DNA from: Lepiota brunneoincarnata
Lineage: Eukaryota > Basidiomycota > Agaricomycetes > Agaricales > Agaricaceae
DNA: 64,000 nt
Assembly: GCA_023014365.1 (NCBI GenBank)
Contig: JAEBUN010000003.1
Span: forward strand, 2,666,001 to 2,730,000
Reading direction: 5' to 3'
Numbering within the stretch: position 1 is the first letter of the stretch; each line of letters begins with the position of its first letter. The notes under the pieces are model-generated. The model did no database searches. It had not been told where the DNA came from and saw nothing but the letters and a program-made list of their open reading frames with translations. Shown here in pieces: positions 1 through 64,000 of this stretch. The position numbers and the translations under genes were made by a program.

Positions 1-541
1 TATGGACAATCCCTTGATCCATTGTAATTAATCTCAGTCAGGCAATATGCCTGAGGTGCCTGGGACCCACAAAGCACTTGTTAATTATGAGTCTTTGATA
101 TTTCTAGGGTTTTGGGCATTGGGTGTCACCTCCCAAATGTTGGATGTTCCGTTCCATGGTCCAGTCATCATTATTGGGCTTGCTATGGGCATAATACACC
201 TGCTACAGCCACTATGTACATTCTTTAGGTTCCAACAAATCCGAGTTCATCAGAAAACTGCTTGTAAGGTCCCTTGATGCGACCAGAGTATACTTGATAG
301 GCTATGTAGAGTCCAGAATCCCTCCGGAGAGTGTTCTGATAGCTTGGTTCAGCTAAGCTTAGTGATAATGAGCTGGTTTGAACACTTCCGAGGCTCGAAT
401 ATCCTCAGTTCAGTCAAACTGGCTACTACAGGACATAGTACCAATCCACTATAGAGTTCTTTAATGATATAGCCAATGATTCTATGTAGAGAATCATTCC
501 AGAGTACAGAATTCATGTATAGGCATGAAATTGGCGTATCA
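1..541 (-). repeat. Decayed LTR of the element B family (truncated by window start)
   Basis: Reverse-complement match to the first ~540 bp of the 1285-bp LTRs at 30174 and 42525. The LTR start (TGATACGCC) reads leftward from 541. It is clearly more diverged than the B LTRs and keeps one TAAGCTTA palindrome at 354-361. Its other end lies outside the window, so a solo LTR cannot be told from an element end. Short open frames inside it (for example 47-277) are not genes. It ends the Plavaka transposase remnant that follows. Confidence 0.85.
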
Positions 542-544
542 TTG

Positions 545-752
545 GTTTCCTTCTTGTTAGAATCCAAAGATAGCACATCATAAAGATCATATAATAATTG
601 TATTTGATTTAGCTGTGCAGTCACTGTAACAAAGGTGTTGATGGATTCATAAGGGAGGCATCTACTTCTGATTGATGGAAGTAGAGTATTGCAATGATGC
701 TCCATAGGAAATGCCCAATATGTCCAGACAAGACCCACCACCTGGATACCCA
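545..752 (-). pseudogene. Plavaka (CACTA-like) transposase, C-terminal fragment
   Basis: The minus strand encodes a segment beginning GIQVVGLVWTYWAFPMEHH and continuing through RSRCLPYESIN and QLNQIQLLYDLYDVLSL. I recognise this as the C-terminal part of Plavaka/Tnp2-like transposases of Agaricomycetes. It continues the exon that stops at 3458 with HALLHIAWGIQ; the two halves were separated by the insertion at 751-3447. Downstream it is cut by the LTR relic ending at 541. It is not functional. Confidence 0.75.
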
Positions 753-1501
753 GGCATGATGAATTTGCCACCACCACTACTGCACTACTGCACATGTGTG
801 TCACAGTAGTGTCACAGTAATTTGGTGGTAATGTGCAGTAATGTGGCAGTAATATGTAGTAATGTAGCAGTAGTGTACAATAATATAGGTACAATATACA
901 GTAGTATGGTGGCTATTTATTGACTAAACTAACCATTCCTACATGACATACCTCAGAGAAATGTCAAACAAACCTCAAGTTTGTCAATTTCCATAAAGGA
1001 AATGTCAGAAACTCGGATCAAAAGCCCTCAGAGTGACAATATCCCCTCCTCCTGACTTGAATTCATCCCCTCTCTATTCCTTGGTAATTAATCTGGGCAT
1101 GCCCTGAGAATATTGAAGGACTGTAGGATATTCTAGATGAACAGTAGCTACCAATTTCCATTATTCTTGTATTCCTTCATCCTCATATTTCTTCCATCTC
1201 CACTTCTTTCTTTAATATTTTTAGAGCATACATGAACTTCACTATCACCAGAATGTAGATACCCTAGGTATTTTGTAGGCACCTTATTTAATTCACAAAG
1301 CTTAACCCATATTTGAAGTCTTCTCTCCCTCTTTCTCTCTTTTGCTCTATTTCCCTTTTCCTACCTTGTTTTGCCTCACCTTGACATCCCAGCCATTGGA
1401 GGTCACTCATATGACACCCCTTTATCATCCCAAGTCGTCTCAAGTCCACGCGTTGAGTGGCTTTTATTAAATTGCTCAATTTCGTCGTATTTTCACTACT
1501 A

Positions 1502-1711
1502 CAGTGACCCACAAAACCGTTCCAATGTTTTGTACTTTTGACTTAAAGTAGTAATAGCTCAGTAAATAAAATAGCTAAATTTGTGAATATATTTATAAAC
1601 ATAGTCAAATATGTCATATCTGACCCTGCAAAGTCGCGTTATGTAATACTTCTAAATGAGGCAATTATGAATTTTGTAATCATTTTAAGTCATTGGAACG
1701 GTTTTGTCAAT
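1502..1711 (+). repeat. Tc1 element 1, left 210-bp terminal inverted repeat
   Basis: Pairs with 2898-3107. The outer end (ACAAAACCGTTCCAATG) and the inner end (CATTGGAACGGTTTTGT) of this one repeat are inverted copies of each other. Each terminal repeat could therefore fold on itself or hold two facing transposase sites. Confidence 0.93.
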
Positions 1712-1741
1712 GACATATTATACTAGGCTATCCTATTATTT

Positions 1742-2758
1742 CTAGTACTTAGAGTAGCCCCCCCTGGCTTTGAGTACAGCTGCTACTCTTCTAGGCATAC
1801 TTTCAATTAACTTCTGACACTCAGAAGCTGGAATAGCATCCCACTCCTTTTCTACCCTCTGCCACAACTCCTCCATACCCTTGGGAGGAGATTCATACTC
1901 TCCCAACTTTCTCTTCACATATTCCCATAAGTGTTCAATGGGATTGAGGTCAGGTGACTGTGCTGGCCAGGTTAGGAGCCTAAAATGATTTTTTTGAAAC
2001 CATTCTTTGGCCAGTGTACTCTTGTGTTTGGGGTCATTATCTTGCTGAAAGATAATATCTCGGGGTTTAAGCTTGTACCACCGGAGACTCTTCTTCAAAT
2101 CTTCCTCCAAAATTTGCACAAACAACTCTGCATCCATCCTTCCATCAATCCTCACTGCATAGCCTGGGCCATCCCACAGCATACAGCCCCAAACCATCAC
2201 TGATCCTCCTCCATACTTCAGAGTTCCCTTGACCAATCTTTCACTAAGCCCCTCTCCCTTCTTTTTCCATCCCCACTTCCTCCCATCTGACCCCAAACAA
2301 TTAATTTTGGTCTCATCAGACCATACAACCAGCTTCCAGTCCTCCATAGTCCAATGCTGGTGTGTCAGAGCAAAATCCAGCCTAGCCCTCCTATGCTTGT
2401 CAGAGAGTAAAGGCTTTTTTTGCTTGACTACAGCCCCCATTCCTGCCTGTTTGAGATGCCTTGCTACAGTCTGTGAAGAGACTGATGTCCCAATGATGGG
2501 AGCAAGAGATTTGGCTATATCTACAGCAGTTTCAGCCTTGCCAGCAGAGATAAGATGGATAGCATGCCGAATATTAGTGGTAGAGAGTTTTGAAGGATGT
2601 CCTCCAAGTGATTTAGTAAGGCTGGAACAATTTTTAGAGGCTAGCCTGGATATGGTACTGCGCCCAACACCAGTAATTGCCTCAATTTTAGTATAGGAAT
2701 GATGAGAATTTAGCAAAGAGAGGATGGTTTGCTTTAGAGTAGAAGATAATGGCTTCAT
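1742..2758 (-). CDS. Tc1-family DD34E transposase
   Basis: A 338-aa protein that would cut and paste the flanking element in the nucleus. Residues ~1-115 form the paired-like helix-turn-helix DNA-binding region (LLNSHHSYTKIEAITGVGRS). The catalytic core has D148 in WSDETK, D240 in FQQDNDPKH and E275 in SPDLNPIEHLW, with 34 residues between the last two, as in Tc1. The GGGSVMVWG motif and the C-terminal SMPRRVAAVLKARGG are typical. Length and start (ATG at 2758, just inside the right repeat) fit the family. No stop or frameshift is seen, so it may be active. It has no introns. Confidence 0.96.
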   Translation of the reverse strand: MKPLSSTLKQTILSLLNSHHSYTKIEAITGVGRSTISRLASKNCSSLTKSLGGHPSKLSTTNIRHAIHLISAGKAETAVDIAKSLAPIIGTSVSSQTVARHLKQAGMGAVVKQKKPLLSDKHRRARLDFALTHQHWTMEDWKLVVWSDETKINCLGSDGRKWGWKKKGEGLSERLVKGTLKYGGGSVMVWGCMLWDGPGYAVRIDGRMDAELFVQILEEDLKKSLRWYKLKPRDIIFQQDNDPKHKSTLAKEWFQKNHFRLLTWPAQSPDLNPIEHLWEYVKRKLGEYESPPKGMEELWQRVEKEWDAIPASECQKLIESMPRRVAAVLKARGGYSKY

Positions 2759-2897
2759 GGTAGGTAGGGGGGTTGAGAATGATGGGACATGGCTGTCAGC
2801 ACATCTATTTATATGTCAAAGACATGTGGTCACATGATCTTGTTGATTCACAATCAACGGAGTCATGTGATTGCTTGGATTAGTATTAAAAATTACT

Positions 2898-3107
2898 ATT
2901 GACAAAACTGTTCCAATGACTTAAAATGATTACAAAATTCATAATTGCCTCATTTAGAAGTATTACATAACGCGACTTTGCAGGGTCAGATATGACATAT
3001 TTGGCTATGTTTATAAATATATTCACAAATTTAGCTATTTTATTTACTGAGCTATTACTACTTTAAGTCAAAAGTACAAAACATTGGAACAGTTTTGTGG
3101 GTCACTG
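2898..3107 (-). repeat. Tc1 element 1, right 210-bp terminal inverted repeat
   Basis: Inverted copy of 1502-1711 with a few substitutions, ending GGGTCACTG before the TA duplication. It has the same internal inverted layout. Confidence 0.93.
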
Positions 3108-3457
3108 TATACCTACATAAACTGGGTAGAAGCCTCAACAACAGACAGATATTGTGATGCTTGCATACCTAAACCCCCAAACACCTCACCTATTACCCTT
3201 TCAGTTCAGAAACCCTGGCAGTAGTGTGGCAGTAGTGTGCAGTAGTGCACAGTAATGTTACAGTAGTGTGGGGGTAGGATACAGTATTCCTGGCAGTTAT
3301 GTATAATAATATGTGGCAGGCCATTAAACCATGGTATTGGAGTAACAACAAGTGTTTATTAGCAGGTATTAACATTGATTATAAGTATATAAAGTCTATA
3401 CTATTAATGTAAGGTGGCGGTACCACATGTGGCAAATTTTTAAGGCCCCTGGATACC

Positions 3458-5896
3458 CCATGCAATATGAAGAAGGGCATGGAGAGTCAGAGGACAAGTG
3501 GAGAGTCGAACAGGGTCATTTTGATAGTACAGTCTGCATTGATTTAAGTATAAGAGCACAATGTAGAAGGTAGATACTCACTTCTCATACATCTGAACCC
3601 AAGACTTGAAACCCTCATCAATCTGTTTCAATTCCTCTTTTGTGAGCTTGAACAACAAGCAGAGCTTCAAAAGTTTGACAAGCTGCATGAAATGGTCATA
3701 GTACTTTGTGTTTGTGAACCTGCCACAGAGCACAACTGGAGCAATATAGTGTCCAGATGGTGTACATCTTGGCAGTCATTTGCAACCATTTAGTTGCAAT
3801 GTTGGGTACTGAAGCTCCGAAAGCTGCTGGGATTGTTGCACCACATGCTGCTGTAGCTGCACCAATTTCATTCCAGATTTGTGTTGCAATAACATAACCT
3901 TTGCCTTGGTGATCTAGGTCCTTGAATTTGCAAGTCCAGAACAGAATGAGGTTGGGAATCAAATTTTCCCAAATGAGGTGCATGAAGTCGAATGGGAATG
4001 AAGATGGGAATGAGAGCGAAGATATGGTACTGAGGATTGGCATCCCTTTGATACCATATTGTTTGGCAAGCTCTTCATGTATGGAGTTACTGAGGGCCAT
4101 TTCTACAGCATGCACTTGCTCTAAAAACTCCTCGTGAGTATGAATGGGGAGATCAGATGGGTTGTATCAAGGAGGATTTGCTTCAGGGATCTTATCTTGT
4201 CAAAGAGGGACATAGTAAGTGCAAGATTGTGAGCAAATCCCTTTGATGTTGCAGATACAATGGCATGGGCTACCATTCTGCCCTTTCATGCACATGATTA
4301 GGGCCATGGCCAGGAATGTCACCAAATGCTATGATGAGATAGGCATGAAGCAAGAATAGTGATTGACTGATCGCATCGAAATCTTTGACACCCATTTTGA
4401 GTTGGATGAGTTCTTGAGCAAGTGGCCAGCAGAATGAATCCCAGTCCCAAGGCTTTTTTGGACCTGGGACTGTACCAACATGAATGTGGTACTGTTTCTG
4501 GAAACATATTTCAGGGAGGAGATTGTAGTTGACAAGGAGGATGGGCCAGCATGTCTTATCACACTGTTTGAATGGACCAAAGCCATCCATTGAAAGACTG
4601 AGGGCAATGTTGTGCTCATCGGAGAAAAAGTACATGGGATGACTTGTATTGGGGATGAGAGTATTGAGTAAGGACTGATAATGGGAACCATCAAAAATGT
4701 CCTTAATGATGCCAGGCTCATGAATGTGTTCTCCCCAACAGCACATTTTTTTTCACATGTGTGAGGTTTGCTGACATAGCTTGTAGGCAAGGGATGAGGG
4801 GAAGGTACTTGAATGTCTTGTGTGGCTTTCCATTAGTCATGTATCACATTTCCTTGCAGTTGGGGCATTCAGCAAGGTCTTCATACAGCCTGACAAAGCA
4901 AACACAACTATTTATACAACAGCTGTATTGTACAGGCCAAAATCCAGACAGGGATCGAATGTGCTTCTTGGTCATTTTCAGGCTAACCTGACTGCTGCCT
5001 GGAAAGGCTTTATGGAATCAACTGAAGGTGCACTCAGTTATGTGGTCCTCCACCTTGAGTGTATAACTACAAAGTAGATTAAGGTCTGAATCTCCCAAGG
5101 CATTTGTATCTGAAGTATTGTTAGTGAGGCAGGTGATTTATAGGGCAAGGCCAAACCTGTGGCTGCAGATGCTGCTTCATGCTCAAAGTTTTCCTCAAGC
5201 ATGTCCCAAGAGGAAATACCAGCTGCTTCAGACCCCACAAACAAGCCATTGTTTTCATTGACCTTGCCGTCTTCACTGCTCTTGCAGGTTCCTATCGCTC
5301 TCGCAGGCTTCATTGCTCTTGCAGTCTTCATCACTCTTGCAGTCTTCAGGCTGGGAAACTTCTGGCTCAGCTCTGACAACACCATCAAACCCCTCATCTT
5401 CATTGTTGTTATGATTCCTACAGGCAGGCCCAGAACCATCATCTTGCAGGTGGCTATTTCCCTATTGCTACTCCCTCATGCGCCTGGTTCTATCCACAAA
5501 CCTGTCTAACTGGCACATAGATGGCAATGCTTCAAGGAAATTACCACCACCATCTTGTTCTAATGCAGGGAGGGTTTCTGTGAAGTCCATTTTGGCTTGG
5601 GAGGTAGAAAATATTCCAGGAGGTTGGTGCACCTCAGGTTGAGCTGCTTTAGTCCGCTTATGGCTGCCATCCTGGTCAGAACTAGATTGCAGCCACTTTT
5701 TGGAGTCTCCCCCCCAGTGGTCCTGAGGCAGAATCTGGCAGTGTTGGTGGTTGGGGAGCAAGGAAGCATGTCCCAGTTGTTCTTGCTCTGCTAAAACACT
5801 TGCTCTGAGTGATGTCTTTCCACAACCATTCAAATGGTTTTGGCTCATAGCGTATGTCACTTGTAGGCCACAACTGCAGGTGCAGGGGATAGGCAT
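3458..5896 (-). pseudogene. Plavaka (CACTA-like, Tnp2-type) transposase, decayed
   Basis: Minus-strand remains of a large transposase. At 5896-5840 a possible N-terminal zinc finger starts MPIPCTCSCGL. Between 4790 and 4270 come the conserved blocks MDGFGPFKQCDKTCWPILL, VGTVPGPKKPWDWDSF and LLHAYLIIAFGDIPG. Between 4115 and 3700 come FPFDFMHLIWENLIPN and IGAATAACGATIPAAFGA. Near 3690-3590 is LVKLLKLCLLFKLTKEELK, and near 3530-3458 LTLHALLHIAWGIQ. These match Plavaka elements of mushroom fungi. Several frame changes and stops separate the blocks, although some gaps may be introns. The C-terminal end is at 545-752. It is non-functional. Confidence 0.78.
5279..5350. repeat. Short tandem repeat (~15-18 bp unit) in Plavaka N-terminal region
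   Basis: About four imperfect copies of a unit like GCTCTTGCAGTCTTCATC. On the minus strand they encode a repeated TARAMK/PARAI-like peptide in the acidic linker region of the transposase remnant. Confidence 0.6.
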
Positions 5897-6899
5897 GACC
5901 AGGGTGGAGAGAAAAAATGCACAATAGCACAGCCCAGTGGACTTTTCCTGCCAACACAGGGTGACTCATGCAGGGATGTGTGAGACAGATTAACAAGCAT
6001 ATATTACTTGTCACGAGGAATGCTTCTACATAATGGGAGGGTATGGACAAGGAATTGGTATGTGAAGGTGGATGTCTGGCCTAACATCCACCAATCCAAA
6101 GAGTAGCATGTGTCACTGTTCACAATGATCACCCACAGCAGTTTGGGAACTCTTAGTTAGCCTCCGAGGGGATCCTCAGACAGTACCTGAGGGGTGTTCC
6201 AGTATGAGTTTCTGTGCTTACATCTGAGGAGATCCTCAGATGACAGCCACAGACTGGCATCCAATTTCTATGGCTAAGATACATAGATAACATCTATGTT
6301 GAGTGTCAGTAGATGAGAGTTTGATCTTCATAAATACTTACCTCATCCATTAAGCAGGTTCCAGGTGGTTAACAACCAAGATCATGATGGTGGAAGGGAA
6401 CGTGTGAAGGAAACACATCCTGTTGATCAGGGAATCACCTGACTCATTTTCTCATGTGCTCTTGCAATCACTGCAGAGATATCCCCACTGTTTCTGGGGT
6501 GAACAGAACATCTTATAGATGCAACATCCTTGATCCATAGATGATGGCAAGGAGGTGACAATAGAGCTAAGTGTTATGATCCTTGCTCCTTCTGTATCCA
6601 AAGATAACTGGAGAAGGCCTTCAATCACTCTACAAGGTGTCCGAGATGGTTGGCCTTGCAGAGCTTAGTGGATCATGCTCAATGAGATAATGAGGGAACA
6701 CGCCAAGTTAAGGCAGAGAGGTTAATGACCACTGTTAACAAGATTAAAGCTTAAGGCTTTAATCTCTACTTGTACAGGCCTTTATATACCTATGAGATGC
6801 TATATACTTGTTATAGGTTATTAGGCTGTTCTACTTGTCCTGTGCAGTCTTGACTATGATGCGCATCCTAGCTGATGGCATCCTACTGTTATTTATATC
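5897..6899. other. Probable Plavaka end region, no gene recognised
   Basis: Upstream of the transposase remnant. A CACTG run at 6114 could be the terminus of a CACTA-like element, but no partner end was found. Two near-palindromic 20-bp motifs follow at 6163 and 6223. The rest to 6899 has no convincing open frame. Confidence 0.35.
6163..6241. repeat. Near-palindromic 20-bp motifs, left pair
   Basis: TCCGAGGGGATCCTCAGAC at 6163-6181 and TCTGAGGAGATCCTCAGA at 6223-6240. Each is close to its own reverse complement. Three related copies lie at 8986-9103. They could be subterminal transposase-binding repeats. Confidence 0.6.
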
Positions 6900-7277
6900 T
6901 TACAATGGGTCAGTGTCCTCGTTCTCCATTCCACTGCTGTGCGATGTTCCATCGCTTTCCTCTGACTCATAATCCCCTTCTCCCAATCCTATCTCCATGG
7001 ATTCTCCTCCATTCTCACTTTCCATTCCCTTGGTACTTCCATCTGTGTTGGAGGTTGGATCGGTCGATCCATGGCTATCTTCTTCATCCTCGGGGTATTC
7101 CAGAATATCCTCCAGGGTTATCTCCATCCCTGTGTCTCTTGCCAGGTCCTGCATGGCATTGTAATATTCCACTTCTTTGTCTTCATATTCCTGCACTCAT
7201 AGCTGGTCTGTGGTCTCCTGTACCCATCTTGTAAAGTCAAATAATTGTTCTTGTTCCTCTTGGTCCGGACTGTTCAT
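6900..7277 (-). pseudogene. Small acidic protein of unknown function, one in-frame stop
   Basis: From an ATG at 7277 the minus strand is open apart from one TGA near 7199, giving about 125 residues. The first part (MNSPDQEEQEQLFDFTRW) and middle (KEVEYYNAMQDLARDTG) look helical; the C-terminal half is strongly acidic and serine-rich. I do not recognise the family. It lies just downstream of the C-terminal fragment at 7464-8430 on the same strand, but nothing shows they form one gene. The single stop could be a nonsense mutation or an unrecognised intron. Confidence 0.35.
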
Positions 7278-7463
7278 AACACTAAGAGGATCAGCTGTAT
7301 GGATGTATAGGTCAAGCCATTGACTTCAGCATATGTGTAACTCATATTCAACTTAGCTTGCCTGGTAGAGATTCAAATAAACAACTCATGATTTCAGGTA
7401 CTTCTGTATTTACATGACACTATTCCAGCCAACAAAAACAAACATAACTATGACATGATGAAT

Positions 7464-8430
7464 CTACTGATGGGCACCAGGGGGACCGAACTTGTTGATA
7501 AATTCCCTGGATTGTTCTTCGAGGACTTTCATCACTCGTTGTCCTTTGGGGGCACCTCTCAGCTGCTGGTGCCAAGTTGACAGAGTCCAAGGGAATCCCA
7601 TCTTCTCATCCTCACAGTGTCCTGTTGCACAAGCCACTTGTCTGTTGTAGAGATCGTTCATCTGGTCAGACCAATGTCCCAAATCTTCACCTGATCCCTT
7701 GTAGAGGTGTGTCAAGGGGAACCACAACAGTTTTCTTTTGTCCTCTCCCCAACCTGAAGATTGTAGTCAGTAACACATTAAATATGAATGGAATAAGAAC
7801 TCAGACCTGTGTATGAGACATATAACCCACAGATTACATCCAATTCATCCTGGCTCAAGTCATCATCCAAAAACTCGTTCCCTGCCTCATCCATAACAGA
7901 ATACATGAGCAAACCATCATGATATTTGCCTGATGGGCTGGATAGAGCACCCTGTACACCAATGGTGTTGAGAGCAATGTGGCAAACAAAGCCCCCACAC
8001 AACAATGCTACCCAACCATGACACTGTTTCAAAATGATTTGACACTGCTGATGGTAGAATTCATAGTCCATCTTAGTGAACTTGTGGTCTAGCAGACAGA
8101 GCAGAACTGACACTGCCTGAGGCAGCACTCCCACACCAAGGGCCCTGAGGGTAGCAGCAGATTGAAGTGTGCAGAAACATGTCCCAGCCATAACCAACTC
8201 CAGCATGATGTCTTTCTCTTTAAAGTCACTCCCCATCCTGCAAATGGAGAGAATAGCTGTTGCGGTATATATAGCAAGGTTCTAGGGCACAGTGGACTCT
8301 GATCCAAAATCAAACATGTACATCTGATCAGTTGAGTTGGCTACAACTCGAATGTATTTCAACTGGTGCAAGTTTATCAAGGTGCGAGGATTAGAGTCAG
8401 CTAAGTCCCACTCTTGGATACTGTATGGGG
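7464..8430 (-). pseudogene. Agaricomycete hypothetical family, C-terminal half
   Basis: Two exons are clear: one ending at 7807, and 7753-7464, joined by a 53-bp intron (7806-7754) that keeps the frame. The upstream part reads MYMFDFGSESTVP then a stop where the second copy has Trp, then NLAIYTATAILSIC. Later motifs are DYEFYHQQCQIILKQ, FLDDDLSQDELDVICGLY and, after the intron, FPLTHLYKGSGEDLGHWS. The copy at 19807-22342 has the same blocks and the same intron position (after VFTG). I know this as an expanded Agaricomycete family without assigned function. No N-terminal half precedes it on this strand. Confidence 0.6.
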
Positions 8431-9126
8431 TGGAAGACAAGGATTTTATTAATGAAGTTTAGAGCAGAACTGGAAGGGCATGAAATAAGTTATGAGGGGA
8501 GAAGACAGCAAGCAAGGTCCATTTCCTTATAACATTGTTGCACCATACTCTTCATATATACAGGTCATCATCAGAAGGCCATGTTAGAGGGTCTTTGGAG
8601 ATCCAAAGACCATCATCCCAAGACCACAAATGAGGAGAAGAGGTCTTTGGAGATCCAAAGACCACTCCAACTCTAAAAACAAGTATGTTCCTCCAACAGT
8701 TGAGTCGAATTTGCAGCAAGGAGGTGGTAGTGTGGAACTTGAAGGCTGAAGGCACTGCACACCATCAGCATCATGCAACCAGAAAATTGTTAAAGGTCAG
8801 GTGATGCCTCTGATCCATTGGTGCTGTGATCTGCACCTAGTGCAACCACCACCACCACCATTCCCCTCAAGTCAACAACTGCAAGCACACATTAGCATAA
8901 GTCAAGAAACCACAAACTGATCCTACCTGATCAACCCCTAAATAACTATTGCCCTCCCACTTGATGCCTTAATCTTGTAACACCTGTCTGAGGATCTCCT
9001 CGGATGTGTCACCACCACAGCTTTTGTCTGAGGATCTCCTTAGACGCAGAGCTTGAAGCATCCACATGGTTTCTGTCAGAGTTTGTCTGAGGATCTCCTT
9101 GGACATTAGCTGGCAGGATCTCCATC
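8431..9126. other. Intergenic, with three near-palindromic motifs
   Basis: No coding sequence recognised. The only structure seen is the cluster of three related 20-bp motifs at 8986-9103 and a short CCACCACCACCA run near 8849. Confidence 0.5.
8986..9103. repeat. Near-palindromic 20-bp motifs, right triplet
   Basis: GTCTGAGGATCTCCTCGGA at 8986, GTCTGAGGATCTCCTTAGAC at 9026 and GTCTGAGGATCTCCTTGGAC at 9084. They are inverted relatives of the pair at 6163-6241. Together they bracket 6.16-9.10 kb. Confidence 0.65.
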
Positions 9127-11106
9127 ATGGCAGGGCAAGTCTCCATCGTGAATCATGACACTTTCTATTCACCCAACAGCCAGCGCAATCTCACACTGGT
9201 GGAGGACAATACAATCAAGGGCTTTCATACATTTGTGCTAGGTGCCTCAACAGCCAACGATTTGCAACAACCATGAGGGTGGACTGCACAAACAGAGTGG
9301 TTGAGCTGCATCCCCACCATACCCATGGCTTACAGTAGCATATTGGTAGAGTCGTTGGCTCACATCCCACAGAAATTTACCCATATGGGTTCGGATGGAT
9401 TTAGTTTGCCAGAACAGGTTGTTTCACAGTGGCTAGTGATCAAGAACAGTCTGGATGAAATCACACAAATTCTGAAGACCAAGAATGGCCTGAGTTTTCT
9501 CTGCCTGTTTGCCCCTTCTGGTTTTGGGTATCACCAAAAACACAGCATGGAATCACATGCACAGCATCTCGCTACCAAAGCCCATGACTGGTTTAGTATA
9601 TGGTTGGGCTTACTCCACTGGCAAATCCACAAGATCGTAGATCCTGGCTATTATGAGGGAATCACACCCGTGAAATGGGTTGTTCAGGTCACAATGGTGC
9701 GCAAGTTCAATCAGACACTGCTGGATAGTCTCTGAACAGCACCACTGTTGCAGAGATACTGGGACGTAAACTGAGCAGGTGTGATTCTCCATCTCCCACC
9801 CTGGCCATTGCAGCCAAGCCCTGCCTATTTCATGAATATCAATGTCCCTGTATGGTACTGTTGGAGTCCTACAACAGATCTGTTGTATCCTGCACCTAGT
9901 ACCCACAAACTTCAACTGGCAACCACTTGGATTGCAAAGACACCTCACTTCCCTGCTACTAGCCACCAGCTGCTCATCACATTTTCTGATGTACCCTGTG
10001 AATGGCCACTCCCATCTTCCAAATTTGACACCGGTGATGAGTTTCCACCATGGGAACCAGACTCTTTTCAACTGCAACCACCAGATGAAAATTACGATAT
10101 GTCAATTGATGAGCCCACAGATGGAAGCTCACCAGATGTACATGTGTATCTCACCAAAGGAGAAACAGTGAGGATGGAGTCCATCAGGTCTGGGAGAACA
10201 TTTTGGGAACCATTCTTTCAAGAGCATGCAGCTGCCGTTGCCAACCTGAAAGCAAGAGAGACCACACTGGATCGTCAAAAATGGGAGAACCGAGAGAGGA
10301 ACCCACCCACTACCAGTGCACCTGTCTTTGTCTGGGATTGGGATTTTGATGATCCCACCAAGTTTACGCAACAACCTGTGAGGAGAGATGAGTGAGAGAG
10401 TACACTTGCAGAATATGGCCCAGGGCAGAAACAGTATGATGCTGTTTTCAATGAGTGGCACTGTTGTACAGAGTGGGGGAAGGATGAGGATAGCAATGAT
10501 GAAGACATGCACAAGGTCCAGGAGGTTGCTGTGGGCCCAGTTGAGTTGCTTCAGGAGCAGGGAGACCATAGTCAGGCTCCTATGAGCACAACTGAAGTTC
10601 CTTGGGGGGAGATATCAGAAGTTGAGCAGGCCATGCAACTTGTTCCTGTATCAACCCATCTGGTTGACAGTGACCAATTCATGGCTGACAATTTGCGGTG
10701 TGCGACTTTGGAGATCCTTTATAACCAGTTTGGCTTCATAGTCCCCGCAGACCTGAATGAGAATGACACCATAGTTGGACCCATGAATGGGAGGAGCTTG
10801 ATTCACACTTTGGGGATTACATGGACACCTTTGGAGAGTCCGTTTTTCTCCACACCACTGGGTCAAAGGTGTTTAAAGTTCCTTGCCTGTTTTTCTGAGA
10901 AGCTTCCCCCACAGCCATGTACATATCTCCAACTGTGCCTTGGGTCAGTAGGACAGATCAGCTTGTACAAACTCTCAGCAAAACATCTACCCAACTTCTC
11001 TTGTCCCTCTTCTCTCTCTATCTTGCCTCGAGGATCAAAGACCAGCACTGATGACACAGCTGTGCTTGCAACCTGGTCACCTCTCCCTCCCTCCCCAAGG
11101 AGATGA
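9127..11106 (+). pseudogene. Agaricomycete hypothetical family, N-terminal part, with stops
   Basis: Starts at ATG 9127 (MAGQVSIVNHDTFYSPN). An in-frame TGA near 9271 falls within DLQQP-stop-GWTAQTEWLS, and another at 9735. Recognisable later blocks are INVPVWYCW, ATTWIAKTP, FWEPFFQEHAAAVANLKARE and ENRERNPPTTSAPVFVWDW, then after a frame change YGPGQKQYDAVFNEWHCCTEW. The same blocks recur in the copy at 19807-22342. The matching C-terminal domain is absent downstream; the nearest one is on the opposite strand at 7464-8430. No catalytic motif is recognised. Non-functional. Confidence 0.6.
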
Positions 11107-13155
11107 TATACTGATGTGGTGGATATGAGATGACTAGCAAAGAAGTAGGGGTTGCTGATTGATCTTGATGAGACCTTATCAAATCAGAATCAGCTTATAT
11201 CCATGCATGTTACAGACCAGATTAGCCAGCACAAATCGGTAATGGGAATAGAGAGTGGTGCTAGTGGGATCCACTCTGGGAGTGCCAAGTTGCATTGTGG
11301 GCCACATAGTATAATTGGATATGTCTGTAACTACGTACACATATCTCTCCCACCTCTACTATTTATGATCTTTCCTGTTCAACCTCTTAGATACCTTCAT
11401 GGGTGACTGCGTTGTCTCACAAACTTTGATGCAGGTGGTTATTGTAATCTTCCTGAAAGTTAGCTCCCATAATACCCCTCTATGACAATCAACTCACTTT
11501 TCTTTTCTTACGGGGCCTGTTTCCATCACTTTCCCCCAACTCACACTTATGACTCTTCATGGATAGCCCACCATCAGTAATAGCACTGTCACCTCCATCT
11601 GCAGCTGCTGCAGTCTTGGTTGTACCATCACCTCTCAATTCAATGATGGCTCCATTCCCATGTGTGGTGTAACTGGTGCACTCCCTGTTCATGCTCGTGA
11701 TAGAATGATCTGGCACCTGCCTAATAACTACAGAGCTTCTTAGCAAAGTAGGATATTGTATGTCAAGTTGTCTCACCTTCTAGCTTAGCTGACATATTTT
11801 TGTCACAGTTGTTGTCTTTTTCCCTTGCAAGCATGGAAACATGTCCTGAAGCCCCCAAGTAGCCCTCTACAGTGTGCTGGCATGGCTCTGGTAGGTTGGG
11901 ATGTGGAATCCCAGCCATGTTCCAATGTGCAAGTTGGTTAGGGCAACTGTGTTAGGGGAGTTTAGGGCACTGGAACCAAGTTGATATTCAGGTGCCAATC
12001 TCAATCAACACCAGCACTATTTAAGTACATAGAGGCATGTGCACAGACTGGATAGTCCAACACTACATAGACTACTAGAAATAATATGCACAAGCAATAC
12101 ACAACAATATTAGTTAATACAATTGTTCACTAGATTGGGCTCAGGGATGGGGGTGGCTGAAGACCAAGGCCAGGCTTGGTCATTGGGCATTGGCTAGAGA
12201 GGCCAAGCCTGGATGCCAAACTGCAGACCTCTAGATATACCTTGTGTAAGGGGGAGCGTCACTGCAAGTCCCCTTACAAACTGCAGACTTCAAGCATTGG
12301 CTCATATGATTCGGTTGATGATTCAGCCTCAATTGACAACCCAGGCAATGGTTCACATGATTTGGCCAATGAATCAGTTTTGGTTGTTGACCCAGGCGAC
12401 GATATCAAAGTTTCACCAGGTCCTTAGCAAGGACTGGCTTTGCGGTTATGCATATTGGGTGAGAGAACCATTGTGAGTGATAACTGGATTCACCAACATA
12501 TTGTACTGCCCACTTATCTATGCCTAAAGGCTTGATAAAAAGTTACTCAACTTGCCTACTCACGGAGTCAATGGTACCTATAGCTGGATGCACCCCAAGC
12601 AACAAACATCAGTGGTAGCAGGATCCTGCACTGCAGTTAAGTTGATGAATTCAATGAGTGACTGCCTCCTAATTCCTTATGACCTTATATTAGCTAAAAT
12701 ACTTGCTCCTGTTCACCTCCAATCAAAACCCTCTTCCACCTTGCTATCCCTCTTGATCCACCAACAACTCATTGGACTGGGACAACTGCAAATGAGAGCA
12801 CAGTCTGTAATCATTTCAATGTGCAGGTGTTGGTTATCTGTGGATGTTATCACTTCTGCACCACACCAGGGCACTGTGCATGTGAATTAGGTGTGGCAGT
12901 GGGCTCCATTGGCATTTGTTCTGGTACATTTGACCCATTTTCACCAAGTACAACTCATGTTCCCACTTGATCCTGACTTTCCCCAGCTTACCACCAGGAT
13001 AATGGCAAGCACCTTCACCCAAGTGCCCTTTGCATGTAGGCTGCCAATGTACCTCTGAGAGGTATTCAATCACAGGCTCAGATAGGTATTTAAGGATTCT
13101 TGTGGTCGATTACTGCTCCCACATTTGGCTACACTTATTCACAGTGCATATAAAT
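11107..13155. other. Mostly non-coding; one small minus ORF and a short imperfect repeat
   Basis: Apart from the minus ORF at 11489-11776 I see no supported gene. Near 12300-12415 two imperfect copies encode related acidic peptides (SYDSVDDSASIDNPGNG and SHDLANESVLVVDPGDD), which may be an exon fragment. A TATA-like ATATAAATAT lies at 13148-13157, overlapping the next start. Confidence 0.4.
11489..11776 (-). CDS. Unrecognised ORF ending in a basic nuclear-localisation-like motif
   Basis: A 95-codon open frame ending DGNRPRKKRKVS. The PRKKRKV run looks like a classical nuclear localisation signal. The family is not recognised, and the ORF could be the last exon of a longer minus-strand gene. 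The start is uncertain and no partner exon could be fixed. Confidence 0.25.
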   Translation of the reverse strand: MRQLDIQYPTLLRSSVVIRQVPDHSITSMNRECTSYTTHGNGAIIELRGDGTTKTAAAADGGDSAITDGGLSMKSHKCELGESDGNRPRKKRKVS

Positions 13156-14407
13156 ATGGCCAGCACCAAGAAGACAATCACCAGTGCCCCCAAGAAGCCC
13201 ATTAGGAAATCAACCAGCAGCACAGGTAGGAGACCCAATCCTCAGCTGCCATCTCCACAGGCACTCACCCCCATGATTCCATCCTACAAAATGAATACCC
13301 TGCTACAGGTCACTGCTGCCACAAAAGTTATGAACAGCTCTGCAGGGAAGACAACCTCTGGCTCATCGAAAGAGAACAGGGCACCTGCATCACTTCAAGC
13401 ACAGACCAAAACCCTGAACAATACTGTCCTGGCTGCTCTACTCACCAAGGTTGCAAAACAAGAAGGCAAGATATTATTCTCTGGGTACTATCTATGCAAC
13501 TGACATCATTCAGTAGAGATTGATACTGCTGAAGAAAACCACTGCCTTGAAGGCCAAGGGCAACAACATAAAAGAGATCCCCTGCCCCCATGGCACCATT
13601 GCAGGCCTTCAGGGCAAAATGGGCTTGGAAAACAACCAGCCACTTCACATGCACTGTTGGGTAAGTTCTGCTTCATTTTACTTTCAATGCTAATGCCTGC
13701 CATAGGCACTTGTTAAACGTGCCCTGGAGCATGCAGATATACAATGCAACATTGATTGGAGGTGCCAAGACCCAGTTGTCTTGGCCAAGATTGCCAATAT
13801 TGTATGTTTATTCTTAACTAGTCATAATTCCTAACCACATACACCAACTATGTACATTGCACAGGTGTGCACTCAACATGAACAGCTTCGGCATTATGAA
13901 GGAAACTAGGCCACCATCGAGATCATAAGGACAGCACTCAAAAATAAAAGGACCGGTACTTGAAGAACCCTCCATGCTTTGAAGAGTGCCAGCAAGGATC
14001 AAAATGATGAGATTGGAGATGCTTTTGAGCAGGAAGAGCACAACACAGAGTACATCGGTAGTGATAAGGGTGCAGATGAAGTGGGAGCAGGTAGCGATGG
14101 GGGAGTCAGTGGTGATGATAGGCAAGAGGGGGGTAGTGATGACAAGGAAGAGACAGGGCTTGATGAGGAGGAAGGGACAGGTTATGATGAGGAGGAAGAG
14201 ACAGGTTGTGATGAGGAGGAAGAGATAGGTTGTGACAAGGAAGAGATAGGTCATGACAAGGAAAAACCTGAGGATGATGATGAGGACACTGGTGTTTTGG
14301 TGGGGGTAAAGAGAAAAGCAAAGCAGAGTGCTGGAAAGATGAAGAGGCTAAGGAGAAAACAGTGTAGGAAGGTTGATGAGTTCAAGAGGGGAGGAGAGTG
14401 TCTTTGA
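13156..14407 (+). pseudogene. Agaricomycete hypothetical with Ser/Lys-rich N-terminus and acidic repeats
   Basis: ATG at 13156 (MASTKKTITSAPKKPIRK) just after a TATA-like stretch. Later exons read ALKAKGNNIKEIPCPHGT and GLQGKMGLENN, then after a likely intron ALVKRALEHADIQCNIDW and AKIANI, another intron, then ATIEIIRTALKNKRTG. A long acidic repeat and a basic end (KRLRRKQCRKVDEFKRGG) close the frame. The exon after 13862 has two stops (TAG where Trp is expected, TGA where Arg may have been), so it is probably dead. I recall this layout from unassigned Agaricomycete proteins. Confidence 0.5.
14140..14270 (+). repeat. Coding minisatellite, acidic
   Basis: Imperfect 24-30 bp units around GATGAGGAGGAAGAGACAGG, encoding (E)TGxDEEE-type repeats in the pseudogene above. 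Confidence 0.8.
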
Positions 14408-15285
14408 GTTGGACTAGTGGAGGAAAGAGATTGCGATGAGTATTCAAGATACAAGGGTATATTTTCACTGGAGAATGAAATCCCCCAAACTTCTATATTA
14501 AATACAGTAGAGAAAGTGGTCCTACATTACTTGTTGGCTAGAGAAGACAACGAATGCACAAAAGGGAGTGAAACTATATAACTATGAGAGGATGTATAGG
14601 TGAAACAAATGTAATGGAGGTAGATTTTTGTGGGATGGGAACACAGAGAAAAACTTACAAGTACATTATGAAGAAACTTTACATACATTTTTATGGGGAC
14701 TTATCTGAAGACTGAAGGTATGAGCAATCCAGGGTCATCATTCCGTTCCATTGTTTGTCATCCATGTCCAACATTTGTCATCTCCATACCGTTTCCACAC
14801 ATAGCCAGGAGGCTACTCCCACAATAGTGAAGGTTGGGAGACAGAGGGAGGGAGAGATGGGATCAAGGAATCTAGGTAAGAGGAAGAGCTGTACTTCACT
14901 ACCCTATAATACATCTTTCTAGCTAGCTAGCCGTCATCTGCCCTCTGCAACAGTACAGTTATATTGTTGCTTATCACTGCAGTAATGGTTTTCAATCACA
15001 ACTATTTTTGACATTCATACCTGAGGGGGCTGACCACCTGAACACTCAATTCCTGCAGCTTTCATAGTTGAGAATGACAGCTGAGATTGTTGTCTCTTCC
15101 ACTAACTAATTGCTGTGATTTACCCCAGAACAAGGGTCATGATTTCCTTCAGGAATAAGGGTAGAATTTTCTTCAGTTTCCTTCTGAACAAAGGTTGTAA
15201 ATCTTTAATAATTCAAAGCAAATTACAACCCCTCACAACCTTAAATGAAGCAACATTCCTCCATTAAGTGTGATAATTAAGTGTA
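14408..15285. other. Non-coding stretch
   Basis: AT-rich sequence between a plus-strand pseudogene and the end of the minus-strand gene at 15286. No supported ORF, repeat or RNA gene seen. Confidence 0.5.
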
Positions 15286-16594
15286 CTAGAGTGTGTAAAT
15301 TGCTACATTATCAATGAATATTTGCAACACTAATATTTCCATATATGGTGGGAATTGACCACCCCTTATGTCAGAATCAGGGGTTGTTTTTACGACCCCC
15401 TGGGTCTTACAGTGTATGGTAGTCTGAATGCAAGTCTGGAGCTCCCAGGCAAGTAGTGTAAGCAAATCATTGTTCCACCAAGACTTGGAGCCATTCAATA
15501 ACACAGTATTCCAATTAAATTGTGGGTTATCAAATGTGGGGCTGGGACAACCTGCTTGTCTATCCTGATAGTTCCTGAGATCTGTGCTAGATGGAGGGGG
15601 TGGGATGGTATCACAAGGAAAACACCTATAATTTTTTCTCCTTGACGTAACCTGTGATCACATTCTGAATAAAGCTCATTAGTTAAGGCAACCAGGGAGG
15701 TAGTAATAATTACTCACATTGAGCTGTTGGTCTGCTGGGGTCTGTTTCAACCCTTCCTCAACAGAAGCTTGCCCATCAGATCCATCCATTGGGATATCTT
15801 GATTAGGACTGTTGGAGGGTTTCCGCCTATATTGCAGTTTCCCAGCATGGTATACAGTAGGAGGTTCTGGAGGGGGCCACTGGAGTTGATGTTCAACTTG
15901 CTGCCATACCTGCTCATTGATTCACTGGGAAAGGCTCTCTGACACCTGGCGAGCAATGGCAGATGTCATTGCTAGAGTCTGATTCAACTATGAGAGTGTT
16001 ACCAGACAGCAGTCATGGACAGTCAATCCACCTACCGATAGAGCTGGGATATTTTGATTGACTTGCTGGTTGTGAGCAGACACCTGCAAACCAAGCTATT
16101 GGAGGTTACTTCCAACAAGTGAACAGACCCATGATTAACAGTACTAAGATTCATAAGACAGTGGGATTTTGGATAAGGGCCTGAGAAAATTGTGAGCATT
16201 CTGTACACTAGGGTGATGGTGGAGACTCACAGTGAGTTCAGGGGGTATTGGGATGGACTAAATGCTGGTGACCAATCAAACATATACATAAGCTCAGGAA
16301 TGTACCTCCTGAGCAGAATTCGGCAAGTTAGATTCCCCAGACAATGGGGATAGGTTGTTCTGGTGTGCTAGAGTGATCTGTCCCACCTGTAATGTGAGAC
16401 TTGTCAAAAGCTATCAGAACTGTACATGATGCCATAGGTAACTTACTTACCTGGCATCCTTCCAGGACTTCCATGTCCACATCACAGTCTAAGCCAGATG
16501 CTCCTGTTGTTACCTGGGTTAGGGGTTCGCTCTTGAGTAGCACAGAGTTTGACACAGGATGTCTATACAGACTTGGTCCTGTCCTACTAAGCAT
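15286..16594 (-). CDS. Multi-exon hypothetical gene, probably intact
   Basis: ATG at 16594. Exon 1 is 16594-16451 (48 codons), intron 16450-16387, exon 2 is 16386-16306 (27 codons). The middle exons are less sure: SIPIPPELT (9 codons) and QVNQNIPALS near 16080-16030. An exon encoding VWQQVEHQLQWPPPEPP ends at 15718, intron 15717-15652 has a TAACTAAT branch-like site, and the last exon 15651-15286 has 121 codons plus stop. Frames join cleanly at the junctions I could check. The product is proline/glutamine-rich in the middle with a C-terminal domain (SWWNNDLLTLLAWELQ, FPPYMEILVLQIFI). Function unknown. One short putative intron near 15920 (36 bp) is doubtful. A TATA-like AGATATATAAGG lies about 110 bp upstream. 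Confidence 0.5.
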
Positions 16595-17574
16595 GACTTA
16601 GAGACGACGTAGCACTATAGTCCAGCCTGGTTTTAAGGGCAAAGAGTTATAGGAGGCAAGAATGTATAACACTAAGATAAGGATACAAGGTGATGTACTG
16701 TATCCTTATATATCTTTAAGTGTGGCTATGCTCCTACTATAATAGGTTTGGACCAGAGTAACTACGAGTCAGAGATAAGGAACATGAGGCATAACTAAGA
16801 ATAGTCCTTCTGATGTACACTGCTGATTGTTTCATAGTGACATGGGAATGTAGACTAAAAATAACTGTCCTTCTGATTAGATTTCTGATAACACCTGTAG
16901 TTGGTGTAGCATTATCACTAGTAGTCACACTACAGCCTAGACGTTAATAGAGAAGGACCAAAAGAAGAAGTTACTCACCTCGTCTGAGCAGGGCAAGCAG
17001 AGCTGTTGGGAGTGGAGTTTGGTTGCATCATGGGTGCGGTGGTCAAATGTTCATGACAGCTTTTTAAAGGTCATTGCACTATTGTGGGGAGACAAAGGAG
17101 AGCATAATCAATAACAATTGTCCTGTAACTGGACAATAAATAACTATAAGACAAAGTATTGCAGAAGAGAGTATCACATGATACAAATGTGACAATATGA
17201 AAGAAAACATAAATTCACAATCTCCACATTTTAAGGGGCAGTTAAAACTAATTGGGTCAATGGCAATTGTCTTTTCAAATATTCCCTTGGGGCCCAATTG
17301 AGAACAAAACATCTTACTAGTGTCGATGTGCCAACACTTGGTGGTGTCACAGACAGTCACAAAACATGTGATGGCCCCATTTGCACTTGAACTCTACCTT
17401 AACAGGGAGGGAATGAATATAGAAAAGAAACAATGTAACACAAAGTCACTCACCATACAATAGCATTCAGTTGGCATGGACAATGGAGAGTGGGTTATAA
17501 GGGGGTTGACCACAGAGAGTGCACCCAAAACTAGCCAATTTTGCTCTACTGCTCAAACCTTGATCACCAACAGA
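16595..17574. other. Upstream region with possible exon fragments
   Basis: A minus-strand ATG at 17031 (MMQPNSTPNSSACPAQ) runs into a GTGAGT donor, and 17360-17230 could encode an exon (CDTTKCWHIDTSK). I could not join them into a gene. The rest is AT-rich and unassigned. Confidence 0.25.
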
Positions 17575-18999
17575 ATGCAGCTGAAGTCTACCATGAGTCA
17601 AACATCCCTAATCCCATAACATCCATTAACCGAAAGCGACCATTTGCAGTTGACCCATAGCCTAAACTGTCACACACATGCCATTAATACACTCAAGTTC
17701 AGTCCCTGATTGTTCAAAGCTCTTGAGCAGGGGTAGGTAGCTCCTAATGATATGTCACAAGTCAGCTCATGTCACAGGGGGTAGCACAATACTTGCTATA
17801 TGGGACCTCAAGAGGGAAGGCTGCCAAAAGATCAACGTCCCTTTGCATGGTGGAATCTGCTCTGCAATATGGATACCTTTGAGCTCACAAGATGTATCAG
17901 TGACTTTTGTATTTGGGTGTGCAGATGGGGCATTATTTTTGTGCCAAAGGGAAGCCTCACCTTTGCAGGTAAGCAAGAGAGGTTGACAGGTGAAAGGGTT
18001 CTGATGTTCAACCAGAAGTATAAAATTTGCAGCAGCCAAGAAACCTTTGGTGATCAAATTGAGGAGCTTGCATTTGACCCTCATCATCAGCACATTGCAA
18101 CAGTTTCACAGGGTGGAATCAAGGTATATGAGATATGTGACCAAGGTCAGATATATCTTTATGCTGCTGAAACAACCCATTAACATTAGGTTAGATACAT
18201 TTGTCAAGATTGCAAATGAGCAATTTGAAGAGAATTACATACCACAGGGACTCAGGTTTTTGAACAATGGTGACAAGTTGCTGGTGTGTTTCCTCAAGTC
18301 ACATGAAGTGTAAGATACCCAATACCCAGGTTGCCAAGCTGCTCAAAGCCTATATGGTATAGTTGATCTTTCAGAGTAAATCCCTGGGCCCAAAGATGGT
18401 CAACAAGGGTTGGGTTGCAAATGTAAGGACAAATTACCACATGAGGACATAACTAATTTTTCATATTAGTGGTCATGTGGCTGTGGCTCCTAATGGGGAG
18501 ACATTGGTTGTCTCAACTTTGGAGAAAGAAGTAGGCTTGTATGTGCTACCACCCACACAGATGCCTGTTCAAGTTCCGATTAAATCCTTCCATTGAAATG
18601 TTGAAGAAGGGGTACCTTTTCTGGTGTCTTTTGCACTAGATAACCAAGCTATCATCATTGGAAGCAATAGTGGATGTGCCCAAGTCCTGAGTAGCAGCGA
18701 GGAATTCAAGCCCCATGACCTTCCACATTGGCTGAACATCAGGACTGGGCTACTACGAACCAAGCAATGTGAGAACAAGAGTCAAAAGATGGTGCAGGTT
18801 GTGGCGGTAAGTACAGGTTCCCCTTGAACTACATTGGTCTGCTATTAACATGTACTTAAGGCACATCAGTATGGAAATAGGTATCTTGTTGCAACTGGAA
18901 CATCTGGAGATGAAGGGAAGAAAGGCATGGGAACAGTACAAATAAAGGTCTGGTCGATCAATACAGGGGTCAGTACACATCAAACCCTCTGAAATAATA
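17575..18999 (+). pseudogene. WD40-repeat-like gene, frame-broken
   Basis: Blade-like segments appear in order: HAINTLKFSP (17670-17710), HVTGGSTILAIWDLKREGC, SVTFVFGCADGALFL, then after a likely intron IEELAFDPHHQHIATVS and YIPQGLRFLNNGDKLLVCF, then HVAVAPNGETLVVSTLE and NQAIIIGSNSGCAQVLSS, and after an intron near 18810-18860 RYLVATGTSG. These fit an Agaricomycete WD40-like protein, a beta-propeller scaffold. A one-base shift near 17712 and stops near 18310-18420 break the frame. No effector domain (NACHT, kinase) was seen attached. Confidence 0.55.
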
Positions 19000-19806
19000 T
19001 TGTGGGATAACACACCCTAGGCACCTAGTAACTGGGAAAAGGTCCAGAACATAGTGCAAGTATTGACGTCAGGACCAGGAACTTCTCAAGTGGTCCTGAT
19101 TGTGCTTCTGGTCCTCTTCATGCAAACTATTTTCAGCTGTTTTAAGCTGGAGTTTTTCATGTTCTTCACAGTAACCATTAAGGGCTGGAAATGAATAGGA
19201 GACCTTCAGGAGCTGCATGCCACTGCACTGATTGCTGCAAAATCCAGGCACTTCTGGCATTCAGTACAAGATCTGTAGTAGTAGTTTATTCTGCTTCTGT
19301 ATACTACTACAATACACTCACCAGTATATCCATGTCCACAAGACCTCAATGACCTGGTTCCTAAGAAATAAGGATAAAGTGTCACAAATCAGAGAGCAAT
19401 TACATACCTCCATGACCATAACAACCCCCAAGGCCTCATGTGGATCCTTCACCCCCTTGGACTCCATCTTCCTACATTGCAGTGGGTAGAACAATGTGCT
19501 TGGATAATCCAATACACAAAGCCCTGCATGTACATCTTGAGAACAATGTTTGGATAATCCAACACACTGGTATTGTGAAGGCCAGTGTGGGTGATGGATG
19601 GTCTGGATCAGACATCAATGATGATTGGGGAAGGGAAGATACACAATGTCACACAACTGCTCAACGAGTCACAATGTGACAATGTCTGTCATTGTACCTT
19701 CACTTCATTCACTCACAAATTCTACCCTAATTGTATACTGGACTATCCAGGCACATCTCCCACATATATTACAAGACTGTCATTTGGTTTAACCACACAG
19801 TCAATC
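19000..19806. other. Unassigned
   Basis: Short open frames on both strands, none with recognisable features. It separates the WD40-like remnant from the next pseudogene. Confidence 0.4.
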
Positions 19807-22342
19807 ATGGAATCCCTGCCTGGCAGGGTATGTGTCATTAATGGAGATGTATTCTACTCACTAAACTGCACCCACAATTTTGCACTCCTGGATGCTGGAG
19901 AAGATGCTTGGCAGCTCCTGAAAGTTGGGAATTCAACTTTTTCTGACTTACAGCAACCCTGGTGGTGGACACCCATGACTGAATGGCTTGCCTTCATACC
20001 CCATTTGCCAGGTTTTGTTCACAGGGCACCTTCTTGAAGTCTTGGCTTACATTCCTCATTGTATCATACCTAACAACAAATATGGATACATACTTCCACA
20101 GCACCTCGTAAGCCAGTGGCTAGCTGTGGATGAGCTCCTGGCACAAGTAATGAGGGAGCTAGGCTTGAACTATTCACTTCAATACTGCCGCCCATATCTG
20201 CCATACCATTTCAGGTACCATGTTGGCCACAAATCTCAAGAATGATCCCTTTTCCAAGCTGTTCTTGGTTGTGATTGGTTCACTGTCTGGATTGGTTTGC
20301 TTTACTGGATGATCTGTAAAATCCCCAATCCTGATCACTGCAAGGGTATCACTCCTCCCATCTGGTACACCCACATTGTTCAACTCCAGGTTGGACAAGC
20401 TATTCTTGATAGCTTGCAAACAACACCCATGCTCCATAAAGCCTGGTTCACTGACCGCATTGGTCTAGTTCTACCTTTCCCAACCAATCCCATCCAGCCT
20501 TGGGTCTCTTAGTTCATATCCTGCAGTATTCCCATTTGGTATCATTGGAGTGCATTGGAGGTAGATGCTCTGCAAAGGCACCCACATTTTCCCCTTAAAC
20601 CCCCACCCAAGTGGCAGCTCCAGGAAGCAACTACTTGGATTTTGCACCAGCCAGAAAATGTTACTCTTGACACCCCTACTTTGCTATCTGCACCCAACCC
20701 AACATCACTTACTATCCAAGAGCAGTCTGCTCAAGAAATACTATGAGCCTTCTTCCAGAATCAAGATGCTGAGAACTCCAGATGAAGGGGAAAAGAGTCA
20801 CCTTCTGCCCATCAAGCATGCAAGAATCGTGAGTGTGACCCACCCACTGCCTGTGCCCCCATTTATGTATGGGACTGGAGTTTTGATACCCTACTACTAT
20901 ACACTTGAACCCTGGTTCACAAAGGGGACCATTTTACAACTCTCATGGACTTCAGCTCCAAGCAGAAGTGATATGACTCATTCTTGAACAAGTGGAATTG
21001 TGCTCATGAGCTAGGTCCTGATGACAGCTCACCAACATGGGGGGGTGGCAATTACATGATGAACTTTGATGAAGGCTGGAATGTGATACTGAGGACCTAG
21101 AAACATCATTTCTTGTGACCAGTAATCCACCAGATCCTACTCCTGGCAGCAGTGGCCCCTGCTGCCAACTGTGACATGCAGCTTCTCGAAATATTATATA
21201 TTCATTTTGGATTCACCCCACCATTGCCTCTACCAGATCATGTTGATGGTGAACACAGTGCGGTAGGATGAAAATGCCTATTGTCAATCACAGGGATTTT
21301 TAATGTAGTGAAGGATTCCCCCTCTTTGAACAGCATTATTGCGAATGTTGTCTATGCAGTTTATATAATACTTTTGGCAAGTTCCACCCATTAAACCCAT
21401 GGCAGACCACTGGGATCTCCATCATCTCAATCGTCTCTCCAGCATGACATCACCTCGACTTTCTGCAGTACAAATTATCACAGCTCTGTCAGGAACAACA
21501 TTTTACATGTTTGATTTTGGTGACCATTCGACAGTGCCATGGAAACTTGCCATCTACAATGTGTCAATAGTGATGTCAATTTGTCAGATGGACAAGAGCC
21601 TTCAGGAGAAAGAAATTGCCCTGAAACTACTGGAAACTGGCATCCCATTCCAAACTTTGTGGTTGGCATATGATGTCCAAGGGTTTCCTCAGGAAAGGCC
21701 AATGCCTGTATCTATCCCTCTTCGCATTGCAATGGCACAGTTCTCAGCCATAGACTTCGAGTTCTATCAATACCAGTCAGCTGCTCTCCTCAAGCAACAC
21801 CATGCCTGAGCCGCCTTATTGTGCGGAGGTTTCCTGCAACATATTTCAAAGGAAACACTTAGTTTCAGTAGTGCACTGGAGGGCCTGACTGCTTGCTACC
21901 CTGAAAGTTGGCCCATGTTCTCTGTATTTGATCAAGGGGGAACAAAATATGTTGATGATGAGTTGACAACAGACAAAGAGAATCTCCTGTGTGGTCTCTA
22001 CATGGTGTTTACAGGTAAGTGGAAATTGTTTGGATTTGAGATGTCCTTTTTCATGTAATTTGTACAGGGCATGGTGAACAAATGTCAAAGATGTCTTGGT
22101 TACCATTGGCCTCAACTTGGGAGGGATGTGGATTGTGTCAGAATCATTGGACTGCCCAAGATGAGGACTTCTACATCAAGAGAGTTGTGGGCATCAAAAG
22201 TGGAGAAACTTCCTATGGCCCATTACCCCTAAATAAGTGGCATGACAGAGTGCGTGGGTACAAGGAAGTTCAACAGGCTAAAGCACAGCTAGAGAGCTGG
22301 TCCAAGGCTGGGCTCCACATGCATATTGATAGTTCACATTAG
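19807..22342 (+). pseudogene. Agaricomycete hypothetical family, near full-length decayed copy
   Basis: Same family as 9127-11106 plus 7464-8430, here in one piece. ATG at 19807 (MESLPGRVCVINGDVFYS), then DLQQPWWWTPMTEWLA, LQEATTWILHQPEN, ECDPPTACAPIYVWDW and the C-terminal domain: FYMFDFGDHSTVPWKLAIY, FEFYQYQSAALLKQ, YVDDELTTDKENLLCGLY. A possible intron after VFTG (22013-22066) precedes STWEGCGLCQNHWTAQDE and KWHDRVRGYKEV. Many stops and frameshifts occur between 20500 and 21400, and one at 21807. The stop TAG at 22340-22342 is followed at once by the Tc1 insertion. Function unknown. Confidence 0.6.
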
Positions 22343-22345
22343 CTA

Positions 22346-22564
22346 CAGTGGGTCAAAAAACTGTCCCAATGTTTTCACCATTTGGAAAGATCAGTCAACA
22401 GTGGATCAAGGAGATTATGTAACTACTTGGAAAAATAGTTAATAGTAGTATACCATATTGGGATTCCGAATCCGTTCAAATCACGTGATTCGTCCGAGAA
22501 GTAATGGATTAACTAATTATTTAAGATATTCACTCATTGGGACAGTTTTTTGACCCTCTGTCAT
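22346..22564 (+). repeat. Tc1 element 2, left 219-bp terminal inverted repeat
   Basis: Its outer end (GGGTCAAAAAACTGTCCCA) and inner end (TGGGACAGTTTTTTGACCC) are inverted copies of each other, as in element 1. Confidence 0.92.
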
Positions 22565-22572
22565 CTACCTAA

Positions 22573-23658
22573 TTAATACTTTGTATGGCCTCCTTTTGCC
22601 CTAATAACTGCCCTGAGCCTTCTGGGCATGCTTTCTATGAGTCTTTGACACCTTTCTGCAGGAATTCTGTTCCACTCCACCACCAACCTGTCCCATAATT
22701 CATGTACTCCCCCAGGTGGTTTGTCATATCCCTGTAACTGGTTCTTCAAGTGTGTCCAGAGGTGTTCAATGGGATTGAGGTCAGGTGATTGTGCAGGCCA
22801 TGGTAGAACTTGGATATTGTTCTCTTCAAACCAATTTGTTGCCTTTTTAGACCTGTGTTTTGGGTCATTATCCTGCTGGAATATCCTTTCCTCCTCCATC
22901 TCCAAACTTTCAAAGCTCTCCACCACCCCACACTCCAAAATCTCACAGTACTGCTCTGCATCCATGATCCCCTCAGCCTCCACTAGCTTTCCAACTCCAT
23001 TCCACCCCATAGCCCCCCATACCATAAGGTTACCACCACCTCCATGCTTGACAGTAGGGATAGTAGTCCTATCTGAGAGTTCTTCCCCTCTTTCCTTCCA
23101 AGTATATGTCTTTCCATCTGACCCAATCCTGTTGATTTTGGTTTCATTTGTCCATAATACTCTTTTCCAATCCTCCACTGTCCAATCCTTGTGCTTGTGG
23201 GCAAATTTGAGACAAGCAATCTGGTGTTGCTTCTTCAGCAGAGGTCGTTTAGTCTTCACAACAGAGCAAAAATTGTTCTTCTTGAGCATATTTTGGATTG
23301 TTTGTGGTGTGACAGAGGTAGGGAGTATAGGGTTAATGAATTGGGTAGCTTGAACAGCATTGTCCAGCTTCCTAGTGGTGATTTGGCAAATAATTGATTG
23401 TTTGTCCCGGAGAGAAAGCAAAGAAGGTTGTCCCCCTTTGTTGTTTTCCTTGTATAAATCAACATCTTTCTTGGTTCTTCCAACAGTACTCTTGCCTAGA
23501 CCAATTTTGGACTGAATCTGATGCAGAGAATAGCCATCCTGAAGAAGAGAAACAACTTGGGAGTACTGGGTAGAAGATGTAGCTTTCATGATGTGGTGGT
23601 AAGAAGGAAGGATGGTTGAAGTGATCTCAACATGACCATGTGATGTATAAAAGGTCAC
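22573..23658 (-). CDS. Tc1-family transposase, first catalytic Asp replaced by Asn
   Basis: A 361-codon open frame; the likelier start is the ATG at 23589 (MKATSSTQYSQ), giving 338 aa like element 1. The helix-turn-helix region (YSLHQIQSKIGLGKSTVG) is followed by the catalytic core. The first motif reads WTNETK where the family has WSDETK/WTDETK, so N171 replaces the catalytic Asp. D263 (FQQDNDPKH) and E298 (SPDLNPIEHLW) remain. The D-to-N change is one GAT-to-AAT transition. The protein should not cut DNA but could still bind its ends. Confidence 0.92.
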   Translation of the reverse strand: MTFYTSHGHVEITSTILPSYHHIMKATSSTQYSQVVSLLQDGYSLHQIQSKIGLGKSTVGRTKKDVDLYKENNKGGQPSLLSLRDKQSIICQITTRKLDNAVQATQFINPILPTSVTPQTIQNMLKKNNFCSVVKTKRPLLKKQHQIACLKFAHKHKDWTVEDWKRVLWTNETKINRIGSDGKTYTWKERGEELSDRTTIPTVKHGGGGNLMVWGAMGWNGVGKLVEAEGIMDAEQYCEILECGVVESFESLEMEEERIFQQDNDPKHRSKKATNWFEENNIQVLPWPAQSPDLNPIEHLWTHLKNQLQGYDKPPGGVHELWDRLVVEWNRIPAERCQRLIESMPRRLRAVIRAKGGHTKY

Positions 23659-23729
23659 ATGACAATGTTTACTATTCCCACGCTCGATTTGGTGCTGATC
23701 TGGGCTCTCAAAAACCAGATATTAAGAAA

Positions 23730-23948
23730 ATGACAGAGGGTCAAAAAACTGTCCCAATGAGTGAATATCTTAAATATTTAATTGATCCATTATCTCTCGG
23801 ACGAATCACGTGGTTTAAACGGATTCGGAATTCCAATATGGTATACTACTATCGACTATTTTTCCAAGTAGTTACATAATCTCCTTGGTCCACTGTTGAC
23901 TGATCTTTCCAAATGGTAAAAACATTGGGACAGTTTTTTGACCCACTG
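23730..23948 (-). repeat. Tc1 element 2, right 219-bp terminal inverted repeat
   Basis: Inverted copy of 22346-22564, ending GACCCACTG. Confidence 0.92.
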
Positions 23949-26733
23949 TCCTTTGTCCTTCTCTGATGCTTGTTTTCATATCTACAACTGTCTGATAATA
24001 TATTTGCCTCATTCGATGAATAGTGAAATGTGAATTGAGTTGGATAAGCATCTATCTTCTGCAGAGCTTCAAATAAAAAGCTGGGAGGGGACATGCCTTC
24101 ATGTGTAGCCTCATGTGCACTTCCCCTCACTCTTGTCTCAATCATTCTTGATGCACCTCAGGATACTTAAGCATTGTCCTCAACACTTCCAGTAGCACAA
24201 TGCCCTCTGGTTAGTATAGTTACCTCTCATTGTTTCCATAGTCACTCAACTTTCCTTCATGGCATATTCTATGTTTCCTAGATAGCTATCTTGGATTTGT
24301 ATAAACTTCAGGTGCTCAAGCAACTCACTAGCCAGTAGACCCTTCCACCCTCCTTCCCTTGCTCTCTCCTCACACTGTCCTTACTCTGTTCCTCTTTCGT
24401 TACACCTCCCAATGGACTCAGCCCGAGTGGTCATTTTGTCAGCCATGCCCCCCCCCCATCATTTTGTTGATGCCTTTGCTGATCATCCTTCAACACAAAT
24501 CAGGAAAAGGTTGTTAAGGAGGATGGCTTGTATTGTATGGGTGAGCAAACATATGTTGAAGTGCTATGAAGTGGAATGAGAAGGGAAGAAGGGGGAGAGG
24601 CACAACACACAAAGGGTGGTCTAAACACCCATCTTAGGCTCCAACAACACAGGTATCAACCATCATTATTTCAAAGGTGCTATGATGACCTGTAAATAGT
24701 CCTCATGTAGAAGCAGCTGAACATCCTCTCTGACAAGGAATCCTGGTGTGTATTCATGAAAGGGGCAGGAATGTCCTTGGCGATATGACCTACTTATTAG
24801 TTGGAATGGCTTTAAGAAGCATGCTGCCAGCTCACCTGCACCTTCCCCTGTGGTACAAAGGCTTGTCGTATTGGCTTTAGGTATAGGTCACCATTTGACT
24901 CCAAGTTAAATGTCATTTCTGCAGTCAGGATTCCAATCTTTGGCTGCTTGGAATAGCTGAACCAAGACTGAAGCCCCTGCTGGTTCTGTCATCTCCTCCC
25001 TTCATTATTGAAAATCAGAGATCTAGACAAGACAGCATAAAAAAACAAACAACATTGGAGCTTTCAGGATATCTTCTGTGAGCTGATCTAAGGGGTTGCC
25101 AGTACTGTTCTCTTCAGAACTTCATCAATTAAAACAGATCTAGTGCACTTTACATTGTATTACTCACTGACAAGTTTGGTTTAGAAGTGGCTCTACTTCC
25201 ATCACAATATCCGGAGTAAAGATAGTGGCATAGGGTAACCAGGCCTAACTGGTATATGTCCACTGCCTGCTTCTCATTTCTGGAGCCTCTGGCAAGCATA
25301 CTGCATTATATTAACCCCTGGCAAACTCAAAAGAAACATATGTCATACCACTTGAAGTGCGTTGATATAATCTGATTTTATTGTCCAGTTATGTGTCCTC
25401 TTTGCCAAGGATGAGACTGTGAGCTAAAGCCTATTGCACAGCCCCTCTAGCACTAGTTTGGTACACTGGTGTAGAGTGGACCCACTAACAGGACCATTCT
25501 GGAGGGAGGCTTGGATCTTGTCAATCATAGCCATTGTCATAGATCGGAGAAAGGATATTGGGGGACTGTTGCGACAGGATGGGACTTTTAACCAAAGGAA
25601 GAACAATAATTGTTGTTATGCAAACCAGGATGTTATTACAATACAAAAGTACAAAGTGATACAAATCATTGAAGGGAAGCATATCCAACTCCAATAATAA
25701 GGGCAAGGTGTGATTGATGGAACAACCACTGGCTCATCTTCTTGACTTCATAAAATTGACATTACAACTTTGGGGTGAGTAAGGAAGAGATTGAAGGAAA
25801 CTTCAAGGGAAAAGAGGGAGCGACCTGAATGAGGAAGATAGAATACAGGTTATGCTGTTGCCCAGGTGGCCTTACTGCAGCACAACATCCTCATTACTAG
25901 GAGCTCAGGTATCTAAGGACAGGTACCTAATGAAAGTGTGCTAAGGGTGGGATTCCACATGCAGCAGAATTCTGCTCCTTACAGTAAATCATTCTGAGGG
26001 TCTATCCAGGCTTGCATTAGCACAGGTGGTTCCTGAGAGAAGCACAGTAGTCCAGGTAAGCTCAGCTGAGAACAAAGAGGAGCTTACCACTGGAGTTCTT
26101 TTGTTGCCTACTGAGGTCAAGTTTAATCAGTACTTTAGTCACCCAGCTGTTTTCAAAGTGGATGAGTATTGGATATTCAATGGCCATCTAGCAAAAGAGT
26201 TGAGCTCAATATCCAGGTTCAGCATAGTGGATATCAACAGTTTGTATAGTTTTCTAGGGCGGTCAGTATATTTGAGGTGGCAGGCCAAGGAACATTCTCA
26301 CCATAATTTCTTGATGCTGTTCTTTAGCAATGCATGCCTTATGGAAGAGAGCTGGTATGGACTTGGGGGCTGTTTGGGGTTTTGGAACAGTTTCTGTGGG
26401 TGCTTCCAGGCTGGAAATTACTGTTGAGAGGTATTTACACTGCAAGGTAGTTGGTGGTGGGGTGAGCATACACTCCAGGGGAAATTGACATCAAAGAGTT
26501 GAAGGGGGAAAGCAGTGTTGGGTGCAGTACATAGTCTAGATTGGTGCCATGGTAGAAGTCAGAATGGGCCCACTATGTCATTTATATTATAGGAGTCTTT
26601 ATTCTAGCTGATTGCTATCCACTGCACACAAATAGAGGTTTACCTGCAAGGCATCTCTGAGCAGGTAATGAAGGTAACAAAAAGGAGGAGCAGGTGTCGG
26701 CTTACGTATGAAAAAAGACAATCTGTTATCACA
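23949..26733. other. 2.8 kb without a recognisable gene
   Basis: AT-rich, with a C-run near 24450. An open frame at 26026-26427 lacks an ATG but follows a CACAG acceptor-like site and encodes a plausible exon (VFKVDEYWIFNGHLAKELSS). Its family is not recognised. Nothing else supported. Confidence 0.4.
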
Positions 26734-27137
26734 TAGTCAACCTACATTGTATCGAGTGAGTGGGGCCAGCGAATGCATACACTGTATCGAGTGAATGGGA
26801 GCCAGCGGGCCCGCTGGCTCTGCTACCTCACCATAAATCTTCATGCCCAGGTCTTATCCCACGGTCAAAGAGGTCCTAAGAGGTCAGGATCACAGGTACT
26901 AGAAATTCCAGGTTAGGGAGTGGAAAGCGGCAATCTGGGAGGGGTGGGCTGGCACAACCTAGATATAACCGTCCTTCCATATTAGAATGTATGTGGCAAA
27001 GTGATGAGTATGATACATTCGCGAATGCCGGAAATATTGACAAATCAAATGCCAGATATGATACATGTGCCAGACAATGGGGTGGCAAACAGTAGCATGG
27101 GTACTACAATGGTCCATATGATGGCACACCACCAGCC
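26734..27137 (+). repeat. KDZ element left terminal inverted repeat
   Basis: Starts TAGTCAACCTACATTGTAT. Near the end are two direct ~28-bp repeats (TGTATCGAGTGAGTGGGGCC and TGTATCGAGTGAATGGGAGCC) and a perfect 22-bp palindrome at 26799-26820 centred on GCGGGCCCGC. The homology stops exactly where element A begins. Confidence 0.85.
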
Positions 27138-27790
27138 TGTCATATCCATGCCAAACCCAGAGCTTAACCATTATACTTCGGCTTCTCGACTCCATGTATG
27201 TTCCACACAACAACCCTCTGCCCTCTGACTTGGCCCCAACTCACTCCGACCGCAACCCACTGCCCTGATCATGCGACCACCTCCACACGTGCCATGGTCA
27301 CCTGACCCTCGCTGTCTCTATTTCCCAGTCTCCATTTCCCATCCGTAGCCAAGATACGTTACCAGTCTCCATACCTGTACCGGTCTCCATTTCGTTTGTA
27401 ATCCATTTGTAACCATATGGGTCTCCAGCTTCGCTCCGTCCATAGTCAGTACGAGTCATAGTTCATAGGACCAGAAGTATATATACTGTAGGTACTTGGC
27501 TTGTACTCCTCAGTCTGATAATTGAATCGAGCAGCGGACCAGCTCCCTGTTCCCTATCCTCTCCTCTCTTCTGCCTCGCTCCACTTCGGCTCCGACTTCC
27601 TGAAATACTGGACTAGGACAGTAGGAGGGCACAGCACATAAGCTGAGGCCGCAAGTCCAACCCCCCACCCGACATACTCCGCCTCAGTTCTGAAGTCTAC
27701 ATACTGACTTCGCTCTGTCCCCCGGTTACCTTATATCAAGGATACCACCCCAACCCTCCGCTTCGGTCCCGATCCGCACCGGCTCTAACA
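27138..27790 (+). repeat. Element A 5' LTR
   Basis: 653 bp, TG...CA. A TATA-like TATATATA lies near 27478. The end at 27790 (GGCTCTAACA) is set by the TG/CA rule and the following GTATTATCAGACTC, which I recall as the usual start of the internal region in this family. Confidence 0.8.
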
Positions 27791-27843
27791 GTATTATCAG
27801 ACTCAAACTCCTCCTGTCCACCACACTCTGAATCTTTCTAACC

Positions 27844-29280
27844 ATGGTCTCTCGAACAGTTACCCAGTACTTGCACTCTGGTAACTCCAGCCGCTCACCG
27901 TAGCAAACGCATCATTCGACAATCTCCTTCTGAGGAATTGCAACCCGACCCCCCGAGGGCTTCTCGCTCTCGCCGACAACCGGTCACACCCTCGACTCCA
28001 GACCGGTTTTCTGAAGATATACAACCCTCACTATTCCAGACCCCCAATGGCCCCGACGAAGGCCCCAACCCCAATCCTGATCCCAGCGACCCTGGTGATC
28101 CCGATGACTACCCTGACAATGGGGATAGGCCCCCAGGGCAATGACGAACCATCAGACAACGGCGACAACAACAACAACATCCCACCTGGCAACACCCAAG
28201 ATGACCATGATAGACTCATACTCTGAGTTTTCCAATGCATAGCCGATCAAATGGACGGCCGTGGGAACTCTCAAGCCCCACAGCCTCCTCGATCTCCTCG
28301 TACCAAAGCTTGCGAACCTGACATCTTTACAGGTTCCGACCCTGCCAAACTCAAACCCTTCCTCTTCCAATGCCGACTCTATTTCCGTACTAACCCGGCC
28401 CAGTTCGCTATCCCCGCCACCAAGGTCAACTTTGCGTTGACATACCTCACAGGCATGGCACAGCAACACTTCGAAATCAGCCTTGACGAGGCCGACAACC
28501 ATGGAATAATACACGACTGGATTGAGGACTGGGACCAGTTCACCCTGGAACTGCAGACCAATTTCAGTCCCACAGGATCTGACCAGAGAAGCTGCTGAGC
28601 AGCTTGACTCCCTCCGAATGCGCTACGATGAGAAGATCGCCTGTCTACAACGTCAATTTCCTCCGTCTAGCTGGCCAACTCCGCTGGGGTGACAAAGTAT
28701 TCTGTCACCGCTACTACAAAGGCCTCCCCAACCGCATCCAGGACATCCTGTCCAATCGGCCCGATGGCAAACCCGACACCTTCATCGAAATGCGGGCAGC
28801 AGCGATGAAGATCGACGCCTGCTATTGGGAATGCCAACACGAGAAGGCCCACACCAAAGCCGCTTCGGACCCGACCGCCTCTAGGAAACCTGGAGGCAAT
28901 CCATCCCCATCCACCTCGTCCAACACCCAACCTGCCGCCAAGCCTGCCAACAGTAACAACAAAGGCAGCACCCCCAACAACAACTTCAAGGGCAATCCGC
29001 CCAACCCATCCACCGGTCAGGAGTCGGCCCCGCCCAAGTCCGACCTTACTAGTCAACTTGGTAAGGACGGTAAATTAACCCCAAGGAACGTCAACGACAT
29101 TTCGACAATAACCTCTGCCTTGTCTGCGCAGATCCCAATCACAGGGCTGCCAACTGCGACAAGAAGAAATTCCCTGATGCCAAGGCTAAAGGCCAACAGG
29201 CTCAGCTCCCTGAGACAGACGTGCCGACTCTCCCAAGCTCGGAAAAATAGTCGGCGGTCCTCAGGCCTCTGCACAGACTG
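27844..29280 (+). pseudogene. Element A gag, frame-broken
   Basis: ATG at 27844 (MVSRTVTQYLHSG). Open segments follow in shifting frames: an acidic proline-rich part (28000-28144), the capsid-like GSDPAKLKPFLFQCRLYF part (28251-28580), and LRLAGQLRWGDKVFCHRYYKGLP (28660-28745). A CCHC zinc knuckle (CLVCADPNHRAANC, 29115-29160) is in yet another frame. It would form the virus-like particle and bind RNA if intact. At least three frameshifts or stops inactivate it. Confidence 0.85.
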
Positions 29281-29469
29281 AGGATCGCATTGAACTCTGC
29301 TGTGCTCCAGAGAGTTTCCATCTCAATGCGTCCGCTCTTTCCGACCCAAACTCTTTTCACATTACATTAACTTCTCCTTTAGTAACTTCTGTATCTTCTG
29401 TTTTCACTCCTGTACTCTCCGTTTCGGACCCTGCTTTCTACAACGGACAATGTAGTTAGTTCTGATTTT

Positions 29470-30173
29470 TTGTCTTTTCCTCCTTTCAAAGCTCTTGTTG
29501 ATAGTGGTTCTACTCACTGTTTTGTGGACTCATCTTTTGTTTGTTCTCATAGTATTCCAACCTCGTCCATTCTGGCTATTGAACTTCGGTTATTTGACGG
29601 AACCTCAAATGCCTACATTACAGAGCTTGCACAACTGCCTGTATCTTTCCCCTCCGGTGAATCTATTATCTTGGACACTTATGTCACCTGGCTCAACTCT
29701 TCCTGTTCTGTGGTCTTAGGACACAACTGCCTCACCCGCTACAATCCGTTGATTGACTGGGCTTTGGGCAGTATCACTTTCCGGCCATCCCTACTCGAGA
29801 ATCCTGCTTCCGTCTCTACCTGCATCGCACCCGCATCGGCCCCGCTTATGGCCACCCCTGACACTCCTGACCTAGGTTCACCACCCCTGTCTGGGACCTC
29901 GTCCCAATCTGTCCCCCTTGTGAAACTGCACATCTCCCTGATAAACGCCCCTGCCTTTATCCGCACTGCCAAGCTCCCTGGCTCCCAACAATTCCGAATC
30001 AACCTCTCCGCCACCTCTGCATTGGCCGCATCTTCTTCTGTCTCTGAAGACCCGACTGACCTCTCATCCATCCCCGAGGAATACCACAAGTTCGCCGATG
30101 TTTTCAGTAAATTGCATGCTGACACACTCGCTCCACACCGCCCTTACGACCTCCAGATTAACCTAGAGGACGG
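29470..30173 (+). pseudogene. Element A aspartic protease, cut by element B
   Basis: Contains the retropepsin signature ALVDSGSTHCFVDSSF followed by the flap-like region and GHNCLTRYNPLIDW. The frame is open to LQINLEDG, where element B is inserted at 30174. The sequence resumes after the insertion as GGQPLVGTIYSLSQSELG (43814 onward). No ATG opens the frame; in chromoviruses protease is part of the polyprotein. Confidence 0.88.
30170..30173 (+). repeat. Element B target duplication, left copy (ACGG)
   Basis: ACGG here and at 43810-43813. Removing 30174-43813 restores an open A frame (GAG GAC GGC GGT CAA). Confidence 0.85.
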
Positions 30174-31458
30174 TGATACGCCAATTTCACGCCTATACAT
30201 GAATTCCGTACTCCGGAACGATTCTCTACATAGAATCATTGGCTATATCATTAAAGAACTCTATAGAGGATTGGTACTATGTCCCGTAGTAGCCAGTTCG
30301 ACCGAATTGAGGATATTCGAGCCTTGGAAGTGTTCAAACCAGTTCATTATCACTAAGCTTAGTGAACCAAACTGTCGGAACGCTTTCCAGAGGGATTCAG
30401 GACTCTACATAGTCTATCGAGTATACTCCGGTCGCATCAAGGGACCTTACAAGCAGTTTTCTGATGAACCCGGAGGCGTTTGAATATAAAGAATGTACCT
30501 AGCGGCTGTCGCAGGAGTATTACGTCGAAAGCGAGCCCAATAATGATGACCGGACCACGGAACGGAACGTTCAACGTTCGGGAGGCGACACCCGATGCCC
30601 AAAACCCTAGAAATATCAAAGACTCCTAATTAACAAGTGCTTTGTGGGTCCCGGCACCTCGGCCTATTGCTTAACTGAGATTAATTACAACGGATCAAGG
30701 GACTGTCCATCCGCTATACATTCCGATCATAATTGATCCAGAGTCTTAACGCGCTCGCGTGGACGCAGAATAATGCAGATGAGCACGAAACACGTCTGGC
30801 TGGATTGCCATTCGTTAATCAGAGAAAAACCCATAACCCAGGGCAAGGTAGAAATGCTGCCGAACCTTCCAAAATGTTCTACAGTGCCTGTAACAATTAA
30901 GCTTATTGTTTTCTATTTCATATTTACTATCTCTCGTATGTATCTAAACAATATAAATACGGTCGCACTTGTTCATGGAGAAGCAAGAGGTCTCACCCCT
31001 GCTTCCACACGCAAGTCTGCGAGCCGTGATCAAGAACGGTTTCAGAGGGCTATTTAGTGTGCGTCGTTAAGTGTGAATTCTTCGGTCGTCGACCAACCCA
31101 GAGACAGAGACAGAGACCAGAGTTCAGAGTTTAGAGTTCCAGAGTGCTAGAGACAGAGACAGAGACAGAGACCAGAGACCAGAGACTAGAGACCCCGCGC
31201 TTTGAATTGACAGGGATTGTCCTTTCATTGTTGCACCGTACGGCTAAGATAACTGCAACGGCTGTTCGTTAACCTCTAAAACACTACTCTCTTGAATTTC
31301 GCTGTCAGAACGCACCCCCAGAACACCCTAAAAGACGAAACTGTTCCTTATCTATCTCATTCCACTTGTATTAGCTTAAGCTTATCGAATTTCGGCTAAG
31401 CTTAGTGAAAACAAGCCCACTATCCATATTAAAACATATGAACGTTTCTACCTTTTCA
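30174..31458 (+). repeat. Element B 5' LTR
   Basis: TGATACGCC...CCTTTTCA, 1285 bp. It carries four TAAGCTTA sites (30354, 30898, 31377, 31397), the first within the 14-bp palindrome CACTAAGCTTAGTG. A (CAGAGA)n-like purine stretch lies at about 31093-31190, downstream of the TATA box. Confidence 0.95.
30952..30959 (+). promoter_or_regulatory. TATA box of the element B 5' LTR
   Basis: TATAAATA, conserved in the 3' LTR (43303-43310) and recognisable in B2 (57267 onward, AATATAAATATGG). It implies U3 of about 800 bp and a transcript starting near 30980-30990. Confidence 0.6.
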
Positions 31459-31460
31459 TC

Positions 31461-31477
31461 TGGAGCCCACCGCGAGG
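31461..31477 (+). promoter_or_regulatory. Putative tRNA primer binding site of element B
   Basis: TGGAGCCCACCGCGAGG lies two bases after the LTR end. Its complement ends in CCA as a tRNA 3' end does. B2 keeps it with one change (57792-57808). The tRNA identity is not determined. Confidence 0.65.
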
Positions 31478-31588
31478 GGGGTTTTCAGTTGAATTTCACG
31501 AGACAAACACCAAAAGACTTGGACACTGGCCCGCCTTTCACCTGCGAAGCAGAAAAAGGTTCAAGCAAAGACCGTAAAGTCACCCAAA

Positions 31589-33505
31589 ATGTCCTTCGAG
31601 AGCAGTCTCAGGAAGGTCGACCCACCAAAACAGAGAACTACTCGGAACTCCAATCGTCCAGAAGGTTCTGAAGGCCTCATCGCCGCTAGTACCTCTCGAA
31701 AGCGAAAAGATCCCGTTAGCGCTTTAGCTGCGAACACAGCGAGTGGTTCAGCAGTTGCAGTATTGAGAGAAGCCGTACCGCCAATCTCTACTGCTCCCAG
31801 AATTACTATAAGGCTTCCAGCCTCAGCTCGCAACATAGCGCATATTCTGCACACCAAAAACCAGGACGGTCAGACCGTTCCTACGCTAAGCTTAGCGTTA
31901 CCAAACCAAAACTCGTTTCATACGAACCCTTTTGGTGCCTCCACGGTACCACAGATATCACAGTCAACTCCGACTGTACAGACAAACCAAACTACGCCGT
32001 CGACGACGACTACAGCTAGAAAAATGGGACACGAGCGTATGCCAATTCCCTTTAGCAATAATGCTCCCAGGTGGGATGCATCAAAACCACAGACATTGAG
32101 AAATTATCTCTGGACGCTGGAACGTCTCTTCACGATAACGAAGACGACGGATGAGACAGAAAGAATAAATTGGGTGGTGTCATATGTGGACCAGGATATC
32201 CGTGAAGAGTGGATGAGTTTTGCGGAGTTCTTAGCAGGAAGCTGGACAGGCTTCGTAGAGAGATTAAAGAAAGAGTATCCCGAGACTGTGGCAGCCGAGC
32301 AGGGCTCAGTGCGACGCTTGAGGGAACTCTGCACAGAGAGTAGAGGCATTGCGATGAATGAGGAGCATAAAGTCTTGGACTTTAAAAGGCGATTCATTCT
32401 CGAAGCAGAGAAGTGTCTAAAGTCGCCGGCGGTAGTCTCGAACCGAGAGCTAGTCGAGTTATTTACGAGCGCACTGGACTCGGTGTTCCAGGATGTGCTC
32501 AATGCGAGATTAGCGATCACCAGGGCGCGTAGAACCGCAAGTGATGGGTCGGCACTGACTGTGAAGGATTTACGCGAAGAGGACCCCTATGATTGGAGGA
32601 TTGTCGTGGATAAAGCTGTCGAAATTTCGATTGGCAAAACACTTATGCGATCCCTTCATCAGGATTTGAGGCCGGTAAACTTGGCATCGATGAGCCATCC
32701 ACCTGCGACGTCCGGAACAGGGACTTATGACCCGGTGGTAAAGCGAGAACTGCAAAGCTTAAAGCAGAAATTTCAGGATGAAGTCTCGCAGATGGCAGGT
32801 GGCCTCGCTGAGCTTAAGGACCTCATGAATATCCAGGGGCATACCTTAAAAACATATTTAGAGAGCTCGGCGAAAGACGGACATAATCATGCCGGTTATA
32901 ATCACGCCCAGAGGAATACCGGAAGTGGGCCGGCAGGGTCGCTTTCCGATCGCAAGTGTTTCTACTGCTGGTTATTAGGGCATAGTTGGTTATTCTGCCT
33001 GGACATGGAGGCGGATAAACAAGCCGGCCGAATTAGAGTCGAAGGGAACAAAATATATATGGGAGACGGCTCGAGTATCCCTCGAGGAGAAGGGCCTATT
33101 AAAGAGAAAGTGGCAAAGTACTATGCAACAAAGGGACAACTCTTCGTTCAGATACCAGAACTGCCGGAGGTTGAGCCTGAGTTACCGCAAATACCAACGT
33201 CAGCAGTGTTTGCACAGAGAGCGTTCCCGAGGTCAGAAAACCAAAGGTCGCCAGCGGAAGAAGAAATCCGCCGTCTGAAGCAGCGCATGGAAATGTTGGA
33301 GACAGCTGCCATCCACGCTGGGAGTACCCCAAAGGTTAAGCTTATGACAAGAAAGGATGATAACGTCGAGATACAGTCTTTGGCCGAGCAATTGGCCCAG
33401 ATACAGGCTAAGCTTAGTGGTCTGACGGATGGTACGCCCTCGGCAAGCCAGTATTTGGACACCAGGAGTGGCGCGAAGACTTGGAACTCGGAGTCGGGTT
33501 TCTAA
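31589..33505 (+). CDS. Element B gag polyprotein
   Basis: 638 aa from ATG 31589. The N-terminal ~150 residues are Ser/Thr-rich and low-complexity. A helical capsid-like domain follows (PQTLRNYLWTLERLFTITKT, then VDQDIREEWMSFAEF and FKRRFILEAEKCLKS). A coiled-coil-like region is near residues 380-420. An atypical CCHC knuckle, CFYCWLLGHSWLFC, has C457, C460, H465 and C470 in CX2CX4HX4C spacing but aromatic spacers. A second coil (EIRRLKQRMEMLETA) lies near the C-terminus. The stop at 33503-33505 overlaps the pro frame, which is in the -1 frame. Expected role: particle assembly and RNA packaging. Confidence 0.93.
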   Translation: MSFESSLRKVDPPKQRTTRNSNRPEGSEGLIAASTSRKRKDPVSALAANTASGSAVAVLREAVPPISTAPRITIRLPASARNIAHILHTKNQDGQTVPTLSLALPNQNSFHTNPFGASTVPQISQSTPTVQTNQTTPSTTTTARKMGHERMPIPFSNNAPRWDASKPQTLRNYLWTLERLFTITKTTDETERINWVVSYVDQDIREEWMSFAEFLAGSWTGFVERLKKEYPETVAAEQGSVRRLRELCTESRGIAMNEEHKVLDFKRRFILEAEKCLKSPAVVSNRELVELFTSALDSVFQDVLNARLAITRARRTASDGSALTVKDLREEDPYDWRIVVDKAVEISIGKTLMRSLHQDLRPVNLASMSHPPATSGTGTYDPVVKRELQSLKQKFQDEVSQMAGGLAELKDLMNIQGHTLKTYLESSAKDGHNHAGYNHAQRNTGSGPAGSLSDRKCFYCWLLGHSWLFCLDMEADKQAGRIRVEGNKIYMGDGSSIPRGEGPIKEKVAKYYATKGQLFVQIPELPEVEPELPQIPTSAVFAQRAFPRSENQRSPAEEEIRRLKQRMEMLETAAIHAGSTPKVKLMTRKDDNVEIQSLAEQLAQIQAKLSGLTDGTPSASQYLDTRSGAKTWNSESGF

Positions 33506-34614
33506 AGGGTTCGAGGAAGGAGCCGGCTCTGAAGAAGAAGGTCGCCTTCGCCAGAGGACAGACTCCTGAGGACGCGTCGGATTCCGAGCGATCAGAAGAA
33601 TCAGAAAATGAGGAAATAGGGCAGACAACGGAGGAACCAGTGTGTGCCGCAGCAGGGGAATTACCATATAGAAATGTGAAACCACTGCGCCCGGTCGTTG
33701 AGGTGCCACCGTTGCCTGTCAGAAGGATGGAACCATCTAAGAAGGAGCCTGCGTATAAGCACCAGGCCCCTATAGAGAGGAGTGTCGATGTGGAGGAAGT
33801 ACTCAGCAGGGTATTGAAGCGAGAAGCCTCAGTATCGCATGGAGAACTCTTGGCATTGTCACCGATATACAGGAACGCTTATAGGGAGCGTATTATGAGA
33901 AAACGGGTACCCACGAGTCAAAGCTTAATAGCAGGAGTAGGGCCCTGGGACGATGATACAGAAGATATAGAGATTAATAGTGGGCCAGTACAAGTCATGA
34001 TAACGGAGCTAGCAGACGGCACTCGGAAGTATGATACAGTGCTCCGAGAAGGCTTGGCAACCCAAGCCTGGGTAGCGCAGGATCCAATCATGCAGTACTT
34101 GGAGTCACTTCCTCAAAGAGACAGGGGACGGCAAGTGTTTATTGCGAAAGAATGCGAGCCGTTGAGAGTAGTGCCAACTCTGATAAATGGGATTCGGCAG
34201 GAAGAGGCCTTGCTAGATAGCGGGTCACAGATCGTCTCCATGAGTCAGGAAGCGGCGATTGCATGTCAAGTTTCTTGGGATCCAGATACTACGATAAATT
34301 TGCAGAGTGTGAATGGGCAGGTTGAAAAGACTTGTGGACTGGCAAAGAACGTAGGCTTTACCTGCGGGGGAGTCACAATCTATTTGCAAGTTCACATCGT
34401 TCGTAACCCCGCGTATCGAGTACTCTTGGGACGACCCTTTGATGTAATGACGGCTAGCGAAGTCAGGAATAGCACCAGTGGCGAGCAAACCTTGGTTATT
34501 ACGGACCCAAATACCAGAGAACGGGCTGTGTTACCAACTTATGCTCGAGGAGAGTGTAATCCTCCTAAGCTTAGGGAAAACAGTCAAAATTTTCAAGAAA
34601 CCTCGATGAGTTGA
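33481..34614 (+). CDS. Element B protease (pro) frame, -1 to gag
   Basis: An open frame of 377 codons overlapping the end of gag by 25 bases or more. The position-33481 codon is TTG, so there is no good ATG near the start. Production by -1 frameshifting from gag is likelier than independent initiation. The first half is charged and disordered ([16 protein letters not shown]). The retropepsin domain has the active-site motif [13 protein letters not shown] (Asp codon at 34216), a flap-like region ([20 protein letters not shown]) and [16 protein letters not shown] near the end. The TGA at 34612-34614 overlaps the pol frame, which is again shifted by -1. Confidence 0.9.
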
Positions 34615-37600
34615 CTGAGGGACAAGGAGAGGTGGCTTGTATAATAGACTATGATGATGAGAAGGTCGCTTTAAAAGTGAGGCCAGTGTTAGGTGATTTA
34701 CCGGAGAAATTCAGGATAAAACGAGAAATAAAAGGGGATCCGCTGGCAGAAATGCCTAAGCTTAGCATGCATCCTCCAGAGTTTGTCCCGACAGGCAGAT
34801 ATACGGAGGAGCACAAGCTTAAGCTGGATGAAGCCCATGCAGGGGATTTCTTGTGGCCAGAAGAAAGAAAGCTGATGCACCAAGTCATGATGCTTCAAGA
34901 AAGGGCATTCGCATGGACAGATGAGGAGAGGGGATGTTTTAGGGAAGACTTCTTCCCGCCGATCGAGATACCGACGGTAGAACATACTCCGTGGGTGGAG
35001 AAGCCCATTCCGATTCCACCAGCGATCTATGATGAAGTCTGTGCCATTATAAAGAGAAAGATTAGTGCTGGTGTATACGAGCCGTCGAACTCATCCTATA
35101 GATCCCGATGGTTCTGTGTGGTGAAGAAAGATGGGAAAAGTTTGAGACTGATACACAGCTTGGAGCCGCTGAACAGAGTGACGATAGCGCATTCAGGACT
35201 GCCGCCAGCAACGGAAGATTTGGCGATGCACTTCGCAGGCAGAGCTTGCGGAGGCATTCTGGATCTATATGTTGGCTATGACGAGCGACTGTTAGCTGAG
35301 TCGTCTCGGGACTTAACAACGTTCCAGATGCCTTTTGGAGCGCTACGCTTAGTGACATTACCCATGGGATGGACCGACTCAGTGCCTATATTCCATGAGG
35401 ATGTAACAGCGATCCTAGCCAGTGAGATACCAGAATACACAATGCCGTACATAGATGATGTACCTATCAGAGGGCCGAAAACTAGATATGAGTTGCCAGA
35501 TGGCACGGAAGAGACGTTGAAAGAGAACCCAGGGATCCAAAGATTTGTATGGGAACACATGCAGACCGTCAATAGGATTCTACAGAGGATGAAATACGTA
35601 GGAGGGACCTTCTCTGGGCCCAAGACGACTATCTGCGCTGATGAAATCACCGTGGTGGGTTTTGAATGCTCATATAAAGGACGGTTGCCTGCTACAGACA
35701 CCATTGGGAAGATACTAAGATGGGGGGATTGCGAGAATGTCTCCGAGCTAAGGGGTTTTCTAGGAACAGCTACGCGCTGCAGGAATCATATCCCAAAGTT
35801 CATAGCCATAGCGGCACCTCTGTACGAAAATCTTAAAAAAGGGCAAGAGTTTGAGTGGGGAGAAAACGAACGGAAAGCGCAGCAGGAGCTGAAAGATGCG
35901 ATTCAGCGCTGTTTCCCGACCAGGAACCCCAAATTTCCGAGTAAACAACCCATAGTAGTAGCCGTGGATACCTCATGGAGGGCGGTGGGATACTACATAT
36001 ATCAGAGAGATGGAGAAGACGCTAAGCTTATACATTATGTGAAGTTTGGGTCAATATTATTGGATGAAAGACAGCAGAGATACTCTCAGCCCAAGCGAGA
36101 GCTATGCGGCTTAAGAATGGTGCTGGAACAAGAGAAATATTTACTGTGGGGATCAAGAAACTTAGTGGTGGAGACGGATGCGAAGTTTCTCTTTGGGATG
36201 TTAAACAACCCAGGGAAGCTCCCGAACGCCACAGTAAACCGCTGGGTGGACTTCATTAGGTCGTTCCACTTCATGCTAGTACACAAAGAAGGGAAGAACT
36301 TTGGACCGGACGGACTGTCCAGGCGACGCTACTATCCCGGTGATGAGACAGCCCGTCGCTTCGACGATGGATCCGAGGATGAAGGAGAGGAGTTCGAACT
36401 GATCAAAGAAGATCCAGGGGCCGCAGATCCTTTACCCTTGGAAGCCTTCTGCGATGAGATCGACAGTCGCTCTGGCTTCAACCAGGGTCTGGCGCGTGAT
36501 GTGTATGATTTTGAGTATGAGCTGGATCAAGCCCGGGAAGAGTACTTGGATGAACAACAGGCTAAGCTTAGGGTTATAGAAGACCCAGCCTGTCCAGAAA
36601 ACCATCGACAAGTACTAAGCTTAATGACGGATGTCAGGCTAGTGCCAGGTTTCGAAGAGGAAAAGTCGGCCGAGATAGAGGAAACATATGATGAGTCGCG
36701 CAGGACAGATACAGCGCGAATACAAGATGAAAGGATACCCAAAGTCAGGGAATACCTGAAAACAGGGGGCAGTAGCGCAGCTGAAGGCTTGGATGAGCCA
36801 GATCTGCGTAAGCTTAAGCATATGGTAGAGCATTTCTTCTTGGATAAAGAGGGGAGGCTGTATAGGACGAGTCCTAGCGGTCAGCATCAGCTAGTAGTGG
36901 ATAAGGAGCAACGTATGTATATGTTGCAAGCCAGCCACGACTTCCTAGGACACAGAGGAATATACGCAACCACTAAGCTTATAACGCAGAGGTTCTGGTG
37001 GCCGGAAGTTGAAGGAGACGTAGCTTGGTATGTGCAATCGTGCCATCTATGCCAGCAACGGCAAAAGGTGATCATCGAGACGCCGCCAATAGTAACGCCC
37101 ACGCCGTCGATATTCCAAGTGCTACATGTGGACACACTACATATGACGCCAAGTTCTAATGGGTGTAGTTATATTGTGCATGGAAGGTGTGGACTGTCAT
37201 CTTGGATGGAGGCAAAAGCGTTGAGAAAAGAGAACGCCAGTTTGATCGCGCAGTGGTTATTCGAAGATATCATTTGCCGATGGGGCTGTATAGTGAAGAT
37301 TGTCACGGACAACGGTTCTCCGTTTAAGAAAGCTGTTCGATGGCTGGGAGAAAAATATGGGATAAAGGGAGTAACGATATCTCCTTACAATTCCAAAGCG
37401 AACGGGATTATTGAGCGACCCCACTGGGATGTGCGACAAATGTTGTACAAAGCTACAGATGGAGACGTCAAAAAGTGGTATTGGCGCCTACCGCACGTTA
37501 TGTGGGCAGATCGGATCACCATTAGAAAAGGAATGGGGTGTTCCCCGTACTTTTTGGTAACCGGAGTGCACCCGACGCTACCTTTGGATGTCAAAGAGGC

Positions 37601-38111
37601 CACTTGGCTGGTGCAGCTACCGAATAAGTACTTGACCACGGCCGAGTTGATAGGATATCGAGCTCAGGCTTTGGCAAAACATGTTCGGCATGTTGAGGAG
37701 ATGCGTCAGCGTGTTTCAGACACTAAGCTTAGCAAGGCTTGGGAAATGGAACGGCAAGCAGCGCATAAGATAAAAGACTATCGCTTCGGCGCGGGAGATT
37801 TAGTATTAGTGAGAAATACGGCTATAGAGAGCTCAGCAGACAGGAAGATGAAACCCAGGTATCTAGGACCCATGGTGGTCATATCTAGATCAAAGGGAGG
37901 ATCTTATATCCTGGCAGAGTTGGACGGTTCGGTATGGCAGAATAAAGTGGCAGCGTTCAGAGTAATTCCCTACTTAGCCAGGAAACATATACCGTTGCCG
38001 CCGGAATTACAAGAGTTGATAGATCTGTCGCCAGAGGGACTGAAGACCCTGGAGGAGACTACTGAGGATGAGCCTAGTGACAGATGGGAGCCGGAAGAGT
38101 TGGAAGGATAG
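34611..38111 (+). CDS. Element B pol: reverse transcriptase, RNase H, integrase
   Basis: 1166 codons, in -1 relative to pro, with no ATG at the start, so expression is probably by a second frameshift. Reverse transcriptase spans roughly residues 80-420, with fingers [35 protein letters not shown] and the catalytic YIDD (D282, D283). RNase H follows from D453 in VAVDTSW, with a Glu in SQPKRELCG and an Asp in VVETDAKF. Integrase has an H-H-C-C finger ([10 protein letters not shown] ... CHLCQ) and core residues D841 (HVDTLH), D900 (VTDNG) and E935 (GIIERPH). The C-terminus [14 protein letters not shown] and [18 protein letters not shown] is the usual SH3-like tail. No chromodomain seen. Compared with B2 it lacks about 83 codons near its start. 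Confidence 0.95.
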
Positions 38112-38189
38112 AAAAAAAACCTGATATTGTGGACAGAACTATCTACTTATCAACGGAAAACTATCCTAGGGACTGTAAAAGCGTTAAGC

Positions 38190-39537
38190 TTAAGTGGGGA
38201 GGGGCTTGTCCAAGTCGGAGAGGTTGCGCAAAAGACTTTTGAGACGGATGCGCTCTTGAATGAGGAATTGGAACCTCTTTAAGTTAGCTTCGAGCGAGGG
38301 AATAGCCTCGATGAAGTCCCGGCTGAGCGAATTGAGGTCGCATTTGACAGACCGAGCGTCGTCACTGCAAGATTCAGACTCGTACTCGTTGCGAGAGTGA
38401 GACAGGAGGTTTTGGAGTTCCTGGAGCAAACGAGCTGCCCGGGAAAAGTGTCAGAACCGCTAAGCTTAACAAACAGAAGTGAGAAATTGCCCACCGGATA
38501 AGCCTGCGAAGGTGCGCTCATCAGAAGCAGACTCGGTACGGGCGCGTTTGGCAGTATTGGCGCTGGCTTTGGCTAGAACCTGTTCAGCCCGGACATAACA
38601 GCAGTGTTTAGTGTTCATATTGGGAACTTGACAATAGGGAAGAAGACGGACAGAGCCTTTAGACGATGAGGACTTTTTGACAGTCTCCTAGAGAGAGAGG
38701 AAGTCAGAATCAGTGGTTGGGGGGAGTGGAGCTGGCGCACCACGTCGGAGGTAGACAAACGACACTTGCAATAAGGCGGAACTACACAAACCTCTTCGAC
38801 AATAGCTTGAGAGACCTCCTCGTCGACCATCATGTCCTGAAGGCGAGTGATGATCTCAGCCAATGTAATAGGTTGAGAAGCAGCTAGATTACCGTGTCAG
38901 CACCAGTTGCTCGGGAGTTGGAGGCACTATTCATACTCTCCGCAGGCTCGGTATCGGTGTCGACCACAACAGCAGCAGAGATAGGGGCCTTGCGACCCTT
39001 GCGAGGCTAAGCTTATGCATGAGAAGACGATTTGAAGCCAAAAGAACGCTAAGCTTACGCGTTTGGGGACAGCAGAGCCTTCGGCAACGTTGGAGGAAGT
39101 AGAGCCAGTCGTGGACGACGGGTTCTGAGCCTCTTTGGTATGGGTTTTGTGGGATTCTTCAGAGCGGACGCGATTAATGCGGCTACAGCATTCAGAGAGT
39201 GCCTTATAGATCGCGGGCATCTCATAAGATGAATGGTAGTTGTTTTGGTAAATTTCGTAGAGCTTGCGAATACGGAAGACGTAGTCTTGGTTGACATGAA
39301 GCTTGATAGCTTCATTATCCTCCGATAACGCTTCAATATAAGCAGACTAGAAATGATTGAGGAACAGCGAGAGAAGCATGAAAAGAATAGACATACCCCA
39401 GGGGCGTCGAATGCGAGGAGAGCCTTCTCGACGAGGGGACGAGCGACTTGACCATTTTGCAGGCGCTGAAGACGACCTTTGGTGTTGCTGATGAGATCGT
39501 CGAGCTCGACTTGAAGGTTGGGGATTGAAGAAGCCAT
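38190..39537 (-). CDS. Element B antisense gene 1: six-exon hypothetical protein, 342 aa
   Basis: Read on the strand opposite to pol. Exons: 39537-39397, 39346-39059, 39006-38937, 38883-38792, 38687-38495, 38434-38190. All five introns (50, 52, 53, 104, 60 bp) are GT..AG and all phases join, giving 1029 nt and 342 aa without a stop. The N-terminus MASSIPNLQVELDDLISN and the C-terminus (LKRFQFLIQERIRLKSLLRN) look helical. The middle is Ser/Thr-rich with basic patches (PRKGRKAP, AKRARTES). No known domain recognised. Intron 2 begins with GTAAGCTTAG and ends with ATAAGCTTAG, so the element's palindrome supplies both splice sites. The stop codon also lies in a palindrome copy (38185-38192). Confidence 0.8.
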
Positions 39538-40160
39538 TTTCTTACTGAAGAGTGTCTGCTAGAATGAGACGTCGCTCCCTCGCTTTTATAAGAAAAGGCT
39601 GTCGGCAGTGATGACGAATCATGACGAGTGGATAAAGAGCACCCTCCACCCTAAGCTTATGACCTGAGAGGCCTAGGAAACCTGTAATCTTGAGTAGCCA
39701 GCCTTCGACAGACTAGCTGAACCACAGTTGCCTTATTGGGTAACAGGTCGCCAGGGTCTCGCGGTTATCAGTGTGCACAGGGATTCGGATGGAACGGTGA
39801 GGGCACCGATTTCAATTTGGCTAGGGGGAGACGGGCCCCAAGTGGCGCAAATGGCGCGTCAAACCCCGTGTACAGGCTGGTTCGGGTTCGGGCTTGTAAA
39901 TGAAGCCGGAACGGATGACCGGTTCAGCTACACATGGCGAATCGTGGCGCGCTGAGATGTCAATAAACATAGCAGAAGTATCAGAGAAATATCTGATGAG
40001 CGTATAAGCGGCTGGAAGCCTTAGCTTAGCTTGGGATATTCCAGAAGGGCCTTAAGCTTAACTCAGAAAGATACCAAGAGACAAGAATCGTTAAGCGAAA
40101 TGTAACTATATACAGGACAAGAGGATATATTACATTCAAGAGAGGAAAGGGAAGCAGGCA
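39538..40160. other. Region between the two antisense genes
   Basis: Upstream of antisense gene 1 (its likely promoter) and downstream of antisense gene 2. Holds TAAGCTTA at 39652-39659 and 40053-40060. A plus-strand open frame at 39728-39955 has no supporting features. Confidence 0.5.
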
Positions 40161-42199
40161 CTAGTTCAAGTCCTCCAAGACAGACTCCGGATCCTGAGTC
40201 ATCGGGAAAGCGAGGAAGAGGAGCGATTTGAGCTCCTCGAATTCTTCGTATGTCGGGACCCCCGGAAAGTTGTCAGCAAACTCGAAGAACGCCTGGACGT
40301 CTTCGAGGGACTCGGCCATACCCATCTCCATGAACGCCACGTCGTTACCGTCCAAGGCCATCCTGGTAGCTTGCATCTCCTGGACGAACTGGTAGATTAC
40401 ACGGCGGTGGTGGAAGGCCGATGCCTCGTAGGCAACACGATTGGCCTCCAGACTGACCAAGCTGGAGGACGCAACACGTGCGAAGGCAGCAAGATCTGGG
40501 AAATAAAAAGTGAATAAATGGGAAAAACAGTGAACAGAGAAACTTACGGTATTCACTGGTCAGTGAGGACGTGACCAGGGCGTTCGCAATGCCAGCCGAG
40601 ACTCGCGGATGGTCTGCGAAGGTACAGGGGTAGTTGTACAGGTCGCAGCTGCGACACTTCTTACCCTTGCCCAGAGGCTCGCACTCCAACTTACGAGCGG
40701 CGCAAGTAGTGCACCGAGACCGAGGCGGCACGTACTAGGGAAGGGGCAAAACAGTTAATAAGGAAACACGAGAAAAACTTGGAGAACGTACCGAAAGCTG
40801 GCTAGCTGCCAGCAGCCTAGAAAAGTCCTCACAAAAGAGCGGGACTGGGTGCCGGTATCCATGATCCTGGATTATTTCGGCTTCAGAACGTCGGATGCGC
40901 GCCCGGGGAGTATATTTCTTTGGGCGCGTGTTAGAGCTTTTCTTCGGTAGGGTTACGCGCGCGCGACGCGACCCTGAAGGTCCGGCTTGGGGAGGCAAGG
41001 ACTGGGATGTGTCTGGGACCACCGGGCTCGGCAAACGAGAGGGGACGGGGGTTGGAGAAGCTAAGAATGAGTCTTGAAAAACGAACGCCGGCTCCTGGGG
41101 AACAGGCGAAGGCTCCAAGAGGAGCTCCAAATCTGGAGAAGGCGAAGCCTCCGCGGGACTTGGGAGAGACTCGACTGAAGCAGAAGCCAAGTGAGGAAGC
41201 GAGGGCGTAGGACACCTGGGAGAGGCCAATGCGTTCCGCTCGACCAGGGTAGAGGACCAGTTAAAAATTTTGAAGAGGTCTTCTTGGGAGACCTCTGGGA
41301 CCGGAGAATGCGATGGCGAATTTGAACTCGCCAGGAACAGAGGCGACGGGGGCGGCGCAGATGACTGTGCACGTTGCTTGCCTTTGAGAGCGGCAGGGAT
41401 ACGAGCTATGAGGCACACTATTAGCAGGAGCGGAGAAATAAGCAGAAAAAGGCTTAAGCTTACGCGTAGAAGTAGCCGAAGAGGCTACAGGAGAGGAGGG
41501 GCGGTTTGTTGAAGGGCCCGGCACCTCTGAACCTGACGCAATACCCAGGGGAGGGAGCACCAGCGAGCCTTCACTGTCCAGGGTGCGCAGAGAGACGGCG
41601 AGAGGGGGCAGCAACATTGAACTGGACGGAGCCTCTGTGGATAATCCACCAGAGCGCCCGCCGACAGGGATACCTAACAAAAGTTCTGCGGACAATCCAG
41701 CAGAACTCTCGTCAGTTGGATTGCACAGTGACGCGATCGAGATGACGTATTGCGGCACAGGAGTGGACAGGGGAGTGGCCGGCCGAGGGGTTGGTTCGCG
41801 GGGCGGCGAGTACGGTGGGGGAGGGGTCCTATCCACACCTCCCTGGCGATTTCCGCGAGCTCCTCGTCCCACTCGCCCTCCTCTAGCTCTCCTAACACGT
41901 GGTGCTGGTGGTTCCCATTGAGGAAGGAGGTTGCGACGCGCCGGGAGGCGAATAGTGAGACCTAAGGACAAAGAAAGCATAAGGAAAACAACGAGAGCGA
42001 GAGAAAAGAGACTTACGTTGCGCAATCGACGAAGAGGGCGCGTCCTGAGAGGCCGGAGGGGCAGTGCTAGGCCCAGCGTAGTCTGAGGACAGTGTGAGGA
42101 AAAACAAAGATGATTGTAACACGAACTCTACTCACCAGAGGAGGAGTCCGTGTCTACTTCGTATCGGGCACGTTTGCTGCTGCGCGTGTTTCTGTCCAT
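40161..42199 (-). CDS. Element B antisense gene 2: 591-aa protein with Zn2Cys6-like cluster
   Basis: Exons: 42199-42136, 42082-42017, 41961-41464, 41417-40792, 40734-40548, 40495-40161. Introns of 53, 55, 46, 57 and 52 bp are GT..AG and phases join, giving 1776 nt. The N-terminus MDRNTRSSKRARYEVD is basic. An Arg/Gly stretch (RARGGRVGRGARGNRQGG), proline/serine-rich disordered regions and a basic segment (KKSSNTRPKKYTPRARIRR) precede six cysteines C426, C429, C436, C445, C448 and C455 (CX2CX6CX8CX2CX6C). That is the spacing of fungal Zn(II)2Cys6 DNA-binding domains. The C-terminal ~130 residues are helical and acidic. Intron 3 starts GTAAGCTTAAG, another palindrome copy. DNA binding is inferred from the cluster only. 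Confidence 0.8.
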
Positions 42200-42524
42200 T
42201 GTTGATAGAAGTGGGCATTAAGGAGTGATCTGCGAGCAGGATAAAACGAATAAAGAGTGAGAGGGAGAACGAAAGAGAGGAAACGAGACCTTGGGACATT
42301 TAAAAGACCCAATAAAGAGATAAAAATTTAAGCTATAGCAACAAGAAGTTGATCTATACATTTAAACTTGGTGACATGACATCATTTGGAATAAGCTTAG
42401 CGAAAGTGCGCTACCCTCGAAGCTGGTGAACGTTCTAGACCATAGAGCACGTCAGAGAGACTCAGATACTGCGAATTTGAAGGAGATAATGACTGAGGAC
42501 AGTCAGCAATTGGTTAGGGGGAGA
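42200..42524 (+). promoter_or_regulatory. Antisense gene 2 upstream region and element B polypurine tract
   Basis: Holds a TAAGCTTA copy at 42392-42399, about 200 bp upstream of the antisense start. At 42516-42524 is AGGGGGAGA, immediately before the 3' LTR, the expected plus-strand primer for reverse transcription. Confidence 0.65.
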
Positions 42525-43809
42525 TGATACGCCGATTTCACGCCTATACATGAATTCCGTACTCCGGAACGATTCTCTACATAGAATCATTGGCTATATC
42601 ATTAAAGAACTCTATAGAGGATTGGTACTATGTCCCGTAGTAGCCAGTTCGACCGAATTGAGGATATTCGAGCCTTGGAAGTGTTCAAGCCAGTTCATTA
42701 TCACTAAGCTTAGTGAACCAAACTGTCGGAACGCTTTACAGAGGGATTCAGGACTCTACATAGTCTATCGAGTATACTCCGGTCGCATCAAGGGACCTTA
42801 CAAGCAGTTTTCTGATGAACCCGGAGGCGTTTGAATATAAAGAATGTACCTAGCGGCTGTCGCAGGAGTATTACGTCGAAAGTGAGCCCAATAATGATGA
42901 CCGGACCACGGAACGGAACGTTCAACGTTCGGGAGGCGACACCCGATGCCCAAAACCCTAGAAATATCAAAGACTCCTAATTAACGAGTGCTTTGTGGGT
43001 CCCGGCACCTCGGCCTATTGCTTAACTGAGATTAATTACAACGGATCAAGGGACTGTCCATCCGCTATACATTCCGATCATAATTGATCTGGAGTCTTAA
43101 CGCGCTCGCGTGGACGCAGAATAATGCAGACGAGCACGAAACACGTCTGGCTGGATTGCCATTCGTTAATCAGAGAAAAACCCATAACCCAGGGCAAGGT
43201 AGAAATGCTGCCGAACCTTCCAAAATGTTCTACAGTGCCTGTAACAATTAAGCTTATTGTTTTCTATTTCATATTTACTATCTCTCGTATGTATCTAAAC
43301 AATATAAATACGGTCGCACTTGTTCGTGGAGAAGCAAGAGGTCTCACCCCCGCTTCCACACGCAAGTCTGCGAGCCGTGATCAAGAACGGTTTCAGAGGG
43401 CTATTTAGTGTGCGTCGTTAAGTGTGAATTCTTCGGTCGTTGACCAACCCAGAGACAGAGACAGAGACCAGAGTTCAGAGTTTAGAGTTCCAGAGTGCTA
43501 GAGACAGAGACAGAGACAGAGACCAGAGACCAGAGACTAGAGACCCCGCGCTTTGAATTGACAGGGATTGTCCTTTCATTGTTGCACCGTACGGCTAAGA
43601 TAACTGCAACGGCTGTTCGTTAACCTCTAAAACACTACTCTCTTGAATTTCGCTGTCAGAACGCACCCCCAGAACACCCTAAAAGACGAAACTGTTCCTT
43701 ATCTATCTCATTCCACTTGTATTAGCTTAAGCTTATCGAATTTCGGCTAAGCTTAGTGAAAACAAGCCCACTATCCATATTAAAACATACGAACGTTTCT
43801 ACCTTTTCA
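42525..43809 (+). repeat. Element B 3' LTR
   Basis: 1285 bp, about 99% identical to the 5' LTR; four TAAGCTTA sites (42705, 43249, 43728, 43748) at the same places. It is followed by ACGG (43810-43813), the right copy of the target duplication. Read from its far end it could also drive antisense gene 2, but no promoter is evident. Confidence 0.95.
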
Positions 43810-43813
43810 ACGG

Positions 43814-45068
43814 CGGTCAACCTCTGGTTGGTACCATTTACTCTCTTTCACAATCAGAGCTTGGAGCTCTACGTGATTTCATTGATGAACATTTGTCTAT
43901 TGGCTTCATTTGCCCCTCCACTTCTCCTCATAGAGCCCCAGTCCTCTTCGTCAAGAAAAAGGACGGCTCCCTCTGTTTATGTGTTGATTTTAGAGGTCTC
44001 AACCATATTACCAAGAAGGATCGCTACCCCCTTCCACTCATCTCTGACCTCTTAGACTCCCCTCGCAAAGCCCGCGTATATACCAAAATCGACCTCCGTC
44101 ACGCTTACCATCTGGTCCGCGTTGCTGACGGCGACGAATGGAAGACCGCCTTTCAGACCCGCTACGGCTCCTTCGAATGGATGGTCATGCCTTTCGGCCT
44201 CACCAACGCCCCCACCACCTTCCAGCAGTTCATGAATGACATATTCAAGGATATGCTTGACGTCTGCATTACCATCTATCTTGATGACATTCTGATATAC
44301 TCCGATAATCATAGTATCCATCGTGACCAAGTCAAGGAGGTCCTCAAGCGGCTCCGACAACACGGTCTATACGCCCGCCCCGACAAATGCCAGTTCCACT
44401 CTGACACAGTGGAATATCTCGGCTACATTCTTTCCCCTGACAGTCTCCGAATGGACCAATCTAAGGTCAAGACCATCCAGGAGTGGCCGGAACCCAAGAA
44501 AGTCAAGGACATCCAGTCCTTCTTAGGTTTCGCAAATTTCTACCGTCGCTTCATTCACGGTTACTCCAACATCGTTGTTCCACTCACTCGCCTCACCCGC
44601 AAAGACATGAAATGGAATTTCACTGATGAATGTCGCGAAGCCTTTAACTCCCTGAAGGAAGCATTCATATCCGCCCCCATCCTCACTCCTTGGGCCCCTG
44701 ACACTCAGATCATTGTCGAGACCGACGCCTCCAACTACGCCCTTGCGGCCATCCTCTCTATCATCACCGATGATGGTGAGGTCCACCCCGTTGCATTCCA
44801 TTCCTGCACCTTTAACACGGCCGAACTTAATTATGACACCCACGACAAGGAACTCCTGGCGATATTCGAGGCTTTTCGTATCTGGTGGCACTACCTTGAG
44901 GGTGCCCCCCTTACTATTGATGTAGTCACCGACCACAAAAACCTCAAATACTTCTGCACCACCAAAATCCTCACTCGCCGCCAAGCTCGTTGGTCCGAGT
45001 TCCTATCCCAATTCCACCTCGTCATCCATTTCCGACCCACCACCTCGGTACCAAGCCTGATGCCCTAA
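43814..45068 (+). pseudogene. Element A reverse transcriptase-RNase H
   Basis: Continues the A frame after element B. Reverse transcriptase motifs in order: LFVKKKDGSLCLCVDFRGLN, YTKIDLRHAYHLVRVADGDE, MPFGLTNAPTTFQQFMND and the catalytic YLDDILIYS, then SFLGFANFYRRFI. RNase H: IIVETDASNYALAAIL, NYDTHDKELLAIFEAF and TDHKNLKYF. The domain is open to 45068, where a frameshift near 45050 separates it from integrase (the next frame reads LGTKPDALTR). It cannot be expressed as one polyprotein here because of element B and this shift. Confidence 0.93.
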
Positions 45069-46357
45069 CTAGACAATGGGACATCTACCCTAAAGGGGGG
45101 AATAGTGACTATGCATCAGTCAACCCACACAATTTCCAACCCGTATTCACCCACGAACAGCTCGCGGCCTCCATCCGCGCCACCACTCTTTATGCCCCTT
45201 CCCTTTGCGCAGCTGTAGTCATGGATCTCGACCAGCTACACCACAACATCCTCGCCGCTCTACCAGTGGATCCGACCGCCTCCACCCATCTTGCTAGCCC
45301 AGAAGGCCGTTGGTCAGTTAATGATAAAGGTTTCCTCCTCTTAGATGACAGAATCTACATCCCTGATGCCAACAATCTCCGACTTTGGGTCCTCCAGTAC
45401 AAGCACGATCATGTCCTAGCCGGCCACTTCGGTCAGAACAAAATGCTGGAACTCATCCGGCGCGAATACACCTGGCCTAGTGTCCGCACCTTCGTCAAGG
45501 ATTTCTGTAAGTCTTGTGTCACCTGTATGAGGTCTAAACCCCAGCGCCACCACCCCTACAGTCTCCTCAAGCAACTCCCCATCCCCAAATGCCCTTGGAA
45601 TTCAATCTCCATGGACTTCATCGAGAAACTCCCCGCCTCCTCTGGCTACGATGCCATCCTAGTGGTAGTCGACAGACTCACCAAACAATCCCTATTCATC
45701 CCCACCTACGATACCGTCACTTCCTCCGACCTCGCCCGCCTATTCGTCCTCCACGCCTTCTCCAAGCACGGCGTACCCGAACATGTTACCTCTGACCGCA
45801 GCTCCGAATTCGTCTCTCACTTCTTCTGCTCATTGGGACAAGCCCTCAACATGAAACTACACTTCACTTCGGGCTACCACCCAGAAGGCGACGGACAGAT
45901 GGAATGCACCAACCAGACCCTGGAACAATACCTCTGGGTCTACTGTAACTACCAACAGGACAATTGGTCTGAATTACTACCACTAGCTGAGTTTGCTTAC
46001 AACAACGCTCCTAGTGCCACCACCGGTATCTCCCCGTTCTTTGCTAATAAAGGATACCATCCGAACATCACAGTTCATCCTGAACGCGATCTCACCTCCG
46101 CTCGGGCCCACCATTTTGCTGTTGACCTCAATGACCTACATACCACCTTGAAGTCTGAAATAGCACTAGCCCAGCAACGCTATCAGACCTCCGCCGACGT
46201 CCACCGACTCCCCACCCTGGACTTCAAGGTCGGACAAAAGGTATTTGTGAAAGCCCAATTTTTCCGCACCACCCGTCCTTCCAAAAAACTCTCCGAGAAG
46301 TTCCTTGGACCTTACGAGATCATTGCCCAAGCAGGGACTCACTCCTTCACACTCTGA
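45040..46357 (+). pseudogene. Element A integrase
   Basis: A zinc-binding region (HDHVLAGHFGQNKMLELI with CKSCVTCMRSK) precedes the core with ISMDFIEKLP, VTSDRSSEFVSHFF and GDGQMECTNQ carrying the D, D and E. The C-terminal segment FKVGQKVFVKAQF and KKLSEKFLGPYEI is typical of chromoviruses. A TGA at 46355-46357 interrupts the frame before the chromodomain. Confidence 0.92.
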
Positions 46358-46690
46358 CTTCCTGATTCCATGTGTGGAGTACACCCAGTCTTCCATGTTT
46401 CCATGCTCGAACCGTCCATGCCTAACACCATACCTGCCCGATCGGACCTGCCGCCCACGCCGGTTTCTATTGACGGAGAACCAGAATACGAGATTGCTCG
46501 CATCATCGACTCAAAAATTGATCAGCACCGCACATGCAAGCTCCTCTATAAAGTCATCTAGTTAGGTTACGAAGACACCGAAGAAGAGTCTTCGTGGTTA
46601 CCGGCTACCGAGCTTGAACATGCTACAGATCTAGTAGAGGCTTTCCATTCCTCTTACCCTGCTAAGCCTGGCCCCCTTCATTCACTCTGA
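46358..46690 (+). pseudogene. Element A chromodomain
   Basis: VHPVFHVSMLEP leads to a chromodomain-like segment: EYEIARIIDSK, then after a TAG at 46559-46561 LGYEDTEEESSWLPATEL. In the family the TAG position is Trp of a YKVxW motif. The domain would steer integration to heterochromatin if intact. After it come a polypurine tract (46735-46744) and the 3' LTR. Confidence 0.82.
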
Positions 46691-46747
46691 GTTTCACTGA
46701 TCACCCACCACCTAGGGCCTCGAGGCTCGGCCCTAAAGGGGGGGCAC

Positions 46748-47179
46748 TGTCATATCCATGCCAAACCCAGAGCTTAACCATTATACTTTGGCTTCTCGAC
46801 TCCACGTATGTTCCACACAACAACCCTCTGCCCTCCGACTCGGCCCCAACTCACTCCGACCGCAACCCACTGCCCCGATCATGTGACCACCTCCACATGT
46901 GCCGTGGTCACCTGACCCTCGCTGTCTCTATTTCCCAGTCTCCATTTCCCATCCGTAGCCAAGATACGTTACCAGTCTCCATACCTGTACCGGTCTCCAT
47001 TTCATTTGTAATCCATTTGTAACCATATGGGTCTCCGCTTCGCTCCATCCATAGTCAGTACGAGTCATAGTTCGTAGGACCAGAAGTATATATACCATAG
47101 GTACTTGGCTTGTACTCCTCAGTCTGATAATTGAATCGAGCAGCGGACCAGCTCCCTGTTCCCTATCCTCTCCTCTCTT
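46748..47179 (+). repeat. Element A 3' LTR, truncated
   Basis: Matches 27138-27570, then homology stops at 47179 and unrelated KDZ-region sequence begins. About 220 bp of LTR and an unknown piece of the KDZ left arm were lost. Confidence 0.9.
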
Positions 47180-47281
47180 GTGTCCGGAAATCCAAAAAAT
47201 GTCATAGTGACAACTCCCATCTCCAACCAGCATTTCCTTGACCATTCCTCCATATGCCATTGTGCTTGCGCAGTCACAATC

Positions 47282-47908
47282 CTAGATATTCATAAGTTGA
47301 GGTCCTTGAACAGTAATTTCTAGTACGTACTGTCTTCTTATCTCAGGCTCATTGCCGTTGGTCTTGTATGACGTGACATATGCTGTGATTGCCCCCTTTT
47401 CCGATTCATCCATGTGTTCATACACATGCTTGGCTGCCTTGGTACAAGTTTGAAAGTATTCCTTTGATCCCGGTCTGAGTTCATTGACGTTCAAGATTGC
47501 TTTCATCTCGTCTTCAACTGCTGCCTTCCGTGTCTTCCAGACAGCTTGATTTTGGTTCATTGTGATCCCAGGTTTTATTGTTCTGTTGGAGGCGTAAGGA
47601 CGCCAATTGTTCGCAAGCCACTTCCCCAATGCCTGGTTAACTATCTTCAGAACCATTCACCAGAAAGGTATTCCATTACTGCATACCTTGACATGCTTTT
47701 CCATCTCATCCTCTGCCAATGGGATCTCTCCATTATGCATCCAGTAGTTGAAGATATCGGGAAGAATTTGTGATTTGAAAATAATCCCTCACTGTTCCGG
47801 CATAGTTTGCTTGCGGTAATTCTCTTTGTATTTTTGAATGACTCCCCGTTCTGCAGGGGGATATTGGCAGTCGGCTCTGGGCTTCCTTGCTTTCTTGACA
47901 GTCTGCAT
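47282..47908 (-). pseudogene. KDZ-region conserved hypothetical, one in-frame stop
   Basis: ATG at 47908 (MQTVKKARKPRADCQYPP), 120 bp from and divergent to the KDZ transposase start. The frame runs QKYKENYRKQTMPEQ, a TGA at about 47789-47791, then ILPDIFNYWMHNGEIPLAED, a 42-bp intron (GTATGC...AG, about 47686-47645), and NNWRPYASNRTIKPG, AVWKTRKAAVEDEMKAIL and FQTCTKAAKHVYEHMDESEK, ending at 47282. I recognise this as a family found in many Agaricomycete genomes, function unknown. Whether it is cargo of the KDZ element or part of a larger gene cannot be told here. Confidence 0.6.
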
Positions 47909-48028
47909 GGTGATCGGATACAGTAAGAACAAAGGCCACAAGGGACCGAAGTTGATTTTTACTGCCATGCTGAGCACATGTGCACTCACCTTTGCCCAAT
48001 ACCAACAAGATCGCCTTCTTCGGATCCC

Positions 48029-51000
48029 ATGGATTACCTGGTTGTGCCTCAGAAAATGTCGCAGAAATGCAAGCGAGGGAAACAGGATGGATGGGTCATT
48101 CGGGCTGCTGATGAAATGACTGAATTTTGGACATACAAAGAAATAACTGTGGAGACACCACATGGACCGGTGGCAACTAAAATTAAGGTCCCACTCCAGT
48201 CTGGGTCGGGCGCAAAACAAACAGGAAAGGATTGGCAAGGAAATGAAGTTCCACTCTCGGCTGAGACAGCCACACGAGGAATAGTAGACGACTTGGGTTC
48301 TGAATGTGGGAGGGATGATGATGATGATGATGTAACAATGGATGGCAGGTTTCCGTGCTGTGATAACAGTGATGAGTTTGATATTGAAGAGAAGAACGAA
48401 CCGAGGCCGAATAAAGTAAGTTGATTTGCTTACAATCATCATGAGAAGGAGGAAGTCTAACCCCTGCAGCAACAACACTGGATGGAAGAGTTTGTCAAAC
48501 ATGCCGATGGTCTAATGGTGGCACTCCTTGCCCGCGAAGCATTGCCTGGCAATGGCAAGTGTTGCAACTGCACTGAGGAGCGACAGGCAATTTGGCGATG
48601 CCGAGATTGTTTCGGAGCCAAGGTGCTTTGCCAAATGTGCATGAGGCACTCCCATTTCAGCGTTCCTCTGCACAGGCTGGAGCGGTGGACTGGGCGGTTC
48701 TTTGCCTCGGCTAGTGTGTGGGAGGTTGGAACATATATGATGGTGCCGCACAACGATGGTGGAGGAGACCTGTGTCCTATACTGAAAAATCACATAGACA
48801 TGCTCGAGGTGGGTCAGGAGCTGAAGGATCATGCTGAGCAAGAAACATTGCGTGTGGGAACGGCGAGCAGAAATGCTGTCCTGTCCAACAGTTGGCCTCT
48901 GGCTCATAATGCCGAGCCAGACCAAAATACTTTTCCGCTCAGCAATACCCAGGCTGATCCTGAAATTGAGGAAGGGTTATGCAGCTCAGATGAAGGTGGC
49001 ATTGCTGATGAGGCCACAATGGGAATGGATGAAATGCAAATGGGGGAGTTTTCCAGAAAGCTGCAGGACCCAGCTCGAAGCGAACAGGACTTTGTCCCCT
49101 GAACTGATGCACTCGGCAATCAATATGTGCGGCTTATACACACAAATGGTATACACCATATTGCCTTGGTGACTTGCGCCTGCTGGAGGAGAGAGGACGC
49201 TATTGCCAATTTGATGTATTGCCGTCTAGTGCCAGCCACATTCACACGATACCTGCACTGTGTTCACGGCGGATGTTCTTGATGATTGTCGACTCAAGAA
49301 TTTGGAATGCAAGGCCTCAGCATATCAATACTTCCAGAAGCTTCGCCGGCTTACTGCCCCCATGGCACCTGGCAAAGTGCCGAACTTGTATCAGGAACTG
49401 CTGCGAATGGCACGGTTGTGGCACTGGTTAAAAAAGAGAAAGTGGGCAGGCTATGGGCAGAGTTCATCGAAAGGAAGTCCAACAAGTGCCGGATCGCTTG
49501 TAAACTTTTGTCCAGCATGCCCCCAGCCTGGCATTAATCTGCCTCCCAATTGGAAAGAAGATTCAAACAGGTTAGTCAAGATTTGTCTATTTTGTCCTGC
49601 ATGTCATATTGATTGCAGTCTGGAGGTGGGCTTACCGGTGTTTCTTTGTTGCCGACAGGCAATTTCAAGGCAGACCACGTTCGGCAAACCCATGGCACTT
49701 CTGATATTTGGCTGGCTGAAGGAGGCGGCATGTTTGCCACACATGTGCGGTATCACAGCTTCCTCCGAGATGCAATTGAGATGTCCACAGTACGTTCACC
49801 GGCAGTACTTCCATATCCTCAAAAACATTTATTTGTGATCTGAATACAGAAGGCACCATGTGAGAACTGCTTTCATGCGATCGAACTTGCAATGGCTGGT
49901 TCCAAAGCCTGCGATGTTACCAGCATAGTAGCCATAGCTTGTGCTCGGCATGGATGCTTTGCACCAAATGCAATTGCTGACTTGTTCAAGGGGGAGCAGC
50001 AAAAGAACATAGACTGGGTCTTTTTGCAATCTCTGGAAACAACCCACCTTGATCCAGAGCAAGGTGCCATGTTGATTTATGACATTGCCTGCCAATATTT
50101 GGTCCATCTCCAAAAAAGAATCAGGCCATCATCTCCCGAATGATCTGGTTGTTGACCGAGCCATTGGTCTCTTTCATGTGCATGGCCATAGACCAGAGTG
50201 CTTTTTCCTGGTATGCACCGTCCTTCATCCCTGGCAGCGGTGTAGTGGCCAGGTGAAATTCTAGAATCTTTATGGTCATCCTTAAATTCCATTTCACCAA
50301 CTGTTCATATGGCAACCTTGGCAAACCGTGCCGAGACACTTGATGATCATGCCAGTGATTCAAACCACAAGAAAATGCTGAACATTTGTAAGTCTACCTT
50401 GCCAGTCTGCTGATGCCATGCAAGCCCTAAGCCTCTGTTGAACAGCAACAGCATTATGTGCACGATATATCCAGGCGAACGCAATGGTGAAGGACACAAC
50501 AGAATATTTCAGTTCATTGAGCAAAGGTATATGCAATCAGGATGTAAAGCAATGGACAGCGGCAATTCTGCATGCTGAGGCCTGCCGAATAGGCTTGCCG
50601 AAAGCAATGGATATCTTGGCTGCACAAGATGGCAATGGAGGCCAGGGATCTCTACCCCCAGCAGCAGAATACACCCCAACAGAGGAGTGGATCCAGTCAG
50701 CAATTGATGCTGAAGAACACCAGTTTGTATTTCTCACATTATTTATGTTGCAAAGAAAATAACTGCTAACACACATGGCAGAGTTGAGCTTAGAGGGACC
50801 CTCCGAGGGCCGATGAACCCGGCTCAGGAGGACCTCGCAAAATGACTGCAACAGGCATTGACAGATGAGTTTGCCAGGCTTGTGACAAAGCAACAGCATC
50901 TGGGTATAACGCAAGGCAGTATGATTCCTGCCAATGACATTGATGTCTGGGATGTATTTGATGCCTTGGATGATGATACCGATAGTGTTGCCACACAGCC

Positions 51001-51832
51001 GGCAAACCCCAACGCACCTGACTCATCGGCAAATGGCACCCCACTGGAAAGGCAGCCTATTAGCATGCCATCCACGTTTGAATCCCCTAATGCAAAACTA
51101 TGTTCCGTGGAATTATCCCTGTGCCAATCCCAAGCCCTGCGTCATCTGGAAAGCCTTTGCACCACCATTGCCGAAAAGTCATTTCAATACTCCCACATAT
51201 TACGGGTGGCCTGGCTGCAAGCCAATTCAACTGCGAAGTCACACAGCCATCATTGCGCTCAATAATTGAATCGCATTTCATTGCCGTGTATATTCAAAGT
51301 GCCGGGCAGCAATGATTCGCTTGTGTGCCGATGCCTCGGTGTTGGCCTGGTTTCAGCCATTGGCCAGAGCTGATGTACAGTGCAGCACTGCCCTACTTAA
51401 CACAAATGAGCTGGGATCAACTGCGGTCCACCTTTCATGGATATGGCAATCTCACTTTGCTGGAGACAATAAGTCTTCACCTGATGCACTAAAGGAATGT
51501 AAGTCCATAACTCTGCCCACACAACCTGGTCATTCCCTAGAGCAGAATGCTGACACGCCTTCCCAGTCCAACAGGTACATTGGCTTCATGCACGGGCACA
51601 GAAGCAACGGTGGGAGGAAGAATTTATTATGGTTCAATATGAAATGCAGTGGACAGTCAGGTACTTCCTTCATCTGCAGAATGTGTGGATTGAATGGGAC
51701 AGCGGTGATGCCAAACCTGCCAGTCCAGCAGCATATGCAGCCCGAAAAGCGGCAATGTGGGGCAAAATGGCAGCTCATGCCAATTCTTCATTTAGTCAGG
51801 TGCTAGACATCGCCGATCATCCCACGCAATGA
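48029..51832 (+). pseudogene. CxC2-KDZ transposase (Kyakuja-Dileera-Zisupton), frame-broken
   Basis: ATG 48029 (MDYLVVPQKMSQKCKRG). Intron 48416-48469 joins in phase to MEEFVKHADG and a CxC2 cysteine cluster: CCNCTEERQAIWRCRDCFG, then CQMCMRHSH and FHRLERWTGRFF-like sequence (48550-48700). The KDZ region follows in pieces: RLIHTNGIHHIALVTCACW, FTADVLDDCRLKNLECKAS, LARLWHW-like helices, FCPACPQPGINLPPNWKED, GNFKADHVRQ, IVAIACARHGCFAPNAIAD, LFKGEQQKNIDW, MLIYDIACQYLVHLQKRI, VDRAIGLFHVHGHRPECFF, TIAEKSFQYSHILRVA, and finally EEEFIMVQYEMQWTVRYFL. Introns at 49790-49849 and 51499-51574 are recognisable. A stop at 49100 and frameshifts near 49258, 49657, 50120 and 50210 make it inactive. Confidence 0.9.
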
Positions 51833-53381
51833 TGTTTGGGATACTTATTACAGCTACTGAATAGATATATATATACAGATTATGATTCATCACATGACTG
51901 ATTGATCTTTCTCTTATCAACCAAGTGATCTTGACCTTTGCCAAATTTTTCAACCACACAATGCAGCAAACTTCTTCATGCCCCAAGCGATGAATCTGAC
52001 TCTGTCCCATCATCACAAGAGATCGTATCCTATTGTGACTCGTGGCTCCAGTGCAATATTACTTGCCATCCAAAATTCCACTGGTGAGAAGGAAGCATGG
52101 ATTACCGAAGGCATAGAAAAAGAACTGGTATGTGTGTGATGATTGACATTTTCTCAGCTCATTCCGATTGTTGCCATTTGATGTGATGTTAGCATTTCTC
52201 GATGATTTCTGTCAGCTTGGCCACGGCAAGCAGCTGATTGCTGAATGTGCCACCGGTTACACAATACCTGGCCTGGCACCACCTAGACCCACACACAGAA
52301 AACTGTGCTAGATCTGGCCATGCTTCTCTCCCTCGATGCCGGAAATCATCCGAGCCACCCAACTGGCACTGCCCCGAGCTACATTGCCGATTGGTGGGAA
52401 TGTAACACAGCGCCAAGCGAGGACAATTTTATTAATGTTACAAATGTGACTGAATGCCTGGAGCATCATTACAAAGTGATGCAGTCGAGCTATGCTGTGG
52501 CCTCCTCCTATTCCACCTCAGGATAAGCGCCCATTTGCACCCGAACCCCACCTCAACAAAGGGTGCCCCAGATGCAAAATGTACCAGTGGTGCTGCCATG
52601 GATGCGCTCCATCAATTACATAGCCTCCGAATAAAGATACAGACTGCCGAGGCTTCTGCCGAGAATGAACAGCTCCTCATAATGCAGCGAGCCTCTGCAT
52701 TTCATCAGCTTCATGAGCAGGCCACTCTAAAGGAAATGGAAGTCCCATCGCTTGGGTATCAATCAGGTTCAGCCGACGGCAATGCACAAGGCAGCTTGCC
52801 GGCCGCGACATTAGCCACCAGCACCTCAAGCATAAAGGCTGGAGCTTTGGCAACGATGGCAGCCACATCACGACCTCAACGGCGCAAAACCTGGAATACT
52901 TTGGCACCTGTGACGCCGAAGCCAATGCCTTCTCGAATCAAGGCCCCAACAAATTCTGAATTGGCCGAACGATTCAGGGAACATTCAAGCACTGAGCACC
53001 AGTGGCTTCAGAGTGAACCATCACTCAAATGGACATGGGGAGTGGATCTTGATAACAATGATATCTGGCAGATGCGCCATGCTGCCGACAATAATTACAA
53101 GGTCCCTCACTCTGGGTACGATTGTTCCCTCCGGCAAGGTCATTTCTGAGGAGAGGATTCCATAACGCCTTCTCTCCCAGGCTCAGGTACATGGCAACCA
53201 TCTTCTATCCTGTCAAATCAACCCGGCCAGACCGAGTTACATTCCGATGATATACCGGCACACTTTCAGGCCTTCCCCCTTTCCCGTGTGCATCAGGTGG
53301 ACACTCACGCACCCCATTCACCATCATCATCTTTCGCGTCGGGCCCATCACCATCTGCTGTATTCACTTGCTTGTTGCTGA
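51833..53381 (+). other. KDZ-region coding remnants, unassigned
   Basis: An open frame from 51979 (MPQAMNLTLSHHHKRSYP) reaches a GTATGT donor near 52130. Another, 52454-53149, encodes 231 aa with a helical middle (MDALHQLHSLRIKIQTAEAS, ENEQLLIMQRASAFHQLHEQ) and an acidic/Trp-containing end (LKWTWGVDLDNNDIWQMRH). They may be exons of one or two plus-strand genes between the transposase and the repeat-protein gene. No family recognised and joins not established. Confidence 0.35.
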
Positions 53382-54550
53382 GCGCTCCGCCTGCCAGGCA
53401 ATGTTGTTGCCAAGCATGCCGCTGCCGGCAATGTCATTGCCGAACCTACCCTTCCTGTGCCGCAAGAAGGAGCCTCAGATGCTCCCTTTCCCATCGAACC
53501 ATTGCCACCCTCTCCATCCCCTGCGATTCACCGCATGGACACCGCCAGTGCACTCCAATGCTCACTGAGACTACCCATTCCCTGCAATGCCCCTGACACA
53601 CAGTTTAGGACTCTTTCCTTGTCCTCGGCCAACTCATCCGATGATGGTCTTCTTTCTGCAGCTGCATTAGCGCTCCATCTTGACGCTCCCTCGCCAACTC
53701 CCATCTTGCCTGAAGCCAGGTCTGCCACAGCTGGCTCATTTGCGCATCATCGCCTCAGGTCAGGCTCGAGTGGCCGGAGCCTGGACTCCGACATTCTTGC
53801 AAATGCCACTTATGCCCTCGATAATGCTGCTGCCATGCTATTGGCTATAGCAGCTGAAGACGTCGTGTCAATGACTGGCCCCCACTCCTCAACCTCTTCT
53901 TCTTCAACTGGCTGGAGCTTAAGCTCTGCCATTCTTACAGATGCCGCTCATTGCCTGCATGATGCCTCCCTTGGTCTCTTGAATGTATTCAATCACGGCA
54001 GCCTTGCTCTCACCAATCCTCACTCCCGAACTCCCAGTTCAAGTAGTAACAGTGTGACCTCCGCCGCCCTTGCCAACACCGCTTATGCCCTCGATGTTGC
54101 CATGGACATGGCAACCCTCTCATTATCTGCATCCAATAATCCCCCGGCAGTGGGCGACCAGGGCCACAACATCCTTGCGGAATCTCCTCAATCAGTCGCA
54201 AGTGGCAGCAGCCTCGATTCCGGTGTCCTTGCCGATGCCACCACTGCCCTTCACAATGTTACCACATGTGAGTTGGCCGGCACCTGAACCCTACTGAAAC
54301 TTACGAATTTCCTCCCCACTCAGATGACAATCATAGTTCAGGTGGGGAAATCTTTGATGAATCAGACACATCCTCCTCCCCTTCTCTCTCCCCTGTCCTT
54401 GCTTTCCAAGCACTTTGCCTGCCTCCCTGCCCCCCCAGCTCAGCCCAACTTCTTTTGTCAGGGGAAGCAGCTGATCAAGGTACATCATGCTCTGCCCCCT
54501 ATACTGCCGAGGACTTCCAGACATTTTGCAACCCTGATGACTATGCATAA
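53382..54550 (+). CDS. KDZ-region protein with five internal amphipathic repeats
   Basis: The frame is open from 53382; the first in-frame ATG is 53535 (MDTASALQ), and an upstream exon is possible. Intron 54268-54323 (56 bp, GTGAGT...CTCAG) joins in phase (one base plus two) to an acidic tail ending FQTFCNPDDYA, stop 54548-54550. From the ATG this gives about 319 aa. Five repeats of a 17-22 residue helix are visible: DDGLLSAAALALHLDA, SLDSDILANATYALDNAAAM, SLSSAILTDAAHCLHDASLG, SVTSAALANTAYALDVAMDM and SLDSGVLADATTALHNVTT, separated by Ser/Pro-rich linkers. Consensus is roughly SxxSxxLAxAxxALxxA. I do not recognise the family. Confidence 0.5.
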
Positions 54551-54764
54551 ATACCTCTAGTTCGTTTTTTATGTATAATAAATAAACCAAATGCATGGTA
54601 TTTGTGGTCCCCTGTATTTTTTAAATGCTGCACGGCCTCCTGCCCGGTCCGTTGCATTGGCTTTTGCCATTGACATTTTGCCAACTTACATCCTGGCAAT
54701 TCTTGAACTGATGCCAGCCGACCACCAGCTGGCCTCGGCACAAGCTACGGCTCGCAGAATGTAT
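54551..54764. other. KDZ right arm, non-coding
   Basis: Between the repeat-protein gene and the right terminal repeat. AT-rich at 54560-54600, probably transcript end; no ORF supported. Confidence 0.5.
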
Positions 54765-55168
54765 GGTTGGTGGTGTGCTGTCATACAGACCATTGTAGTA
54801 CCCATGCCGCTGGTTCCACCCCATTGTCTGGCACCTGTATCACATCCGGCATTCAATTTGTCAATATTTCCAGCATTCGCGAATGTATCATACTCATCAC
54901 TTTGCCACATACATTCTAATATGGAAGGACGGTTATATCTAGGTTGTGCCAGCCCACCCCTCCCAGATTGCCGCTTTCCACTCCCTAACCTGGAATTTCT
55001 AGTACCCTGCGATCCTGACCTCTTAGGACCTCTTTGACCATGGGATAAGACCCAGGCATGAAGATTTATGGTGAGGTAGCAAAGCCAGCGGGCCCGCTGG
55101 CTCCCATTCACTCAATACAGTGTATGCGTTCGCTGGCCCCACTCACTCAATACACTGTAGGTTGACTA
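54765..55168 (-). repeat. KDZ element right terminal inverted repeat
   Basis: 404 bp, inverted match to 26734-27137. Carries the same two direct ~28-bp repeats and a 20-bp perfect palindrome (55083-55102). The open frame read on its minus strand (54686-55111) is not a gene. Confidence 0.85.
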
Positions 55169-55327
55169 CCTGGTAGCATGTGCATGAGCACAGGATGGTA
55201 GTGAAATGTGTAGCATTGCGAGTGACAAGAGCCAGGGGAGAATGCAAAGGGATTTGTTAGACTGGGCATGGGCTGTGGGGGGAGGAGCAGCTTACTGTGC
55301 TGTAGCCTCATTTTGTTTGATATCCAT

Positions 55328-56341
55328 CTACCTCTGGTCTATCGCTCGCATGCACTTGTGATTGATTGCACTGATGTCAAAGGTATATGAAGCAGAGGGG
55401 TCTGTGAGCTGCTGGTGCCATTCTCGGCAGACTTCTGCCTGGTAAATAGCTAATACTTGGTCTCCATTATTGCAAGATGCATCACGCCGGATGGGGTGAT
55501 GGTTAAGTAGGATGAAGAATTGCCCAAGCGCTACGATTAGGTCCTCTGGCCAACTGGCTTGCTCTACGGCATTCAGGAAGACTGGTTGTACCAGAATAAC
55601 TTGTTGCCAGGTGAGTTTCTCATCTGGTACCGCCTTGCGTGAGGGGTTGATAGCTGCCACTGGTCTTAATGCAACTGTGTTGTCTATTTTGGTGAGTGCC
55701 AGTGAGTCCTGGGGGCATGAAAGATCCATGGCGAGAGCCTCCTTGCAGCCTTCTGGGGTGAAATACCACATCTCGATGTACTCTCGTTGCCTCAGCTTCT
55801 TGAGAGCAAATGCCGAAGGCCGAGGGTCCCTCCTTGCTGTTACCATTTTCCCTTGGATGAGTGGGTTGAGTCTAGGCTTTGGCCTGGTGTGGAGGTCCTG
55901 ATCATCTCTTGGTACCTGCTGTGGCTCTGGGGGCTGAGAGAGGTTTTGGGGGGGTGGTGGGGCCTGTAATTCCTCCTGCTCTGCCCTTTGTAGCCTATCT
56001 GCTTCTGGCTGCCCACCATCACCTTGCTCGCCATTGCCCTCTTGCTGCTGCTCAATCTCCTGGTGCCCTTTGCCAGGCTGCAGGCCTCCTCCCCAAGGTT
56101 CATTACCATCAGGATGCCTGTTGTTGACTGGCCGTCCATTATTGGCATCCTCTGTGAGTTGTTGAGCCCACTGCCCCTTCTGGGCCTCATTGTCTTCAAT
56201 CCAGGATTGGAGGAGGATCACTATCACTTGTTGCTCTGTGCATTGCCTATACTGTGCAACAGCTTGCTGGGCTATGTGAAAGTGGTGCATGGAAAAATCT
56301 GGGGGAATTGCCAGGTTCAGGTCATGGTCCAACCTTGGCAT
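55328..56341 (-). CDS. Conserved Agaricomycete hypothetical protein, 337 aa, intact
   Basis: A single open exon from ATG 56341 (MPRLDHDLNLAIPPDF). Residues ~75-160 are Gln/Pro/Glu-rich and low-complexity. The conserved part is ALKKLRQREYIEMWYFTPEG, DSLALTKIDNTVALRPVAA, LTWQQVILVQPVFLNAVEQA, FFILLNHHPIRR and YQAEVCREWHQQL. I recall this C-terminal block from many unassigned proteins of mushroom fungi, often near mobile elements. It has no signal peptide or membrane segment. It lies between the KDZ right end and the B2 LTR, about 150 bp from each. Confidence 0.7.
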   Translation of the reverse strand: MPRLDHDLNLAIPPDFSMHHFHIAQQAVAQYRQCTEQQVIVILLQSWIEDNEAQKGQWAQQLTEDANNGRPVNNRHPDGNEPWGGGLQPGKGHQEIEQQQEGNGEQGDGGQPEADRLQRAEQEELQAPPPPQNLSQPPEPQQVPRDDQDLHTRPKPRLNPLIQGKMVTARRDPRPSAFALKKLRQREYIEMWYFTPEGCKEALAMDLSCPQDSLALTKIDNTVALRPVAAINPSRKAVPDEKLTWQQVILVQPVFLNAVEQASWPEDLIVALGQFFILLNHHPIRRDASCNNGDQVLAIYQAEVCREWHQQLTDPSASYTFDISAINHKCMRAIDQR

Positions 56342-56488
56342 TTGGAGAGCCTATGTGTAAGGGAAAGTGCTTCCACGGAAATTGGAGAGAGGGGTGAGAT
56401 TAAAGGAGAGAGGGAGTGAGTGAACACATGAGGGAAGACTAAAAGAGAACACGAAGGAGCGGGGAGCAACAGTCAGCAGCCACTGCGG

Positions 56489-57789
56489 TGATACACCGAT
56501 TTCACGCCTATACATGAATTCTGTACTCTGGAATGATTCTCTACATAGAATCATTGGCTATATCATTAAGGAACCCTATAGAGGATTGGTACTATGTCCC
56601 GTAGTAGCCAGTTCGACCGGACTGAGGATATTCGAGCCTTGGAAGTGTTCAAACCAGCTCATTATCACTAAGCTTAGTGAACCAAGCTATCAGAATGCTC
56701 TCCGGAGGGATTCCAGACTCTACATAGCCTATTGAGTATACTCCAGTCACATCCAGGGACCTTACGAGCAGTTTTCTGATGAACTCAGATTTGTTGGAAC
56801 CTAAAGAATGTACATAGCAGCTGTTGCAGGTGTATTACGCCCATAGCGAGCCCAATAATGATGACCGGACCACGGAATGGAACGTCCAATGTTTGGGAGG
56901 TGACACCCAATACCCAAAACCCTAGCCATATCAAAGACTCATAATTAACAAGTGCTCTGTGGGTCCCAGCACCTTGGCATATTGCCTGACTGAGATTAAT
57001 TACAACGGATCAAGGGATTGTCCATATGCCATACATTCCGATCATAATTGATCTGGAGGCTTAACGCACTCGCGTGGACGCAGAATAATGCAGACAAGCA
57101 CGGAACACGTCTGGCTGGATTGCCATTTGTCAATCAGAGAAAAACCCATAACCCAGGGCAAGGTAGAAATGCTGCCAAACCTTCCAAAATATTCTGCAGT
57201 ACCTGTAACAATTAAGCTTATTGTTTTCTATTTCATATTTACTATCTCTCGCATGTATCTAAACAATATAAATATGGTCGCACTTGTTCATGGAGAAGCA
57301 AGAGGTCTCACCCCTGCTTCCACACGCAAGTCTGCAAACTGTGATCAAGAACAGTTTCAGAGGACTATTTAGTGTGCGTCGTTAAGTGTGATTTCTTCAG
57401 TCATCGACCAACCCAGAGACAGAGACAGAGAACAGAGAACAGAGTTTAGAGTTCCAGAGTGCTAGAGACAGAGACAGAAACAGAGAACAGAGTTCAGAGA
57501 CCAGAGACCAGAGACTAGAGACCCCGCACTTTGAATTGACAGGGATTGTCCTTTCACTGTTGCACCGTACAGCTAAGATAACTTCAACGGCTGTTCATTA
57601 ACCTCTAAAAACACTATCCTCTTGAATTTTGCTGTCAGAACGCACCCCCAGAACACCCTAAAAGACGAAACTGTTCATTATCTATCTCATACTACTTGTA
57701 TTAACTTAAGCTTATCAAATTTCGACTAAGCTTAGTGAGAACAAGCCCTTTAATCTATATTAAAACCCATGAGCATTTCCACCTTTTCA
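56489..57789 (+). repeat. Element B2 5' LTR
   Basis: 1301 bp, TGATACACC...CCTTTTCA, visibly diverged from the B LTRs mostly by transitions. TAAGCTTA at 56669, 57213, 57707 and 57727. The primer site follows at 57792-57808. Confidence 0.92.
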
Positions 57790-57919
57790 TCTGGAGCCCA
57801 CCACGAGGGGGGTTTTCAGTTGAATTTCATGAGACAAACACCAAAAGACTTGGACACTGGCCCACCTTTCACCTGCAAAGCAGAAAAAGGTTCAAGCAAA
57901 GACCGTAAAGTCACCCAAA

Positions 57920-59836
57920 ACATCCTTCGAGAGCAGTCTCAGGAAGGTTGACCCCCCAAAACAGAGAACTACTTGGAATTCTAATCGTCCAGAAGGTTCT
58001 GAAGGCCTCATCGCCACTAGTACCTCTCAAAAGCAAAAAGATCCTACTAGGTCTATAACTGTGAGCACAGCAAGTGTTTTAGCAGTTGCAGTATCGAGAG
58101 AAGTTGCACCGCCGATCTCTACTGCTCCCAGAATTACTATAAGGCTTCCAGCCTCAGCTCACAACATAGTGCATATTCTGCACACTGAAAGCCAGGATGG
58201 TCAGACCGTTCCTATGCTAAGCTTAGTGTTTACAAACCAAAACTCATTTCATACGAACCCTCCTGGTGCCTCGACAGTACCACAGATATCACAGTCAACT
58301 CCGACTGTACAGACAAACCAAACTACGCCAGCTACAATGACTACAGCTAGTAAAATGGGACACGAGCATATGCCAATTCCCTTTAGCAATAATGCTCCCA
58401 GATGGGATGCATCAAAACCACAGACATTGAGAAATTATCTCTGGACGCTTGAACGGCTCTTCACGATAACGAAGATGACGGACGATGCAGAAAGGATAAA
58501 TTGGGCAGTGTCATATGTGGACCAGGATATCCGTGAAGAGTGGATGAGTTTTGCAGAGTTCCCAGCAGGAAGCTGGACAGGCTTCATAGAGAGATTGAAG
58601 AAAGAGTATCCCGAGACTGTGGCAGCCGAGCAGGGCTCAGTGCAACGATTGAGGGAACTCTGCGCAGAGAGTAGAGGTATTGTGATGAATGAGGAGCATA
58701 AAGTCTTGGACTTCAAAAGGCGATTCATTCTAGAAGCAGAGAAGTGCCTGAAGTTGCCGGTGGTAGTCTCAAACTGAGAGCTAGTCAAGTTATTTATGAG
58801 TGCACTGGACTCCGTGTTCCAGGACATACTCAATGCAAGATTAGCAATCACCGGGGCACGTAGAACCATGAGCAATGGGTCAGCACTAACTGCGAAGGAT
58901 TTACATGAAGAGGACCCCTATGATTGGAGGATCATTGTGGATAAAGCTGTCGAAATTTCGATTGGAAAAACACTTATGCGATCCCTTCATCAGGATTCAA
59001 GGCCGGTGAACTCAGCATCAATGAGCCATCCACCTGCAACATCCGGAACAGGGACTTATGACCCTGTAGTAAAGCGAGAGCTGCAAAGCTTAAAGCAGAA
59101 GTTTCAGGATGAAGTCTCGCAGATGGCAGGCAGTCTCGCTGAGCTTAAGGACCTCATGAATATCCAGGGGCATACTTTAAAATCATACTTAGAGAGTTTG
59201 GCAAAGGACAGACATAATCATGCTGGCTATAATCACGCTCAGAGGAATACCGGAAGTGGGCCGGCAGGGTCGCTTTCCGATTGCAAGTGTTTCTACTGTT
59301 GGTTATTGGGGCATAGTTGGTTATTCTGCCTGGACATGGAGGCGGATAAACAAGCCGGCCGAATTAGAGTCGAAGGGAACAAAATATATATGGGAGATGG
59401 CTTGAGTATCCCTCGAGGAGAAGGGCCTATTAAAGAGAAAGTAGCGAAGTACTATGCGACAAAGGGACAACTCTTTGTTCAGGTACCAGAACTGCCAGAG
59501 GTTGAGCCTGAGTTACCACAAGTGCCAGCGGCAGCAGTGTTTGCACAGAAAGCGTTCCCAAGGTCAGAAAACCAAAGGTCGCCAGCAGAAGAAGAAATCC
59601 GCCATCTGAAGCAGCGCATGGAAATGTTGGAAACAGCTGTTATCCATGCTGGGAGTGCCCCAAAAATTAAGCTTATGACCAGAAAGGATGATAATGTCAA
59701 AATACAGTCTTTGGCCAAGCAATTGGCCCAGATACAGGCTAAGCTTAGTGGTTTGATGGATGGTACACCCTCAGCAAGCCAGTATTTGGACACCAGGAGT
59801 GGCGCAAAGACTTGGAACTCAGAGTCGGGTTTCTAA
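57920..59836 (+). pseudogene. Element B2 gag
   Basis: Homologous to 31589-33505. The start codon position reads ACA (57920-57922), and an Arg codon is now TGA at 58776-58778 (CGA in B). The rest of the frame is open, keeping the knuckle CFYCWLLGHSWLFC and ending at the same stop. Confidence 0.92.
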
Positions 59837-61663
59837 AGGGTTTGAGGAAGGAGCCGGCTCTGAAGAAGAAGGTCGCCTTCACCAGAGGACAGACTCCTGA
59901 GGACACGTCGGATTCCAAGCAATCAGAAGAATCAGAAAATGAGGAAGTAGGGCAGACAACAGAGAAACCAACGCGTGCAGCAGCAGGGGAATTACCATAT
60001 AGGAATGTGAAACCACTGCACCCAGTTGTTGAGGTACCACCGCTGCCTGTCAGAAGGATGGAATCATCCAAGAAGGAGCCTGCGTATAAGCACCGGGCCC
60101 CTATAGAGAGGAATGTTGATGTTGAGGAAGTACTAAGCAGGGTATTGAAGCGAGAAGCCTCAGTATTGCATGGAGAACTCTTGGCATTGTCACCTTTATA
60201 CAGAAACACTTATAGAGAGCAAATTATGAGAAAACGGGTACCCACAAATCACAGCTTAATAGCAGGAGTTGGGCCCTTGGAAGATGATACAGAACATATG
60301 GAAATTAATAGTGGGCTGGTACAGGTCATGATAACAGAGTTGGCAGACAGTTCTTGGAAGTATGATACAGTGCTCTGAGAAGGCTTGGCAACCCAAGCCT
60401 GGGTAGCTCAGGATCCAATCATGCAGTACTTGGAGTCACTTCCCAGAAGAGACAGGGGACAGCAAGTGTTTTGTAGAGGTGGGCAAGCGGCTACACCTGC
60501 AAAGGCTGCCCTATGCCACCTCTCGTAGGACTCGGAACCCAAACTCGGAACCCAAAATCTGAACTCGGATCAAGAAACTCAGAGCACCCAGCTGAACGAA
60601 GCCGTTATCATTTCGTGACATATCCCTTTCACTTGAAACCTCTTACATTCCCTAACAAATAAATTTTCACTACTTTTCTATTCCTTTCCCTGAACTTGAA
60701 CCATAGCATAAGTTTTCTCCCCATATATAGACTCCCCTGAGCCTTGCATACCACCCCTTTCATCTTTTCTATTCTGTTTTCCCATTTCCCTGTTAACGTA
60801 GTTGTGAAAACTTCACGATCTCTCCTGTTTCACGTTCCTTATTCTCCAGATTTGTTCTAGTATAATTATCTCTCGATTTTTCGATCCGTTTCGGTACAGA
60901 AAACATAGCTAGTACGATAATTTACTTGTATATAAAGTTCCGAGCTCACTTATGAGCTCGGCAGTCAATATAGGACCCAAAAACTCCCTCTCAGTCTCAT
61001 TCTCCCTCTCTCTCTCACTCTCTCGCATATAACTTGTCTTTCTTGGTTTTCGAAGCCCAGTGGTTGTTTCACCAACCACACTTGCCCCTTTGTTTGTTCG
61101 TGTTAGTGCTGTTTCAATCGTGTTTTGTTTGTGTTTCAGTTTCGTTTCGGTGCTTTTCACATGCTGAGGAGTCGAGTTCTCTTCAGTTTATTGCTAAAGA
61201 ATATGAACTGTTGAGAGTAGTTCCAACTCTGATAAATGGGATTGGGCAGGAAGAGGCCTTGCTAGATAGTGGGTCACAGATCATATCCATGAGTCAGGAA
61301 GTGGCAATTGCATGTCAAGTTTCTTGGGACCCAGACACTACGATTAATTTGCAGAGTGTGAATGGGCAGGTTGAAAAGACTTGTGGGTTGGCAAAGAATG
61401 TAGGCTTTACCTGCGGGGGAGTCACAATCTATTTGCAAGTTCACATAGTTCGCAACCCCATGTATCGAGTACTGCTGGGATGACCGTTTGATGTAATGAC
61501 TGCTAGCGTAGTCAGGAATAGCGCCAGTGGCGAGCAAACCTTGGTTATTATGGACCCAAATACCAGAGAAAGGGCTGTGTTGCCAACTTATGCTCGAGGA
61601 GAGTGTAATCCTCTTAAGCTTAGAGAAAACAGTCAAAATTTTCAAGAAACCTCAATGAGTTGA
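59812..61663 (+). pseudogene. Element B2 protease, split by a solo LTR
   Basis: Same -1 overlap with gag as in B. TGA replaces CGA at 60376-60378 and 61481-61483, and a 714-bp solo LTR interrupts the frame at 60472-61185, directly before the retropepsin domain ([14 protein letters not shown]). Confidence 0.9.
60472..61185. mobile_element. Solo LTR of another retrotransposon
   Basis: 714 bp starting TGTAGAGGTGGGC and ending CTCTTCA, flanked by GTTT at 60468-60471 and 61186-61189. Removing it with one GTTT restores the B reading frame (caa gtg ttt att). A CATATATAGA TATA-like site lies near 60722. The parent element is not identified. Confidence 0.85.
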
Positions 61664-64000
61664 CTAAGGGACAAGGAGAGGTGGCTTGTATAATAGACTA
61701 TGATGATGAGAAGGGCCCTGCCGTCGCACAAACACTAAGCTTAGCAAAAGGAAGCTTCTCAGAGGCCAAGCTACAGCTAATGTTCATTGACCGAGTCATA
61801 TGTGATGAGGACTGACCACAAGAAGATAAAGCGACGGCGTTATTGTGCCTAGGATGCATAGCCAACGTGCAGGGCACCAAGGACCAGGGAATAACTGTCT
61901 TCGAAACTGAAGAAGATGATGAAGATACGGTACAATGCCTGGCTGGGAAGAAATATAAACCAGTAGCCTTAAAAGTGAGGCCAGTGTTGGGTGATTTACT
62001 GGAGAGATTCAGGATAAAACGAGAAATAAAAGGGGACCCACTGGCAGAAATGCCTGAGCTTAGCATGCATCCTCCAGAGTTTGTCCCGACAGGCAGATAT
62101 ACTGAGGAGCATAAGCTTAAGCTGGACGAAGCCCATGCAGGGGATTTCTTGTGGCCAGAGGAAAGAAAGCTGATGCACCACATCATGATACTTCAAGAGA
62201 AGGCATTCGCCTGGACAGATGAGGAAAAGGGATGTTTTAGGGAAGATTTCTTCCCGCCGATCAAGATACTGACAGTAGAACATACTCCATGGGTTGAAAA
62301 GCCCATTCCGATTCCACCAGCAATCTATGATGAAGTCTGTGCCATTATAAAGAGAAAGATTAGTGCTGGTGTATACGAGCCGTTGAACTCATCCTATAGA
62401 TCCAGATGGTTCTGTGTGGTAAAGAAAGATGGAAAAAGTTTGAGACTGGTACACAGCTTGGAACTGCTGAACAGAGTAACAATAGCACATTCAGGGCTGC
62501 CTGCCAGCAATGGAAGATTTGGCGATGCACTTTGCAGGCAGGGCTTGTGGAGGCATCCTGGATCTGTATGTTGGATATGATGAGCGATTGTTAGCTGAGT
62601 CATCTTGGGACTTAACAACGTTCCAGACACCTTTTGGAGCACTACGCTTAGTGACGCTACCTATGGGATGGACCAATTCAGTGCCTATATTTCACAAGGA
62701 TGTAACAGCGATCCTAGCCAGTGAGATACCAGAATACACAATGCTGTACATAGATGATGTACCTATCAGAGGACCAAAAACCAGATATGAGTTGCCAGAT
62801 GGCACTGAAGAGACATTGAAAAAGAACCCAGGGATCCGACGATTTGTATGGGAACACATGCAGACGGTCAATAGGATTCTACAGAGGATGAAATATGTAG
62901 GGGGAACCTTCTCTGGGCCCAAGATGACTATCTGTGCTGATGAAATCACCGTAGTGGGTTTTGAATGCTCCTATAAAGGACGGTTTCCTGCCACAGACAC
63001 CATCGGAAAAATTTTAAGATGGAGGGATTGTGAGAATGTCTCAGAGCTAAGGGGTTTTCTAGGAACAGCTATGCACTGCAGGAATCATATCCTGAAGTTC
63101 ATAGCCATTGCTGCACCTCTATATGAAAAGCTTAAGAAGGGACAAGAGTTTGAATGGGGAGAAAACGAACGGAAAGCGCAGCAGGAGCTGAAAGATGCAA
63201 TTCAGTGCTGTTTCCCAACCAGGAACCCCAAATTTCCAAGTAAACAACCCATAGTAGTAGCCGTGGATACCTCATGGAGGGTGGTGGGATACTATATATA
63301 TCAGAGAGATGTAGAAGATGCTAAGCTTATACATTATGCAAAGTTTGGGTCAATATTATTGGACGAGAGACAGCAGAGGTATTCTCAGCCCAAGTGAGAG
63401 CTATGCGGCTTAAGAATGGTGCTGGAACAGGAGAAAAATTTATTGTGGGGATTGAGAAATCTAGTAGTGGAAACAGACGCGAAGTTTCTCTGTGGGATGT
63501 TAAACAACCCAGGAAAACTCCTGAACGCTACTGTAAACCGTTGGGTGGACTTCATTAGATCGTTCCACTTCACGCTAGTACACAAAGAAGGAAAGACATT
63601 TGGGCTGGATGGACTGTCCAGACAATGTTACTATCCCGGTGATGAGACAGCCCATCGTTTCGACAACGGATCCAAGGATGAGGGAGAGGAGTTTGAGTTG
63701 ATCAAAGAAGATCTGGGGGCTGCAGATCCGTTACCCTTGGAAGCCTTCTGTGATGAGATCAACAGTCGCTCTGGCTTCAACCAGGGTCTGGTGCGTGATG
63801 TGTATGATTTTGAGTATGAGCTGGATCAAGCTCAGGAAGAGTACTTGGATGAACAACAGGCTAAGCTTAGGGTTATAGAAGACCCAGCGTGCCCAGAAAA
63901 CCACCGACAAGTACTAAGCTTAATGACGGATGTCAGGCTAGTGCCAGATTTCGAAGAAGAAAAGTTGACCGAGATAGAGGAAGCGTATGATGAATCGTGT
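61660..64000 (+). pseudogene. Element B2 pol, partial and frame-broken
   Basis: Reverse transcriptase and RNase H as in B, including [10 protein letters not shown]. An 83-codon net insertion relative to B lies near 61714-61968 and contains a TGA at 61817. A one-base insertion near 62505 shifts the frame inside the fingers-palm region, and CGA is now TGA at 63395-63397 in RNase H. The window ends before integrase. Confidence 0.92.

Follow-up and report, generated by a model that had tools for sequence, protein, structure and literature searches.

A conserved array of an 8-bp palindrome in a fungal Ty3/gypsy retrotransposon: a possible self-marking code read by an antisense-encoded protein

What keeps an 8-bp palindrome, TAAGCTTA, at about one copy per 500 letters along the whole length of a retrotransposon is the question raised by element B (30174-43809 of the window, the 64,000-nucleotide stretch of Lepiota brunneoincarnata DNA analysed here). 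An earlier note had counted 27 copies in element B, 13 in element B2 and one in a related LTR relic, with none in the rest of the window. The recount agrees throughout: all 27 listed first bases are correct, B2 (56669-63915) holds 13, the relic holds one at 354, and the window total is 41. The chance level of about 0.2 proposed at the time was likewise reproduced: one LTR and the internal region, which together span 12,350 bp and hold 23 sites, were simulated 200 times with a first-order Markov model, giving TAAGCTTA a mean of 0.17 and a maximum of 2, and no 8-mer of any kind occurred more than 8 times in a simulation, versus 23 for TAAGCTTA. TAAGCTTA is one of four 8-mers with its dinucleotide content, and counts for its three counterparts are 1, 1 and 0; one-mismatch neighbours are few (8, or 16 in a two-strand tally that counts each twice). 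Genome-wide, TAAGCTTA occurs 5,370 times, compared with 419 for a palindrome with identical dinucleotides.

Element B is a near-complete Ty3/gypsy LTR retrotransposon, with paired TG...CA LTRs, a target-site duplication, the Ty3/gypsy domain order of protease, RT-RNase H and integrase (Pfam), and, between pol and the 3' LTR, two antisense genes with several introns each. About 248 bp that are present in the other copies compared there are missing at 34665. In this copy, Pfam called the RNase H and integrase zinc domains and made no call of the RT domain proper. The structural features are as follows.

30170-30173 and 43810-43813, 4-bp target duplication ACGG flanking element B
30174-31458, plus strand, 5' LTR, 1,285 bp, TG...CA
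31589-33505, plus strand, gag ORF, 638 aa, without a match in the Pfam search
33481-34614, plus strand, aspartyl protease ORF (PF13975, E 1.2e-7)
34611-38111, plus strand, RT-RNase H-integrase ORF (PF17917, PF17919, PF17921)
42525-43809, plus strand, 3' LTR, 1,285 bp, 99.1% identical to the 5' LTR (12 differences)

The TAAGCTTA sites, to which no strand is assigned, are distributed over the element as listed here.

30354-30361, 5' LTR
30898-30905, 5' LTR, about 50 bp ahead of the TATA-like box TATAAATA at 30952
31377-31384, 5' LTR end
31397-31404, 5' LTR end
31887-31894, gag, Leu-Ser-Leu, within a 16-bp palindrome
33337-33344, gag, Lys-Leu
33409-33416, gag, Lys-Leu
34566-34573, protease ORF, Lys-Leu
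34757-34764, pol, Lys-Leu, subfamily-specific (reference position 4784)
36023-36030, pol, Lys-Leu
36563-36570, pol, Lys-Leu
36616-36623, pol, Leu-Ser-Leu
36809-36816, pol, Lys-Leu
36974-36981, pol, Lys-Leu
37724-37731, pol, Lys-Leu
38185-38192, supplies the aORF2 stop codon as its first TAA in minus-strand reading
38461-38468, aORF2 intron 5
39008-39015, aORF2 intron 2, acceptor end
39050-39057, aORF2 intron 2, donor end
39652-39659, 115 bp upstream of the aORF2 start codon
40053-40060, aORF1/aORF2 spacer, subfamily-specific (reference position 2551)
41455-41462, aORF1 intron 3, donor end
42392-42399, about 190 bp upstream of the aORF1 start codon
42705-42712, 3' LTR
43249-43256, 3' LTR
43728-43735, 3' LTR
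43748-43755, 3' LTR

The longer palindromes reported before, CACTAAGCTTAGTG in the LTRs and ACGCTAAGCTTAGCGT at 31883, were found again, as was the use of two coding frames (Lys-Leu at 9 sites, Leu-Ser-Leu at 2). From these frames the earlier note had argued for selection on nucleic acid rather than protein, and this view is now supported, as neither shuffles nor neutral drift explained the sites: 1,000 synonymous-codon shuffles of gag, protease and pol gave 0.097 sites on average and never more than 2, against the 11 sites observed, and the sites do not change at the neutral rate among copies. In copies of the family that are mostly 85-99% identical, TAAGCTTA remains intact in a mean fraction of 0.937 of copies over 28 reference sites, compared with 0.733 for CpG-free control 8-mers of equal GC (n = 1,260; 1 of 20,000 draws reached 0.937) and 0.78 for the subset of controls that also contain a GC step (n = 102). 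Conservation is also higher at the eight motif columns than in their flanks. Variants common to at least two copies affect 3 motif columns, compared with an expectation of 22.9 after correction for trinucleotide context (P ~3e-7), and they fall only in two subfamily-specific sites; the subfamily-specific site at 4784 lies 57 bp from site 4841 of other lineages, and two copies have both. Single-copy variants are weakly depleted at the motif (6 vs 11.4 expected, P 0.06). Thus, constraint acts mostly between replicating lineages, and selection on the replicating element keeps TAAGCTTA.

That the array arose neutrally, by slippage, insertion of small elements or mutation bias, and persisted because the motif is CpG-free, is scarcely credible. 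Such an account can point to the single-copy depletion, to the lack of CpG in TAAGCTTA and to the dominance of C>T and G>A among substitutions between copies, but the shared-variant depletion survives context correction, single-copy variants in the 3' piece show no depletion (6 vs 4.6 expected), lineages differ at sites by point changes or small gaps rather than unit insertions, and beyond the 8 bp no flank is common to every site, C at -1 coming closest with 24 of 46 half-sites. Single-copy variants in the gag-pol piece are depleted (0 vs 3.8 expected, P 0.02), so that selection and slow mutation do not separate perfectly cleanly. CpG-directed decay acts on the family, with individual copies lacking between 0 and 72% of reference CpGs. 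This decay showed no dependence on distance to a TAAGCTTA site (rho 0.009, P 0.80), and so the sites leave no trace of lasting protection in their surroundings.

The antisense genes were predicted from GT-AG junctions and open frames.

40161-42199, minus strand, aORF1, 6 exons, 587 aa, open
42199-42136, 42082-42017, 41961-41464, 41405-40792, 40734-40548 and 40495-40161, minus strand, aORF1 exons
40549-40734, minus strand, Zn2Cys6-like cluster in aORF1 exon 5, C-x2-C-x6-C-x8-C-x2-C-x6-C
38190-39537, minus strand, aORF2, 6 exons, 342 aa, open (predicted gene model)
39537-39397, 39346-39059, 39006-38937, 38883-38792, 38687-38495 and 38434-38190, minus strand, aORF2 exons

Both predicted genes appear spliceable and are under purifying selection where tested, with dN/dS of 0.14-0.23 for aORF1 (8 comparisons) and 0.07-0.31 for aORF2 exons 1-2. 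None of the 8 sites in the antisense region lies within an antisense exon, even though 63% of the region is exonic (P ~3e-4); one of the 8 shares only a stop codon with an exon. Since sites avoid antisense exons yet enter gag-pol, which has no spacers and holds 11 of them, density appears to be wanted wherever it is tolerated. The same layout bears on splicing or termination control, in which the palindrome would supply antisense-strand GTAAGC donors, CTTAG acceptors and TAA stops. Sites 41455, 39050 and 39008 do form antisense intron ends, 38461 lies inside an intron and 38185 provides a stop codon; however, this covers 5 of the 23 sites at most, with 15 others in the LTR or gag-pol, where they play no such part, and 3 between genes, and the explanation is very unlikely.

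Among the roles suggested in the earlier note, binding of a dimeric protein is the best fit, whereas RNA dimerisation is disfavoured by predicted RNA folds, splicing accounts for at most 4 of 23 sites, or 5 with the stop codon, and a role in self-recognition or anti-silencing is possible. Exact palindromy, strand symmetry and the use of both open frames suit binding of a dimer to double-stranded DNA. Our preferred reading, to which we assign a probability of roughly 0.45, is that TAAGCTTA is the site of a dimeric, double-stranded-DNA-binding and likely element-encoded protein with a VANC-like anti-silencing function. A sequence-specific protein would recognise TAAGCTTA as a symmetric dimer, and the element would have been selected for dense sites throughout, from its LTRs and gag-pol to its antisense-gene introns and spacers. 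The bound protein would mark copies of the family as self and would leave their chromatin open to transcription or work against silencing by the host, as VANC does for VANDAL; we infer such a role rather than ordinary activation. The fuller picture, a self-marking code running through genes, introns, a stop codon and LTRs and read by an antisense-encoded nuclear protein that coats the copies and overrides silencing, is more tentative again.

The binder would most likely be encoded by one of the antisense genes, with aORF1 as the leading candidate, ahead of aORF2. Zn2Cys6 clusters follow the spacing C-x2-C-x6-C-x(5-12)-C-x2-C-x(6-8)-C, which the aORF1 cluster shares, and all 13 aligned copies keep its six cysteines unchanged. 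The best Pfam match of exon 5 is PF12172 zf-ChsH2 (22.6 bits, under the 23.2-bit cut-off), and PF00172 Zn_clus scores 18.9 bits, under its 21-bit gathering score; with Med28, also under cut-off, these are the only Pfam matches of the antisense proteins at E up to 1. The only sequence match, an insignificant one, is to RSC30 (E 7.3), and an AlphaFold model of exon 5 has a mean pLDDT of 45.6. Typical Zn2Cys6 proteins bind CGG half-sites, and the absence of this half-site from TAAGCTTA counts against a Zn2Cys6-like aORF1 as the binder.

Alternatively, the binder could come from the host. It would then be a transcription factor or architectural protein of the host, comparable to Su(Hw), which binds the Drosophila gypsy insulator; the element would have amassed sites for strong activation, insulation or favourable chromatin, and the antisense genes would have some other task. 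This alternative, which we consider unlikely though worth serious weight, fits the same conservation data, and its case is helped by the LTR site before the TATA-like box and by sites upstream of both antisense start codons. Host binding sites tend to be grouped in the LTR or leader, however, and here 11 sites occupy coding sequence of gag-pol, some of it kilobases away. Furthermore, a 3.0-kb pol fragment of a distant relative in the same host contains no TAAGCTTA, whereas element B has 6 in the matching stretch. No relatives could be found in other species.

A role in replication (packaging, compaction, nuclear import or strand transfer), served by Gag, integrase or an antisense protein bound to cDNA or genomic RNA, is improbable. 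Sites do occur throughout the replicated genome, the two LTRs included, but recognition of single-stranded RNA seldom relies on an 8-nt palindrome, and in predicted folds the sites are less often unpaired than GC-matched positions (0.42 vs 0.54, P 0.02) and no more accessible than random positions (0.43). The fold data leave DNA-level packaging standing. Target immunity, in which bound sites prevent insertion into the family's own copies, is decidedly unlikely: element B does sit in a different gypsy element, but a family LTR lies within another family LTR in L042, indicating at least one self-insertion.

If the anti-silencing reading is true, element B would be a non-plant, retrotransposon counterpart of VANC, anti-silencing systems would arise in other element classes too, and the needs of DNA recognition would shape selection on protein-coding sequence. 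To our knowledge, sequence-specific anti-silencing by transposons is rare outside plant VANDALs. An 8-bp site and two candidate proteins make the idea directly testable, and it would offer a possible job for the antisense genes of LTR retrotransposons, which the available excerpts of two reports call functionally unknown (PMC11963269, PMC7264820).

Several known systems invite comparison. Bacterial DNA uptake sequences and Chi are dispersed self-recognition words that occur far above chance, also within coding sequence; they are chromosomal and served by different machinery, whereas the TAAGCTTA array belongs to a mobile element. Sirevirus LTRs resemble element B in carrying a high-copy palindromic motif with a suggested regulatory role, but Sireviruses are plant Ty1/copia elements whose motif, in the excerpted account, mostly has a CGG-CCG core, forms CpG islands and lies in the LTRs and before the env gene (PMC2829016); with TAAGCTTA, 11 coding sites and gypsy gene order, element B does not carry the Sirevirus motif. 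Plant Ty3/gypsy elements of the Retand/Grande type also have a long region between pol and the 3' LTR with antisense genes, suspected in the sections available to encode regulatory, possibly DNA-binding proteins (PMC11963269, PMC7264820). Antisense ORFs occupy this position in element B as well; however, in place of the TRP28 domain (PF04195), absent from the Pfam matches of its antisense proteins, it has a Zn2Cys6-like cluster; each antisense gene has five introns, and the palindrome array spans the whole element. Closest are the VANDAL DNA transposons of Arabidopsis, in which sequence-specific anti-silencing has been described and whose families accumulate a short motif bound by the family-encoded VANC protein (YAGTATTAY for VANC21, AGTTGTCC/AGTTGTAC for VANC6), with effects spanning the whole element (PMC5735166). 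Element B is not a VANC system proper, which needs a Mutator-like DNA transposon and a VANC-type protein. As described in the accessible part of that report, VANDAL motifs are non-coding, non-palindromic and often in tandem repeats (PMC5735166), whereas the sites of element B, an LTR retrotransposon, are dispersed, perfectly palindromic and partly coding; TAAGCTTA has nevertheless accumulated in a family-specific manner, as VANDAL motifs have, with a binder that is here putative.

Every one of the 27 first bases of the 8-bp palindrome TAAGCTTA that the earlier note had listed in element B by hand was correct, and the 41 exact occurrences (sites) in the window are, as had been claimed, confined to B, B2, and one LTR relic. 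The features concerned are as follows.

30174-43809: element B, a Ty3/gypsy element
38190-39537, minus strand: aORF2, antisense gene of B, 342 aa
40161-42199, minus strand: aORF1, antisense gene of B, 587 aa
56669-63915: sites of B2, a second copy of the family
354: site in the LTR relic
31100-31200 and 43450-43550: imperfect (CAGAGA)n/CAGAGACC repeat tract in the LTRs of B, seen also in a family LTR elsewhere
1500-3109 and 22345-23949: two Tc1/mariner-type elements with long terminal inverted repeats, the first with repeats of 212 bp (99%) and a transposase ORF of 338 aa, the second with repeats of 229 bp (93%) and a transposase ORF of 361 aa (PF13358, PF01498)

One LTR plus the internal region of B (12,350 bp) contains 23 sites, whereas 200 first-order Markov simulations of that sequence averaged 0.17 and never gave more than 2; in them no 8-mer whatever exceeded 8 occurrences. 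Among 64 palindromes of equal base composition, the runner-up occurs twice; the other three words of identical dinucleotides occur 1, 1, and 0 times, and one-base neighbors are rare (8 places, or 16 when tallied on both strands). Genome-wide (55.6 Mb), TAAGCTTA occurs 5,370 times, the control palindrome TTAGCTAA of identical dinucleotides 419 times, the LTR word CACTAAGCTTAGTG 565 times, and the reversed word, which contains a CpG and is thus a poor yardstick, 842 times. The expectation that codon shuffling would not reproduce the coding sites was borne out: gag, protease, and pol contain 11 sites, whereas 1,000 synonymous-codon shuffles averaged 0.097 and never exceeded 2. In these ORFs, 9 of the 13 Lys-Leu pairs have the T-AAG-CTT-A spelling, and two further coding sites read Leu-Ser-Leu. 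Regular spacing of the sites was not significant (interval coefficient of variation, 0.81 versus 0.96 for random placement, reached by 21% of draws).

The LTRs of B (1,285 bp) are 99.1% identical, with 12 differences, and are bounded by the target duplication ACGG in host sequence that reads as another gypsy element. Its sense genes encode gag, protease, and RT-RNase H-integrase; Pfam called the protease, RNase H, and integrase zinc domains, while the RT domain was read from the protein. At the protease-RT junction (window 34665), B is without ~248 bp found in other copies, one site included. The two antisense genes are located between pol and the 3' LTR; each is open from start to stop with five introns, mostly of 50 to 60 bp, in gene models built from GT-AG junctions and open frames rather than from RNA. 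Such intron lengths, together with the zinc-cluster protein and the types of element present, suggest that the host is probably a mushroom-type basidiomycete. For aORF1, dN/dS was 0.14 to 0.23 in eight comparisons against other lineages, one of which spanned just 357 codons, and for exons 1 and 2 of aORF2 it was 0.07 to 0.31. Although dS may be inflated by CpG decay, aORF1 dN (0.07 to 0.14) is still low relative to the raw divergence of the aORF1 introns (0.20 to 0.28). The synonymous divergence of aORF1 (0.53 to 0.68) also exceeds the raw divergence of its own introns and is about 2 to 5 times the value for pol (0.14 to 0.31) in the same copy pairs (B; L006, L012-L034). Possible contributors are CpG-rich exons, a separate history in which lineages exchanged modules, and faster evolution of the gene.

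Each LTR carries four sites, one of them ~50 bp before a TATA-like box. In gag-pol, which is without spacers, the sites fall within coding sequence. In the 4.4-kb antisense region, none of the eight sites lies within an exon, though exons make up 63% of it; for one site, the overlap with an exon is confined to the stop codon. The introns (594 bp) contain four sites, of which two are at donor ends and one is at an acceptor end. Sites spread along the entire element, even within coding sequence, speak against a simple promoter role and favor one in covering its chromatin or DNA. A distant gypsy relative (36 to 52% identical) has no Lys-Leu at four comparable pol positions; there, the protein of B seems to follow the DNA word, a comparison that is weak at such a distance and with a decayed fragment.

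Conservation was assessed in 16 further copies from the same genome, each read as two pieces (L005-L036), and in the rest of B2 (L037), many of them truncated. Copies were picked to span the identity range among the best 40 listed for each of two queries; for the pol DNA query, 40 of at least 213 first-look candidates were scored. In all, 18 copies were read. The pieces hold 20 to 28 sites per copy (a few counts take in adjacent family fragments), and nearly all covered sites are exact, despite identities to B of ~85 to 99% over most of the length, falling to 74 to 82% in parts of the antisense region in some copies. The mean fraction intact was 0.937 for the 28 reference-copy sites. Control words scored lower: all other 8-mers, 0.606; CpG-free 8-mers from the flanks, 0.684; 1,260 CpG-free 8-mers of equal GC content, 0.733; and the 102 of these with a GC step, 0.78. 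When sets of 28 were drawn at random from the 1,260, the mean seen for the sites was reached in only 1 of 20,000 draws. Column conservation was 0.95 to 1.00 within the motif and 0.86 to 0.99 in the 12 bp outside.

The sites do not drift at the neutral rate, in agreement with the earlier note. With expectations taken from trinucleotide context and changes polarized on a natural copy, variants common to at least two copies occurred at 3 of 224 motif columns versus 22.9 expected (P ~3e-7; this and the following P values assume independent columns, which is not entirely true). All three lie in the two subfamily-specific sites at reference-copy positions 4784 and 2551. Observed and expected shared variants were 2 and 11.9 in the 3' piece, 1 and 6.9 in gag-pol, and 0 and 1.7 in the 5' LTR. 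Single-copy variants, some of which may predate insertion, numbered 6 versus 11.4 expected (P 0.06): 6 versus 4.6 in the 3' piece, 0 versus 3.8 in gag-pol (P 0.02), and 0 versus 2.8 in the 5' LTR. This pattern is chiefly what would be seen if the word is maintained during element replication and then left to decay. Protection of the sites from mutation is disfavored as the main cause by this split between shared and single-copy variants, yet the depletion of single-copy variants in gag-pol fits it. The slow decay of TAAGCTTA can be ascribed to its lack of CpG, while reference CpGs decay; across L005-L037, 0 to 72% of them per copy are lost to TpG/CpA, which points to mutation directed at CpGs in this family. 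No trend toward CpG protection near sites was seen among 805 CpGs, indicating that any protection does not outlast activity.

Relatives were sought with two patterns for a conserved integrase peptide, neither of which can be matched by B's own codons; one matched nowhere and the other matched at three places. The single place read holds a fragment from an additional subfamily with 88% identity, and this keeps all four B sites in the aligned pol-side stretch. Another pattern, based on a second peptide, picked up a single distant relative, at C10. At L042, TAAGCTTA is absent from the distant relative's pol-like 3.0 kb (3201-6191), whose matching stretch in B has six; 5.4 kb of this locus (770-6200, part of it possibly another element) contains no TAAGCTTA and no 8-mer above four copies, and no antisense region was recognized in the relative's fragment. 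Adjoining that fragment, a family LTR lies inside another family LTR (L042 6166-8500), and this one self-insertion speaks against target immunity as the role of the array. A weak search for another family with its own saturating word, covering 8-mers in the remainder of the window, element A, 20 kb of C46, and the distant relative's fragment, found none. No relatives were found in viral contigs or in prokaryotic genome contigs, the latter saying little.

Exon 5 of aORF1 encodes C-x2-C-x6-C-x8-C-x2-C-x6-C, with all six cysteines invariant in 13 of 13 aligned copies (14 loci matched; L010 and the frame-broken L018 were omitted). Its Pfam scores are below the cutoffs for both zf-ChsH2 (22.6 bits; cutoff, 23.2) and Zn_clus PF00172 (18.9; cutoff, 21), and the whole protein gave E values of 0.0059 and 0.079, respectively. 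The only solved chain listed is the Zn2Cys6 protein RSC30, at an insignificant E value of 7.3, and the predicted structure of the exon is of low confidence (pLDDT, 45.6). The sole Pfam match of aORF2, Med28 (E, 0.027), is far below cutoff.

Given its perfect 8-bp palindrome, its strand symmetry, flank preferences that are at most weak, and no preferred RNA accessibility, TAAGCTTA is best read from sequence as a putative double-stranded DNA site bound by a dimeric protein. RNA kissing loops are disfavored, since predicted folds give the sites no extra accessibility. We put at about 0.7 the probability that a protein, from the element or from the host, binds the array on chromatin DNA. The antisense proteins aORF1 and aORF2 would be natural candidate readers because plant Retand elements have antisense proteins in a comparable position that are, in the available text of PMC11963269, suspected DNA binders. 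That such an element-encoded protein acts against silencing, as VANC does for VANDAL transposons, is a tentative proposal by analogy, to which we give slightly less than even odds; the absence of a CGG half-site from TAAGCTTA and CpG decay that is no lower near sites count against it. Within the literature, seen mostly as titles and the starts of abstracts, no such array in an LTR retrotransposon was found. VANC, a transposon-encoded protein described in the available text of PMC5735166 as binding a 9-bp word that has built up within its own family and as removing silencing, is on that description the closest working analogue of the TAAGCTTA array.
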